Source of the DNA: Obelidium mucronatum
Taxonomy: Eukaryota > Chytridiomycota > Chytridiomycetes > Chytridiales > Chytriomycetaceae
Assembly: GCA_025765595.1 (NCBI GenBank)
Contig: JAIVFH010000033.1
Location: 186,001 to 250,000, forward strand
Direction: 5' to 3'
DNA: 64,000 nt
The position numbers were made by a program, and so were the translations under genes. The notes below the pieces were generated by a model, which made no database searches, had not been told where the DNA came from, and saw nothing but the letters and a program-made list of their open reading frames with translations. Position 1 is the stretch's first letter. Each line of letters opens with the position of its first letter. Of the stretch, positions 1 to 64,000 are shown piece after piece.

Positions 1-120
1 TATTTAGTTCATTGGATGGGTTATTCTAACTCTGACTGCTCCTGGGAGCCTGCTGACAATGTTTCTGGTTCTGCTGAGTTGGTTTCTGAATTCCATGCCA
101 AATATCCAGGACGCCTGGAC
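1..120 (+). pseudogene. Chromodomain fragment of a Ty3/gypsy (chromovirus) integrase
   Basis: Reading from base 1, the frame gives a chromodomain core with the aromatic and W-E-P signature (HWMGYSNSDCSWEP, then N-V and E-F-H). In chromoviruses this module ends the integrase and targets insertion to heterochromatin. Only the domain tail is in the window and nothing recognisable of pol follows, so it is a truncated relic at the outer edge of the left arm of the inverted duplication. Family assignment rests on one motif. Confidence 0.6.
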
Positions 121-479
121 CTGGTGCAATTGCTGCAAGTGTTTGCAATCACAAGAAAAGAAGGGGATGATATTAGCCAGAAGGGCACAATGGGTTGGTC
201 AACAAACTCACTGGCAATGCTGCCAGCAAAGATGAGGAGGGTAGTCAAGAAAGATTAACAAGCTTTCAAACAGATGTTGGAGCAGACGCAAATCATGCAG
301 CATCCATTGCTAACGCCAGTTGAATAGTGGGTTTTCATCCTCCCAGCAAACAAGTGTGTTCTCACAGCCACATCCGTGCCACATCAAACACATCCCTCAT
401 TTGCAAGTTCAAACTCAAATCAAGTTGCAGAACAGGAAACTTAAGAATCAGAAAATTGAAGTTATTTAATAAGCTTGGA

Positions 480-800
480 TTTTATTCATAATATAGCTTG
501 TCTGCAAGCAATTGACGACAAGCTGCCATTGCATTTCTTTCTTCAACAAGTGTGGCATTCACATTGGAGGTAGTAATCGGAATAGGAGAGTGTAGTTTGC
601 TTCTTGGTGTTCATAGTTGTCTCATGTATCCAAAAAAACAGAGTCTGCATGGCTTTTACAGATATTGTGAAGGATGGCACAGGCAAAGAAGACTTGCATG
701 CTCATTTGGGGGAGGCTTTTTGAACAGTAATAGAATTCTCCATTGTTGCTTCAACGTCCCAAACGTTCTTTCAATGACCACTGCTCATTGAAATTTCAAA
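480..800 (-). pseudogene. PIF/Harbinger transposase C-terminal remnant (left copy)
   Basis: On the minus strand the frame around 790-700 reads V-I-E-R-T-F-G-x-L-K-x-x-W-R-I-L, the block holding the third acidic residue of the Harbinger DDE triad. A downstream I-L-H-N-I-C block in another frame matches the family's C-terminal LHN motif. The frame then ends in ADKLYYE followed by a stop near 485. Indels separate the blocks and no upstream DDE residues are seen, so it is a decayed 3' part. It is duplicated at 42,990-43,318. Confidence 0.6.
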
Positions 801-1250
801 TGGAAAGTACGTACCTTTTTGCAATATACTAGTATTTTATCACAAACGCTGTCGCAAAAGAGGAAGTAGACGGGAGGTCTACAAGGGGGGTTGGGGTGCA
901 CAGTCACTTGCTGTCCAGAATGTGAGCCGGGCCTAACTATACTGTTCTAAGAAATTGGGGAGAAGTAGTTGTTCGACAAAGTGTTAATTACAAAATACAT
1001 TCACATCAAAAAAAAAAAAATTATCGCAAACGCCGTCACTGCCAAAATAACATCAACGACTCAGCCAACCGGAAAGTAATGGAGGGCAGGCAAACACTGA
1101 GTTATTTTCAAATGGAAAGTACGTACCTTTTTGCAATAAACTCCTATTTTATCACAAACGCCGTCGCCGCCAAGGCAGGGGATTGTAAGTCTGGTTGGCA
1201 ATAACATCAACAACTCAGCCGACCAGAGTAATGGAGGGCAGGCAAACGCT
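795..1250. repeat. Short tandem repeats of about 125 bp (left copy)
   Basis: A block beginning TTTCAAATGGAAAGTACGTA, followed by a T-rich stretch, TTTTATCACAAACGC and a region ending in AACATCAACAACTCAGCC, recurs. The left version is interrupted by an inserted LINE tail (854-1020). The right-arm counterpart at 42,715-42,995 shows two full units and a partial third without the interruption. Confidence 0.7.
854..1020 (+). mobile_element. 5'-truncated LINE tail (3' UTR plus poly-A)
   Basis: The segment resembles the last part of the full-length LINE at 13,511-23,935: GTCTACAAGGGGGGTT, GCCGGGCCT, then AGTAGT-GTTCGACAA-GTGTT, then AATTACAAAATACA and a run of A. It ends in poly-A at 1009-1020 and is flanked by an imperfect direct repeat (837-853 and 1021-1037, ttatcNcaaacgcNgtc). 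The right arm lacks it, so it inserted after the arms separated or was lost from one of them. Confidence 0.8.
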
Positions 1251-1277
1251 GAGGCAAACGAAATTTTGTTCAAAAAA

Positions 1278-2360
1278 AATGGATAGGACTGGTGGGGCAG
1301 AAGCAAGGTGCAACAAACCCATCCACTCCGATTCCGGAACTCTTAAAACGACTGTAATGCAGCAAGTGGAAGGAGCTACCGCCGCAACAGGTAGTGCTGG
1401 GTCATATCTTTTGTTGCCCCCTTTTACTTACCTTTTTTACCAGCTCCCCAACAGCGACTTTGAAGGAGGACAAGACACTGGGTACAACACGCCCTCAAGA
1501 GAGCTGTGAGGCTTGCTGACGCCCCGAAGATGTTTGCACTTCTGTTGTGCTCAATAACGACAGCACCACTCTATCACATGCTTGGTATTACTGTTTTCCT
1601 GTGTTTGTTGTTTTGCATATGGGATTTTGACAGTGTGATTCAGGTTTGTCATGGATCCTGTGAAGTATACTGCTGTTCGACACCATTTGGCCAGGCTGTC
1701 AAACTTTGGCAATCAACCAAGTGTCGAAACGGAATGGAATTACTATGTCTGTGGAGAAAAGTACGAGACGGCATTTGGTGTTACTTTGCTTTTGCCGGTT
1801 TGAAGTTGATGTTTTTTGCGTTATTATTCAGGTGGACATCCACTATGACGCCAGCATAACCAAACCAAATGCATCAGTAAAGCAAGCCACACTGAGTGGC
1901 AAGTAATTTAGCTTGGAAGGGCACTTGAATCCTGAGTTGGCAGAGTGTATACCTGGACTTCGGCCATTGGTTGAAGAAACCCAGAGTGTTCATGGGGCAG
2001 AAGCAACAGAATGCACTCAACTTATTCAAGAGGTTTGCATGGAGCTTTGAATTGCTTAGTTTTGACTGAGTTTTACTACACGACAACAGGAAGTTGCCCG
2101 GTCTGCTGAAAACCTCTTCCCTGGCTTCACAGCCAATTTTGCAACTGGCCGACAGTGCGCTCAAGGCATCTGGTCTCATTTGGATGTGTCCAACCACCCT
2201 TATTCTATTGGAGTTGTGGTGCCTATTTACTCTGGCCGCCGTACTCCGAGGGGAGTACTTCCAACATTGTACTTCCCTGATTCAGAAACTTGGGTCAATT
2301 TGACTCCAAATGAAGTTGCTTTGGTGCTGTTTCAAGACAAGGAGCATTTAGTTCCCTGAA
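1278..2360 (+). pseudogene. Decayed multi-exon gene of unknown function (left copy)
   Basis: I do not recognise this protein. Pieces that read as coding and join at plausible splice sites are an N-terminal exon from 1278 (MDRTGGAEARCNK), an exon from ATG 1651 (MDPVKYTAVRHHLARLS, ending at 1797), a GTTTGA..CAG intron, a piece starting VDIHYDASITKPN, and a final exon at about 2091-2360 containing ARSAENLFPGFTANF and YSIGVVVPIYSGRRTPRG. An in-frame stop near 1905 and indels relative to the right copy (41,600-42,715) argue for decay. It lies next to the Harbinger relic and may be part of the same element, but that is a guess. Confidence 0.4.
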
Positions 2361-2560
2361 GAAGCCGCCAAATTGACTCTGGAAGAAATTGAAGCCTGTT
2401 GAAAGGAGAGAACCTCTTTGATACTGACAGACAGTCTGCGAACAAGCAATGCGTATGTTTAAGAAACCCCCGCAAGCTCTCAAAGTCTGCCTCGGTTGTG
2501 TCAAAGGGGGGTAGGCAATCAGTTGTGTTGAAAACAAAGCACAAAATCGCCTTTAAATAA

Positions 2561-3337
2561 CAATAAACAAAAATGCTGGCATGTTTAATGAGTTAGCTCA
2601 AGTTGGGCTGAAAGTAATGTGTAGTTGCTTTTCTCCCCGCTTTGCATATTCCTCCATTTGATGAAATTCCCGTATCATCATTACTTCCTTCACCCAACCT
2701 GATCAAGCTTTTTGTTTTGTTCAACGTCAAATATGGTCTTCCATATCAAAATTTCTGCCCCTGATCAACAAACTGGTAGAACTGAACAAAAGCAGACCCT
2801 CCAAGAATATGGCCATGGGGTTTTTTCACTGTAGACACAGAAACAAATTCAAGGACTTTGGCAAAGAAGCCTCAAACTGCAGAAACTGAAGAGTAATCAA
2901 TTTGTCATGAAATGACAAAGAAGGGGTATAAGCATACAAACCTATAAGCGTTGCAGTGGTTGTCGCAATAGTGATGGACGGATCAATGACAGTGGAATAG
3001 CTACATGCATTTCAGTGGGTATATGTAGCAATTGGTGCTTTGAGATCAACAGCAGTCAAAGTTCTGTTCATACAAGTAGTCCTGTCGTCATGGCGACCCT
3101 ACAGCAACTTACATCAGAAACATGCAGGTTCAGCTCAAGGCCAAAACAATGATTCTCTCATATATTTCTGTTATCCTATAAAGAGAAAATCAAATTGGCA
3201 ATCATTTTGACTGACTTGCCCATACAACATCTAGTGGCTGTGATCCTCCGGTGCTGCGTCACCTACCAAATATGATACCACAGTTTCTAGAGCAGTAAAA
3301 TAAGTTTAATATTTGCTATGGCACCAAAGTCATCAGG
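2561..3337. other. No gene seen (left arm intergenic)
   Basis: AT-rich sequence between the decayed gene and tRNA-Gly. It is near-identical to 40,604-41,390 on the right arm. No frame shows a recognisable motif. Confidence 0.6.
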
Positions 3338-3409
3338 GCAGTAGTTGTATAGTGGTTATTATGCCTGCCTTCCAAGCATGCGACCCGGGTTCGAATCCCG
3401 GCTACTGCA
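3338..3409 (+). tRNA. tRNA-Gly (TCC), left arm
   Basis: A 72-nt cloverleaf. The acceptor stem GCAGTAG pairs with CTACTGC, followed by discriminator A. The D arm carries the TAGTGG A-box element, the anticodon loop CTTCCAA gives TCC, and the T arm CCGGGTTCGAATCCCGG is perfect. The anticodon stem has one mismatched pair. An identical gene lies at 40,532-40,603 in inverted orientation. Confidence 0.93.
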
Positions 3410-3483
3410 AAGTTTAGCATCTTGGAATCTCTTTTCAAACAATCTGCACCACAACTCAAACACTTTTGAGATTAGCTAAAAGT

Positions 3484-3555
3484 CTCCCAGACGGGGAATT
3501 GAACCCCTGTCTCGCCCGTGACAGGGGCGGATACTAGCCACTATACTATCTGGGA
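3484..3555 (-). tRNA. tRNA-Asp (GTC), left arm
   Basis: A 72-nt cloverleaf on the minus strand. The acceptor TCCCAGA pairs with TCTGGGA and the anticodon loop contains CTGTCAC (GTC). The T arm reads AGGGGTTCAATTCCCCG. The left copy has A where the right copy has C in the first T-stem pair, so one pair is lost here. It diverges from the tRNA-Gly 74 bp away. Confidence 0.92.
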
Positions 3556-5504
3556 CGCCAATACGCACTATCAAAAAAAAATTATTATAATTTAACCTCA
3601 GCAACAGAGTGCAGAATGTAGTTTTTGGCTTTTTCTCCCCATGCCTTGAAATTAAGTAGTCATGACATGCTGCAACTCTTTGCAAAGTCTTGTTATCTCC
3701 AAAAAGGTTCCACTGAGTTTAGCGTTCTCCTATAACTCTTTGTGCTGTGGCATCTTAAGTTCTGCGTTTCAATGTTTTCATGCAGTAGGGTCAACTGACT
3801 CCGGATCAATTGTCAGAGGAGGATATTATACTCTGTGCAAGAGACTAGTGGCAACATTTGACCAATCTGTTTTTTAAGGAGGGTTATTAACATAAGAGTT
3901 TTTTTTGGAAAGCTGTCAGAAAGGGTGTTATTACTGAAGTTACACCATTGTTATCAATTGGGATGTGCATCCCAAAACAGAGTTTTGGTTGACTCAGTTG
4001 ATCATTTATATCTAAAATTCATTTATATCTAAAATCAAATCTATCTCTAGAGCTTTGAAAGTTTTTTTTGAAAATGTTGATGACTCAGTTTTGTATTTTT
4101 ATATAAATGCAGCTGGCTGTGGAATCGGAAACAAAAGCAAATGGTTAGAAAGATTTTGGAACAATTGAATTTGAGCTGAATATATTGTTTCAACAAATTC
4201 TGTTTCTTCATTTTTATTTGTTCTTATTGCATTCTTTTATATTTGTTCTTATTGCATTCTTTTATCTTCTAATATATATTACCTTATGGGTTGGTTGGGC
4301 TTTATAATAGTATGGGTAGAAACAAGGTTGTGTTGGTGGAGTTTTTAAACAATTTTGTGAGAGGTGGGATTTGCAAGATTGAATTGTCTTGGAATCTTTC
4401 CAGTTGTGATCCTTGCTCTTGTAACTTATGTACAGCTGCTAAAGGAATTAATTTAACTTGTGTGACAACATATTGATTTTGTCCAAATATAACAGCTCGC
4501 CCTGATGCTACTCCACAAGAAATTGCCGCTGTCATATAAGACTCTTTCTTAGGTACACATAGACAAAGCTACGCAACTTTTACCAGGTGTTAGCAACACA
4601 TCCCAGTCAAACAATATTTGCTTGTGTTGTAGGGCACTGCATGCCTCCAAGAATTACTGGGTTTCCTTCCACAATATCAACTAGTCAGCTGCAGGTTACT
4701 TTGGAAAGGCAAAAGCAGCCATCAGCACATGAATTGCATTTTGTGCCGAATGCAGTCTCACTTGTACAGTTTGGCTTTGACAAAGATCAATCAAGAAATA
4801 AAAGAAGGTTTTATTGAATTAATAGGCAGTAATGTTCTACATCTTGCTGTTTGGTGAAATATATAAGATGTTGTAGGGCATGGGGCTGAGCTGCTAGTTG
4901 AATTGAAGGGGTCAACTTTAAGTTGTTTGGTTGTTGAACTCACCACCATCAGACAATGTGGTGATTGATTGTTTTGGAGGGCAATGGATAAGGTGCAAAC
5001 AGGTTGGGTTTGGGTTGGGTTGGTTTCATCCCAAAGCTGACTGTTTGGATTTGGGTGTCAGGGTAAACGTGAAACCCAAACCTGTCAGGATTATCCTGCA
5101 GGTCTTTGGGGAATGGTCTGTTGTATGGAAAGAAGTAGAAATAAATAGTTTGGAATGAGAATAAAATAAAAAAAGTTAAGAATTTATGCATATAAACTAT
5201 TGCAGAATGACATTTTAATAGCAAACAGAAAAATTGAAGGTTATAACCAAAAAAAATTGAACCTCAAACTTATTGTAAGTGACAAACCTGTTTGGAAGAA
5301 TGGAAGGAGGTCGGGTCAGTTGGGTTTTGTTGGGTTTCTTTGGTTAATAGTGAAAACCAATCATACCCCCAATCTAGTGGGTCAGGGTACTTGCCAGGTT
5401 GATGCGAGCCCACTTGCACCTTATCAATGGAGGGCATCTGTTCAGGTTTTGGAATGTCAGTTTAATACTCCAATTTACAGAAAATTGTTCTAGAAACCAC
5501 AAGT
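3556..5504. other. No gene seen (left arm intergenic)
   Basis: Low-complexity AT-rich DNA between tRNA-Asp and tRNA-Lys, repeated inverted at 38,455-40,385. Open frames at 4,291-4,535, 4,587-4,817 and 4,931-5,224 are short and occur on both strands. They are equally open in both arms, which is uninformative because the arms are near-identical. Around 5,000-5,350 the DNA is rich in GGGTT and GGGTTT words, not a regular telomere array. Confidence 0.5.
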
Positions 5505-5577
5505 AGCCCGACGTGGGGGTCGAACCCACCACCTTAAGATTAAGAGTCTTACGCTCTACCGATTGAGCTAGCCGGGC
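5505..5577 (-). tRNA. tRNA-Lys (CTT), left arm
   Basis: A 73-nt cloverleaf on the minus strand. The acceptor GCCCGGC pairs with GTCGGGC (with a wobble), the anticodon loop CTCTTAA gives CTT, and the T arm GTGGGTTCGACCCCCAC is perfect. The inverted counterpart is at 38,382-38,454. Confidence 0.95.
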
Positions 5578-5640
5578 CGTTGTCCGCTTAAGCAGTGTAG
5601 CCTTTATTAATGTATTAGTTTGAATTGTGTCTATCCAAAA

Positions 5641-5714
5641 TGCTCCATACAGGGATCGAACCTGTGACCTTGGCGTTATTAGCACCACGCTCTAACCAAC
5701 TGAGGTAATGGAGA
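5641..5714 (-). tRNA. tRNA-Ile (AAT), left arm; empty integration site
   Basis: A 74-nt cloverleaf on the minus strand: anticodon loop CTAATAA (AAT), T arm CAGGTTCGATCCCTG, D-loop core CAGTTGGTTAGAGC. The first acceptor pair is T-C, and the D stem starts C where the right copy has G, so two pairs are weak. This gene is uninterrupted, whereas its right-arm twin is split at AGTTGG by element copy 2. It therefore documents the empty site. Confidence 0.88.
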
Positions 5715-6548
5715 TATGGAATTTATTGAAACATAGTCCATAATGTCCAGGCTATACTTATAGAGGGTTTTTGACCCACTCGGAGAGAAAAAAAGTGTGT
5801 TTTCATGATGCTTCTGCATCAATAGACTAACTGAGAAAGAGTTATCAGGCAAAGCTTGTTTTTCTGTCAATTTTAATCCTCCACAGCAAGTGTGTTTCAA
5901 TGAGCTGCATGATATTCTCAGGGGGAAGAAACACAGGGACCTTTCAAATCACAAGCAGATACTCTCTAAAGTACAACACATGTATATTGCGTTTATTATA
6001 ATAAAGTAATCTATATCCCGTTTACAACCAATCTCAGGCTACATGCTCGACCCTAAACAATTGCGATGCATACCCATTGGCAATGGACCCATGCAACCCA
6101 AAATTCAAGGTATCCATGATATTTTCATTGGAAGTGTTGTCCTTCTAAATTTTTTCGATAAACTTCCAACACTGAATAGACCCAAGTCTCCAGAAATTCA
6201 TTGATATGCTTCCAATGTACGTTTAGCAAGTTAAATCTTGTCCTGCCTCTTGGGATCTGATTTTGGAGTCGCTTCTATGCTGCAAAAAAGGACTGCTGAA
6301 AACAGATTCATTTTGGTATGAGTGTGCCTGTTCAACAATTCAGTCTAAACAGTAAGTAAAAGCGCTCGACATGGGTGCACTTTTGGTCAATAGAGGGCAA
6401 AGTGCATGGCTTTGATTGCATCATGATGGGCACTTGAGCTAATTGGGTTTACCAATCAGCTGGCTGTAAGCTTGATGTTTTTAAACAGATTGTAACCCTC
6501 CATCAGAGTTTCTGCCTTGTCCAAGTGTTTTTGTGTGTGTTGTTCACC
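5715..6548. other. No gene seen (left arm intergenic)
   Basis: Inverted copy of 28,450-29,323. It contains short frames only and no recognisable motif. Confidence 0.55.
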
Positions 6549-6599
6549 TTGCTCCCAATAAATTTGTGATGGTCCAAAGGGAATTTTTTCATTTTATAC

Positions 6600-6720
6600 T
6601 GATGTTTGCTTTATTTCATATTAGTTGGCACAATTTATAATCAATGGGATGCCTTTTGTGCAAGGGTTTCTGCTTCAAAAGTTGAGGCCAAATCTGTGAG
6701 ACAATTTGCCCTTGCTGAGC
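6600..6720 (+). pseudogene. Fragment of a diverged Crypton-type YR gene (left arm)
   Basis: The frame reading VGTIYNQWDAFCARVSASK and then VRQFALAEH matches the right-arm relic at 27,905-28,017. It corresponds in position to the exon of the main YR gene that starts YKAICNCLPKLFENPLW. It stops matching at about 6,720, where a PIF1-like sequence takes over. Assignment depends on synteny with the right-arm relic. Confidence 0.5.
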
Positions 6721-7010
6721 ACGGAGACACTGTGGCTGTTACCTCTGTGACAGGTGGGTTCCAATGTACTGTGTGTCTCTAACATCAATTACTACAGGAA
6801 TTGCTGTCAGTCATATTGGAGGAGTAACTGTAGCATCATTTGTGGGATGTGGTCTTTTAAAAGGTGTGTTGTAAATATCACCCATCTCTTTAATTTATGT
6901 TTCCTCAGACGACTTGACTGCAAACGTCTTGGTGACAAAGATAAAGAGAAACAATCAAGCATTGAGTCGATGGAAATCAATTAAAGTGTGGATAATTGAC
7001 AAAAGTGAGT
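6720..7010 (+). pseudogene. PIF1-type DNA helicase fragment
   Basis: Three exon-like pieces (6,720-6,753, 6,798-6,863, 6,909-about 7,005) with GT-AG joins read TGIAVSHIGGVTVASFVGCG, then DDLTANVLVTKIKRNNQALS and RWKSIKVWIIDK. These match the PIF1 region after Walker A (T-G-x-A-A-x-x-I-G-G-x-T-x-H-S-F) through the start of motif II (RW...LIIDE). Walker A lies upstream in the family and is missing, as is everything after motif II. The fragment is fused to the diverged YR piece, and the right arm has no such sequence at its breakpoint. Confidence 0.65.
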
Positions 7011-7214
7011 TAATTTAATATCTAAACACTGAAATTGGCATGGAGAATACGCGGATTGTTGTCAGTCGACAGGTGTGGTTATGTTGGAGGATGCGTTATC
7101 ACCCCAAACCTAACCTCTTGAGAGCTTACCGGCCACTGCTACAATGACTAGAAGTGCTGTAAAAGATGCGCAAAAAAGCATAAAAAATTCAATATAATTA
7201 AAGTTTCATCATTT
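7011..7214. other. Unassigned spacer
   Basis: About 200 bp between the PIF1 and RecQ fragments. No match elsewhere in the window was noticed. Confidence 0.4.
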
Positions 7215-7710
7215 CACAGAATTCTTTACGTGCCATGCTCTCTGGAGACACATACAATAGTTTTATATTTTTACTTCTGACTTTCTTAATAACCTTATCT
7301 CTGTTTTCTGCTGTGATTAGAATTCAAGTTTGTTGGTTTCAGTATGCTGTCAACACAACCTTCGCTCATTTCACAATGCAAAGCAGCTGCAGCAATATTT
7401 TTGCTGAGGCATTGCGACACTTGGTCATCCATAAGGGCCAGAAGCGGTGTGACAACAATGGCTGTGTTTGGCTGAGCAATTGCCGCTACTTGGAATGGCA
7501 GCAACTTTCCGGCGCCTGTTGGAAGAAGAAGCAAGCAAGACTCTCCTGCCAAGAGCTTTCAAATGACTGGTTCCTGATTGTCTCGAAAGGTGTCAAAGCC
7601 GAACACGTTGCGAAGGATTTGATGTGGGTTTGTATCTGATAAAACACAAGTCAGAGTTGTCCAAATCAAAAGCTGCCACCACCTCCGTCTAGTGCCTGCT
7701 CCGCTCTGGC
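7215..7710 (-). pseudogene. RecQ helicase 5' fragment, direct repeat of 27,145-27,640
   Basis: Minus-strand DNA matches exons 1-3 of the element RecQ gene: Walker A region (L-L-P-T-G-A-G-K-L), the block V-V-T-P-L-L-A-L-M-D-D-Q and the start of V-S-P-E. It is truncated in exon 1 exactly where copy 1 begins (7,711) and at about 7,215 in exon 3. It shares with the 27-kb copy the TGA in place of CGA (7,559-7,561) and the S-to-L change after the Walker A lysine. The two therefore descend from one already damaged gene. Confidence 0.8.
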
Positions 7711-7890
7711 AGGGTTGTGGTGCGATAGTTCATGGCAATAAAAATTTTGGCACCACCCAAAAATGGAATATTCCAGGGCGCGGCAACGGAGAATGCCCAT
7801 CGGCACCGCATTCAAACTTTAAGGGGGGCATTTTAAAATATTCTTTATTGCCTCGGGGGTGTTGGAATGGCGTTTTTGTGGGTTTTGGGT

Positions 7891-7963
7891 GGTGTACTAT
7901 TTGGGTGTCGTGATATCGCAAAGCCATGATTTTTGAAATATCACGACACCAAAATAGTACACC
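7891..7963. repeat. Subterminal hairpin of copy 1
   Basis: Arms 7,891-7,916 and 7,938-7,963 are inverted repeats of 26 bp with one mismatch (GGTGTACTATTT and GTGTCGTGATAT parts) around a 21-nt loop. Copy 2 has the same stem at 37,965-38,074 with a longer loop. Its place about 180 bp inside the element end in both copies suggests a conserved element feature. Confidence 0.85.
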
Positions 7964-10404
7964 CCCCAACCTGACGGCTAAACTGATGCCACCGATTGCG
8001 ATGGCATTGTAAACACTTTGTTATATCTATTACGTCAAGTGGACTCCATATTCAATGATATTAACATATTCTTTATTCATACAGGCACCCAACGTCAACC
8101 ACAAATGAAGCGAAGCTACGACGCAATGCGACCTGCCTTCCCAACGACGCGCACCGGAAGCGATCGGACGCCGCGATGGGAAGCCGCTTACACGAACGAC
8201 TACTATGCGAGTTGTTTGACCGATCCAGACGAGCCAGTTCCATCGGACGCCATCGGTTGCTTCGGATCATCGGAATCCAATGGCGATCCGATGGTTGGTG
8301 TCGTGACTGCGATTCGTGCTATTCCAAGATGTGCGTTCCAAACAATTTTTTTCTTCAAACACACCGCAGCCAAACCAACTCGCCGCCACACCACCGCCAT
8401 GACCACCAGATCACCACGTCAAAACACCGCAGCCACCACTTCAGCTCCCCAAGGCCGCGTTATCGACGGATTTTTTGAGCCGGTGGTTGGCGGTGTCGCT
8501 CCTACTGGTCTGTATGTTGGTCAAGTACCCGTCCACCCAGGCTGGCTCGAGCGTCAGGGGTACAAACACCAGGACCTCTTTCAGTATCGGGGCTGGATGT
8601 TCCAAGGTGGACAGTGGGTTGAGGCGGTGCGTATTTAATTATTTAATTCACCTCTTCTTCAAACTAAAGATATGATTTATTTTTTAGTGCTCGTGTGGAG
8701 ACCTTTTCTATAAGGGACGTCACAACCAAACTCAAGGCCTTCCTGTCCTCAACCGGTGCAAACGATCAGGCAAAGCAGCAAAAGTTCACTTTGTGCACGT
8801 CGGGTCCGGAGCTCTGTGTGCCAATGACAACACTGGGATCTGCCACAGCTGTATTGCCGCTCCTCAGGCTGGTGCCGACGAACCTCTCCCACTTCCGCCG
8901 CGCCCTGTTCTCCCATCAACCTGAAGTGTCTCTGACCGTGCGTCGTCATCCAACTTGTCAGCTGCAAAGAAACACAAGAAGACCGCCCGTCCAAAAGGCT
9001 CTACCAACGTCTACGTTGCTCCTGATGCTGCTGCCCTAATCCCAACGGTTCCTGTGTCTGACGACGATGGAACTTCTGATGGAGAACCAACCAAGCGAAA
9101 GAGCAGCGGATCTGGCAGGACCAAGAGACCCGTGTTGAAAAAGGATAAAGCTGCTGCTACAGCCAAGGCTGCCAAGGATGCTGTCCTTGCTCGGAAGTAC
9201 AAGGTTGAGGATTACTTCCCTCATACTCGAGCTGGCTGGATCAAGGCGGGGATGCTACCACACAGTGACTTCAAAGTTGACAAAATCTCTCAGTTCGCCA
9301 AAGTGTTGATGAAAGGACAAGCAGGGGATATGGGTCGTCTCATTGACGAAACCTGTAAGTAAAAAATTACCCTTGAGTCCGAGCCAGCGAGGCGAAACCC
9401 GGGATAGTACAAACGTGCGAAGCACGGGAGAAAATTTTGACAATTTGGGCTCCAGTTGTAGCTCAAAACGACTACCATTTTTGTCAATTTCCTGTGAATA
9501 TCTGTCTCTCCTTTTCCTTTTACTTATGTTAACTTTTAAAATTTTAGGGGCTGACAAGACAGAGACAGTCGGAGGAATCGAAACTTTGGTCACTTATGGA
9601 GATATACGGTCATACATGTACATCTTCATAATCTTTTTTCGGGGGCATCCGGCTTTTGACAAATTGGTGACAATTATTGTGAAGTCGTACAACCCTCAAG
9701 ACCATCTCAAGGTTGCCCACTTCAAGACTGTGATTGAGTGGATCTGCGACGTCTGTACCCCAAAGAACAATGACCCAATGAAGGCAGATTGTCAACACAA
9801 TTCTGTCTTCATGTATATGCGTCGCTACTTCGAGTTGGTGGATCTGTACCTTACGAATGCGGAACTTAAGGACCCTGGAATCAAGGAGAAGTACAAGGAC
9901 TACAAGTGGAACTTCCTTCCACTTTACGGTTATTTCTTCTTGCTGCAGCTTCGGACGGCGCCCAAGTTGAATCCTCGAGTTCCAGACCAGTACGGCTTCG
10001 AACTCGGGGACGATGAGGTGGCTGAAGAAGAGGAGGCGGAGGCTGAGGCTGATGAAGCCAACGCTTCTATGACAGCTGAGGAGCGTGTTGGTGTGGCGAT
10101 TGTTGATGCAATGGCTGCTGTTGCTGGTGTTGGTGTGAAAATTGTAAGTTTTTTTTTTTCCATTTCAACTTTTCGGTTTTTCATTCAAATATTTTTAGGG
10201 GGTGATGGAGCAAGGACATGTTATATTTGGGAAGATGGGGGTGTTGTCCAAGCTTGCTGCCGATGCAAGTGTCAAGCATGGGTGCGAGGAAAACTGTTCC
10301 TTGCACATGCAGCTACTTAAGGCAGAACAGAAAGCGGCTGTGATGAGAAAGATGCAGTGAGTTTTTCTCAATCAACTTGATATCATGCAATCATGTAAAT
10401 AATG

Positions 10405-10546
10405 TGTTGTAGAGGGACTGGAAGCGGTGCTGGTTCTGTAGACAGGTGAGCTGATTGTTGTGGACACTACAGAGATTTTGGAGAGAATTCTTAAACTTTA
10501 TTCCCAAACATGGAGCTTGCAACATGAGTTTCATGTGCCTCCAACA
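10405..10546 (-). repeat. LTR (minus-sense 3' LTR)
   Basis: 142 bp, TGTTG...CAACA, the same length as the other LTR with two substitutions. Confidence 0.9.
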
Positions 10547-10885
10547 CTTCCCCTCAAGCAAACATGATTGAATAAAGAATGAACTGAACAACGATCAGAC
10601 TTGTATCATGTGACATGAATGTGACTTGATTAATTTGCCAATGATTAGTTAAGGCTTGGTGATTAAATCGGGTTTGGCGAAGGTCATGTGATTGTCACGT
10701 GATGGTGCCTTCCCCTTGATCGTGTGAATCGCTTGAGAGTTGTGTCTTTCTGTGCAGTCTTGCGTTATTACACCCTGTGTCAGATTCTTACTGACTAAAA
10801 CACTTGTCCCTCGCTCAACCATTAAATTGGCGAAGCAAGGATAAAGTGAAACCTTCATAGGCGGATATGTAATAATCGAACAAGT

Positions 10886-10957
10886 GCGCAGAGCAGGTCT
10901 TGAACCTGGGTTGTCTTGGTAGCAGACTTGCGCTCTGACCATTGAGCTAAGTGGTTG
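10886..10957 (-). other. tRNA-like sequence with A and B boxes inside the LTR element
   Basis: The minus strand shows an A box (TTAGCTCAATGG), an anticodon-loop-like GCTACCA (would be TAC, Val) and a B box (GGTTCAAGACC) with a pairing T stem. The 5' and 3' ends do not form an acceptor stem. It is a degenerate tRNA gene or the head of a tRNA-derived SINE carried within the retroelement; it is not called as a functional tRNA. Confidence 0.5.
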
Positions 10958-11269
10958 GTTTTCTTGTGTACTTTTGAACTTGAATAAACAGTTGAATTGT
11001 TCTATATGAGTTGTATGTTTAAAATATGAAGTTTCTAGGTTCTAGAATCGAAATCAAAATTGAATTGAATAGAATTGACTTAGCATTATGAGGGGCAAAT
11101 CACGACTAGCCAATGCGTATCGCGGAAGTCAATCTTGAATTGTGAATTGTTTAAATTGTAATCGCGGTAAGGAACATCATGCCAAATCGAGCACGAAGTT
11201 TCTTGAATTGATCGCGTCCAAGGAACTTGGTGAGTAAATCAGCTGGCTGGTCAGCGGATGTTTGACTAT

Positions 11270-12440
11270 GTCATTGCGGATCCTGTTTGGTGGCAGCAGC
11301 GCCTTCCCCTGAGGGAATGGGAGTAGCGCATTGAATGGATAGTCTTGTGACTTAAAGCATTGAACGTGAAAGTGGTTGCCCCCGCAAGTTTTGCAAGGAC
11401 TTGGAGGTTGTTGAGTTGTGAACTCTAAGGCGTGTAAGCGGTGAGTGGGTTGGTTACTATTAACAGGAAATTGTCTTCCCTGATTAACGTATCCTCCCCT
11501 ATTAGAGTTCCCGCCTCCACAATTTCATTGGGTGTTCTGAGCTGGATAAGGTCCGGGGCAACCGCTCGCGTTGTTGTAACTTCCGCGACCACGGCCTCTA
11601 CCACGCCCGCGGAAACCTCCTCACCCAGTCCCATTGGAGTTGAAGTTGCTGCTTTCGTTGGGTCGTCCACTTCCAAGGAGCAAGGCAAAATCGTTTGCGG
11701 TCTTCTTTGGTTTGAAGCCGATGTTCTTCTCAGTCTCCAGGAGTTCTTTCAAGAGATCACTGAGGTTTGTAATTTCAAGACTTTTGATTCTTTGGATTTG
11801 ATGACCATAAGATTGTTTGTAGAGTGCGTCAATGACATGATTAATAACTTCAGTGAGATTGACGAATGGACGAAATGCGGCATTGGTTGGATCAGCGCGC
11901 ATCTTGGTAAGAATGTTGGAGAATCGATTGTAGTATTCGCTAATCGACTCATGGGACAGATGTTGGAGTGTAATCCACTCTTTGATGGTTTCCTTCGTAT
12001 CTGTCCTAGTCTGTGCATTGTAGTATGTCTGGAGGTTTCGAATCCAGGTACGTGCACATTTGGTGTTTTGCTGATGAATATTCAATAGGGCAGCGGAGAT
12101 GTTCCACTTGATGATACGTCGCATCATCTTGTTGTTCGCGTAACTTCCTGGACAAGTATTTGGAACATCAGTCAGCTGAAGAACCCATGGATCGTTCGGG
12201 TCTTCAGGATTATCCCAGACTGCAAGTTCAAGGAGTTGTGGATCAGCCGTGATTCCACCATTTGGACCATAAGGAACCAAGTAGTTGTTGATGTTGTCGT
12301 TGTGGGATTCTTGGTCAAGACGGATAGTGTGGAGTGTGTTGGGCTGCAACACCTTCAATATCGTCAACCCACTGGTGGAAGTCACTGATATTATCATGAT
12401 CAAGCGTGAAAGTTGTTTTCAAGTTGTTGTTGGTTGTCAT
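11270..12440 (-). pseudogene. Copia-like gag of the LTR element
   Basis: It begins MTTNNNLKTTFTLDHDN at about 12,440, then one frameshift leads into the long frame 12,403-11,621 (LVPYGPNGGITADPQLLELA; later W-I-R-N-L-Q-T-Y-Y). This is the UBN2/retrotran_gag architecture typical of Copia elements. A glycine/arginine-rich stretch follows in another frame, then a zinc knuckle C-x2-C-x3-H-x4-C (codons about 11,350-11,395). Frame changes and a stop before the knuckle show it is broken. Confidence 0.7.
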
Positions 12441-12726
12441 TTTTTTAGTTGAAGTCAAGAAAAATTTTGAGGCGTAGTAGTTGGGGGTTGGTTGAGTTTC
12501 AAGTGTTTCAAGTAATAGAAAGTAGAAGTTGTTGTAGTTGAATAAACTGGTGTTAAAACGTAGTTTTAGCTGTTTGTAGTAGTGTTAGAAGCTGTAGCGG
12601 CTTTGGTAGTAGCGGCTGAGGTGCTTGTGTAACAGTAAATGCTTGAACGTTCCGGCTTTTTAAGGGTTCCCTGACCAATTGGTACAGGAAAATTTAACAG
12701 ATGTTGAGTAATAAGACTTCTTCATC

Positions 12727-12868
12727 TGTTGTAGAGGGACTGGAAGCGGTGCTGGTTCTGTAGACAGGTGAGCTGATCGTTGTGGACACTAGAGAGATTT
12801 TGGAGAGAATTCTTAAACTTTATTCCCAAACATGGAGCTTGCAACATGAGTTTCATGTGCCTCCAACA
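12727..12868 (-). repeat. LTR (minus-sense 5' LTR)
   Basis: 142 bp, TGTTG...CAACA, followed by the TAATG target duplication at 12,869-12,873. Confidence 0.9.
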
Positions 12869-13493
12869 TAATGTTTTTGTTAGCAACGATCTTAACCGTC
12901 ATGACAACCTTGAAACTCAGATGGAGGCTGCTACAAATCCTGAGAATCGTATGAGGGAGAAACTTTTCTTCCTCCATTCTGGGAGATTCAACGGGGGTGA
13001 AGGACTTCGAAACTTGGCCATGTCCAACTTCAATGATCAATGTCTGGGCCGCTCAGGAGAGCTTCGTTCCATCGAATGGTTCGATATTTTCAGTTATATG
13101 GCTCCCTGTACAAGTAAAGACCCGGAGACCCAGTTTGAGCCACCGAAGATGCAAGGGCTCAAGGTGTTGTTGGTTGGAACCAAGATGTTTGTGAGTATAA
13201 CTTTAATCAAGTTATTGATCAATAACTAACTACAACATCTCCAGCGATCTCTTGCTGCTAGAGGTGCTTCAGATATGCGCTACATGATTTTTGGTCAACA
13301 TCGTCTTGCGTTGTTTGATGTGTTGGCAACTCTCGGACTGATGGAATTTGAAAATCGGCACATGTATCCGACTGAAGATAGTAAGGACAAGTGGCGGAAG
13401 TTGATGGATGGATACAAAGGCGGTTTTGGGGATATGAAGCTGTTTCCTGGAGATTACAAAACTTTGGCGATGTCAACGCTGTCTCATTATAAT

Positions 13494-13510
13494 GCCTTCA
13501 AGAAAATGAT
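13494..13510. repeat. LINE target-site duplication, 5' copy
   Basis: GCCTTCAAGAAAATGAT, 17 bp, repeated exactly at 23,936-23,952. It occurs once in the uninterrupted YR gene of copy 2. Confidence 0.97.
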
Positions 13511-13567
13511 AAAAAAAAAATCTTTAAAACTCCACCGCGCGCAACCACAAACAAACCATACCACCGC

Positions 13568-16258
13568 ATGCAACAGACAAACGAAAACCCCCGCAACGGG
13601 AGTCCTCGCGCGTCTGCCGCTGCTGTCCACGGTGGGTGGGATGACGTGGCGGCAGCGGAGCGCGCGGGGGCTGGGCGAAACTCTGGATCTGGATCTGGAC
13701 CCGTGACGGTCATCGAGGTAAGTACTCACCAATACAGTACTTACCACCTTCTTTACTGTAGGAAAAGCAGGAAAGAATGCCATGTCGATGAACGCAAAAC
13801 TGGACCTGGATCTGGAACGGAGTTTGAACTGCGGATTTTTGAAAAAGGGGCGGAGAGGGGGCAGCCAAAATGGGGCCCCTGGCGATGCATGTTGCACTTG
13901 CCCCGTCGACGCCAGAGCCAAAGTATAACCACTGGCGGGAACTGGATGGGCGAGACGGACGTCTGTCAATACCAAAACAAAGGGGCGGAAAAGGGGCAGC
14001 CGAAACGGGGCCCCTGGCGATGCACGAAGCACTTGCCCCGTCGACATCAGACTTGCTTAATTGCGGCTGGTGGGCTCTGGCTGCGTACGCCAAATGCAAA
14101 CTACATGGAACCCATAGTCACTTCTGACCAACTTGAACCCAACAATGCCTCTGACTTCACTGACCCCACCAAATACACGGGCCCAACACAAAGAATAAAT
14201 AGAAACATTATAGAAAAAAAGAGAAGACAATCTATTAAACTGAAAAACAGCCGAGCGGGAAGAAAAATGAGGGAAAATAAAAAAAACAACACAAGACACC
14301 AAACTTTGAGAAGAATAAACCGAGACAACACAAACCAAGAAAACACAAAAAAGAGGAGAGTAAAAAACCAAATGAAGCACTCAAAAAAGGACACGTCAAA
14401 AAAGGCGGGAATAAAGGAAACAGTAAAGAGTAAAAACAGGGCGGGAAAGCCTAGACAAGAAATAAGACAAAACAAACAAAGTGATAATCACCAGAAGACA
14501 AAGAAGTACCAAATGAGCGCAACCGAAGACCTGAACCAGACCGTCAATGCGTACATCAGGAAATCACACATTGACGAACTTGCCGAGGCTGGAGGAATTA
14601 AGGACAGATCGTCTAAAGCAAAACTCGGCAGAATTATCAACTCAGCGGGGATTACTGTGCCTACAATCGCGGAAACTTCACTGGGAAATAGGCTTACCTT
14701 CAAGTGCACACGGGGCCAATTCCACTTCCTCAACCAGGAAATTGCCCTCCGAGGAGACTCAAGAGTGTTCTTCGAAATGAGCCAAGAAGATGAAACCACG
14801 AGACCAACTATCATGATTATGGAGGTGACGAACCCGCTCAGGAAGGACGCCCAAACTATTGCCAAAGAAGTTGCTGAAGCCTTCGACAAATTTGCTGGGG
14901 TCCAGTCAATTGACCAATATGGAAAAGAGGACCCCAACAGCCGCAGTGGCAAAGTAGTGGTTACGCTGAGTTATGCTTCGGAAGCAGAGAAGATCCAGTC
15001 ACTGGAGGTGTCTGGCATACCATTCAATGGCCACCATGTCTACCCGGTTGACCCAAACGAACCAATCCAGATGAGAATTGACAGGGAAAAACCAAGATGG
15101 TTGATAGCACCTGACCTGGACGATGGAACAGAAATTAAAGACTGGTTCAAAGTCAAAAACATCAAATACCAACGCATCAAGATGACCCGCGACGGACTGG
15201 AGATCCTGGTGACAACAACGGCTGAGGCAAACAGATGGGATGGGAAGAAGGTGAGCAACTGTACTTGGAAAAAAAATCGAAAACAACTAAGGAAAAATGC
15301 AATCTTATCAAAAAAAATACAACAGCTCGCCACACAAACAAATGGATACGAAGTCCAAGTAACTGTCTACCGCAAGTACGTCATGGACCAAGGGACTTAC
15401 CGCCTCCGGGACCACTGCAAGCACTGTCAGAAGGACCACCCAAGCCACCTATGCCAAATCCCGCGACAACAGGAGGACTCTGACTGGCAGAAGGTAGCTG
15501 ACGAAAGACTGGTCTTCAACTTCAGCAGCGCCGATATCACAAGGATTGAAAAATCTGTTCGAAACTACGCAGAACGCAAGAATGGCCTGACACAAGCTGA
15601 GGCCCGTGGATGCCAGACCCTTCGCATCAAAATCGACTCAGCCTGGATCCAAAAAGAAAACCGCCGCCACCAAGAAAACCTCAAACAGCCGCATGCTCAA
15701 CCGCAAACCAAGCCAACACTGGGACGCCGATCAGAAAACACATGGAATGACGCTACCGCCAACTACGCCAATGCCGCCATCAACGCCGCCAACACCAGCG
15801 CATTGGAAAACCAGATCCGCGAGCGAATCAAGAAAGAGATCTGCGAAGAAATGACAAACCTGGTGGAAAACCTGGTGAACAACAGAATTGCGGAAGAACT
15901 GGAAGAGTGGAAGAACGAATTGCAACGGGAAAGGGATGAAAGACTGGCCGAAGAAGAAACAGAACAGGAGACCCAACTGGACGAAGTGAGTAAAGTCATA
16001 ACCCACCCAGGAAGTAGTCCATCGTCGACGTGGATGGAGGCCGTAGACAAGGCCATCAGCCGCATGGAGGAAAACCAGCTCAGAACCGACCAAAACATAG
16101 AAAGAATCGACCGGAACATTGACAGACTCGAAGTGGAGACTGGGGTTGCACAGGGAGTGGTCTTCGACAGCAACGAAGAGGCGATGGACATTGAAGACGA
16201 GGACGCCGAAGTGACAACCCCAAACGCCCTGAAACCGGGCCGAACCAAAAATGATTAA
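13568..16258 (+). CDS. LINE ORF1 protein (nucleic-acid binding)
   Basis: An open frame of 896 codons. Residues 1 to about 315 are basic and low-complexity and contain a 44-residue duplicated module (G-P-W-R-C...H-L-P-R-R). A more ordinary protein begins at MSATEDLNQTVNAYI (14,514), which may be the true start. A zinc knuckle CKHCQKDHPSHLC (C-x2-C-x3-H-x4-C) lies near residue 617, and a charged coiled-coil-like tail covers about 740-860. ORF1 proteins coat LINE RNA. The stop overlaps the ORF2 start by 8 bp in another frame, consistent with coupled reinitiation. Confidence 0.8.
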   Translation: MQQTNENPRNGSPRASAAAVHGGWDDVAAAERAGAGRNSGSGSGPVTVIEVSTHQYSTYHLLYCRKSRKECHVDERKTGPGSGTEFELRIFEKGAERGQPKWGPWRCMLHLPRRRQSQSITTGGNWMGETDVCQYQNKGAEKGQPKRGPWRCTKHLPRRHQTCLIAAGGLWLRTPNANYMEPIVTSDQLEPNNASDFTDPTKYTGPTQRINRNIIEKKRRQSIKLKNSRAGRKMRENKKNNTRHQTLRRINRDNTNQENTKKRRVKNQMKHSKKDTSKKAGIKETVKSKNRAGKPRQEIRQNKQSDNHQKTKKYQMSATEDLNQTVNAYIRKSHIDELAEAGGIKDRSSKAKLGRIINSAGITVPTIAETSLGNRLTFKCTRGQFHFLNQEIALRGDSRVFFEMSQEDETTRPTIMIMEVTNPLRKDAQTIAKEVAEAFDKFAGVQSIDQYGKEDPNSRSGKVVVTLSYASEAEKIQSLEVSGIPFNGHHVYPVDPNEPIQMRIDREKPRWLIAPDLDDGTEIKDWFKVKNIKYQRIKMTRDGLEILVTTTAEANRWDGKKVSNCTWKKNRKQLRKNAILSKKIQQLATQTNGYEVQVTVYRKYVMDQGTYRLRDHCKHCQKDHPSHLCQIPRQQEDSDWQKVADERLVFNFSSADITRIEKSVRNYAERKNGLTQAEARGCQTLRIKIDSAWIQKENRRHQENLKQPHAQPQTKPTLGRRSENTWNDATANYANAAINAANTSALENQIRERIKKEICEEMTNLVENLVNNRIAEELEEWKNELQRERDERLAEEETEQETQLDEVSKVITHPGSSPSSTWMEAVDKAISRMEENQLRTDQNIERIDRNIDRLEVETGVAQGVVFDSNEEAMDIEDEDAEVTTPNALKPGRTKND
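13850..14047 (+). repeat. Tandem 132-bp repeat in the LINE 5' region
   Basis: A block with GGGGCAGCC, GGGGCCCCTGGCGATGCA and GCACTTGCCCCGTCGAC occurs at 13,850-13,909 and again at 13,982-14,047. The period is a multiple of three, so the repeat stays in the ORF1 frame. Tandem 5' monomers are known as promoters in some LINEs; here they may instead be coding. Confidence 0.7.
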
Positions 16259-19200
16259 ACATGGAAGGAAGCGGGTGAGGGAGGAAGCTGGTGGTGAGAA
16301 CAAGGAGAACGAAAGAGGGAAGATTACGAATAAAAGAAGAGATACTACTGAAACGTATAACGCCAAAATAGAACCAAAAAACAGACATTTCTACATACAG
16401 TGCAAAGAGAACATCACAATAAAGAAAAGGAAGAGAACAGGGGATCCCGCCCTCACAAAAAGAAGTAAATATGAAACACGCCCACAAATAGAAAGCTTCA
16501 ATTCCCTCTTCAATTTTCGAAAGAACATCGAAAATAACCAAACAGCCCAAATAACAAAGAACCCAAACAACAAAACAAGTACAGAATCCACAACGCTGAC
16601 AAAGATCCTGACAGAAACGCCAACCCCACCAACCCAAACAGCGAAAAAGAAAAGAGGCAACAACCAAGACCCAAGTCATGCCACAAAGAAGAAAAAGTTG
16701 AGAGAATATATGCCAAGAACGAAAAAAATAAAAGAGAAACACACACCATTCCAATTTACGCGACCAACCCCAAGCCTCTTAGAAATAGACTCAAGGGAAA
16801 AAAGGCAAAATACAATCCAAAAAATCATAGTAGAAATGCTAAGACAAAATGGAGATCTATCGGAGGCATCAGCCACAATAGTCCAGCAACTGGAAACAGC
16901 CGAAAACCAATACCCACAGGCAGGAGGCTCCAGCACAGAGCAACAGAACTTTCTAAACCTAAAAAGAGCACAATGGTTAGAGTGCCAAAAATACAAACAT
17001 GCAGAAGTCGCGAAAGGAACTGAAGGAACAAAGCAGTCTCGCAACACGGCAGAAACCCCTCAAAATATAGCAACTACAATTAGTGCGGACGTCAGAGAGA
17101 AGATTGACAAACTAAAGGAAATATTGCGTGGAAACCTAACAGTAACACAAACGGCCCAAAGCAAAACACCGAATAGGACCAGCAAACCTGGAACGCCAGA
17201 AACACCAGAGGCAGACTCAACAAGACAACAAGACAGCCATAAAGCCCACGAAACAGAACAGCATAACAACAAAATAATAGGAAAACTTAGCCGAATGAGA
17301 ACAAAACCGGAAAAAACATTGAGAATAGCAACATACAACTGTAGAGGACTTACTGACACCACAATGATCCAGATTTCCCAAATAATAAAGGAACAGAGCA
17401 TCGACATCCTTCTACTACAAGAAACAAAATGCACTGACAAGCAAGCCCAAAAACTGATGCGCGCCTATAACAGCGAATTCAAAGGGCTATCATACTGGAC
17501 AAATGCAACAGGGACCACGCAAAAAGCAGCAGGAACTGGAATCATCATAGCAGAAAAGTGGAGCAGGCACTACACCAAATGTGAAAAATCAAGCACAAGC
17601 CTCATATCACTGACACTCACATTCAGGGAAGGAACAATCAGAGTAGTCAACACCTACTGGCCATCAAATGACACAGCGGAAAACACAAGAAACACATTAT
17701 TAACACTTAATAAATGGCGGAAAGAAGATAATGAAAAACGCGAACACATTGGAACAATCATCGCTGGCGACACAAATGAAGCAGAAACTACTAAAGACTG
17801 GCAATCAGAAAAAGTGAACACCAGACCGACAAAACGGAATAGCCTTATCAAATGGCTAAGAGAAGCAAACTATGAAGATGCATACAGAAGTATCAACGAA
17901 GATGACGAGAAATTCACTTACTTCAAAATGGAAGTAGGGAGAATTACACAAGCAAGTAGACTGGACAGTATATGGCTTGAACCTAACCTGGCCAAAATAA
18001 CATCCCAATGCGAATGCTTATCAGAGATGTTGGACTATAAATACTCTGACCACGTTCCAGTAATTGCAGACATTGATGTGAAACATGTACTCAGCCCCTC
18101 AATGAAAACAAAGAAAGAAACCAGAATAGTAATCGATATGGAAAAAACAAATGAAACACACAGAGTGAAATTCCAAGAATCGCTCAACTTAGCCCTAAAG
18201 AAAGAGAACCTAATTGCAAAACTAGCCGAAGTAACAAACAAATGGCAACTCAGGAAAGGAGACCAAGAGAGAATCCAAGAACATATTAAGATTGCACAAG
18301 ACCAAATGAAATGCAAAGAACCATCCCAAACCGAAAACCTATATGACCCGGCAGGGAAGCAAGAAGTTATGGAAATCCTTGACAGGATTGCGCAAAGACA
18401 CATGGAACTAATGAACAAGATTGCGTTAGAAACCCTCCCAACCAGAATATGTGGCAAGGAAACTAAGAGAGCACAGCTACACAACCCATGGATTGCCCTA
18501 TACAATGAATTAGAGATATGCATCAAAGAAATTAGGAGGTCAGAAGAGGACAAGACAAGAACAATAATGAGGCAACACAGGAGAAGACTGCAAAAAACAC
18601 TGAGAAAAACTGAACATGAATGGACCAGACCACAACCGAGCAAGGAAAACAGGGACCCTAAGGAACCAATTAAGACAGAAACAAAAAAATGGCTTATAGA
18701 ACAACAAAATGAAGTCAGGAAAAAAATGGAACATACAACTGCACAAGCCATAACCCAAATGATTGAAGAAAATGTGGCAGCAAGGAACAACAGGATGAAC
18801 AAAAACACAAAGAAATTTCTTAACAGTGTCCTCGACAGATTCCACAAAATAGACCTGGATAGGATTAAAGTCACAGACAAAGACGGCAACAGCTACATAG
18901 AATTTGACAGTGAGAAAGTCAAAATAGAAGTTGCAAATCAAATGAAAGAATGGTTCTGCAGAAGACCAGACAAAGAATTCAAAGAAAAATCCATCTTCAT
19001 CGACGCATACAAACCGTTGGACAACATAGATGAAAACATATATGAACCAATGAAAGCCGAGGTCACCGAAGACGAAATTCGCATAGCAGTAGAGCAACTT
19101 GGAATCAAAAAAGCCCCAGGGAACAGCGGAACAACCAAAGAACTCTTGCTGATGGGAGGGCATGAAAACTGGAAACTCATAGTGAAGATGATGCAAACAT

Positions 19201-20966
19201 GCGAAGAGTATATGGACTCCCCCAACTGCTGGCTGCAAGGAATCATAAACCCAATCCCAAAAAACCAAGAATGGGGCGCAGACATATACTCAACAAGACC
19301 AATTGCTTTACTCGAAACGCTGTACAAACTCCAAGAAATGATTAAAAAGAACAGACTGGTCCCTATCCTTGACAGAAACAATGTACTAAAAGGAAGAAAC
19401 TGCTCTGTCCTCCCTGGTGAATCCACTGACCCAGTCATACATTGTGTTAAAGCAATCATTGACCACTGTATCGAAACCAAGAAAGAATGCTACATACTAT
19501 TGAACGACATTAAGAAAGCCTTTGACTCAGTAAGCCCAAGGGCAGTCATGAGAAGCCATAGAAGAATCAAAATTCCATACTGCTACTCGGCATGGAAATA
19601 TAATACACAACTGAAACTCACGGCAAAAATTAGAACAGCAATTGGCGAGACGGAAAGCATACAAATAGGGACTATGATCCAACAAGGCTCTGTCCTGGCC
19701 CCTATCGAATGGAGAATATTCTGGGACACAATCCTATGCGTCATTGATCAAGAAACCAAAGGTATAAAACTCTCAGCAAAAATCAAAACAAGATTCAACG
19801 GAAAAAACTGGGATACCGAAACTATATCGGAAGACATAGCAGCCCTCGCGTTTGTGGACGACACCAACACAATAGCCGACAACTGGAAAGAACTGGAAAA
19901 ACAGGCCAAACTGCTGTATGAATTCCAAGAGGGAAATACGATAGCATCCAATACCAAAAAAGTCAAGGTGATTGCCATTAACCCCCAAACGCCCCAATCA
20001 GTCCTGAAATGGGGAGACCAAAGTGAAGTGGAAGTATTGCAAAAAGACCAAAGTGAAAGAATATTGGGAAACTACTTCTCAGCCGACAACTCAAACACAA
20101 GAGCAATTGAGGAAATACAGACCCAAATCCAAGCTATGGTAAACATGCTGAAAGACAAAAGAATCACAGACAAAAGCACAATAATGATCATTAACACGGT
20201 GCTCATGCAGCAAATAAGATACAAATGGCAAACTGTACCGGTTAGCCCAACTGATGTGGAAAAGTGGTTTACACCAGTGCTAGGACTAGTCAAACAGAAA
20301 GCAAAACAACCTAACAGCCTGCCAACCTCCCAAATGAAACACTCACAGATATATAACCTCATCGACTGGAACGACTTATTCATGTACGACACAATCAGCA
20401 ACTTGATGATTCGAGCAAACTCTGATGACTTGCTAGGGAAAGTCACAAGAATTCGCCTAGCAAACCTGCAAGAAGAACTGGCCCTACCACACTGCCCACT
20501 GGAGACACCGTTCCCGGCAAAAGTTGAAAAAGGTACCCACCACCTAGCTGCCACACTTAACAGAATGTTCAGACACCGCATAAGCAGCGAAGCGATTAAA
20601 CACCTCGACTGTGAAGGAAAAGAAAAACCGGCCTTTGGAAAAGTAGAAGGAGGAGAAACATCAATGTTCCATGCAATAGACAACTGGATAATATATAATG
20701 AAGTCAAGACCCACCTTAAGAAATGGAACATCTTATTTGTGGAACAGATCCTGTGCAGAAACAGTGAAAGAATACTTAGCCAAAGAGAAATGGCCATCAG
20801 ATACCCCGGCTTCAATGCAGGCAAAGAAAAATGGTACAACATAGTGACACAATCACTCCAAAAACTATCAACCAAAGGCAATCCCAGAATATCAGACATT
20901 GCAAAAAGAAGTCCAAATCCATTTGCAACCGAAAAATCAACAATGAACCTTACTGAGTCAAGTTAA
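16251..20966 (+). CDS. LINE ORF2: AP-endonuclease and reverse transcriptase
   Basis: 1,571 codons. Residues 1 to about 350 are lysine-rich without a known domain. The endonuclease/exonuclease/phosphatase fold starts at RIATYNCRGL (about 356), with E in LLLQETKC (about 390), the GDTNEAE box (about 504) and YSDHVPVI (about 598). RT motifs are KKAPGNSG (about 957), RPIALLETLYKL (about 1,023), NDIKKAFDSVS (catalytic Asp about 1,087), QQGSVLAP (about 1,145) and AFVDDT (catalytic D-D about 1,204). The protein nicks target DNA and primes reverse transcription on it. It runs out of frame at 20,966, continuing in the next entry. Confidence 0.93.
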   Translation: MIKHGRKRVREEAGGENKENERGKITNKRRDTTETYNAKIEPKNRHFYIQCKENITIKKRKRTGDPALTKRSKYETRPQIESFNSLFNFRKNIENNQTAQITKNPNNKTSTESTTLTKILTETPTPPTQTAKKKRGNNQDPSHATKKKKLREYMPRTKKIKEKHTPFQFTRPTPSLLEIDSREKRQNTIQKIIVEMLRQNGDLSEASATIVQQLETAENQYPQAGGSSTEQQNFLNLKRAQWLECQKYKHAEVAKGTEGTKQSRNTAETPQNIATTISADVREKIDKLKEILRGNLTVTQTAQSKTPNRTSKPGTPETPEADSTRQQDSHKAHETEQHNNKIIGKLSRMRTKPEKTLRIATYNCRGLTDTTMIQISQIIKEQSIDILLLQETKCTDKQAQKLMRAYNSEFKGLSYWTNATGTTQKAAGTGIIIAEKWSRHYTKCEKSSTSLISLTLTFREGTIRVVNTYWPSNDTAENTRNTLLTLNKWRKEDNEKREHIGTIIAGDTNEAETTKDWQSEKVNTRPTKRNSLIKWLREANYEDAYRSINEDDEKFTYFKMEVGRITQASRLDSIWLEPNLAKITSQCECLSEMLDYKYSDHVPVIADIDVKHVLSPSMKTKKETRIVIDMEKTNETHRVKFQESLNLALKKENLIAKLAEVTNKWQLRKGDQERIQEHIKIAQDQMKCKEPSQTENLYDPAGKQEVMEILDRIAQRHMELMNKIALETLPTRICGKETKRAQLHNPWIALYNELEICIKEIRRSEEDKTRTIMRQHRRRLQKTLRKTEHEWTRPQPSKENRDPKEPIKTETKKWLIEQQNEVRKKMEHTTAQAITQMIEENVAARNNRMNKNTKKFLNSVLDRFHKIDLDRIKVTDKDGNSYIEFDSEKVKIEVANQMKEWFCRRPDKEFKEKSIFIDAYKPLDNIDENIYEPMKAEVTEDEIRIAVEQLGIKKAPGNSGTTKELLLMGGHENWKLIVKMMQTCEEYMDSPNCWLQGIINPIPKNQEWGADIYSTRPIALLETLYKLQEMIKKNRLVPILDRNNVLKGRNCSVLPGESTDPVIHCVKAIIDHCIETKKECYILLNDIKKAFDSVSPRAVMRSHRRIKIPYCYSAWKYNTQLKLTAKIRTAIGETESIQIGTMIQQGSVLAPIEWRIFWDTILCVIDQETKGIKLSAKIKTRFNGKNWDTETISEDIAALAFVDDTNTIADNWKELEKQAKLLYEFQEGNTIASNTKKVKVIAINPQTPQSVLKWGDQSEVEVLQKDQSERILGNYFSADNSNTRAIEEIQTQIQAMVNMLKDKRITDKSTIMIINTVLMQQIRYKWQTVPVSPTDVEKWFTPVLGLVKQKAKQPNSLPTSQMKHSQIYNLIDWNDLFMYDTISNLMIRANSDDLLGKVTRIRLANLQEELALPHCPLETPFPAKVEKGTHHLAATLNRMFRHRISSEAIKHLDCEGKEKPAFGKVEGGETSMFHAIDNWIIYNEVKTHLKKWNILFVEQILCRNSERILSQREMAIRYPGFNAGKEKWYNIVTQSLQKLSTKGNPRISDIAKRSPNPFATEKSTMNLTESS

Positions 20967-23712
20967 AAGTCAAGACATAGCCACATGGACAAACAAGAAC
21001 GGCAGTTCTGAATATGGACAGGTTACAAGGAACACACTCCAAAACGGCAAAATAACCTACACACTGAAGCACCTGAGAGTAATCCCCTTAGAAACATGTC
21101 AAAACATAAACCCAGGAGGAAACTGGGAAGGAAACAACACACAGCTTGGATCATGCTGGGAAAGTGACTGCCCTGGATGGCAAGGAAACACCTGCACACT
21201 CGAGTGGACTGGAGAAATCCAAAGGAAGAAAGCAGGAAATAAGGGGACCCACTCTGTAATCACCATAGATGAAAACAACCAAGACATGGAACTTAACATT
21301 GACATATGGGAAATACAGAAGACTGGGTTGGGAGGAGAAGTTATCAGACCAACAAGAGGTGGAGGAATCAAGTACAAAAAAGACCCTACCATGGAGAGCC
21401 GGAACATACGGAAATAACATACATGATGGTGCAAAGAGAGCAAGAAAATTCTTTAATTGCAGGGACAAACAAACACTAGAAGCCATTGGGACCAGAATCA
21501 GCAATTGTCTGAACAACACATATGACAACATATACACCGATGGATCACTGAAAACCATCAAAGGGGCTCCAAGCATAGCAGGGTCTGTATTCGTCAGAGA
21601 CGGCGCTAGCAGTGGCAGACAAGTGAACTTCAAACTGGAAGGAAATGCACACTCGGCAAACCCTGAACACATGGCCATGAACGCAGCACTAATTGGGTGT
21701 GGGGACTTCTCAAACACAATCAATATTGATAACATGACTGTAATCTCGACCTACAATAGACTAAAGGAACTCAACTTCAACATACACCCCAGAGAGCTGA
21801 ACAAGAAAGCAAATGTAATGTCCACAGCAATCACATGTGAAATCATGAAAGAAAGAAACAGAGAAGGAATGACAGTTCTCCCTGAGGTGAAACATGTAAA
21901 AGGACACAGTGGGGAAATTGGCAACGAACAAGCTGACAAGGATGCCAACAAAGGACACATGGCACCACTGCTCACACAGAATGCCCACGCCCAATCAAAC
22001 ATAAAATTCATCCTAAAGGCAGATGGGAATATCATTGAGGGAGCATACAGGAACAACCTAAAAGAAATAACCAAAATAGCAGCACACCTGGAATGGACTA
22101 GACCAACCAAAACACAGACACATCAAAGAAATCCAGGAACTGATAGACCTGGGACTTACCTTCACAGTCATCCAATGTGGACACAAAACAACCTCGCTAT
22201 TCACCAGTGAAAACCTCAGCCACTACAGGAAATACCTGATAAACTCAACACATAGGCAACTACCAACCCAAAAAGAAATGCGAAGAAGACATCAGGACCT
22301 CTACCCCGATGGATGCTGTAGAGTATGCCTCTCAGATGAGGAAGAAACGAATGAACACCTATGGAACTGCCCAGTAATGCAAGAAACCAGAGGCGAAATC
22401 ATGACCAACTTCATCGAAAATCTTAGTAAAAAGATTGAGGAAGAATGCCAAAAGGAAAGCAAGGAGAAACCACAACAACCCAGTAACCCTGAGGGAGACA
22501 TCCAACCAATTCTAATACCAACAGGGAAACAACCCGAAAGGAGAAATTGAGAAAGAAAGTAACCTGACACTAGATGAAATTAATACCAAACTGGAAAAGT
22601 GGTTCAGAAACTGGATGGGACAACCAACAAACCAATACATGGAAGAAGACATGAACCCAATAAACTCCAAAACAGACAGATTCTCATTCGAACAGATTGC
22701 AGGATATGGACTTATACCAGAGATAACCCACGAATGCATCAGAAAATGTGGAGTACAGAAGGCGGAAAGCATCAGAAGAATTATTGTACAAGCATGGAAA
22801 GACCTGAGATACGAAGTAAAGGAGAAAATCTGGAAACACCGCAACGAAAAGACAATTGAATTTGAACTTGCCTGCGGAATCACTGAGAAAAAAAAGAACA
22901 AGAGGAAAGATAAAAACCCCAGAAAAGAGGGACCCAGAAACAAAACTGAAAGGAACAATGAACCAAGAACAACCAGAACCACAAAGATCAAAAATGAAAC
23001 CATATGTCAACTATGCGAGGGGATAATGAATGCAACAGGAAACCATGAATGCTCAGGAAGAATGGGGAGAATTAAAAAAGCAATCAAAACGCTAATTGAA
23101 GATAGAAAAGGAATCAGGAAAATACGACCTGGATGGACAACAACATCTAGCAGATACATGAACGCATACGTCAAGAATGAAGAATTCGAACACAAACCAA
23201 AGAAGCGCCAAGTGCCAGGAAAGAAACTGAAAACCGATGAACAGAACAGACAGGGAAACAAAAAGAAGGAAACACACCGTGAGGAAAAGGAAAGTGAAAA
23301 GAAACAACTGAAAAGGAAACTGGAAGAACTACAAGAATATGAAGACAGAGCATTCAAGGAGCTGAGAAAAGGGAAAACGACATTAGAAGATATCAGCCAT
23401 GACATAGCAAGGGAAAGACAAAGACTGGAAATACCTGACGAAGATGTGGACATGGGACCGGTGTCCCTACAAATACCCAAAGGATGGCGACAAGGGTTGA
23501 CCCATCCAGAGGGGACCCTACCAACACAAGGACCAAGCAAGCAGCAAGGGGACTGGAACCCCACAAGCCGGAGACATATGGTGGAAGGGAGGCCAGATGG
23601 GGGCTCTCTTTTTTCCCCACAGGGGTTTTTGATAACGAGGCCCCCGATAAGTGTGGAAGCTCAAGAGGAGCTGAGGGATGGGAGTGGAGGAAGTGGGGTT
23701 GTTGTAGATTAG
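20950..23712 (+). pseudogene. LINE ORF2 C-terminal part: RNase H and zinc motifs, split by four +1 shifts
   Basis: The coding signal moves through frames at about 20,950, 21,380-21,417, 22,100 and 22,545, each a +1 step. RNase H residues are visible: Y-T-D-G-S near 21,540, E in NPEHMA, D in NIDNM, and the VKGHSGEIGNEQADKDA block near 21,900. Then come C-x2-C-x9-H-x3-C (about 22,311-22,364), a 365-codon frame from 22,615 with C-x2-C-x9-H-x-C (about 23,007), and a coiled-coil-like KKQLKRKLEEL stretch. If joined, ORF2 would approach 2,480 residues, long for a LINE. Confidence 0.8.
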
Positions 23713-23935
23713 GGGTGCACAATATAGGTGGAAACTCAAGACGAGTTGGAGGATGGGAGCGGGGAAGTGGTAGTGGTAGTAGACTGGGGATCTACAAGGG
23801 GGGTTAGGTGGAAATCATCGCAACCCGGAGTATGAGGCCGGGCCTTACTAATCAATCCGAGTAATTGGGGGGAAAATAGTAGTTCGACAAGTGTTTATTA
23901 CAAAATACAGTTCATACCAAACCAAAAAAAAAAAA

Positions 23936-23952
23936 GCCTTCAAGAAAATGAT
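23936..23952. repeat. LINE target-site duplication, 3' copy
   Basis: Exact 17-bp repeat of 13,494-13,510, directly after the poly-A tail. Confidence 0.97.
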
Positions 23953-25639
23953 GAAGGCGTTGGGACTCTGGCTCACAGGAGACAAGACTTCTGGTGCTTT
24001 CGAAAATCGGTACTTCTTGGACTTTCCAATGGCTGTAAGTACTGTTTATCTATCTGAATTGATCTTAACAATATGATAGGTTTACCGAGTACTGGCGGGT
24101 TTTACTGCCAGGGGTGGAATCTGCAAAGCGCCTTGGAATATTGAAGTTCCAGATGAACTCCTGAATGAGTGCGGGCTGTTCCCTGAAGCCTCTGAGTTTG
24201 CTGATGCTGTCAAAGATGAAAATCACCCACTTTGGAGCTCTACCGTTGACCGTTGCGACTTTCAAGACCAGATCAAAGAGCGTGGCGGGAGAAAAACACT
24301 CACGCTCTTTGGGGAGCTGATTCTTCAAATGAAGAAGTCTGTCTTGCAGTTGCTGGCTTGGCTGATGCACTACAAGCTGTACCCAACTCGCAACTGTGAG
24401 TTATATTTAGTATAGCCAAAATTTTGTAATCTAACTATTTGGAAATATCAGATAAAGCAATCTGTAATTGCCTTCCGAAACTCTTTGAAAACCCTCTGTG
24501 GGCTGAATTCTGCAGTAAAATGGCAGACACAATGGTCAAGTACAATGCTGACCAAGCTGCAAAAGAACAACTTGAGGCTGCCAGAGCCAGTGGTGACTTG
24601 CTCTCCTTGTTTTCAGGGCTGGATCCAGAGTCCCAGAAGCAGCTGCTGGAAGAGTTGAAGGATCTCCGATTGGAGATTGCTCAAGAAACAGCCCAAGTTT
24701 TGGAATCACTGGGTACTGGCAGCGCAAGGCTTGAAAAGGCCATTGCTGACCTTAAAGATTCTATGGATGCGCGTTTCGATGGTCTCCGCAACTTGTTGAA
24801 CACAGATAGTGGGGAGGCAGCTGCCTTCAGCCGCTTCCAAGTAAACCCTCAATCGCAGCAAATGCAAAACCTATTGCGTGAGGAGATTGGTTTGGATATG
24901 GGAGAAGATCCCTTGGTTGTGTTGGGTAACGCTAATTCCGTTCCGGTGGTTGGTGGTCCCCCTGTTGCTGTCCAAGATGGACCGGATGCTGGTTTACAGT
25001 TTGAGATTGGAGTCGTTGTTAAAGAGCTTGTGGAAGGCACAGAAGTTGAACAGTTTCAAAAGTTGGGATGCATCCGATACTCTCGACTTTATAAACCTCG
25101 AGCAGATAGGAAGCAAGATGAGGACAACTTTCCTCAAGTTGATTTACCAGATGTGTCTGTTCTTCAAACTCCTTCCAAAGTACGTCATTCCTTGTTACTT
25201 TGTTTTACTATTTCACCAGCTGTATGAGTTCTTCTGGAATACCCGTTTCCGTCTCCAGAAACTGGCCGCCAGACACAAAAATAGTTGGAAGAAAGAGGCT
25301 GGCAAGAGCGATTCCAAAACGTGAAACTACAATCTCTGGAAACAGTATACAAATGTTTTGGAGTTGCTTGACATTGAAATTGAAGCCCTACCTCTGGCTG
25401 AACGAACAGGAAAGACAAAACTCCAGCTTGTTCATATTGTTTGTGATTCCATTCAAAAAGGTGGGAGATGGAGAATGGGTGGCAAGTTTTCTTTGTCGCA
25501 AATGGCAAAACAGAGTCTGACAGCGCTGGGCACATCAAAGTATCAAAAGTTTGGAGTTGATGGTAAAGATGATGATGATGTTGTATTTATTCGTGCAGAC
25601 TATTGACAAATAAAAGTGTTCAAACTTTGTCTTAACCTT

Positions 25640-27675
25640 CCAACATGGATTCCCAGCTTTATTTATTATTATACAACTGCGCCAGATTTTTTCTCTTCTT
25701 AACAACTGGTTTACCTTTCCACATGCCCTTCAGCAAAAACGCGCCCCAAAACAACATTCTCAATCTGCTTCCCTTTCAAGCATCCAAAAAAAGAAATAAA
25801 GTTACTACTACTCTTCAACTCTCTTTTAATTCCCTCTGTTTCCTTGTACTCTTCCCCAAATAAACATCGAACTCCATTTTTGCACACTTCTGCATTCAAA
25901 AAACATTCGCTCTGTTCAAGAAATTCAATAATATCATCCATAAATTCAATAGATTCAAAAACCGTTTGATTTGAGATTTTCACGTCAAATACTTCTTTGA
26001 GGGTAAGAATGGGCCCCTCCTTCTTGCAGTAATAACATTTCCCACAATCGGCATCCAAGGGAGAGTCAAAAAGAGTTGCAAATAGCTTCCAGAAACATTG
26101 GGGACGAGACCCTGCTTCTTTCTCAGTGAAACCTCCTTCAACTCTTCCACAACTTTTCTGCAAAACAAATACAATTCCCCATTATCCAGCTTTCTACAAA
26201 CTTTATACTCCCACAATTCAGGTTGGTAGTTGGTGAATTCAATGATACCTTCTCTAAACAATTGGACAAGAAGGCGTTGAGGTGGAGCTGACTTTTGAGA
26301 CAGCAGAGAGTCAACCAGGGCCTTGTTTCCTTCGACAGAGAGACTGTACCCGTTCTCTACGCCAATCAAATGGGATGTGTAAGCATAGTCGTTGTCGGTG
26401 AGAATAGTAGTGCATGACCCCAATTTAATTTCCTCCTTACGCGCAGCCCGCCCAACCTCTTGCAGGTACCGCTCAGGAGACTGAGGTATAGTATAGTGAA
26501 TTACAAAACTAATTGCTGCATTAATTCCCAATCCGAAGGCTATAGTGGCCACAACCAACTTGTTTGGAATACAGTCCCCCTTCCCGCACAACCGATTTCT
26601 AACCTCACCCTCCATTATCCACTCTAGCACTTCGCGTTTCTTGTTGGCAGGAATTTGGCTGTGGTACTCTCTCGCACAGTATCCTCCAGACTTCAGGAAC
26701 TTAGTGAGATTGTCCACGTCTGTTCGTCTCTGACAGTAAATAATTCCAGTCCCATTAAAAGGCGACTGAGGCGACGTGTATTTATGGAGCTGCTCCAATA
26801 GAACGTGTCTTTTATTCGAGCTTGATGTTTTGATACAGTCCAAATACAGGTTTTGTCTGAAGATGCTTGTTTTAAATATGCAGTCAGCATCAATCCCAAA
26901 CTGGGAACATAGTTTTGCTGATACGTGGGGATTTGCGGTGGCTGTTGTGCAAAGAATTGCTTTTGGTGACAGCTTGGTAGCAAACACAGGTAGCATTGAA
27001 TAAATTGGCCTGAATCCTTCCCCCCATTCAATGCAGCAGTCTAATATAAAAATTAATTCGCACCTTTCAAATCTATAATCTTTGATCTTACGGGCTTCGT
27101 CCATGACAAGGAGGGAAACACCAACTAGTTTCATCTTTTCACTGAATTCTTTACGTGCCATGCGCTCGGGAGACACATACAATAGTTTTATAGCTTTACT
27201 TCTGACTTGCTTAATAACCTTATCTCGGTTTTCTGTGGTGATTAGAATTCAAGTTAGTTGATTTCAGTATGCTGTCAAATACAACCTTCGCTCATTTCAC
27301 AATGCAAAGCAGCTGCAGCAATATTTTTGCTGAGGCATTGCGACACTTGGTCCATAAGGGCCAGAAGCGGTGTGACAACAATGGCTGTGTTTGGCTGAGC
27401 AATTGCCGCTACTTGGAATGGCAGCAACTTTCCGGCGCCTGCTGGAAGAAGAAGCAAGCAAGACTCTCCTGCCAAGAGCTTTCAAATGACTGGTTCCTGA
27501 TTGTCTCGAAAGGTGTCAAAGCCGAACACGTTGCGAAGGATTTGATGTGGGTTTGTATCTGATAAAACACAAGTCAGAGTTGTCCAAATCAAAAGCTGCC
27601 ACCACCTCCGTCTAGTGCCTGCTCCGCTCTGGCTTTATGGTTGCTCTCATGTTGGTTGACGTCAGATTCCGCCAT
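25640..27675 (-). pseudogene. RecQ-type helicase gene of copy 1, inactivated
   Basis: Start ATG at 27,675 (MAESDVNQHESNHKA). Exon 2 keeps the full N-terminal sequence DTNPHQILRNVFGFDTFRDN, typical of RecQ, which copy 2 lacks. Lesions: CGA to TGA (27,482-27,484), Walker A G-A-G-K-S changed to G-A-G-K-L, loss of one Asp codon in L-M-D-D-Q, a frameshift near 26,100-26,130, and a 19-bp deletion near the C terminus. The helicase core 27,182-26,170 is otherwise collinear with copy 2. Confidence 0.88.
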
Positions 27676-27678
27676 TGA

Positions 27679-28434
27679 TTAAAAATTAGGAAGAGCGTTA
27701 GCACTGGATAATGCACAGCCAAATACACGAACATGTGGAGAAGTGGATTCAACTCCATATCGGAACAATAAGTCCATTCTAGTCAATCGTGAAGATGTTT
27801 CGAGATTTTGAGCAAGATCCGCAATAGGGACTGACAGATCTTCACCATCCGCCATGGTACCTCTAGGTACAGCGCCCCCACCTGCTGCAAACCAGCGACT
27901 GTGCTCAGCAAGGGCAAATTGTCTCACAGATTTGGCCTCAACTTTTGAAGCAGAAACCCTTGCACAAAAGGCATCCCATTGATTATAAATTGTGCCAACT
28001 AATATGAAATAAAGCAAACATCAGTATTTTGAATAAAGTTTGAAAATGATACTTGCGCACTTCCTTTGAAAAGTAATTTCGATGAACACACTCAGCCAGA
28101 CCTTGTAGGAAGCCCCATTTGAAGGTTTTTGCCAGAGTTATGAGTGGGGTCGTTGACAGATTCAAGATCAGATAGATGGAGTGATTTGGATCGGCAACCA
28201 TCTTCAAACTCTTTCCAATCTGGAAAAAAGAACTGGAGAAACTCTTCTGGCACTGGAATATCCCATGAAACCTTGCCAATATCATTTCTTGGAGAAAACC
28301 CAGCCAGAATTTGTGTTATCTGTGGTCAAAGTTAAAAAAGAAAGACAAGATAGCTGTGGAACACTCACAGCTTTAGGAAAATCCTTGAAATTTGTCTTTG
28401 GAGTGAGATGTGGGTATCCCAAGTTCTTCGAGTG
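27679..28434 (-). pseudogene. Diverged Crypton-type YR gene, 3' half
   Basis: Minus-strand pieces align to the main YR gene: a piece ending NFKDFPKA matches ...YFLDFPMA. After an intron, ILAGFSPRNDIGKVSWDIPV and PEEFLQFFFPDW match VLAGFTARGGICKAPWNIEV and PDELLNECGLFP. Then IYNQWDAFCARVSASK and a tail ending in NALPNF. This pattern (A-G-F, then P-x-E-L...F-P after the catalytic Tyr) is typical of fungal Ndc10/Crypton YRs. A stop and frame change lie within 28,090-28,160. The stop codon (27,681-27,679) is 3 nt before the RecQ ATG on the same strand. Confidence 0.7.
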
Positions 28435-29323
28435 AGTGGACAAAATGAAAAAAATTCCCTTTGGACCATCACAAATTTATTGGGAGCAAGGTGAGCAACA
28501 CACACAAAAACACTTGGACAAGGCAGAAACTCTGATGGAGGGTTACAATCTGTTTAAAAACATCAAGCTTACAGCCAGCTGATTGGTAAACCCAATTAGC
28601 TCAAGTGCCCATCATGATGCAATCAAAGCCATGCACTTTGCCCTCTATTGACCAAAAGTGCACCCATGTCGAGCGCTTTTACTTACTGTTTAGACTGAAT
28701 TGTTGAACAGGCACACTCATACCAAAATGAATCTGTTTTCAGCAGTCCTTTTTTGCAGCATAGAAGCGACTCCAAAATCAGATCCCAAGAGGCAGGACAA
28801 GATTTAACTTGCTAAACGTACATTGGAAGCATATCAATGAATTTCTGGAGACTTGGGTCTATTCAGTGTTGGAAGTTTATCGAAAAAATTTAGAAGGACA
28901 ACACTTCCAATGAAAATATCATGGATACCTTGAATTTTGGGTTGCATGGGTCCATTGCCAATGGGTATGCATCGCAATTGTTTAGGGTCGAGCATGTAGC
29001 CTGAGATTGGTTGTAAACGGGATATAGATTACTTTATTATAATAAACGCAATATACATGTGTTGTACTTTAGAGAGTATCTGCTTGTGATTTGAAAGGTC
29101 CCTGTGTTTCTTCCCCCTGAGAATATCATGCAGCTCATTGAAACACACTTGCTGTGGAGGATTAAAATTGACAGAAAAACAAGCTTTGCCTGATAACTCT
29201 TTCTCAGTTAGTCTATTGATGCAGAAGCATCATGAAAACACACTTTTTTTCTCTCCGAGTGGGTCAAAAACCCTCTATAAGTATAGCCTGGACATAATGG
29301 ACTATGTTTCAATAAATTGCATA

Positions 29324-29342
29324 TCTCCATTAGCTCAGTTGG
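29324..29342 (+). pseudogene. tRNA-Ile (AAT) 5' piece, split by element copy 2
   Basis: TCTCCATTAGCTCAGTTGG, the acceptor 5' strand and D arm up to AGTTGG. The rest of the tRNA resumes at 38,258 after the inserted element. Confidence 0.93.
29337..29342. repeat. Insertion core direct repeat AGTTGG, left
   Basis: Six bases shared with 38,258-38,263, present once in the uninterrupted tRNA-Ile of the left arm. Short identical cores are what tyrosine recombinases leave on integration. Confidence 0.85.
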
Positions 29343-29357
29343 GTATAACGCAAGTGT

Positions 29358-29366
29358 GATAGTTCA
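29358..29366 (+). promoter_or_regulatory. Putative recombinase binding motif, end B
   Basis: GATAGTTCA, 15 bp inside the element, followed by AGGACAA and AAAAATTT. The same order occurs inverted at end A (38,233-38,241). The recombinase-site role is inferred. Confidence 0.55.
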
Positions 29367-29384
29367 GGACAAAAAAAATTTGGC

Positions 29385-29409
29385 GGTGCACTACAAAATG
29401 TAGTACACC
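29385..29409. repeat. End B hairpin
   Basis: GGTGCACTACA and TGTAGTACACC, 11-bp arms with one mismatch and a 3-nt loop. The GTACTA-containing arm resembles the outer part of the end A stem. Confidence 0.75.
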
Positions 29410-30140
29410 AACAGAGCAACACCAACTTTACTGCACCGCATCACAAACAATAAAGAAACATGTAGAAAGAAATAAAAGGGCAGGGGGAAATGGCTGAAGG
29501 ATCGAGAAGGGGGTTTGAGACTGTTTACGGTCCAGTTTGGTGCAGCGATAACTCGAGCGCTGCGCACAACACTTCTCTGCACCCTGCTGAGTTCATCTCG
29601 ATGGATCGGCGGAGCTATCTGAGCTATCTGAGAGCCCCAGCACTACAGGCGGCATCGGCAGCAGCGGCGGCAGGTCGGATCGCTCCAGAAGTTTACTCCA
29701 ACCGCCTGGTTGCGACGGATATCCCGAAGGCGGTAGTCGGCGCTTTTCATTGTCGATATGTGAGGAATCAAGGCTGGGCCGGGAAAGGGGGGGTGTGGAG
29801 GTTGGGGCGGGAGTGTGAAGGGACACAGCGAACCTTTTGTGTGTTGAAGAAAAAAAAGAATCGAGATAGGATAAAAATAGATTCTAATTTCCGAAACACG
29901 TTTGAGTGTTTACGTACCGTTGACACTTATTGTAGCTTATTGCTGTACATTTTTGTTGGTTTCTCTTCGGAGTGAGTGATGGAAGTCAGTTGGCTGTTCG
30001 CTAAAAAATAAAATAAAAAAAAGATTGCAAAAAAAAAGACAAACAAAACAACCAGCTGTCTAGTCGTCGTCTTCAACGAGAAATACCACTGATAGAAACA
30101 AATCCAGTACTTAAGCGAAGCTGGTGCGATTCCATGGCAT

Positions 30141-30736
30141 GTAAGTTTCTTGGCCCCTGTCATGTCTTTTTTCTTCTATCTGTCGTTATCAATCATCCCC
30201 AAACGGGGATGGTTGATTTAACTGCCGCTATCGTATCTCCGTTTGGAGATATAGCGGGAGCGGCTCCTTTGATTTGAGTGTATTTGGCTGTGCATTATTC
30301 AACGCTAACGCTCTTCCTAATTTTTAATCATCCAGCGCCGAAGCCAGTCGTAGTCTGACGCGACGCCCTATTCTATATTCTGACACGATGTGCTATTCAA
30401 TTCGCTGCCGAAAAATTGCTTTAGAGTAAGTTTCTTGGCCCCTTTCATGTCCTTCCGTTTTTTTCTTCTGTCTGTCGTTATCAATCATCCCCAAACGGGG
30501 GTGGTTGATTTAACTGCCGCTATCGTATCTCCAAACGGAGATATAGCGGGAGCGACTCCTTTTAATTTGAGTATATTTAGCTGTTCATTATCCAACGCTA
30601 ACGCTCTTCCTAATTTTTAATCATCCAGCGCCGAAGCCAGCCGTATTCTGACGCGATGTCCTATTCACCGACGATGTCCTATTCAATTAGCCGCCGACGA
30701 TGTCCTATTCAATTAGCCGCCGAAATATTGCTTTAT
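30141..30736. repeat. Two 285-bp tandem repeats with internal hairpins
   Basis: Copies start GTAAGTTTCTTGGCCCC at 30,141 and 30,426. Each holds two inverted repeats (ATCAATCATCCCC facing GGGGATGGTTGAT, and TATCTCC facing GGAGATA) and a segment matching the 3' end of the diverged YR gene (GCTAACGCTCTTCCTAATTT). The second copy ends in 26-bp iterations of ACGATGTCCTATTCA (30,671-30,722). The array lies upstream of RecQ in copy 2 only. Confidence 0.85.
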
Positions 30737-30963
30737 GTCTCGCGCTAACAACGCTCGCAACAGACAGCTAATTTTGAGACAATAAAAACCGGGAAACTAG
30801 ATAATCAATTTAAATCCCCATTAAACATCAGTCTTGAATCTGTAAATCGCGGTCATTGGTTTATAAATCAAGAGTTTTTTTTTGTTTGTTTTTATTATTA
30901 ATAAAAAGTGTCAAAAACAAGTACGCGCCGGCTGTATCTTGTACTCACCATAGAAAGAAAGCA

Positions 30964-32993
30964 ATGGCGGAATCCGACGTCGACGAACATGAAAGCAACC
31001 ATAAAGCCGGAGCGGAGCAGGCACTAGACGGAGGTAGTGGCAGCTTTTGATATGGACAACTCTGACTTGTGTTTTATCAGATACAATTCCGCAATCAGGA
31101 ACCTGTCATTCGAAAGCTCTTGGCAGGAGAGTCTTGCTTGCTTCTTCTTCCAACAGGCGCCGGAAAGTCGCTGCCATTCCAAGTCGCGGCAATCGCTCAG
31201 CCAAACACAGCCATTGTTGTCACACCGCTTCTGGCTCTTATGGATGACCAAGTGTCGCAATGCCTCAGCAAAAATATTGCTGCAGCTGCTTTGCATTGTG
31301 AAATGAGCGAAGGTTGTATTTGACAGCATACTGAAACCAACTAACTTGAATTCTAATCACCACAGAAAACAGAGATAAGGTTATTAAGCAAGTCAGAAGT
31401 AAAGCTATAAAACTATTGTATGTGTCTCCCGAGCGCATGGCACGTAAAGAATTCCGTGAAATGATGAAACTAGTTGGTGTTTCCCTCCTTGTCATCGACG
31501 AAGCCCGTAAGATCAAAGATTATAGATTTGAAAGGTGCGAATTAATTTTTATATTAGACTGCTGCATTGAATGGGGGGAAGGATTCAGGCCAATTTATTC
31601 AATGCTGCCTGTGTTTGCTACCGAGCTGTCACCAAAAGCAATTCTTTGCACAACAGCCACCGCAAACCCCCACGTATCAGCAAAACTATGTTCCCAGTTT
31701 GGGATTGATGCTGACTGCATATTTAAAACAAGCATCTTCAGACAAAACCTGTATTTGGACTGTATCAAAACAACAAGCTCGAATAAAAGACACGTTCTAT
31801 TGGAGCAGCTCCATAAATACACATCGCCTCAGTCGCCTTTTAATGGGACTGGAATTATTTACTGTCAGAGACGAACAGATGTGGACAATCTCACTAAGTT
31901 CCTGAAGTCTCGAGGATACTGTGCGAGAGAGTACCACAGCCAAATTCCTGCCGACAAGAAACGCGAAGTGCTAGAGTGGATAATGGAGGGTGAGGTTAGA
32001 AATCGGTTGTGCGGGAAGGGGGACTGTATTCCAAACAAGTTGGTTGTGGCCACTATAGCCTTCGGATTGGGAATTAATGCAGCAATTAGTTTTGTAATTC
32101 ACTATACTATACCTCAGTCTCCTGAGCGGTACCTGCAAGAGGTTGGGCGGGCTGCGCGTAAGGAGGAAATTAAATTGGGGTCATGCACTACTATTCTCAC
32201 CGACAACGACTATGCTTACACGTCCCATTTGATTGGCGAAGAGAACGGGTACAGTCTCTCTGTCGAAGGAAACAAGGCCCTGGTTGACTCTCTGCTGTCT
32301 CAAAAGTCAGCTCCACCTCAACGCCTTCTTGTCCAATTGTTTAGAGAAGGTATCATTGAATTCACCAACTACCAACCTGAATTGTGGGAGTATAAAGTTT
32401 GTAGAAAGCTGGATAATGGGGAATTGTATTTGTTTTGCAGAAAAGTTGTGGAAGAGTTGAAGGAGGTTTCGCTAAGAACGAAGCAGGGTCTCGAGCAAAT
32501 GCAAAAACTATTCACAACTCCCCAATGCTTCTGGAAGCTATTTGCAACTCTTTTTGACTCTCCCTTGGATGCGGATTGTGGGAAATGTTATTATTGCAAG
32601 AAGGAGGGGCCGATTCTTACCCTCAAAAAAGTATTTGACGTAAAAATCTCAAATCAAACGGTATTTGAATCTATTGAATTTATGGATGATATTATTCAAT
32701 TTCTTGAACGGAGTGAATGTTTTTTGAATGCAGAAGTGTGCAAAAATGGAGTTCGTTGTTTATTTGGGGAAGAGTACAAGGAAACAGAGGGAATTAAAAG
32801 AGAGCTGAAGAGAAGTAGTAACTGCTTTTCTTTTTTTGGATGCTTGAAAGGGAAGCAGATTGGGAATGTTGTTTTGGGACGCGTTTTTGCCTGGGAAGCT
32901 ATTCTAAAGCTGAAGGGCATGTGGAAAGGTAAACCAGTTGTTAAGAAGAGAAAACTTACGGAAAATCTGGCGCAGTTGTATAATAATAAATAA
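30964..32993 (+). CDS. RecQ-family DNA helicase of element copy 2
   Basis: 3'-5' superfamily 2 helicase. Proposed exons: 30,964-31,033, 31,081-31,312, 31,366-31,506, 31,558-32,993. Walker A LLPTGAGKSLPF is intact. Splicing the 51-nt intron at 31,507-31,557 restores motif II as D-E-A-H-C followed by E-W-G-E-G-F-R-P. Then come TTATANPHV (motif III), GIIYCQRRTDV (IV), ATIAFGLGIN (V) and QEVGRAARKE (VI). A cysteine cluster DADCGKCYYCKK follows, as in the RecQ zinc domain. There is no RQC or HRDC domain that I recognise. Exon 2 carries a 44-nt net deletion relative to copy 1, which breaks frame with exon 1; translation would need another start or splice. Confidence 0.85.
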
Positions 32994-33045
32994 AGCTGGG
33001 AATCCATGTCGGAAGGTTAAGACAAAGTTTGAACGCTTTTATTTG

Positions 33046-36000
33046 TCAATAGTCTGCACGGATAAATACAACATCATCATCATCTTTACCATCAACTCCA
33101 AACTTTCGATACTTTGATGTGCCCAGCGCCGTCAGACTCTGTTTTGCCATTTGCGACAAAGAAAACTTGCCACCCATTCTCCATCTCCCACCTTTTTGAA
33201 TGGAATCACAAACAATATGAACAAGCTGGAGTTTTGTCTTTCCTGTACGTTCAGCCAAAGGTAGGGCTTCAATTTCAATGTCAAGCAACTCCAAAACATT
33301 TGTATACTGTTTCCAGAGATTGTAGTTTCGCGTTTTGGAATCGCTCTTGCCAGCCTCTTTCTTCCAACTATTTTTGTGTCTGGCGGCCAGTTTCTGGAGA
33401 CGGAAACGGGTATTCCAGAAGAACTCATACAACTTTTGAAATTATATTAGGAACAGTAAAACAAAGTAACAAGGAATGACGTACTTTGGAAGGAGTTTGA
33501 AGAACAGACACATCTGGTAAATCAACTTGAGGAAAGTTCTCCTCATCTTGCTTCCTATCTGCTCGAGGTTTATAAAGTCGAGAGTATCGGATGCATCCCA
33601 ACTTTTGAAACTGTTCAACTTCTGTGCCTTCCACAAGCTCTTTAACAACGACTCCAATCTCAAACTGTAAACCAGCATCCGGTCCATCTTGGACAGCAAC
33701 AGGGGGACCACCAACCACCGGAACGGAATTAGCGTTACCCAACACAACCAAGGGATCTTCTCCCATATCCAAACCAATCTCCTCACGCAATAGGTTTTGC
33801 ATTTGCTGCGATTGAGGGTTTACTTGGAAGCGGCTGAAGGCAGCTGCCTCCCCACTATCTGTGTTCAACAAGTTGCGGAGACCATCGAAACGCGCATCCA
33901 TAGAATCTTTAAGGTCAGCAATGGCCTTTTCAAGCCTCGCGCTGCCAGTACCCAGTGATTCCAAAACTTGAGCTGTTTCTTGAGCAATCTCCAATCGGAG
34001 ATCCTTCAACTCTTCCAGCAGCTGCTTCTGGGACTCTGGATCCAGCCCTGAAAACGAGGAGAGCAAGTCACCACTGGCTCTGGCAGCCTCAAGTTGTTCT
34101 TTTGCAGCCTGGTCGGCATCGTACTTGACCATTGTGTCTGTCATTTTACTGCAGAACTCAGCCCACAGAGGGTTTTCAAAGAGTTTCGGAAGGCAATTAC
34201 AGATTGCTTTATCTGATATTTCCAAATAGTTAGATTAAAAAATTTTGGCTATACTAAATATAACTCACAGTTGCGAGTTGGGTATAGCTTGTAGTGCATC
34301 AGCCAAGCCAGCAACTGCAAGACAGACTTCTTCATTTGAGGAATCAGCTCCCCAAAGAGCGTGAGTGTTTTTCTCCCGCCACGCTCTTTGATCTGGTCTT
34401 GAAAGTCGCAACGGTCAACGGTAGAGCTCCAAAGTGGGTGATTTTCATCTTTGACAGCATCAGCAAACTCAGAGGCTTCAGGGAACAGCCCGCACTCATT
34501 CAGGAGTTCATCTGGAACTTCAATATTCCAAGGCGCTCTGCAGATTCCCCCCCTGGCAGTAAAACCCGCCAGAACTCGGTAAACCTATCATATTGTTAAG
34601 ATCAATTCAGATAGATAAACAGTACTTACGGCCATTGGAAAGTCCAAGAAGTACCGATTTTCGAAAGCACCGGACGTCTTGTCTCCTGTGAGCCAGCCAA
34701 TAGCTTTGATGTCAGCAGCAGACACACCACATAGCCGCAAGTAGTAGCAAAAGGCTTTCCGTTTCAAGTGAGTGACCTTTCCGTCAACTTCCAGTCCCAA
34801 CGCCTTCATCATTTTCTTGAAGGCATTATAATGAGACGACGTTGACATCGCCAACGTTTCGTAATCTCCAGGAAACAGCTTCATATCCCCAAAACCGCCT
34901 TTGTATCCATCCATCAACTTCCGCCACTTGTCCTTACTATCTTCAGTCGGATACATGTGCCGATTTTCAAATTCCATCAGTCCGAGAGTTGCGAACACAT
35001 CAAACAACGCAAGACGATGTTGACCAAAAATCATGTAGCGCATGTCTGAAGCACCTCTAGCAGCAAGAGATCCCTGGAGATGTTGTAGTTAGTTATCGAT
35101 CAATAACTTCATTTAAGATACTCACAAACATCTTGGTTCCAACCAACAACACCTTGAGCCCTTGCATCTTTGGAGGCTCAAACTGGGTCTCCGGGTCTTT
35201 ACTTGTACAGGGAGCCATATAACTGAAAATATCGAACCATTCGATGGAACGAAGCTCTCCTGAGCGGCCCAGACATTGATCATTGAAGTTGGACATGGCC
35301 AAGTTTCGAAGTCCTTCACCCCCGTTGAATCTCCCAGAATGGAGGAAGAAAAGTTTCTCCCTCATACGATTCTCAGGATTTGTAGCAGCCTCCATCTGAG
35401 TTTCAAGGTTGTCGTGACGGTCAAGATCGTTGCTAACAAAAACATTATTTACATGATTGCATGATATCAAGTTGATTGAGAATAACTCACTGCATCTTTC
35501 TCATCACAGCTGCTTTCCGTTCTGCCTTAAGGAGCTGCATGTGCAAGGAACAGTTTTCCTCGCACCCATGCTTGACACTTGCATCGGCAGCAAGCTTGGA
35601 CAACACCCCCATCTTCCCAAATATAACATGTCCTTGCTCCATCACCCCCTAAAAATATTTGAATGAAAAACCGAAAAGTTGAAATGGAAAAAAAAAAACT
35701 TACAATTTTCACACCAACACCAGCAACAGCAGCCATTGCATCAACAATCGCCACACCAACACGCTCCTCAGCTGTCATAGAAGCGTTGGCTTCATCAGCC
35801 TCAGCCTCCGCCTCCTCTTCTTCAGCCACCTCATCGTCCCCGAGTTCGAAGCCGTACTGGTCTGGAACTCGAGGATTCAACTTGGGCGCCGTCCGAAGCT
35901 GCAGCAAGAAGAAATAACCGTAAAGTGGAAGGAAGTTCCACTTGTAGTCCTTGTATTTCTCCTTGATTCCAGGGTCCTTAAGTTCCGCATTCGTCAGGTA

Positions 36001-37823
36001 CAAATCCACCAACTCGAAGTAGCGACGCATATACATGAAAACAGAATTGTGTTGACGATCTGCCTTCATTCGGTCATTGTTCTTTGGGGTACAGACGTCG
36101 CAGATCCACTCAATCACAGTCTTGAAGTGGGCAACCTTGAGATGGTCTTGAGGGTTGTACGACTTCACAATAATTGTCACCAATTCTTCAAAAGCCGGAT
36201 GCCCCCGAAAAAAGATTATGAAGATGTACATGTATGACCGTATATCTCCATAAGTGACCAAAGTTTCGATTCCTCCGACTGTCTCTGTCTTGTCAGCCCC
36301 TAAAATATTAAAAGTTAACATAAGTAAAGGGAAAAAGAGAGACAGATATTCACAGGAAATTGACAAAAATGGTAGTCGTTTTGAGCTACAACTGGAGCCC
36401 AAATTGTCAAAATTTTCTCCCGTGCTTCGCACGTTTGTACTATCCCGGGTTTCGCCTCGCTGGCTCGTACCTCGCCTGATCGCTCGGACTCAAGGGTAAT
36501 TTTTTACTTACAGGTTTCGTCAATGAGAGTTTTCCACTTCCGACCCATGTCCCCTGCTTGTCCTTTCATCAACACTTTGGCGAACTGAGAGATTTCGTCA
36601 ACTTTGAAGTCACTGTGAGGTAGCATCCCCGCCTTGATCCAGCCAGCTCGAGTATGAGGGAAGTAATCCTCAACCTTGTACTTCCGAGCAAGGACAGCAT
36701 CCTTGGCGGCCTTGGCTGTAGCAGCAGCTTTATCCTTTTTCGACACGGGTCTCTTCGTCCTGCCGGATCCGCTGCTCTTTCGCTTGGTTGGTTCTCCATC
36801 AGAAGTTCCTTCGTCGTCAGACACAGGAACCGTTGGGATTGGGGCAGCAGCATCAGGAGCAACGTAGACGTTGGTGGAGCCTTTTGGACGGGCGGTCTTC
36901 TTGTGTTTCTTTGCGGCTGGCGAGGTGGATGGCGACGCACGGTCAGAGACACTTCGGGTTGATGGGAGAACAGGGCGCGGCGGAAGTGGGAGAGGTTCGT
37001 CGGCACCAGCCTGAGGAGCGGCAATACAGCCGTGGCAGATCCCAGTGTTGTCGTTGGCACACAGAGCTCCGGACCCGACGTGCACAAAGTGAACTTTTGC
37101 TGCTTTGCCTGATCGTTTGCACCGGTTGAGGACAGGAAGGCCTTGAGTTTGGTTGTGACGTCCCTTATAGAAAAGGTCTCCACACGTAGAGCACTAAAAA
37201 ATAAATCATATCTTTAGTTTGAAGAAGAGGTGAATTAAATAATTAAATACGCACCGCCTCAACCCACTGTCCACCTTGGAACATCCAGCCCCGATACTGA
37301 AAGAGGTCCTGGTGTTTGTACCCCTGACGCTCGAGCCAGTCTGGGTGGACGGGTACTTGACCAACATACGGACCAGTTGGAGCGACACCGCCAACCACCG
37401 GCTCAAAAAATCCGTCGATAACGCGGCCTTGGGGAGCTAAAGCGGTGGCTGCGGTGTTTTGACGTGGTGAGCTGGTGGTCATGGCGGTGGTGGGGCGGCG
37501 AGTTGGTTTGGCTGGGGTGTGTTTGGGAGTTAAGAGAAGAAAAAAATTGTTTGGAACTTACATCTTGGAATAGCACGAATTGCAGTCACGACACCAACCA
37601 TCGGATCGCCATCGGATTCCGATGATGACGCGTCGTATTCGTGGCCCTCAGCCGTCGATCCGAAGCAACCGATGGCGTGCGATGGAACTGGCTCGTCTGG
37701 ATCGGTCGAACAACTCGCATAGTAGTCGTTCGTATAAGCGGCTTCCCATCGCGGCGTCCGATCGCTTCCGGTGCGCGTCGTTGGGAAGGCAGGTCGCATT
37801 GCGTTGGCGTAGCTTCGCTTCAT
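33046..37823 (-). CDS. Crypton/Ndc10-type tyrosine recombinase of element copy 2
   Basis: Ten exons (37,823-37,562, 37,511-37,255, 37,193-36,512, 36,299-35,704, 35,648-35,491, 35,432-35,126, 35,073-34,630, 34,584-34,269, 34,212-33,485, 33,432-33,046) give 1,378 residues with all phases agreeing. An N-terminal Cys cluster (C-x2-C ... C-x7-C-x2-C, residues 174-229) is a likely zinc fold. Catalytic candidates are R713 (GELRSIEWFDIF), H856 and R859 (VTHLKRKAF), W881 and Tyr895 (FENRYFLDFP), followed by the family-typical A-G-F and P-D-E-L ... L-F-P stretch. The C-terminal 130 residues are basic. Such enzymes cut and rejoin DNA through a 3'-phosphotyrosine. The gene is uninterrupted, and its stop is 52 bp from that of the converging RecQ gene. 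Confidence 0.88.
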
Positions 37824-37964
37824 TTGTGGTTGACGTTGGGTGCCTTTATGAATAAAGAATATGTTAATATCATTGAATATGGAGTCCACTTGACGTAATA
37901 GATATAACAAAGTGTTTACAATGCCATCGCGATCGGTGGCGTCAGTTTAGCCGTCAGGTTGGGG

Positions 37965-38074
37965 GGTGTACTATTTTGGTGTCGTGATATTTCAAAAATC
38001 ATGGCGAAAAAATAGTTCAGGAACTATTTTTGCCCCGATCTTTTTGCGATATCACGACACCCAAATAGTACACC
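37965..38074. repeat. End A nested hairpin of copy 2
   Basis: Outer arms 37,965-37,990 and 38,049-38,074 (26 bp, one mismatch). The loop holds a second hairpin, AAAAATAGTTC facing GAACTATTTTT (38,008-38,031). Copy 1 has the outer stem with a loop 38 bp shorter, lacking the inner hairpin. Confidence 0.85.
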
Positions 38075-38232
38075 ACCCAAAACCCACAAAAACGCCATTC
38101 CAACGCCCCCGAGGCAATAAAGAATATTTTAAAATGCCCCCCTTAAAGTTTGAACGCGGTGCCGATGGGCATTCTCCGTTGCCGCACCCTGGAATATTCC
38201 ATTTTTGGGTGGTGCCGAAATTTTTATTGCCA

Positions 38233-38241
38233 TGAACTATC
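38233..38241 (-). promoter_or_regulatory. Putative recombinase binding motif, end A
   Basis: GATAGTTCA on the minus strand, 16 bp inside the element, followed inward by TGGCAATAAAAATTT. It mirrors end B, together forming imperfect subterminal inverted repeats of about 28 bp. Confidence 0.55.
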
Positions 38242-38257
38242 GCACCACAACCCTTAG

Positions 38258-38318
38258 AGTTGGTTAGAGCGTGGTGCTAATAACGCCAAGCTCACAGGTT
38301 CGATCCCTGTATGGAGCA
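38258..38318 (+). pseudogene. tRNA-Ile (AAT) 3' piece, split by element copy 2
   Basis: Starts at the AGTTGG core and contains the rest of the D arm, anticodon loop CTAATAA, variable region, T arm CAGGTTCGATCCCTG and acceptor ATGGAGC plus A. The new upstream flank (CCCTTAG) does not rebuild the 5' half, so the gene is disrupted. Confidence 0.93.
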
Positions 38319-38381
38319 TTTTGGATAGACACAATTCAAACTAATACATTAATAAAGGCTACACTGCGCAAGTGGACAACG

Positions 38382-38454
38382 GCCCGGCTAGCTCAATCGG
38401 TAGAGCGTAAGACTCTTAATCTTAAGGTTGTGGGTTCGACCCCCACGTCGGGCT
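38382..38454 (+). tRNA. tRNA-Lys (CTT), right arm
   Basis: 73 nt. Acceptor GCCCGGC/GTCGGGC, anticodon loop CTCTTAA, intact T arm. Inverted twin of 5,505-5,577 with a single difference before the T stem. Confidence 0.95.
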
Positions 38455-40385
38455 ACTTGTGGTTTCTAGAACAATTTTCTGTAAATTGGAGTATTAAACT
38501 GACATTCCAAAACCTGAACAGATGCCCTCCATTGATAAGGTGCAAGTGGGCTCGCATCAACCTGGCAAGTACCCTGACCCACTAGATTGGGGGTATGATT
38601 GGTTTTCACTATTAACCAAAGAAACCCAACAAAACCCAACTGACCCGACCTCCTTCCATTCTTCCAAACAGGTTTGTCACTTACAATAAGTTTGAGGTTC
38701 AATTTTTTTTGGTTATAACCTTCAATTTTTCTGTTTGCTATTAAAATGTCATTCTGCAATAGTTTATATGCATAAATTCTTAACTTTTTTTATTTTATTC
38801 TCATTCCAAACTATTTATTTCTACTTCTTTCCATACAACAGACCATTCCCCAAAGACCTGCAGGATAATCCTGACAGGTTTGGGTTTCACGTTTACCCTG
38901 ACACCCAAATCCAAACAGTCAGCTTTGGGATGAAACCAACCCAACCCAAACCCAACCTGTTTGCACCTTATCCATTGCCCTCCAAAACAATCAATCACCA
39001 CATTGTCCGATGGTGGTGAGTTCAACAACCAAACAACTTAAAGTTGACCCCTTCAATTCAACTAGCAGCTCAGCCCCATGCCCTACAACATCTTATATAT
39101 TTCACCAAACAGCAAGATGTAGAACATTACTGCCTATTAATTCAATAAAACCTTCTTTTATTTCTTGATTGATCTTTGTCAAAGCCAAACTGTACAAGTG
39201 AGACTGCATTCGGCACAAAATGCAATTCATGTGCTGATGGCTGCTTTTGCCTTTCCAAAGTAACCTGCAGCTGACTAGTTGATATTGTGGAAGGAAACCC
39301 AGTAATTCTTGGAGGCATGCAGTGCCCTACAACACAAGCAAATATTGTTTGACTGGGATGTGTTGCTAACACCTGGTAAAGTTGTGTAGCTTTGTCTATG
39401 TGTACCTAAGAAAGAGTCTTATATGACAGCGGCAATTTCTTGTGGAGTAGCATCAGGGCGAGCTGTTATATTTGGACAAAATCAATATGTTGTCACACAA
39501 GTTAAATTAATTCCTTTAGCAGCTGTACATAAGTTACAAGAGCAAGGATCACAACTGGAAAGATTCCAAGACAATTCGATCTTGCAAATCCCACCTCTCA
39601 CAAAATTGTTTAAAAACTCCACCAACACAACCTTGTTTCTACCCATACTATTATAAAGCCCAACTAACCCATAAGGTAATATATATTAGAAGATAAAAGA
39701 ATGCAATAAGAACAAATATAAAAGAATGCAATAAGAACAAATAAAAATGAAGAAACAGAATTTGTTGAAACAATATATTCAGCTCAAATTCAATTGTTCC
39801 AAAATCTTTCTAACCATTTGCTTTTGTTTCCGATTCCACAGCCAGCTGCATTTATATAAAAATACAAAACTGAGTCATCAACATTTTCAAAAAAAACTTT
39901 CAAAGCTCTAGAGATAGATTTGATTTTAGATATAAATGATCAACTGAGTCAACCAAAACTCTGTTTTGGGATGCACATCCCAATTGATAACAATGGTGTA
40001 ACTTCAGTAATAACACCCTTTCTGACAGCTTTCCAAAAAAAACTCTTATGTTAATAACCCTCCTTAAAAAACAGATTGGTCAAATGTTGCCACTAGTCTC
40101 TTGCACAGAGTATAATATCCTCCTCTGACAATTGATCCGGAGTCAGTTGACCCTACTGCATGAAAACATTGAAACGCAGAACTTAAGATGCCACAGCACA
40201 AAGAGTTATAGGAGAACGCTAAACTCAGTGGAACCTTTTTGGAGATAACAAGACTTTGCAAAGAGTTGCAGCATGTCATGACTACTTAATTTCAAGGCAT
40301 GGGGAGAAAAAGCCAAAAACTACATTCTGCACTCTGTTGCTGAGGTTAAATTATAATAATTTTTTTTTGATAGTGCGTATTGGCG
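38455..40385. other. No gene seen (right arm intergenic)
   Basis: Inverted copy of 3,556-5,504 with only short, unrecognised open frames. Confidence 0.5.
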
Positions 40386-40457
40386 TCCCAGATAGTATAG
40401 TGGCTAGTATCCGCCCCTGTCACGGGCGAGACCGGGGTTCAATTCCCCGTCTGGGAG
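40386..40457 (+). tRNA. tRNA-Asp (GTC), right arm
   Basis: 72 nt. Acceptor TCCCAGA/TCTGGGA, anticodon GTC, T arm CGGGGTTCAATTCCCCG fully paired, unlike the left twin. Confidence 0.95.
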
Positions 40458-40531
40458 ACTTTTAGCTAATCTCAAAAGTGTTTGAGTTGTGGTGCAGATT
40501 GTTTGAAAAGAGATTCCAGGATGCTAAACTT

Positions 40532-40603
40532 TGCAGTAGCCGGGATTCGAACCCGGGTCGCATGCTTGGAAGGCAGGCATAATAACCACTATACAACTAC
40601 TGC
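40532..40603 (-). tRNA. tRNA-Gly (TCC), right arm
   Basis: 72 nt, identical cloverleaf to 3,338-3,409 on the opposite strand. Confidence 0.93.
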
Positions 40604-41390
40604 CCTGATGACTTTGGTGCCATAGCAAATATTAAACTTATTTTACTGCTCTAGAAACTGTGGTATCATATTTGGTAGGTGACGCAGCACCGGAGGATCA
40701 CAGCCACTAGATGTTGTATGGGCAAGTCAGTCAAAATGATTGCCAATTTGATTTTCTCTTTATAGGATAACAGAAATATATGAGAGAATCATTGTTTTGG
40801 CCTTGAGCTGAACCTGCATGTTTCTGATGTAAGTTGCTGTAGGGTCGCCATGACGACAGGACTACTTGTATGAACAGAACTTTGACTGCTGTTGATCTCA
40901 AAGCACCAATTGCTACATATACCCACTGAAATGCATGTAGCTATTCCACTGTCATTGATCCGTCCATCACTATTGCGACAACCACTGCAACGCTTATAGG
41001 TTTGTATGCTTATACCCCTTCTTTGTCATTTCATGACAAATTGATTACTCTTCAGTTTCTGCAGTTTGAGGCTTCTTTGCCAAAGTCCTTGAATTTGTTT
41101 CTGTGTCTACAGTGAAAAAACCCCATGGCCATATTCTTGGAGGGTCTGCTTTTGTTCAGTTCTACCAGTTTGTTGATCAGGGGCAGAAATTTTGATATGG
41201 AAGACCATATTTGACGTTGAGCAAAACAAAAAGCTTGATCAGGTTGGGTGAAGGAAGTAATGATGATACGGGAATTTCATCAAATGGAGGAATATGCAAA
41301 GCGGGGAGAAAAGCAACTACACATTACTTTCAGCCCAACTTGAGCTAACTCATTAAACATGCCAGCATTTTTGTTTATTGTTATTTAAAG
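40604..41390. other. No gene seen (right arm intergenic)
   Basis: Inverted copy of 2,561-3,337. Confidence 0.5.
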
Positions 41391-41599
41391 GCGATTTTGT
41401 GCTTTGTTTTCAACACAACTGATTGCCTACCCCCCTTTGACACAACCGAGGCAGACTTTGAGAGCTTGCGGGGGTTTCTTAAACATACGCATTGCTTGTT
41501 CGCAGACTGTCTGTCAGTATCAAAGAGGTTCTCTCCTTCCAACAGGCTTCAATTTCTTCCAGAGTCAATTTGGCGGCTTCTTCAGGGAACTAAATGCTC

Positions 41600-42715
41600 C
41601 TAAACAGCACCAAAGCAACTTCATTTGGAGTCAAATTGACCCAAGTTTCTGAATCAGGGAAGTACAATGTTGGAAGTACTCCCCTCGGAGTACGGCGGCC
41701 AGAGTAAATAGGCACCACAACTCCAATAGAATAAGGGTGGTTGGACACATCCAAATGAGACCAGATGCCTTGAGCGCACTGTCGGCCAGTTGCAAAATTG
41801 GCTGTGAAGCCAGGGAAGAGGTTTTCAGCAGACCGGGCAACTTCCTGTTGTCGTGTAGTAAAACTCAGTCAAAACTAAGCAATTCAAAGCTCCATGCAAA
41901 CCTCTTGAATAAGTCGAGTGCATTCTGTTGCTTCTGCCCCATGAACACTTTGCAGGCATACTGGGTTTCTTCAACCAATGGCCAAAGCCCGGGTATACAC
42001 TCTGCCAACTCAGGATTCAAGTGCCCTTCCAAGCTAAAGTAATTGCTACTCAGTGTGGCTTGCTTTACTGATACATTTGGTTTGGTTATGCTGGCGTTAT
42101 AGTGGATGTCCGCCTGAATAATAATGCAAAAAATATCAACTTCGGACTGGCAAAAACAAAGCAACACCAAATGCTGTCTTGTACTTTTCTCCACATACAG
42201 AGTAATTCCATTCCGTTTCGATGCTTGGTTGATTGTCTGAAGTTTGACAGCCTGGCCAAATGGTGTCGAACAGCAGTATACTTCACAGGATCCATGACAA
42301 ACCTGAATCACACTGTCAAAATCCCACATGCGAAACAACAAACACAGGAAAACAGTAATACCAAGCATGTGATAGAGTGGTGCCGTCGTTATTGAGCACA
42401 ACAGAGGTGCAAACATCTTTGGGCATCAGCAAGCCTCACAGCTCTCTTGAGGGTGTGCTGTACCCAGTGTCTTGTCCTTCTTCAAAGTCACTGTTGGGGA
42501 GCTGGTAAAAAAGGTAAGTAAAAGGGGGCAACAAAAGATATGACCCAGCACTACCTGTTGCGGCGGTAGCTCCTTCCACTTGCTGCATTGCAGCCGTTTT
42601 AAGATTTCCGGAATCGGAGTGGATGGGTTTGTTGCACCTTGCTTCTCCCCCACCAGTCCTATCCATTTTTTTTTGAACAAAATTTCGTTTGAATGTTCTA
42701 CGAAAAAGCAATCAA
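41600..42715 (-). pseudogene. Decayed multi-exon gene of unknown function (right copy)
   Basis: Counterpart of 1,278-2,360. Here the MDPVKYTAVRHH exon has an indel after LARLSNF that breaks the frame kept on the left. The later piece QATLSSNYFSLEGHLNPEL, broken by a stop on the left, is open. Each copy is damaged in a different place, so the ancestral reading can be inferred only by comparison. Confidence 0.4.
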
Positions 42716-42995
42716 AGAAAAAGGTACGTACTTTCCATTTGAAAACTCAGTGTTTGCCCTCAGTCGTTGATGTTATTGCCAACCAGACTTACGATCCCCT
42801 GCCTTGGCGGCAACGGCGTTTGTGATAAAATAGGAGTTTATTGCAAAAAGGAACGTACTTTCCATTTGAAAATAACTCAGCGTTTGCCTGCCCTCCATTA
42901 CTTTCCGGTCGGCTGAGTCGTTGATGTTATTTTGCAGTGTTTGTGATAAAATACTAGTTTATTGCAAAAAGGTACATACTTTCCATTTGAAATTT
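42715..42995. repeat. Tandem repeats of about 125 bp (right copy)
   Basis: Units beginning GGTACGTACTTTCCATTTGA or near variants recur at about 42,722, 42,850 and 42,970, each ending TTTATTGCAAAAA. Uninterrupted equivalent of 795-1,250. Confidence 0.7.
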
Positions 42996-43318
42996 CAATG
43001 AGCAGTGGTCATTGAAAGAACGTTTGGGACGTTGAAGCAACAATGGAGAATTCTATTGACTGTTCAAAAAGCCTCCCCCAAACAAGCATGTAAGTCTTCT
43101 TTGCCTGTGCCATCCTTCACAATATCTGTAACAGCCATGCAGACTCTGTTTTTTTGGATACATGAGACAACTATGAACACCAAGAAGCAAACTACACTCT
43201 CCTATTCCAGTTACTATCTCCAATGTGAATGCCACACTTGTTGAAGAAAGAAATGCAATGGCAGCTTGTCGTCAATTGCTTGCAGACAAGCTATATTATG
43301 AATAAAATCCAAGCTTAT
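42990..43318 (+). pseudogene. PIF/Harbinger transposase C-terminal remnant (right copy)
   Basis: V-I-E-R-T-F-G-T-L-K-Q-Q-W-R-I-L at 43,005, then an I-L-H-N-I-C block in another frame, then ATLVEERNAMAACRQLLADK ending in a stop near 43,304. Three frames in 300 bp mark it as decayed. Confidence 0.6.
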
Positions 43319-43643
43319 TAAACAACTTCAATTTTCTGATTCTTAAGTTTCCTGTTCTGCAACTTGATTTGAGTTTGAACTTGCAAATGAGGGATATGTT
43401 TGATGTGGCAATGTCACAGGATGTGGCTGTGAGAACACACTTGTTTGCTGGGAGGATGAAAACCCACTATTCAACTGGCGTTAGCAATGGATGCTGCTTG
43501 ATTTGCGTCTGCTCCAACATCTGTTTGAAAGCTTGTTAATCTTTCTCGACAACCCTCCTCATCTTTGCTGGCAGCATTGCCAGTGAGTTTGTTGACCAAC
43601 CCATTGTGCCCTTCTGGCTAACATCATCCCCTTCTTTTCTTAA

Positions 43644-46104
43644 GGAGTAAGAATCTGCAGTCTCCCATACATCCAAAACGTGGGTCAAGAAAATATTTTG
43701 GCACATATGGAACAATACCGGGCAATCCCAAGGAGTACGTATTGATTGCCACAATTCTGGTCTTTGGATGGAACTGCTTGCCGTGTATTGAACAAACAAT
43801 TTTAGAAGCATTTGTTAGATACATCAGAATGATCCAAACCCAAATATGCATGTTCTATGATGACTCGGCATGTGGCAAAATACACAACTCGCCAGTACCA
43901 AAGCCCAAAGAGACTTCAAAATGCAATGCAAATCGTGCCATTAATTATTATCCTAAAAGAAAAACAAGTGAAAGAACGGAATAAAAGAAATAAAATAAAA
44001 GAAATAACAGAACTTAACTGAATCCCAAATAAATGAAATCTTCCTATCTTTACTCACTTTACCCCACTCGCAAGTGTTTTTGGTTCCATTGGGTTTGCGG
44101 TCCAGCGCAAACGATTCCGGGTCCATGTCAATCAGATTGAGATCTGCGGTGGGTCTACTCCTCTTAGTCCCTACGCACCTACAACCCTTAAACTAAATCT
44201 CACTCCTAGTTTGATTGCTCTGCTGCAAGATCTATGGGACCTGTTGCCTTTACCCTGGGTCATCATCCCAATAGCAGGCTCTCCAACAGCGACTGGGTGC
44301 ACACCTGCTACGACTCTTTAAAGCTCCCTAGTCTACTTCCTGGGATCATTCCCATGCGCTACTTTGCCCAACTCGAGACCGCTATAATTGCTAGCTACTA
44401 AAGCCCAGGTATCTTCCGAAATACCCTTTGGCACAACTGATTTCGCTCGCGTTCACTCACCAAATCTGATCAACTTACAATAGGATCCCCTTGGAGGAAT
44501 GTAGCCCTCTCTTATAAAGTTTGCTTGTGAGAGATGCAATCACTGACGCAACCTGGGAAGGACATGGTTACATCATGTCATGCCAGTCATTTCAATTCTC
44601 AACAACTCCAAACCTTTATTGATCGACGCAACAATCCCAAAACAGAGAATCACAAATAAATCAATAAAGAGTAATAAATAATAATTAATAAATAAAAACA
44701 CTGTCAAAGTTAGTATTCTAGGCGGGAAAGTCAAAAAACCCCTCCCGTGAAGGTGTAAACTTCACACAACGTGGACATACTAGAATCATACTTGGGAAAG
44801 ACAGCAGTGATTGCTTGATCCAAAGTGTCAGAAGCAATTCCAGGAACTATTAGAGCCAGTGTTAGTAGCAGTTATTACACGCTACTCTCACAGTGGGTCT
44901 GATTCTCGCTGTAATAATTTTACTTAAGTCTTTGTTAGAGGAAGTTGTTATCATTTGTCTTCCTGATTTATAATCAATGAATACTTTCTTCCATAATGTT
45001 TTATCCATTCTTGACTTATAATGTTTCTTATTTCTGTAATTATATCTTTGGATGCTCTTAAATTTTAGTTCAGTTTCAATACACTCTGTGTTAGTCTTAC
45101 AGTCTTTGCACTATTTTGACTTCATCTCTCGTGACTTCCAGTGATTATTGGTCCAGCCCACGCTCAAGTCCTTAATTGACTTTCTGGTTCTAACATTTTT
45201 ACCATCAAATTTTTTCTCAGCTACCAAGTTACCAGACGTTGAAAGTTGTTGATTCCAATAAAGACAATCATGAAATTAAGGTGTATGTTGGAATTGAACC
45301 GTCAAAGCCTTTGAGTGGTTTCTGCATTTAACAGCCAACAGAGTTAGGACTTGGTGAGTCAAACATGTTTGTGGGGAAAGCTGTGCAATTCTTTTCTGCT
45401 TCAGTAGACCAAAATTCCAATTTTTAGTTTTTACACTTAAAGCATACTTATCAATGAATAACTGGAGACTTGGGTCACAATCTATTCCAAGAGAGCAAAT
45501 GTAATCAATTTGGCATCTTGCAAAATGTATTTAGAATTCCGAAGTTGCAGTTTTATATATGTGGTAAATGTGGCTCTATTTTAATACAATTCGGAATATG
45601 CTATATGGGAACCATACAACACCATACATTCATTCAATTTTAAATGGATCATCAAACACATGTTGACTGTATTCCTTTGATTTTAAATGTTGGGTATTCA
45701 TCAATCTATTTCAAATGTTGGGTATTCATCAATGTATTTCAAATACAAAGTGATGTATTTTTAACCCACTCATATCTTTCACATTCCAGATGAAGTCCAC
45801 AACTTACAGTAGAGCCCGCTATATTATGTGTTGGCTCGTATACCACTTGCCCCCTTCCAACTTGAAAAAAAATAGAGGGAGAAAAGGGGAAAGAAAGGAG
45901 AAAGGAAAAGAGAAAGGAAAGGGGCAAAGGAAAAGGAAGAAAGGAAAATGAGAGATCAAGCCGAAGGAACACTCACAACAGTGTGTTGGGTTCAAAAGTT
46001 TTTGATCTGTGATTACGCTAAGTTGTTAATATTGAGTTGATCTGATGCAATTACCCAGGATTTGCATTTAGAATCGTATACAAGCCAGATTTCTAACATA
46101 ATAA
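43644..46104. other. No gene recognised; boundary between the inverted repeat and unique DNA
   Basis: 2.4 kb without a convincing coding frame. An open frame at 43,851-43,624 (minus) has no motif I know. A purine-rich stretch (AAAGGAGAAAGG type) spans 45,866-45,960. Confidence 0.5.
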
Positions 46105-46178
46105 GCTCGGTTGGCTCAGCTGGCAGTAGCGTGGGGCTGTTAACCTCAAGGTCACTGGTTCGATCCCAGTATCGAGCG
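46105..46178 (+). tRNA. tRNA-Asn (GTT)
   Basis: 74 nt. Acceptor GCTCGGT/ATCGAGC (with a wobble), D arm GGCTCAGCTGGC, anticodon loop CTGTTAA (GTT), T arm CTGGTTCGATCCCAG, discriminator G. Single copy, 145 bp upstream of the THADA start codon. Confidence 0.93.
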
Positions 46179-46322
46179 CCTATTTGTGTTTTTTAGCTAT
46201 GATCTAACCCATATTGCTGCCAATACTCATGATTATGGCGTTAAGTCAACACGATGATGGGTACATTGATCAAACAGTTGGTGTAAACATTTTTTTCTTT
46301 TTGTTTTTCCTTTTATTAAATC

Positions 46323-49300
46323 ATGCGCAACAAAAAGCTAAAAACAAGTGACAACAAGGGTACATCAGAGAATGGAAATCATGGCGGTCCGATCCAAATT
46401 GAAAGCGAATGGCGCGAGATTGTACTCCAGCTTGTGTCTGAGTTGGGGGCCGACAGCAGTGTAAAGCCCGTGCTGGACAGCCTTCAGCAGCTTGTGCTCG
46501 CTGACGCATCGACGGCAACGCTGGAGACGCAGACAGCGGCACTGCGCCGCCTCGGTGGGTGTTTCCCTGACTTCCCGCGCGCGCAGCTAACCGGCGCCGA
46601 ACCAAAACACCAAAACCCCGGACGAACGAACCAGCGGCGTCGCTCGCGGGGCCCGCACCCGGCGACGGCCGCGCGCGCATCGACGACGCCGTGGCGCGCG
46701 TGTGCGCAGCCGCGTTCTTCGGCGCGGCGGCGGCAGACGCGGGCGCCCGCAGCGCGCTGCTCGCCGTGTTTTCGCGCGTCGCCGCCGCCGCCGCCGCGCC
46801 GCACGTCGCCGCGCATCTGCGCGCGTTCGTGCGCGCCATGACTCACCGCGCGAGCGACGCTGTCGCCGCGTCGCGCGCCTGCGTCGTTGTGCTCAACGCG
46901 ATCGACTGGAGCCTTGGCGCCGCGGCCGTGGGTGACTGTCTGGAGGAAACTACGGCGGCCTTCGGTCTGATGCTGGAAAGAGTCCAGAGCGACATTGATC
47001 GCTGTGGTTCTGGTGGGTCTTTTTGTCTTGGGTATTCTTCTTATGTTTTTTTTAGAGGATGCTTTGTCCTTGTCGCAGAAGACGCGTGCTTGCAATGACA
47101 TCTTAAAAACTCTCGCGTCGCTTTTTGCAAAACTCTCAGGTCCAGACCCATCAGCAACATCCGCCACAAATCCATTCCACTTTCTTCAAAGAAATGGCTC
47201 TCAATCAAAACTCGGCTATAATCTTTTACGGCAGTCAATTCAAATTACATTTTCGGATCCCAAAATATATTTTCGAGACTGTCAGTTCATGGCTGGAATC
47301 GTTACTGGCTGGGTTTTAGAAATTGTATTTGGGGCAGACCGATCATGGTTGGGGTTTGTCCTTCTGGATACTCCCTCTGTGACCAAGGACGATGAAATGG
47401 GTGGTTCTCAAGTTTTATCGCTGTTGAAAGACACTGTTCTGTCATCATCATCCAATGTGGACGGATTTTACTCTCTGCTGTGTTTTTATCGCGGGATTTT
47501 GACGACAGTTGGACCAATTTCTACGACTATACAACTGGATAACAGCGGCACATCTCTGCTTTCTGAAGTTTATCAGCGAATCATGAATATTATTGACAAA
47601 GCCTCAGATTCAGCAACTCGAGTGTTGGCGTTCCAAACCCTTGCAACTTGGATGAAAGTCCTCAAAGACTCTTTTGCAAAAGGTTATCCTGCGCCAACTG
47701 GAATTGATACTATTCAAATATTCAAGGCATCTTTTGAGCTTGTTTTTACATTTTGGGAAGACCCTGTTGATACAACGCAACATAAACTCAAAGACGTGTT
47801 TATCGCCATGCTTGAAATCCTTCGATTTTTCCAGCAGCAGCAGCAGCAGCAAAGTCATCCGCATGGATCTGTATTTAATTCAAATGCAGCCTCATCCTTC
47901 TTGCTTGAGATTGTTGATAAACTGCTGAAGGCGGATTGGTTACGGAAAGTCAAGTATGATCTACTAGCGCATTTACTGGCGGTTATTCATCCGGATGAAA
48001 TTCTGAAACTTCGACCCGACTTCTTGACTGTGTGCTTTGATGTCATGAGGTAGGAAGGATGTGAAACAAACGACAATTTCAAGCGAACTAACCGACTAAA
48101 AATCAAACAACAACAGCAATCTGTCAATGTCCAGCCGAATTTGCGCCTTCTTGATCCGCTTCTTTTCAACCTTGTTTGACAAGAACGTGACCCCAACCCT
48201 CACCTCTTGCCTACTCTGGATTAATCCCTTCTGCTATGCACTCTCCCACCCATCTGCAAACCTTCGCCGCGCATTCAGTGAAAACCTCCTCGGCTTTGTA
48301 TTCAAAGACAAGAAGCCATACTTTGACGTACTCCTCACCTCCTTCCAAACAAACGTTTCTTCTTCCACGGGCCATACCAACAACAACAAGCACGTGAACA
48401 TGGACTACTACATCCACGGATCCATATCCTTGCTGAAAACGGGTCGGACTCTTGGATTCTTACAATCTGATTTCCTCTCATCGTCAAACGGTGAAAACAA
48501 TCGTAGAATCATACGTGCAGGAATAAGTCATCCTGATGGAATCATTCGAAATGATGTTTGTGGGATCTTGTGTGATTCGGCGAGAGCGTTGGCTGAACCT
48601 GGGGTGGATGAATTGGAGTTTGTGAAAGTCTTTTTGACTGTGAATACGGCGGATTATAAAAGTGAATTTCGGCAGAAATTGTAAGGGGTTTTCTTATCTT
48701 TTTTTTTGGTTGTTTTTTTCTTCTTTTTTTTTTTTTGTTGTTGTGTGTGTATGTTTGGGGAGTTTGTCGTCCTCAACCACCGTTCTTACAGATTCGGAAA
48801 TGTGCACAAGTTGATTTGCAGAATCAGAAAGTGCTTGTATGCCAATCAAAGAGATTTGAAAACGCGAGAATCTTTTTTGGCCAAAAAGACGGGATCCGAC
48901 GAGGCGATTCAAACTGCCGTTAAGGAAATAGAGGAGCTCACGAAAAAAGTTGATGTTAAAATGGGATTCCTGAATTGGTTAATGGAATTTGCAGTTGAGT
49001 TTTTTTTTTTTTTTGGTTAATGCTTTTTGTTTTTAAACAAGTCTTTTAATATTTCCTTGTTAGGTGATTTCCTTGTCTCCAGGGTCATCGTTCCCTCGAA
49101 CAACTTCTGCACTTGTTCTGCTCTCGACAATCCGCGATGCTGAAGAAATGTCATTGGACAGTACATTCAACAAGAGTTTATCTGCCGAGTTTTGCACATT
49201 CAACAACGCTGCTTGTGCAGCTGCCTTGGCGTCTATCCTTTTGAACGATACTTACGAACCGAGTCGACAAAGTGCATTCAACTTATTGATGAGTATGAAA

Positions 49301-52300
49301 GGAGATATTCCTGGATTCGGGCAAACGCAAGTTCAGGAGTTGGTGAATCAGGGTTTGAAAATGGTTCGTTATTGCCTCCAAAAAAAAACAATCAAGTAAC
49401 AAGACCCTGAAAACTCTTTATTTAGTTATTCTCTGTCAAAGCCTCGGATGCGGATGGTGGCGCGTTTGTGTTTCGTCTCATTTTTTCAAAGTATGTTTTG
49501 CAAGGAGGCCGGTACTTTCAAGTTTCAAAAGACTTTCAAGAAAAGAATTCAATGACTGTGGCTCCAGGTATTTATTTTTTTTTGTCTTGTTTAGATTTTT
49601 TGGCGGTTTTTTTTTTTTTTTGAAAGTGGCTCATGTTTTTCTCTCCAAGCTGCATTTTTCTTGCAGCTATTAAGCGTTTTGGAAAACTACACCACTATAA
49701 ATGAAGTTAATCTGTCGGACACTATCACGGAATATCCGATGCATGGGCTCTTTGCGGCGTTACGGTGAGGAACATTAACGCTTGGGAACATGTGTTCATT
49801 CTTTTTAAAAACGTTTCGTTCTTGTGCAGTGCCGTCCTTGGTGAAATCAACTATTCCAGTTTTAAAACCGCATCTGAAATATCTCTCTGGAACAACTTGC
49901 TTCGTCAAACATCCAACGTGGTCCTTCGTGCCACCAAGTGCGTTTTAGCCGTTCTTTCAAACGAGTCTCCAGAGGGAAACTATCCCGGATTGAATGAAGA
50001 AGCAGCCGCTGCGGATGAAGTGAATGCAGAAGCCATCTTGGCGGATGCAGGGGGCGAGAAAACGTCAAAAAGTCAACGGATTTTACATGAATGTTTCCGC
50101 ACTGTCAAGGAAGCTTGTGGAGTGCTTGAAGTTGTTCTTTGTCGACCTCCATTACCTGACACCGCCGCAGCAGCAACAGGAATTGCGTCTCCAACAACAG
50201 GCAGAGAAATTCTGGATTACGATATGATTGTGTCTGGTGGAGATTGGTTGCGAATGCTCCTCACTTCCATTCGACACTATGGTGCTTTTTCGGGAGTGTT
50301 TACGTGCTTCAGCGCGCTGTGTGCGACTCTCTTGTGTTCTCAGAAGCAGTTGCTTGTGACGTTACCTCAAATTTGGTTGAGTGACTTTCTCCACAAGGCC
50401 GAGGTGATGGATGTTTCGATAACACGAAGGAGTGGAGGTCTCCCATTGGGTGTTGTGGCGGTTTTAGGATCAGCGTCGCCGTACAGAGCTGCACTGGTGG
50501 AACAGACAATGACTCGGTTGTTTAAAATGGCGAATGCTGAAGTACCTGTGGATGCGAATACCAACTTGGATTTACCGCAAGTTCATGCGTTTAATATTAT
50601 TCGGAGGTTGTTGCAGGACGCAACTGTAACGACTCTGATGAGAGACTATTTCGCTGATTGCTTTGTTTTGAGTATTGATGGGCTTTCGTCGAAAAGGTTG
50701 GTAGTGTCTTTTTTAAAATTCTCTCTTTTTCTTTTTTTAACAATCATTTTTTTTTTTTTTGGGCGTAAAGCTTCCCTATTCGTAACTGTGCGACTATGCT
50801 GTTTTCATCTTTGGTCACGAAAGTAATTGGGGTCAAGAAGAGCCGTGATCAGGACCATTCTATTAATACGGTGTCGGGGCGTGAATTTTTCGCAAGGTTC
50901 CCGAGCCTTCATGCGTTCATGACGGCGAAGCTTGCCGTGGCTGTTTCAAAATTTGATGGCGAAGATGTAATAGTTTTTTTTTTCAGGCATGCATGGAGAG
51001 TTGATTTTTTTTTTTTGTTTCTTCAGCACGCTGTCCATCCTGCGTTCTACCCAATCTTGACTATCCTCGCCAGATGTAAGCGTTTCTTTTTTTATAGAGA
51101 TGTGCTCTGGAATCCAACTTCTAATGCACTTCCCAACAAAAAAAAAAACAGTGAAACCAACTGATTTCGATGGAAACAATTCCCATCTGACACTGTCTGC
51201 ATTCAAACCACTTGTTGAAAAGTGTGCATCTTCATCCTTTATTAAAGTCCGTGAAATCACGGCTCGAGCGTATGCAGCCTTGATTCCAGCAGCAGAATTT
51301 AGTCAAACTGTGAAGCAGATTATGGCTGGCTTAACAAGCTCTTTAGAATACAATGATACTCATGGACGGCTGTTGATTGTGAGGAACTTGATTCAAATGC
51401 ATTTGTTTAGAGAGAAGCCAACCAATGATGTGATTGCTGGTATATATACACATTTAAATTGCTTTTTTCTTTCTGTAGAAAGCGTGTTTTTTTAAACTTT
51501 GAAAACACACGAACACACAAACACAGAATTCAGCTCCCAAATCCCGGATATTCTTTCTTCTTCCTTTTGGGTTATTTCTGGATGCCAGATCCCAACGATC
51601 CAAGACGTCTATGTTCAGATTCTGAGTGACCTTTTCGTAGTGGGACGGGAAATTTTACGACCACTGCCAACAAGTCTATTGGAAAATGCTTGGACCGAAT
51701 CGATTTTGCTGTTCACCAAAACAAACACTCAAGAAACGAAGCGGAATCATGGGTGGACATATAATTTGCGGCAAACCCTTGCGTCATTTATTCTGGACTG
51801 TTTATCACTCATCTCGCCACGAACCTCTGTCACGGATATTATCCTTTTCCTTTTGAAGGATCCTGATTATGAAGTACAGCTTCAAGCGCTTCGGTACCTT
51901 CAGACTCGGTCGAGCGCAAGTACTGGTGGTGGCGACGGCGTTTTGATGTTGGATTGGTCCCAAATTGTGCCAAAGCTGGTTTCCTTGGTGCATTCGAAAG
52001 CTTCATATGAGCAAGTTTGTTACACAGCGGCTCATGTCTGTCGCCTCCCTCACGTGCAAGAATTCTTGCAGCAGAGTGTTTTGGACCGTGTATCTTTAGA
52101 AACTGTGGTTGTTGTTTCAATTGCTGAAGATTTCGCGGAAAGATTGAGTATGACTGAGAATACGTATGAAGTGGAAGCTATATTGCCCTTGTTGGCTTTG
52201 ATTGTCATGAATGGGCAAAAAGGAGGTGCTCATGTCAAGACGAATGATGATGTGAATGTTTTGATTGGGTTGATGAAGAAGTGGAGCTCTGAAGAAACGG

Positions 52301-53330
52301 TAAAACTTTTCTCTTCTTTTCTTTTCTTTTCTATTTTTTTTTTTTTTTTTTTGGATTGGCTGTTTTTTTTTAATTGAGCTGCTTCAAAGGCTGTGTATGT
52401 CAGAGTTAGCGTTGCGAATACGTTGGGATTGATACTTCCAAAGTTCACAGTTGATTCTGAAGAGAGTGAGAATATTTATGCGGAAATGTTATTGCATTTG
52501 GATATTTTATTGGATGATGATGATTCCGATGTTCGTGCAGTTGCGGCTGAGATTGTGTCAGAGCACTTGAATTCGAAGGTAGGGGAGGAATTTTAGTTGT
52601 ACTTCATTCATTGACAAAACGATAAACAATGTATAGGAGCCGATGATTCCGATTCAGTGTCGAGCTGCCCTATTTAGCCATGCTATTCATTCGATCAAAA
52701 GCTCTCGCGGTATTTATAAAATTGCATATTATGCGCAAACTCTCTTGATTGGTGCGGTTGATGCAGGTTCTGTTCCTTCTTTTTTACTTCTCGGGGCGCT
52801 GCTTATCGTTGACTTAACTGTTTTTTTTGTTTTGTTTTTTTTTTGGTTTAGAGACGTTGCTGGAGGGGCAAATTAATCCAACACATGCCCTTTTCTCCAA
52901 GGAAGAAAGTAATCAAAACAAAGAAGAATCTGTCGACGCTATCATGGCGCTGAGAGTGCTCCACAAGATTTTTGAACACTCTTCAAACCTTGACATTAAA
53001 AGACGAATCCAGTCCAGACTGTATCAATGGGTCTCCACCAGTGTTCCTGCGTTAGAATTACGTCAAGAGGATCTAGGCGGACTCAAGGGACGTGGGAAAG
53101 TGTTTGGATTTGCTTTGCGGCTGGTGGTTGCAATGGTGCTTTTGTCACATCCAGCAGATACCGAAAGGATGCAGGTCGATGGAGATGAACATTTTGATGT
53201 TGTCCTCTGGCGGGATAAGTTGGGATCGTTGGCTCTGCATGACCACATAATGATGATGGTGGGGAAGGAGCAAGTTGCAGTGACAGATGCAATCATGGAT
53301 TTATTTCCACGCTTATTATTAGAGGCATAA
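46323..53330 (+). CDS. TRM732: THADA/TRM732-family protein (DUF2428, HEAT-type repeats)
   Basis: Sixteen exons splice to 1,965 residues with consistent phases: 46,323-46,554, 46,635-47,012, 47,056-48,049, 48,117-48,680, 48,792-48,993, 49,064-49,363, 49,426-49,567, 49,650-49,764, 49,830-50,696, 50,771-50,966, 51,027-51,075, 51,152-51,439, 51,527-52,299, 52,390-52,578, 52,637-52,766, 52,852-53,330. The DUF2428 signature is clear: TRRSGGLPLGVVAVL, QVHAFNIIRRLLQD, FPIRNCATMLFSSLVTKVIG and GREFFARFPSLHAF. In yeast Trm732 partners the Trm7 methyltransferase for 2'-O-methylation of tRNA position 32; animal THADA is homologous. Length matches animal THADA (about 1,950) more than yeast Trm732. Exon 2 is very GC- and alanine-rich. 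The function is family inference. Confidence 0.92.
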
Positions 53331-53349
53331 TTTGAATAAATAATAGCTG

Positions 53350-53559
53350 TTATTTGTCGTTCACAAGCTGTCGTAGACGATCTCGTTCGTTGAGGAGTTG
53401 TAGTAGTCGTTGTTCCTGTTAACCCAAACCAGTCACTCACGGCTGACACACTCTGAACCGGGAACACACCTTTCGATACACTTGCACAGCGTTGGCAACA
53501 TGAACGCCGCCAAAGACAAAGGTTACAATTCCGACAGCAACAATAGCTTTTTTGCTCAT
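53350..53559 (-). CDS. Small single-pass membrane protein, 51 residues
   Basis: Two exons (53,559-53,470 and 53,415-53,350) around a 54-nt GT-AG intron give MSKKAIVAVGIVTFVFGGVH, then VANAVQVYRK, then EQRLLQLLNERDRLRQLVND and a final K. One hydrophobic helix (residues 5-23) is followed by an amphipathic charged helix, the shape of small mitochondrial respiratory assembly factors such as PET117; no diagnostic motif confirms this. Start codons of this gene and EIPR1 are only 57 bp apart, implying a shared promoter. The stop lies 20 bp from that of THADA. Confidence 0.6.
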
Positions 53560-53616
53560 TCAGTTAATTTATTGTTTTCTCTTTATTTTATTGTTATTTA
53601 TATTACTCCCAATTTT

Positions 53617-54936
53617 ATGTCCTTTACACTTCCCCACCAGGCGCGTTGTATTGTTCCGCAACTCGCTGAGCAAGAGCGGCCCCGTTTCTTTGCTGGAACA
53701 ACTAGTGTGTTTGGGGGCACTTCTGCAGACAACGAAGTACCTTTTGCTTGTCAGATCCAACTGAAACTTAAGAGCCTCTTTTCCACAGCTGCGACTTTTG
53801 GACTTTGACGAAGAAGAAAACGAAATATCGTCACAGACATTCTCTCATCCAAATCAAGTCAGATTCATTGCACCATCGCCAGATAAATCAGATTTCGTGT
53901 TCACTTGCCACCAAAACCACACGTCCACGCCAAACCCACGCGCTTCTCTGTGGCTGCTCAGTGCCCTTGTAACTAATGAAGAAGATCAAAGGCTGTCTAA
54001 TCAATCAGGAACTTTATCAGAATTGTTGTGTATTGAGAGTTGTGATCGAGTTGCGGGAATCAGCAAAGTTTTCTGGGATCCATCGGGTGGAAAATCACGC
54101 GTTATTGCAACTGGTTCTAGTGCTGTGGGCGTGTATAATATTGACCGCGGCTTATCGAAAGGAACGGTATGTGTCAGCGAATGAAAAGGCACCAACTAAC
54201 CATATGACTTCTTTAGATTGAGTCGGTGTATTCTCTTTCTTCTTTCTCGTCAGAGTTGAACTCCCCTTCCGACTTTGTTGACTGCGCAAAATGGAATCCT
54301 CACAATACAGATGAATTTGCTGTTGGGGCTGAAGCTACGCTCATTGGTCTTGACTTGCGTGCACCCACCAACAAAGAAACATTTATCATTCCTTATGCAC
54401 ATGATCAATGTATTCGAGACATTGACTACAACCCAAACAAGCCATATCATCTAGCAACAGGTGGAAACGACGGCAAAGTTAGAATTTGGGATTCAAGAAA
54501 TCACTCAAAACCGCTCAAAGAGTTAAATGATCATAGTCACTGGGTCTGGAGCGTCAATTATAATCGATTTCATGATCAGCTCTTGTTGTCAAGCAGCAGT
54601 GATTGCCTTGTGAATCTGCAAAATGTTGTTTCGGTTAGTTCGACGCCGTATGGATTGATTCGAAGCATGGATGATGAGCTGGATGTTGTTCGTGAAGAAG
54701 GTCTTCTTGAGGAAATGTAAGAGCGGTGTTTTGGACAGTCAGAGTATCTGACTTTTTTTTTGTATTCCAGTAAAACCACAGACGAGTTGATTGCCACGTA
54801 TAAAGAATTTGAAGACAGCGTTTATGCGGTTGCATGGAGCTCAGCAGATCCTTGGATTTTCGCATCTCTTTCATTCGACGGACGGGTCTACATCAATATT
54901 GTTCCAAAGGACGTCAAATACTCTATTATTCTTTGA
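53617..54936 (+). CDS. EIPR1: EIPR1/TSSC1-type WD40 protein
   Basis: Four exons (53,617-53,736, 53,789-54,166, 54,217-54,716, 54,771-54,936) give 387 residues, the length of the human protein. Recognisable family stretches are Q-A-R near the start, [93 protein letters not shown] and the end K-Y-S-I-I-L. In animals EIPR1 binds the GARP and EARP tethers and acts in endosome-to-Golgi traffic and dense-core vesicle biogenesis. The start is chosen because [10 protein letters not shown] aligns with the family N-terminus and needs no upstream exon. Confidence 0.93.
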
Positions 54937-54988
54937 GATATCTGATAAAATTTTTTAGATAAAACTTCTCTTAATTCTCTTAATTCAA

Positions 54989-56122
54989 ATGTCCGAATCC
55001 GAAACAACTTACGCACTCTTCTTAATCCACCGCCAACTGTATGCCTTTACCGATTTAGAAAGTCTTCTTCACTTGTTCTCTACGTGTTCATACCTTCTTC
55101 AAGCGCGTCTCTTTGCGTTCTCCAAATGCAATCTGTCAATTCGCCCATTGGCTTCTGTTGAATCAGTCACTGACCTGTTTGGCCCTCTCCTCCCATTCAT
55201 CCGTTCGATTTCATTCACACATCCAGAGCCGAATTCAGACTTATCAATGTCTCTGTTGCCCCATCTTTCAACTTCCCTCCAGGCGTTAACCCTCAACTCT
55301 GGTTATCCTCCCGACTTGACCCTGGTCACCACCCGTTTCCGATCCCTAGTTTCTTTGGACTTAAAGTATTCCAAAATGACTGACATTTCCGCACTCTCCG
55401 TCCTCACGCGTCTTGAAGACTTGAATTTGCATCGGAGTAAAGTACGCGATTTCAAACCAATTACTGGGCTCACGTTTCTAAAAACCTTGGATTTGAGTTC
55501 CACTTGCGTGAAAAACAAAGATTTAACATGCCTCTATTGGCTATCGCGGCTTCTTGTCTTGAGGATCAATAATACGCATATATCGGACATTTCTATATTG
55601 AAGAGAAACAGAGGTTTGAAGAAGTTGAATTTGGGTCACACATTGGTAGCGGACGCCACTGCTTTGTCAGAGTTGTCAAATTTAGAGTCTTTAACGGTTT
55701 GTAACTCACATGTGGCGAAGGTGGATTGGTTGGTTGGGTTGGTTCGTTTGAAAGTCTTGGACGTTTCGCATTGCCCTCGTGTGATTGACATTTCTGTGCT
55801 CTCTCAACTCAAAAAACTCGAGAAATTAGATGTATCTTTTACTTCTATTTCCGGCCTGGACCCTCTCAAGTATTTGAAAAAGTTGGTCAATTTGGATATT
55901 TCAAGATGTATTATGCTGCGGGATTTGAGACCCTTGTCTGATTTAACGGAGCTCAAAGTGTTGAAAATGGTAGGCAATGATGGTATCGGGAACATTAATG
56001 CGTTGAAGGGGTTGATGAAGTTGGAGGAATTGGAATATGATGAACACAATGTTGGAACTGGGAAGGGATGTTTGAAGGGATTGAGAAAGTTGAGACTTGT
56101 TAATAATGAGAAGCGCGCTTGA
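54989..56122 (+). CDS. Leucine-rich-repeat protein
   Basis: A single exon of 377 codons. After an N-terminal helical stretch (residues 1 to about 55, possibly F-box-like but unproven) come about ten 22-residue repeats of the L-x-x-L-x-x-L-x-L-S-x-T-x-I-x-D-I type, as in LTFLKTLDLSSTCVKN and LKKLEKLDVSFTSISGLD. This is the SDS22/internalin-like class, which makes curved binding surfaces. The partner cannot be told. It starts 52 bp after the EIPR1 stop, so the two may share transcription signals. Confidence 0.85.
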   Translation: MSESETTYALFLIHRQLYAFTDLESLLHLFSTCSYLLQARLFAFSKCNLSIRPLASVESVTDLFGPLLPFIRSISFTHPEPNSDLSMSLLPHLSTSLQALTLNSGYPPDLTLVTTRFRSLVSLDLKYSKMTDISALSVLTRLEDLNLHRSKVRDFKPITGLTFLKTLDLSSTCVKNKDLTCLYWLSRLLVLRINNTHISDISILKRNRGLKKLNLGHTLVADATALSELSNLESLTVCNSHVAKVDWLVGLVRLKVLDVSHCPRVIDISVLSQLKKLEKLDVSFTSISGLDPLKYLKKLVNLDISRCIMLRDLRPLSDLTELKVLKMVGNDGIGNINALKGLMKLEELEYDEHNVGTGKGCLKGLRKLRLVNNEKRA

Positions 56123-57495
56123 TGATAAGCAATGATTATTGTTTATGCGAAAAAAAAAGTCTTTGTCCTAAATTTGAAATTTGAAAAACCAAGTGGCAAA
56201 TAAGATATCTTCAGCGATGGCTTCCTTGAGCCATAGTCCACGGATGATTCTTGGCGCCTAGTCTGTGAGAAAGTCTGCCTGTCGTCAAGACATTGTTTGA
56301 TCAAGAGTACGTCACACTAGTAAAATTTTTTGGACCATATCGGGACGATTTGACACGTTATTATTCACGCGCCATTGGTATTTTGGTCTTCTGGAGGACT
56401 GTTTGCGGCCGGAATGGTAATATTCTGGTGGTGGAGTGGCGCGGTTTGTGTTTTTGTTTATATTTTTCAATCTCTTGTTAGACCGATTGAAGTTGAAATC
56501 TTGTACATGGTTGTGGTTATGGATGCTGTCGTAGTTGGCGGTGAGCAATGGAATCCAGTCCTACCAGACATCAGGAGTCTCGACTATTCGAGTTCACGTT
56601 AGCCCGATACATCCTCGGTTGTCCACAGTAAATACAGATGATCTCGCCAAAGCTTTAAATAGTATCTAATATCGCGTTAAATCTATTCGAATAGGCATGT
56701 GGCCTCGGCTCGTCGATGGGTCGTGCTACAAACAAACTTCAGACTCTGTCCAATGTGAGCCCCCTACGCGCGGGCGCCCTATCACGAATGATAAATTACA
56801 ATCTATATTGTGGTTAATCTGAGTATGCGCTGAGCTTTGTATCTGGTGGCGTCGCGGTGAAGTCTGGTTGTTTGGTGCCGTCAACACAGTATGGACCGAG
56901 TCTGTCAGGAAGCCAATCCGTGCGCGCTCAAACATGCTCCCTACTATGTATTAGCCTCATTTATTGCGTCGAAGGTCGGGGAAGCTACGAAGTACGCGAG
57001 ATGCAGATCCCCTCGAGTTGGCCACTTTCACCCAAAATGACACAGCTTTCTTTCCCAACACAACAACAACATATACCCAAAACAGCTCCGTTTCCAGTTT
57101 TTGAAAAGCGCATTCGAACCGCCGTAACGCATTTTATTGGTTTGCAATTATCCCCGACGCGTTCTGATGTTTGGTTACCTCGTTTTCGGGTACATGTCAG
57201 ATTTCAAGACCCGCCAAACATTGCAGAATTGTCAAAAATCGAAAAAGGTATAAATAGGGAGCCTATCCCCCCCTCTTTTCTTCTCACAAAAACTTCTTCT
57301 CTCTTAAAAACCAACAACTTCTTCTCTCTTCAAGAACTCGGGAACTTAACTCGGACAACACTTCAACCCCTCACCAGCCCCTCTTATTCTCACCAAGTCC
57401 CCTCCTAAAAAACCCTTAAAAACAACCGAAAAGACGGGCCCATAAAACAGACAAAAAGAAAGGGGGTTAAAAAAACAAGCGAAAAGACGCGCCAC

Positions 57496-57527
<32 letters not shown>

Positions 57528-57845
57528 AAAGGGGACTTTTGGTTATTTATTTTACATTCGTGGGTGCTTTTGGTTTTTAAGTTGGGTTCTGCAAGTGTTG
57601 TCCTTTCTGAATCTCCTTTTTTTCTTTTTTTTTTTTTTTTTTATTTACGGATGGACGCGTTCAAAAGGTATGTGGCGGGATGGGTTCAGGGCCTCCTCGT
57701 GGCTCCCGCTGGTAACAGGGCTTCTCCCTGGCTGACACTGAACCTCTTCGATTCGATTTACTATTTTTTATGTCTTTTCTTCTTTACATTATTAAATAAT
57801 AATAAACTGCAATGTATGTTTATATTTATCTCTCTTCCCTTTTAA
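56123..57845. other. No confident gene; promoter-like and retroposon-like traces
   Basis: Open frames here lack motifs. At 57,247 a TATA-like ATAAATAGGG is followed by pyrimidine-rich CTTCTTCTCTC repeats, as in fungal core promoters. A run of 27 A at 57,498-57,524 follows two near-repeats containing GAAAAGACG. Together they could be the end of a retroposed transcript, but no target duplication was found. Confidence 0.4.
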
Positions 57846-58443
57846 AATGCTTCGAACGTCAAGCACCAGCCACCAACACATTGACAACTTTGCGCACAAC
57901 TCTTCGCCAAATCTCAGCGAACTCGATGACATCAGCGTGGACTATCTGCAGGACCAGGAGTACAGCGGCTATCCAGATATATCCGAATACAACAACCGCA
58001 ACTAAAACCGCCACAACTGTACCCGTGTCTACTACAGCTCTCAACAACGACTAGCAGAGTACTCTGAGGTTGCATACTCTTTTGATTGCGGCGCCATTGA
58101 TGATTTTTTGCGGAACGCGTCGATACTGGAGCATGCCGTGAACGACATCAAATGATCAAAGATGGCACGACCATCATTAACCCTGGTACTGAGAACAACG
58201 AAGATGAAGAGAGCAGCTGAATTTTTGATTCGTGGGTTTTAAGTATCATTGTATGAGCGTGGTGTCTGTTTACAAGTTGTTTTGCAGGCGGTCGGTTTTG
58301 TTCGACCAGCCTATGAATGGCTCTGCTCCACTGTTTCATATGTCCACTGATAATCAAATTTCGAAAACAATCCGAAATATTAGTTTTTTCCATCGGGAAG
58401 CTTTGGCAAATGATCTTCTTCGTGGCTGCTGCAAAATCTGGGC

Positions 58444-58700
58444 TTGAACGCTGATGAACTTTCGTGGTTTGATGGCCGTGCCGAAGCCAATCATGAATAC
58501 AAAACTATGCCGAAGACGAACAGAGTTGAAAACATTGAGGCAGCAGATTCCCAGCAAAAGAAAGTTGTTCGGGAGGCAACGCATCCAATATCCTTCGTCA
58601 CTCTTGGATGGCTCTCGCCGATGGTGTATACTAGTGCCAAGCGGTTGCTGCAGTTCGAAAACTTGCCCATCACCCCGCAGTCTTCCACGTCTAACAGCGT
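58444..58700 (+). pseudogene. Possible ABCC (MRP-type) transporter fragment
   Basis: The frame reads EATHPISFVTLGWLSPMVYT, then SAKRLLQFENLPIT. This resembles the linker into the first transmembrane domain of fungal ABCC transporters (S-F-x-T-x-x-W-x-x-P-x-x-x-x-G-x-K-R-x-L-x-x-x-D-L). Nothing of the membrane or ATP-binding domains follows, and the sequence runs into a minus-strand antiporter relic at about 58,700. Upstream pieces (57,846-58,420) are open only in patches. Weak call. Confidence 0.35.
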
Positions 58701-59165
58701 TGCACATGTTATGGATCAATTCTACATAAGCAACAGCAACACCAATAACAGTGGCCATGACAACTTGGTACAACACAACTTTCCACATCCAATCGCCAAT
58801 CGCTTGACCAACAGGCTGAGTGAAAAGATAATTCCTGTCGAATCTTAAACGAATAATAAAGACGGAATACCAAACGCATCAGATACACCAGCAACAACAA
58901 GGTTTCTTCTGCGCGAATTTTCCCTTCATGATACCATTTGCTAGTTAGGGTGTGATACACGCTGGACCCATCAGCACACCGAACACGATCGCCACCATCG
59001 CTTCAGACACGTAGAGCCGGATGATCAGAGATATCAAACCTAAGGCGGTGATGAAGCCACCTGACAAGAGAACCAAGTGATAAACTCACGTAACAGAAAT
59101 TATTACCAGCGCCAAGCTGACTGGTTCATACGGAATCAAATCCAAGCCATTGTGTTTTTTAAGTA
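58690..59165 (-). pseudogene. Nha1/Sod2-type Na+/H+ antiporter pseudogene
   Basis: Minus-strand pieces follow the fungal plasma-membrane Na+/H+ antiporter N-terminus: LIPYEPVSLALVIISVT, GGFITALGLISLIIRLYVSE, AMVAIVFGVLMGPA. Then, after an internal deletion, LANGIMKGKFA, VSDAFGIPSLLFV and IGDWMWKVVLYQVVMATVIG. Several frames and a stop separate them. A 29-nt gap between the first two pieces is too short for a normal intron here. About two thirds of the gene is missing. Confidence 0.7.
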
Positions 59166-59429
59166 AATCATCAGTGGCGGAAATCGTGGAGGGAAGTCTT
59201 GAATTCGACAAAAAAAAACCTTTCACTTGCGAACTGCTAGTTGTTTTGTTCAAAATCAAGTTGATGATGTAAAACTTGCTATAGAAAGCTACTGGACAAT
59301 TAAATCTGAACGGCAACACCGTTAAATATATACATTCGAACGAAAGCTGAAACCAATTCCTGATTGAGAAATAGTTGGTAGTCGAGTCACGTGATGACTT
59401 CCATTCGTGAACTTTTTTTCTCATTGAAA

Positions 59430-60660
59430 ATGGACTTAAACATTCAGCTTATCACCGCTGATGCCGGTATGCCATTGGGTATCTATTATAAGGTTCTTAC
59501 TTTTATTCAATCTCCAGAAAACGTCCAGGGATCTGTGATAGCGTACCCACAAATGACTGTTCAAGTTTTGAAATCTATGGTGGAGGATCATTTCGGAATG
59601 GTGTCAGATACCCCTCTCTCCGTGTCTTACAATAATACAGAACTGTCCAACGCATCCCTGAGGTATTTTATCTGTATTTTGTCATTATTCTCGAACGTTA
59701 CTAATTTTGGAATTGATTATCCGTTAGTCTAGAATGTTACGGTCTCACATCAGGGGCAACATTGCAAGTCAAACAAAAATGCACAAGTCGAATAGTTAAG
59801 CTGGAATCGTCTGAAAGAAGATGTGTCCTACCGCAGCTCTGGCAAGGCCCAGCACCATTACCATTAAAGCGACCACACCTCAAGACCCCGTTGTTAGCAT
59901 CGGAAGTCAATGACCCTTATTCTTTTCGAACGGCACTGGAATCAATCAATCAATCGCATAGTAATGTTTCCTTGGCCGAGATTGAGCGGTAACCGCATTT
60001 TCTTTTAATTGACACAGCGTTTAATGAATTATTCCTAATCAGACGAAGACGCATCGAAGAGAATAAGAAGATGGCATTGGAGTATCATCCCCAAGGATCT
60101 TGTCATGTCACGATGCTTTACATTCTGATGAGTGTGAACGGTCTTACATTGAAGGCTTTTGTCGATAGCGGTGCTCAAACCACTGTTATAAGTCCATTTT
60201 ATGCCGAGAAATGTGAGATTGGAATATGTTTAACCTTATTCCTTGTCTGATTAGACTGTCTTTTATTTCTATCAACAGGTCAGTTATTGGATTTAGTAGA
60301 CGATCAACTGGCTGGCAATGTTGTTGGAGTAGGCAAAGCCAAAAGCTTAGGCCGAATTCATTATACCCCAATTCGAATTGGCAAGCAGGAGTTGTCATGC
60401 TCGTTGACAGTGATGGAAGTAGGTTCTCATGAGCGTCGCACTTAATTGTTTTAACTAGTCATTACACATTTTAGAGCGATTTGAATTTAATACTCGGACT
60501 GGATCTTCTTCAGAGATTCCGGGCATTCATTGATGTTGAACGGCACTGCCTTTGGCTGAATGGCGAAAGGATATCTTTTTTGAACGAAAAGGAAGTGCAT
60601 CAAATGACAATTGCAAAGATGAACTGTGAACGAGTGACTCCGGGTATGCAGCATATTTAA
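59430..60660 (+). CDS. Ddi1-like aspartic protease paralogue without UBA
   Basis: Six exons (59,430-59,466, 59,518-59,662, 59,728-59,988, 60,043-60,212, 60,279-60,418, 60,475-60,660) splice to 312 residues with all phases agreeing. A diverged ubiquitin-like N-terminus is followed by the retroviral-type protease fold with the catalytic F-V-D-S-G-A-Q and the second conserved stretch LILGLDLLQRFRAFIDVE. Exons 4 and 5 have exactly the lengths of those in the downstream Ddi1 (170 and 140), so it is a tandem duplicate. It ends soon after the protease fold with no UBA, so it should not bind ubiquitin that way. Confidence 0.85.
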
Positions 60661-60795
60661 GGGCAGTTGAAGATCATCGAAACGTTGGAGTAGTCGTCCT
60701 CAGCCAAACCGCACACCCTCAAATTAGTTCAGCTTAATGTTGTATAAGTAATAAATAGATTATTGTGTTTGTGTCTTGAAATAATACAAAATTCA

Positions 60796-62229
60796 ATGCG
60801 ATTGACTCTCACCACCGAATCAGGTAAGTCCTGATTTATAGCCACAACGCACACTCATCAAGTACCAAACCGTACAGGCGACATCAAGCTGGTTGATGTC
60901 AGCAGCGACATTTCCTCCGAGGATTTGAAAGCTCTAGCAGAAGCTGAGTTACAAATTCCAGCCAACGCCATCACTTTCGTCCACAACGGGCGCGAACTCG
61001 CAAGCGGAAGGTATATTTTTTGCATTGTTTATCTCTCTTTTTTCTGAATTCTTTGTTCCAGTTTGCAATCGGCGGGTGTTGCGCAAGACGATATTTTACT
61101 TGTTATGCAAAGACCTTCGCAACGACCGGTCGATCAAGTCGAAGAAATCAGACAGCAGATTTTAAATGAGCCTGCAACGTTGGCGCGTGTTTCACAACAG
61201 AATCCAGAACTGGCAAGTGCTGTGCACAATCCCGAACAGTTCAGAAGAGTGCTTGCAGAGATCAACAGGAAGCAGAGGGAAGCGGAGGAAAAGAGGAGAC
61301 AGGAGGAATTGTACTTGGAGACAGCGGATCCCTTTGATTTGGAAGCGCAAAAGAAGATTGAAGAACAAATCAGGTGACCTGACCTAAAGACGGTTTATGC
61401 TTCGCGGCTAAACCTCTTTTTTTTTGGTGAAACTCATAAAGAAAGGAGAATATTTCAAGAAACCTCGAAATCGCGATGGAGAATAATCCCGAAGCTTTTG
61501 GCCGTGTAGTCATGCTCTACATTGACATGGAGGTCAACGGCGTTCCTGTGAAGGCATTTGTGGACAGTGGAGCTCAGGCTACTATTATGAGTCCTTCTTG
61601 CGCAGAAAAGTGTATGATCTGGAAGTCTTTCTTTTCATCGCTGATAAATCCATCCAGGCAAAATTATGCATTTGCTGGATGAACGCTTTCATGGAACCGC
61701 GGAAGGAGTTGGCACGGCCAAGATCTTGGGCCGTGTACACTCAGCACAAGTCAAACTTGGCTCGCAATTTCTTTCCTGTGCCTTTACCATCATGGAGGTG
61801 AGAAATATCCACAACTGTGCTCGCTTCTCAACCCCATTCTTTTTTTGTGCATGTGCCTTGCAGGGTAAAGGTGTAGACCTCTTGTTTGGACTTGACCAGC
61901 TCAAACGCTACCAAGCATGTATTGACTTGGAAAGAAACTGCCTTCGTATCAATGGGGAAGATATTCGATTCTTGAGTGAACATGAACTTCCTGAACAAGC
62001 AAAGGAAAAATCGCGCCCTCCTCCTGATGCCTCAACGTCCTCTGGTCAATCTTCTTCAGCCAAACCTCCAACATCCGCTAGTCCAGCTGTGGCATCCGGA
62101 AGCGTGAGCAGATATTCTGAGGATGTCATCAAGGGATTGACGGATTTGGGTGTTACCAGGGATGTGGCTATTCGGGCTTTGGATGCAAGCGGAGGAAACC
62201 CTGATATTGCTGCAAATATGTTGTTTTGA
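60796..62229 (+). CDS. DDI1: Ddi1, ubiquitin-dependent shuttle protease
   Basis: Six exons (60,796-60,823, 60,878-61,010, 61,062-61,373, 61,442-61,611, 61,658-61,797, 61,864-62,229) give 382 residues. Domains: ubiquitin-like fold (1 to about 75), helical HDD region ([20 protein letters not shown], then QFRRVL), retropepsin-like domain with catalytic Asp199 in F-V-D-S-G-A-Q and the partner stretch [18 protein letters not shown], a proline/serine linker, and a C-terminal UBA ([20 protein letters not shown], then G-G-N-P-D-I-A). Ddi1 shuttles ubiquitinated clients to the proteasome and cleaves some heavily ubiquitinated proteins. All conserved residues are present. Confidence 0.95.
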
Positions 62230-62356
62230 AGCTTTGTTTGATGGATGTAGTGATGATTACCAATATAAGCCAATATATGAATGAGCAAGCTCTCGGTGCT
62301 TCCAAGACCTCTCTATCATTCGAATCCCTGATGGGTCTTGAACTTGCTTCTTATTA

Positions 62357-63988
62357 ATGAATAGAAACGGGACTTGTATGGTTTTTTGTAAAATCAATCA
62401 AAAAGCAGAGCAGATGGCCTCATGGCTGATGAATGAAACGCCCAAGTCTCCAGTCTCTCCAATCAAAGTAGCCAATGCGCCGCCTCGAGTATCATCTCTC
62501 AGACCTGCGACATCATCGACTAAACTGCAACTCTTGAATCAACTTGAACAAATGAACCATCAGCTTCGAAACGATCCCCAAGCTGTCACATCGACACTCT
62601 CAGCCTGTAACACAGCGCCATTTAATACCCAAGATCCAATAGATCTCCAAATCAGCTTCTACTTGTCTGTTGTCGAGAATCTGCAGGATGATAAACACTA
62701 TCTGCAAAAGATTGATGCCCTCTTCAGATCAAAAGTCCGTAATGGAATTCCGGATGCGGTTCGATCCAAAGTATGGAAGGCGATGGCTCTAGCTGACGGC
62801 CCTGCTGCAATGTCAGAGGAGAGGTTTGCTGAGTTGCTGGAGTGTGATGCACGTGGAACGTTTGACAAGATAATTCGCCAAGACATCCACAGAACATTTC
62901 CTGAGCATGCAATATTTGCCGAGCCAGGAGGGGAAGGCCAGACAAAGCTGTATAATGTCTTGAAGGCGTATGCAGTTTACGACAGTGATTGTGGGTATTG
63001 TCAGGGTATGAGTTTCCTTGTTGCACCGTTGCTCCTGTTGGAAGATATTTCAGAATTGGATGCATTCAGAATATTTGCGCGCTTAATGGACGAGTCTGTT
63101 TCGTCATCTGGCAAACGATTTGCCCTACGCTCAATGTTCACTCCAGAAATGCCTGGTCTCCATCTGCTCCTGCATCAACACTCGGAGCTTGTGCGTGCTT
63201 TCCTTCCTGGTTTGCACGAAAAGTTGTCGTTTCTGAATATCACTGCCAGCACTTATGCAAGTCCTTGGTTTCTTACCCTTTTCACATTACTCCTTTCCTA
63301 TTTCCCTCATTGTGAGAATCTACGATTTAATATTGAGTGAAGGTGCGGTAATAGTTCTTCTCAAAATAAGTCTCGCTCTTTTGAGAAGAAACGAACTTGG
63401 TCTCATGGGGGCGCGTGAAGACGACTTTGAAACCTGTTTGGAATTACTCAAGGGAGACCGCGTTTTGGCTGCTTTTGGTGAAGATTGTGCAAATCAATTG
63501 ATGCAGGATGTGTTTCTTCTCGACTCTGTAGTAACTGAACCCGTTTTGACAAAACTGTCAGCCTCGTATGTATCAGCCCCCCCCCCCCCACTAGGTTTTG
63601 TTTTAACTCTGAAATCTTTTTTTCTTCTTCGATGTTTTGTAGATACTTTGAGCAAAAACAGATTGCCACCATCAGCTCATTGGAGATTCAAACGCTACGT
63701 GCAAAAGTCGATTTTATGGGAATTCAATTGGATTCTATTTACAAAGAAAATACTGCTCTCAAAATTGCCCTGTCACAGGCGAACCAGCAGCGAATCGTGG
63801 ATGTTGGCGAAACCCGAAAACTTCTTGAGGACAAGTTGGGTAATGCATTGGCAATGGCAGAACTGGAGCGAAGAAAACGGGAGGAATTGGAAAAACAAGT
63901 TCAGCTATTGAATGAGCAGTTGGCTCGAATGAGTTCTCATGGAGAGGATGCGAGAGGGCCTAGACGAAAGGGCTTACAGCGACATTGA
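62357..63988 (+). CDS. TBC-domain Rab GTPase-activating protein with coiled coil (frameshift present)
   Basis: Two exons (62,357-63,565 and 63,643-63,988). The TBC domain begins at KVRNGIPDAVRSKVWKAMA; IRQDIHRTFPEH gives the arginine finger and DCGYCQGMSFL the glutamine finger. An extra T at about 63,287 shifts the frame inside the block that should read F-L-T-L-F-T-Y-S-F-P; the downstream frame continues LIVRIYDLILSEG. The C-terminal 115 residues form a coiled coil (SLEIQTLRAKVDFMG...). TBC plus C-terminal coiled coil resembles the Gyp5/EVI5 group acting on Golgi and exocytic Rabs; that subgroup is inferred. The shift is either an assembly error or a real mutation. Confidence 0.85.
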
Positions 63989-64000
63989 GCGTGTTACAAG

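Follow-up and report, generated by a model that had tools for sequence, protein, structure and literature searches.

How Crypton-type elements gain copies when their tyrosine recombinase (YR) only cuts and pastes is, in our reading, an open question. A unit in the genome of the chytrid fungus Obelidium mucronatum makes it testable, as a helicase is kept here under selection and an exact empty site lies alongside. The unit is situated in a stretch of 64,000 nucleotides, referred to below as the window, in which an initial annotation had placed a bounded 8.9-kb mobile element pairing a Crypton-type YR with a RecQ helicase. It is probably a circularising, tRNA-inserting element of the Crypton YR type, in which a RecQ helicase taken into the core would help to copy or process the excised form.

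The limits of the unit could be set to the base (Table 1). It lies between two copies of the hexamer AGTTGG and interrupts a tRNA-Ile(AAT) gene within the D-loop; tRNA calling returned no tRNA at the 5' part of the split gene. An inverted segmental duplicate in the window carries the intact gene and represents the empty site. Flanks and empty site are identical at 872/880 bases in one ungapped block spanning the junction, and AGTTGG is present at both element ends in the filled site and as a single copy in the empty site, in agreement with the 6-bp terminal direct repeats and YR-type integration of CryptonF elements. The reading of the unit as a mobile element is supported.

Table 1. Positions of the element, its genes, its insertion site and related copies in the window
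Feature	Position	Strand	Basis or remark
Element	29343..38257	.	8,915 bp; exact insertion against empty site
Split tRNA-Ile(AAT) gene, 5' part	29325..29342	+	compared with intact genes by pattern and sequence
AGTTGG, left copy of 6-bp direct repeat, D-loop	29337..29342	+	sequence
AGTTGG, right copy of 6-bp direct repeat	38258..38263	+	sequence
Split tRNA-Ile(AAT) gene, 3' part	38258..38318	+	sequence comparison
Intact tRNA-Ile(AAT) gene (empty site), in inverted segmental duplicate	5641..5714	-	alignment
Left imperfect terminal inverted repeat	29354..29400	+	local score 23
Right imperfect terminal inverted repeat	38200..38245	-	pairs with left repeat
Left-part hairpin 1	30224..30264	+	z -5.46 against 200 shuffles
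Left-part hairpin 2	30514..30552	+	z -4.64
Palindrome near right end, 122 nt	37959..38080	.	z -11.51 (folding against shuffles)
RecQ exon: motif 0, LPTGAGKS, motif Ia	31081..31312	+	splice model, Pfam; preceding exon uncertain
RecQ exon	31366..31506	+	splice model
RecQ last exon: helicase C domain, zinc cysteines	31558..32993	+	splice model, Pfam, PDB match
YR exon 1	37562..37823	-	splice model
YR exon 2	37255..37511	-	splice model
YR exon 3, Cys cluster	36512..37193	-	splice model
YR exon 4, N-terminal segment with FFRGHP	35704..36299	-	splice model and alignment
YR exon 5	35491..35648	-	splice model
YR exon 6, first catalytic Arg	35126..35432	-	splice model and alignment
YR exon 7, H-x-x-R, W, Tyr	34630..35073	-	splice model and alignment
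YR exon 8	34269..34584	-	splice model
YR exon 9	33485..34212	-	splice model
YR exon 10, up to stop codon	33046..33432	-	splice model
Copy 2, right end and YR exons 1-5	7711..10408	+	93.8% to 35439-38254
Copy 2, YR exon 6 and part of exon 7	12868..13513	+	97.4%; broken by retrotransposon
Copy 2, remaining YR (gene on +) and RecQ (minus strand)	23933..27680	-	94.9% for 23968-27680
Further truncated copy, RecQ 5' fragment	7202..7710	-	sequence match

In the genome, 21 intact tRNA-Ile genes were found. Besides the insertion with both junctions, one further left junction was found, on C203, where a second tRNA gene is split and the flanking sequence is common with the first site. Because of this shared flank, C203 and the window insertion may be the same event. 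The divergence of C203 is 2.7-5.9% in the flank, 6.6-8.7% in the left end and 3.9% in the RecQ part, and a 414-bp stretch is present in the split-site flank and in C203 and absent from the empty site. Possibly a duplicated insertion was later excised cleanly from the empty copy; alternatively, one base was the target of two insertions, or conversion between the paralogues is at work. A preference for tRNA-Ile sites may be supposed from one insertion, perhaps two. Seven more tRNA-Ile 3' halves that are not preceded by the usual 5' half were rejected as extra insertions, being intact genes with a different acceptor stem.

The initial annotation had seen nothing recognisable beyond the two genes. 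This was incomplete, since the unit also has the split tRNA-Ile gene, two hairpins in the left part, a palindrome of 122 nt and inverted repeats at its termini. None of 1,898 inverted pairs drawn at random within the element, and none of 2,000 shuffles, attained the score of the terminal inverted repeats. The palindrome recurs in a second copy of the element, with identical outer arms and a shorter inner part.

The two genes converge, with the YR on the minus strand, RecQ on the plus strand and 52 bp between the stop codons. Our splice model arrived at the same YR of 1,378 aa as had been proposed, encoded by 10 exons with GT-AG introns, and the N-terminal Cys cluster is present. The catalytic residues, namely the first Arg, H-x-x-R, W and Tyr, could each be aligned in four rows of divergent YRs from this genome. 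Among the rows covering each position, the first Arg, H, W and Y were found in 5/5 and the Arg of H-x-x-R in 4/5, row L034 being the one that lacks it. The alignment was read by eye from rows joined by hand from exons and is evidence at the level of sequence. The FFRGHP segment of exon 4 is likewise common to other YRs of the genome.

Searches with the YR gave no credible match in Pfam or the PDB. In Pfam, with E up to 1, Baculo_PEP_C (E 0.32) was the sole hit of the full protein and bpX0 (E 0.11) that of its C-terminal piece; the six rows of the YR alignment (A1) had none. The PDB yielded a profile match at E 2.8 and others, to unrelated enzymes, at E 0.094 and 0.8, while the protein collection returned nothing but P0001, a gene modelled on this contig, and exon 7 had no relative in viral contigs. 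A single-sequence AlphaFold model of exon 7 (mean pLDDT 50.8, best PDB match E 1.6) was discarded as evidence.

Kinship with Cryptons is supported by a comparison within the genome. The YR core aligned to an NDC10_II (CryptonF-type) YR on C40 with a pairwise score of 105, which was reached by 0/1,000 shuffles (maximum 89) and by 0/364 real protein segments (maximum 90), these controls being pieces that overlap and that come mostly from RecQ homologues. The two YRs are in register at H, R, W and Y. The profile comparison by hhalign was weak (E 0.038; 3/100 shuffles scored as high), and two related YRs aligned more poorly to C40, with scores reached by 4 and 19 of 1,000 shuffles. The assignment to a Crypton-type YR is upheld by homology and by the residues in register. 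The proposed fungal Ndc10/Crypton arrangement is not supported in the strict sense, as the Pfam models of neither NDC10_II nor GCR1_C match the element YR. Both are found elsewhere in the genome, GCR1_C above the cut-off at 12/15 places. A GCR1_C domain read by eye in the YR C terminus was unsupported, its pairwise scores being reached by 138 and 172 of 1,000 shuffles.

With CryptonF elements (Ndc10/GCR1_C type; available text of PMC3212892), the element has in common the fungal R-H-x-x-R-Y residues, as judged from sequence, the proposed circular intermediate and the 6-bp terminal direct repeats that most fungal CryptonF elements show. CryptonF elements are expected to have no terminal inverted repeats, whereas those of our element are imperfect and significant; it also differs in its RecQ gene, right-end palindrome and tRNA-gene insertion. 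Further differences are the size of the YR, 1,378 aa, and the lack of any Pfam match, with neither NDC10_II nor GCR1_C detected in it. We regard it as a divergent Crypton-like lineage and do not file it under CryptonF.

The insertion site by itself would also suit a Dada-type DDE transposon, a class that targets multicopy small RNA genes, in which case the YR-like protein would not be an active enzyme. Short target duplications and inverted repeats would fit such an element too. Dada elements do insert within small RNA genes present in many copies, among them tRNA genes, and their enzyme is a DDD/E transposase (PMC8869645). However, no transposase domain was detected by Pfam in either gene of our element, and the 1,378-aa protein and an NDC10_II YR can be aligned, catalytic residues included. 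We regard a Dada origin as highly improbable.

The second gene had been annotated as a RecQ-like SF2 helicase with a zinc cluster, and this holds. Pfam DEAD and Helicase_C passed the cut-off, RecQ_Zn remained below it (16.5 and 17.4 vs 25 bits), and motifs 0 to VI and the four zinc-binding Cys were present and intact by eye. Among solved structures, the chain most similar in sequence is 4tmu, a RecQ by name (E 3.6e-51). An apparent DEAR box is due to a 51-nt in-frame intron and becomes DEAHC once spliced. The N terminus is uncertain because a candidate first exon (30964-31033) joins the helicase frame out of phase. From its family, we take the protein to be a 3'-5' helicase.

A decayed second copy with the same gene order had been noted and was recovered as pieces from 7711 to 27680, in reverse order and 93.8-97.4% identical. 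Its right end is joined to a RecQ fragment, AGTTGG is absent and the left end is missing; therefore, it provides no second junction. On C203, a third, partial copy, the left end and the 5' portion of RecQ occur in collinear order, with insertions. Between copies 1 and 2, pN/pS was 0.23 for RecQ (23 synonymous, 19 nonsynonymous; p about 2.6e-6) and 0.32 for the YR (34 synonymous, 38 nonsynonymous; p about 2.5e-6). Both genes are under purifying selection between the copies, so that the helicase was maintained with the recombinase. The pairing of YR and RecQ is inherited, as claimed: the order is the same in two copies, the C203 left end is collinear with RecQ and pN/pS is well below 1 for both genes.

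These data bear on whether RecQ is passenger cargo of a cut-and-paste Crypton-like element, benefiting the host or hitch-hiking, with no role in transposition. No RecQ match was obtained on six further contigs of this genome that carry diverged YRs, so that YRs of this kind do not generally need the helicase. For many Cryptons a YR is the only gene described, and the word "helicase" does not occur in the main text of PMC3212892. Nevertheless, RecQ lies within the element next to the YR in both window copies, and purifying selection acts on it across the copies no less strongly than on the YR. We hold passenger cargo to be the less likely explanation, though the foremost of the rivals.

The unit might also be composite, the YR element having inserted into or beside a separate repeat, e.g. 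telomere-linked or Academ-type, that supplied RecQ. RecQ genes are known from subtelomeric repeats of fungi (PMC4522978, in part) and from Academ transposons (PMC3627910, in part), and truncated RecQ pieces in this genome lie beside PIF1 pieces. Yet both genes lie between the ends of the unit, and these ends agree exactly with the empty site. On C203 the left end and RecQ are collinear, in copy 2 the YR directly adjoins RecQ, and neither gene has a transposase domain. The window covers 186001-250000 of a 330,056-bp contig, which may count against a subtelomeric location, depending on how near the contig lies to a chromosome end. A composite origin seems improbable.

For the preferred reading, a circularising element with RecQ in its core, the following cycle is the most likely. 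The YR would bind the inverted-repeat ends and recombine the two AGTTGG copies, releasing a circle and leaving an intact tRNA gene. Reinsertion would proceed by recombination between the single AGTTGG of the circle and the identical hexamer within a tRNA-Ile D-loop, and the loss of one such gene would be harmless because the host has many. By unwinding either the circle or the right-end palindromic DNA, RecQ could then give host polymerases access for copying or repair, and copying aided in this way would raise the copy number above the cut-and-paste level. The part of RecQ in replication or processing is speculative, and we consider it possible rather than probable. More doubtful still is a full eukaryotic counterpart of bacterial tRNA-integrating islands, with D-loop crossover in multicopy tRNA-Ile genes, precise exit and a RecQ-replicated circle that uses the right-end palindromic DNA as origin. 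No circle junction was found in the assembly: the left-end pattern (≤3 mismatches) occurs at 2 places, each after a tRNA half. The right-end pattern (≤3 mismatches) occurs at 6 places, two exact (copies 1 and 2) and four with 2-3 mismatches, compared to 1 for the backward control.

The element was further compared with known systems as described in the available parts of the cited papers. Starships (DUF3435 captains; PMC12134995) are likewise fungal YR elements with direct and sometimes inverted repeats, and some families insert in 5S rDNA; in contrast, our element has two genes in 8.9 kb, no large cargo and no DUF3435 match of its YR in Pfam. The integrative elements that prokaryotes carry in tRNA genes (PMC8371274) also integrate by a YR; their core is a tRNA stem-loop, and archaeal integration sites can reach over the D-loop. 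Our element differs in being eukaryotic, in leaving the split tRNA gene unrestored and in carrying a helicase. YR integrases in eukaryotic genomes are shared with cryptophyte polinton-like viruses (PMC12220804), for whose insertions that study found no tRNA genes within 1 kb, and with nimavirus-type elements (PMC10871703), where the YRs are associated with 28S rDNA or with telomeres, the telomere-associated ones being called distinct from Cryptons. Academ transposons (PMC3627910) and subtelomeric RecQ repeats (PMC4522978) are eukaryotic repeats with a RecQ helicase as well, but these texts report no YR with it.

Targeting of tRNA genes is described for retrotransposons (PMC5006619), and Dada in tRNA genes and a microsatellite-specific CryptonV are described in PMC8869645; a Crypton in a tRNA gene is described in neither text, as far as available. 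In the literature accessible to us, we did not find the combination of YR, own RecQ and tRNA-gene insertion described for such eukaryotic elements. If our reading is correct, a YR DNA transposon occupies in a eukaryotic tRNA gene the niche favoured by bacterial and archaeal YR islands (PMC8371274, in part).

Some minor features of the locus were also recorded. Truncated RecQ pieces that adjoin PIF1 pieces occur near tRNA-Ile cassettes. In the left part of the element, an ORF (29466-29975) was rejected as coding by eye, with indels there in the C203 copy. Folding of the right-end terminal 128 nt was no better than that of shuffles (z -0.24) and that of the left-end terminal 108 nt only slightly better (z -2.54). 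Hairpin 1 lies inside a tandemly duplicated unit of ~285 bp (30141-30423 / 30426-30735).

The element is an exact insertion with a 6-bp repeat in a tRNA-Ile(AAT) gene. Its left flank terminates with CTCCATTAGCTCAGTTGG and its right flank opens with AGTTGGTTAGAGCG, the two parts of the split gene, and AGTTGG is common to both. By standard tRNA structure, AGTTGG falls in the D-loop, with the D-stem GCTC/GAGC on its two sides. An inverted segmental duplicate carries the same cassette as the filled site, with tRNA-Ile intact. When the filled flanks, minus one AGTTGG, were compared with this empty duplicate, 880 of 880 bases fell in a single block with the junction within it, and 872 were identical. 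The split gene is not restored by the insertion: at the two junctions, no tRNA was called by ARAGORN or by Rfam. In the genome, a tRNA-Ile 5' pattern (up to 1 mismatch) was found at 16 places, 14 intact and two split (the left junction of the element and a site on another contig, C203), and a 3' pattern (up to 3 mismatches) at 22 places, 21 intact and one at the right junction; these counts depend on the patterns. The duplication is recent (97-99%), and its cassette of tRNA-Gly, -Asp, -Lys and -Ile genes is also partly present on C203.

Features in the window (positions 186001-250000 on a contig 330,056 bp long) and elsewhere in the 48.3-Mb genome of the chytrid Obelidium mucronatum
Feature	Position	Remark
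Element (copy 1)	29343-38257	8,915 bp
122-nt palindrome	37959-38080	near right end; folding z -11.51
~50-bp motif	38146-38196	near right end
AGTTGG within RecQ	31472-31477	
Inverted segmental duplication	1037-6722 and 27901-42939	tRNA cassette
Intact tRNA-Ile (empty site)	5641-5714	
PIF1-like piece	6722-7202	joined to RecQ 5' fragment
Copy 2	7711-27680	in pieces, inverted
Insert with direct repeats	10402-12868	in copy 2
Non-LTR retrotransposon	13514-23932	in YR exon 7 of copy 2
YR-like fragment	27683-28441	adjoins filled tRNA site
Stretch shared with C203	28028-28441	414 bp
Second split tRNA-Ile	C203:19514	
NDC10_II YR	C40:255105	
L037 and L042	C144:45803-51820	diverged YR genes

C203 has the same left tRNA junction as the element. 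The 414-bp stretch is common to the filled-site and C203 flanks at 2.7% divergence and is absent from the empty site; empty and filled flanks in the window diverge by only 0.2-1.6%. If one insertion lies behind both split sites, the empty copy has lost the element scarlessly; if their origins are separate, two insertions occurred at the same base. Either scarless loss or repeated same-base insertion is behaviour of a tyrosine recombinase (YR), and paralogue conversion could mimic scarless loss. One insertion is seen with both junctions. The fragment adjoining the filled site resembles a related but distinct YR, and its C203 counterpart matches the element YR at 48%.

The YR and RecQ genes are inherited as a pair. 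Copy 2 has the gene order of copy 1 at 93.8-97.4% identity and is interrupted by two insertions. Because its right end adjoins a RecQ fragment, with AGTTGG absent, and its left end is missing, it supplies no second insertion junction. A partial copy on C203, with insertions, has its left end collinear with the RecQ 5' part. Both genes are under selection: copies 1 and 2 differ by 23 synonymous and 19 nonsynonymous changes in RecQ (pN/pS 0.23, p 2.6e-6) and by 34 and 38 in YR (pN/pS 0.32, p 2.5e-6). Copy 2 has stops and has been decayed for some time, so the real constraint on both genes likely exceeds these estimates. This comparison of coding sequences is the best evidence that RecQ would function in the life of the element; that it travels as passenger cargo appears rather unlikely to us.

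The spliced RecQ, whose first exon and start are uncertain, carries SF2 motifs, DEAHC and four zinc cysteines by eye. In Pfam, DEAD and Helicase_C passed the cut-off and RecQ_Zn fell below its own. Among solved structures, the closest chains bear the names RecQ, RECQ5 and Bloom protein. In a search of candidates of 0.55-1.75 times the query length, a range that excludes long eukaryotic RecQs, 2,810 of 7,997 scored proteins passed E 1e-3; the best 120 of these had at most 39% identity, two Obelidium proteins aside. Three truncated RecQ copies, one in the window and two on C203, share one breakpoint base directly preceding the AGTTGG within RecQ; the two on C203 are 99.8% alike and thus not independent. 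A piece resembling a PIF1 helicase (E 1.4e-4, not reaching the Pfam cut-off) adjoins a RecQ 5' fragment.

The YR gene comprises 10 exons encoding 1,378 aa in the splice model. When the protein was aligned with divergent YRs from this genome, in six rows averaging 33% column identity, the catalytic positions (first Arg, H-x-x-R, W and Tyr) coincided in the rows covering them (five each); the Arg of H-x-x-R is absent in one row. The same genome encodes an NDC10_II YR on contig C40 (94 bits; E 7.7e-27), and GCR1_C exceeds the cut-off at 12 of 15 places listed. The element YR core scored 105 against the C40 YR. None of 1,000 shuffles reached this score (mean 49, maximum 89), and the maximum was 90 among 364 real protein segments, which are overlapping pieces mostly from RecQ homologues. 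The alignment of the two proteins pairs the catalytic H, R, W and Y. Evidence against homology comes from hhalign, where the E value was only 0.038 and 3 of 100 shuffles scored equally high, from the related YRs L037 and L042, which matched C40 more weakly (4 and 19 of 1,000 shuffles equally high), and from Pfam and PDB, which gave no credible match to the YR. The initial annotation had described the catalytic residues of the element YR as following the fungal Ndc10/Crypton arrangement; we read the protein as remotely homologous to the Ndc10/CryptonF YR, with no GCR1_C domain detected.

When one of the two ends is reversed, their outermost 60 nt align with a score of 23. Random inverted pairs taken within the element (1,898) gave at most 17, and all 2,000 shuffles likewise stayed below 23. 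Two hairpins (folding z -5.46 and -4.64) occur inside a tandemly repeated unit in the left part. Compared with shuffled sequence, folding is hardly stronger, if at all, in the final 128 nt on the right (z -0.24) and the initial 108 nt on the left (z -2.54). By analogy with YR biology (PMC3212892), the element would form a circle through recombination at the repeat. Speculatively, RecQ might then open the circle or palindromic DNA so that it can be copied or repaired. The ~50-bp right-end motif also occurs on contigs C345 and C493, where no tRNA was found; these places are maybe ends of a related element.

Among the best candidates scored, further YR places at 25-35% identity lie on C16, C56, C114, C144, C366 and C12; C203 has a short one at 48%. 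The genome search for RecQ gave 9 matches among the best candidates scored, none on the former six contigs. The pairing therefore appears, as far as seen, to be a property of this element lineage and not general to such YRs. L037 and L042 converge with ~1.5 kb between them, and an intact tRNA-Ile lies ~2.4 kb from the nearer YR match; the YR match on C114 has a tRNA-Ile ~4.7 kb away. A split tRNA-Ile was not found at the C144 and C114 loci, whose YRs possibly belong to further tRNA-associated elements.

Among the papers listed in searches of open full-text literature, which takes in few subscription papers and probably no Repbase Reports, we found none describing a Crypton that carries a helicase or sits in a tRNA gene. 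The accessible parts of PMC3627910 and PMC4522978 describe no RecQ in a Crypton, and 'helicase' and 'tRNA' are absent from the main text of Kojima and Jurka 2011 (PMC3212892). RecQ within a transposon as such is already known, from another group, Academ (PMC3627910).

Of the insertions in copy 2, the one between 145-bp direct repeats (97.9%) measures 2.46 kb. Neither of its two longest ORFs matched Pfam, and it may be a short element of LTR-like type. The non-LTR retrotransposon, with an A-rich strand and RT and endonuclease domains, has an intact 17-bp target duplication, GCCTTCAAGAAAATGAT, plus an A tail.
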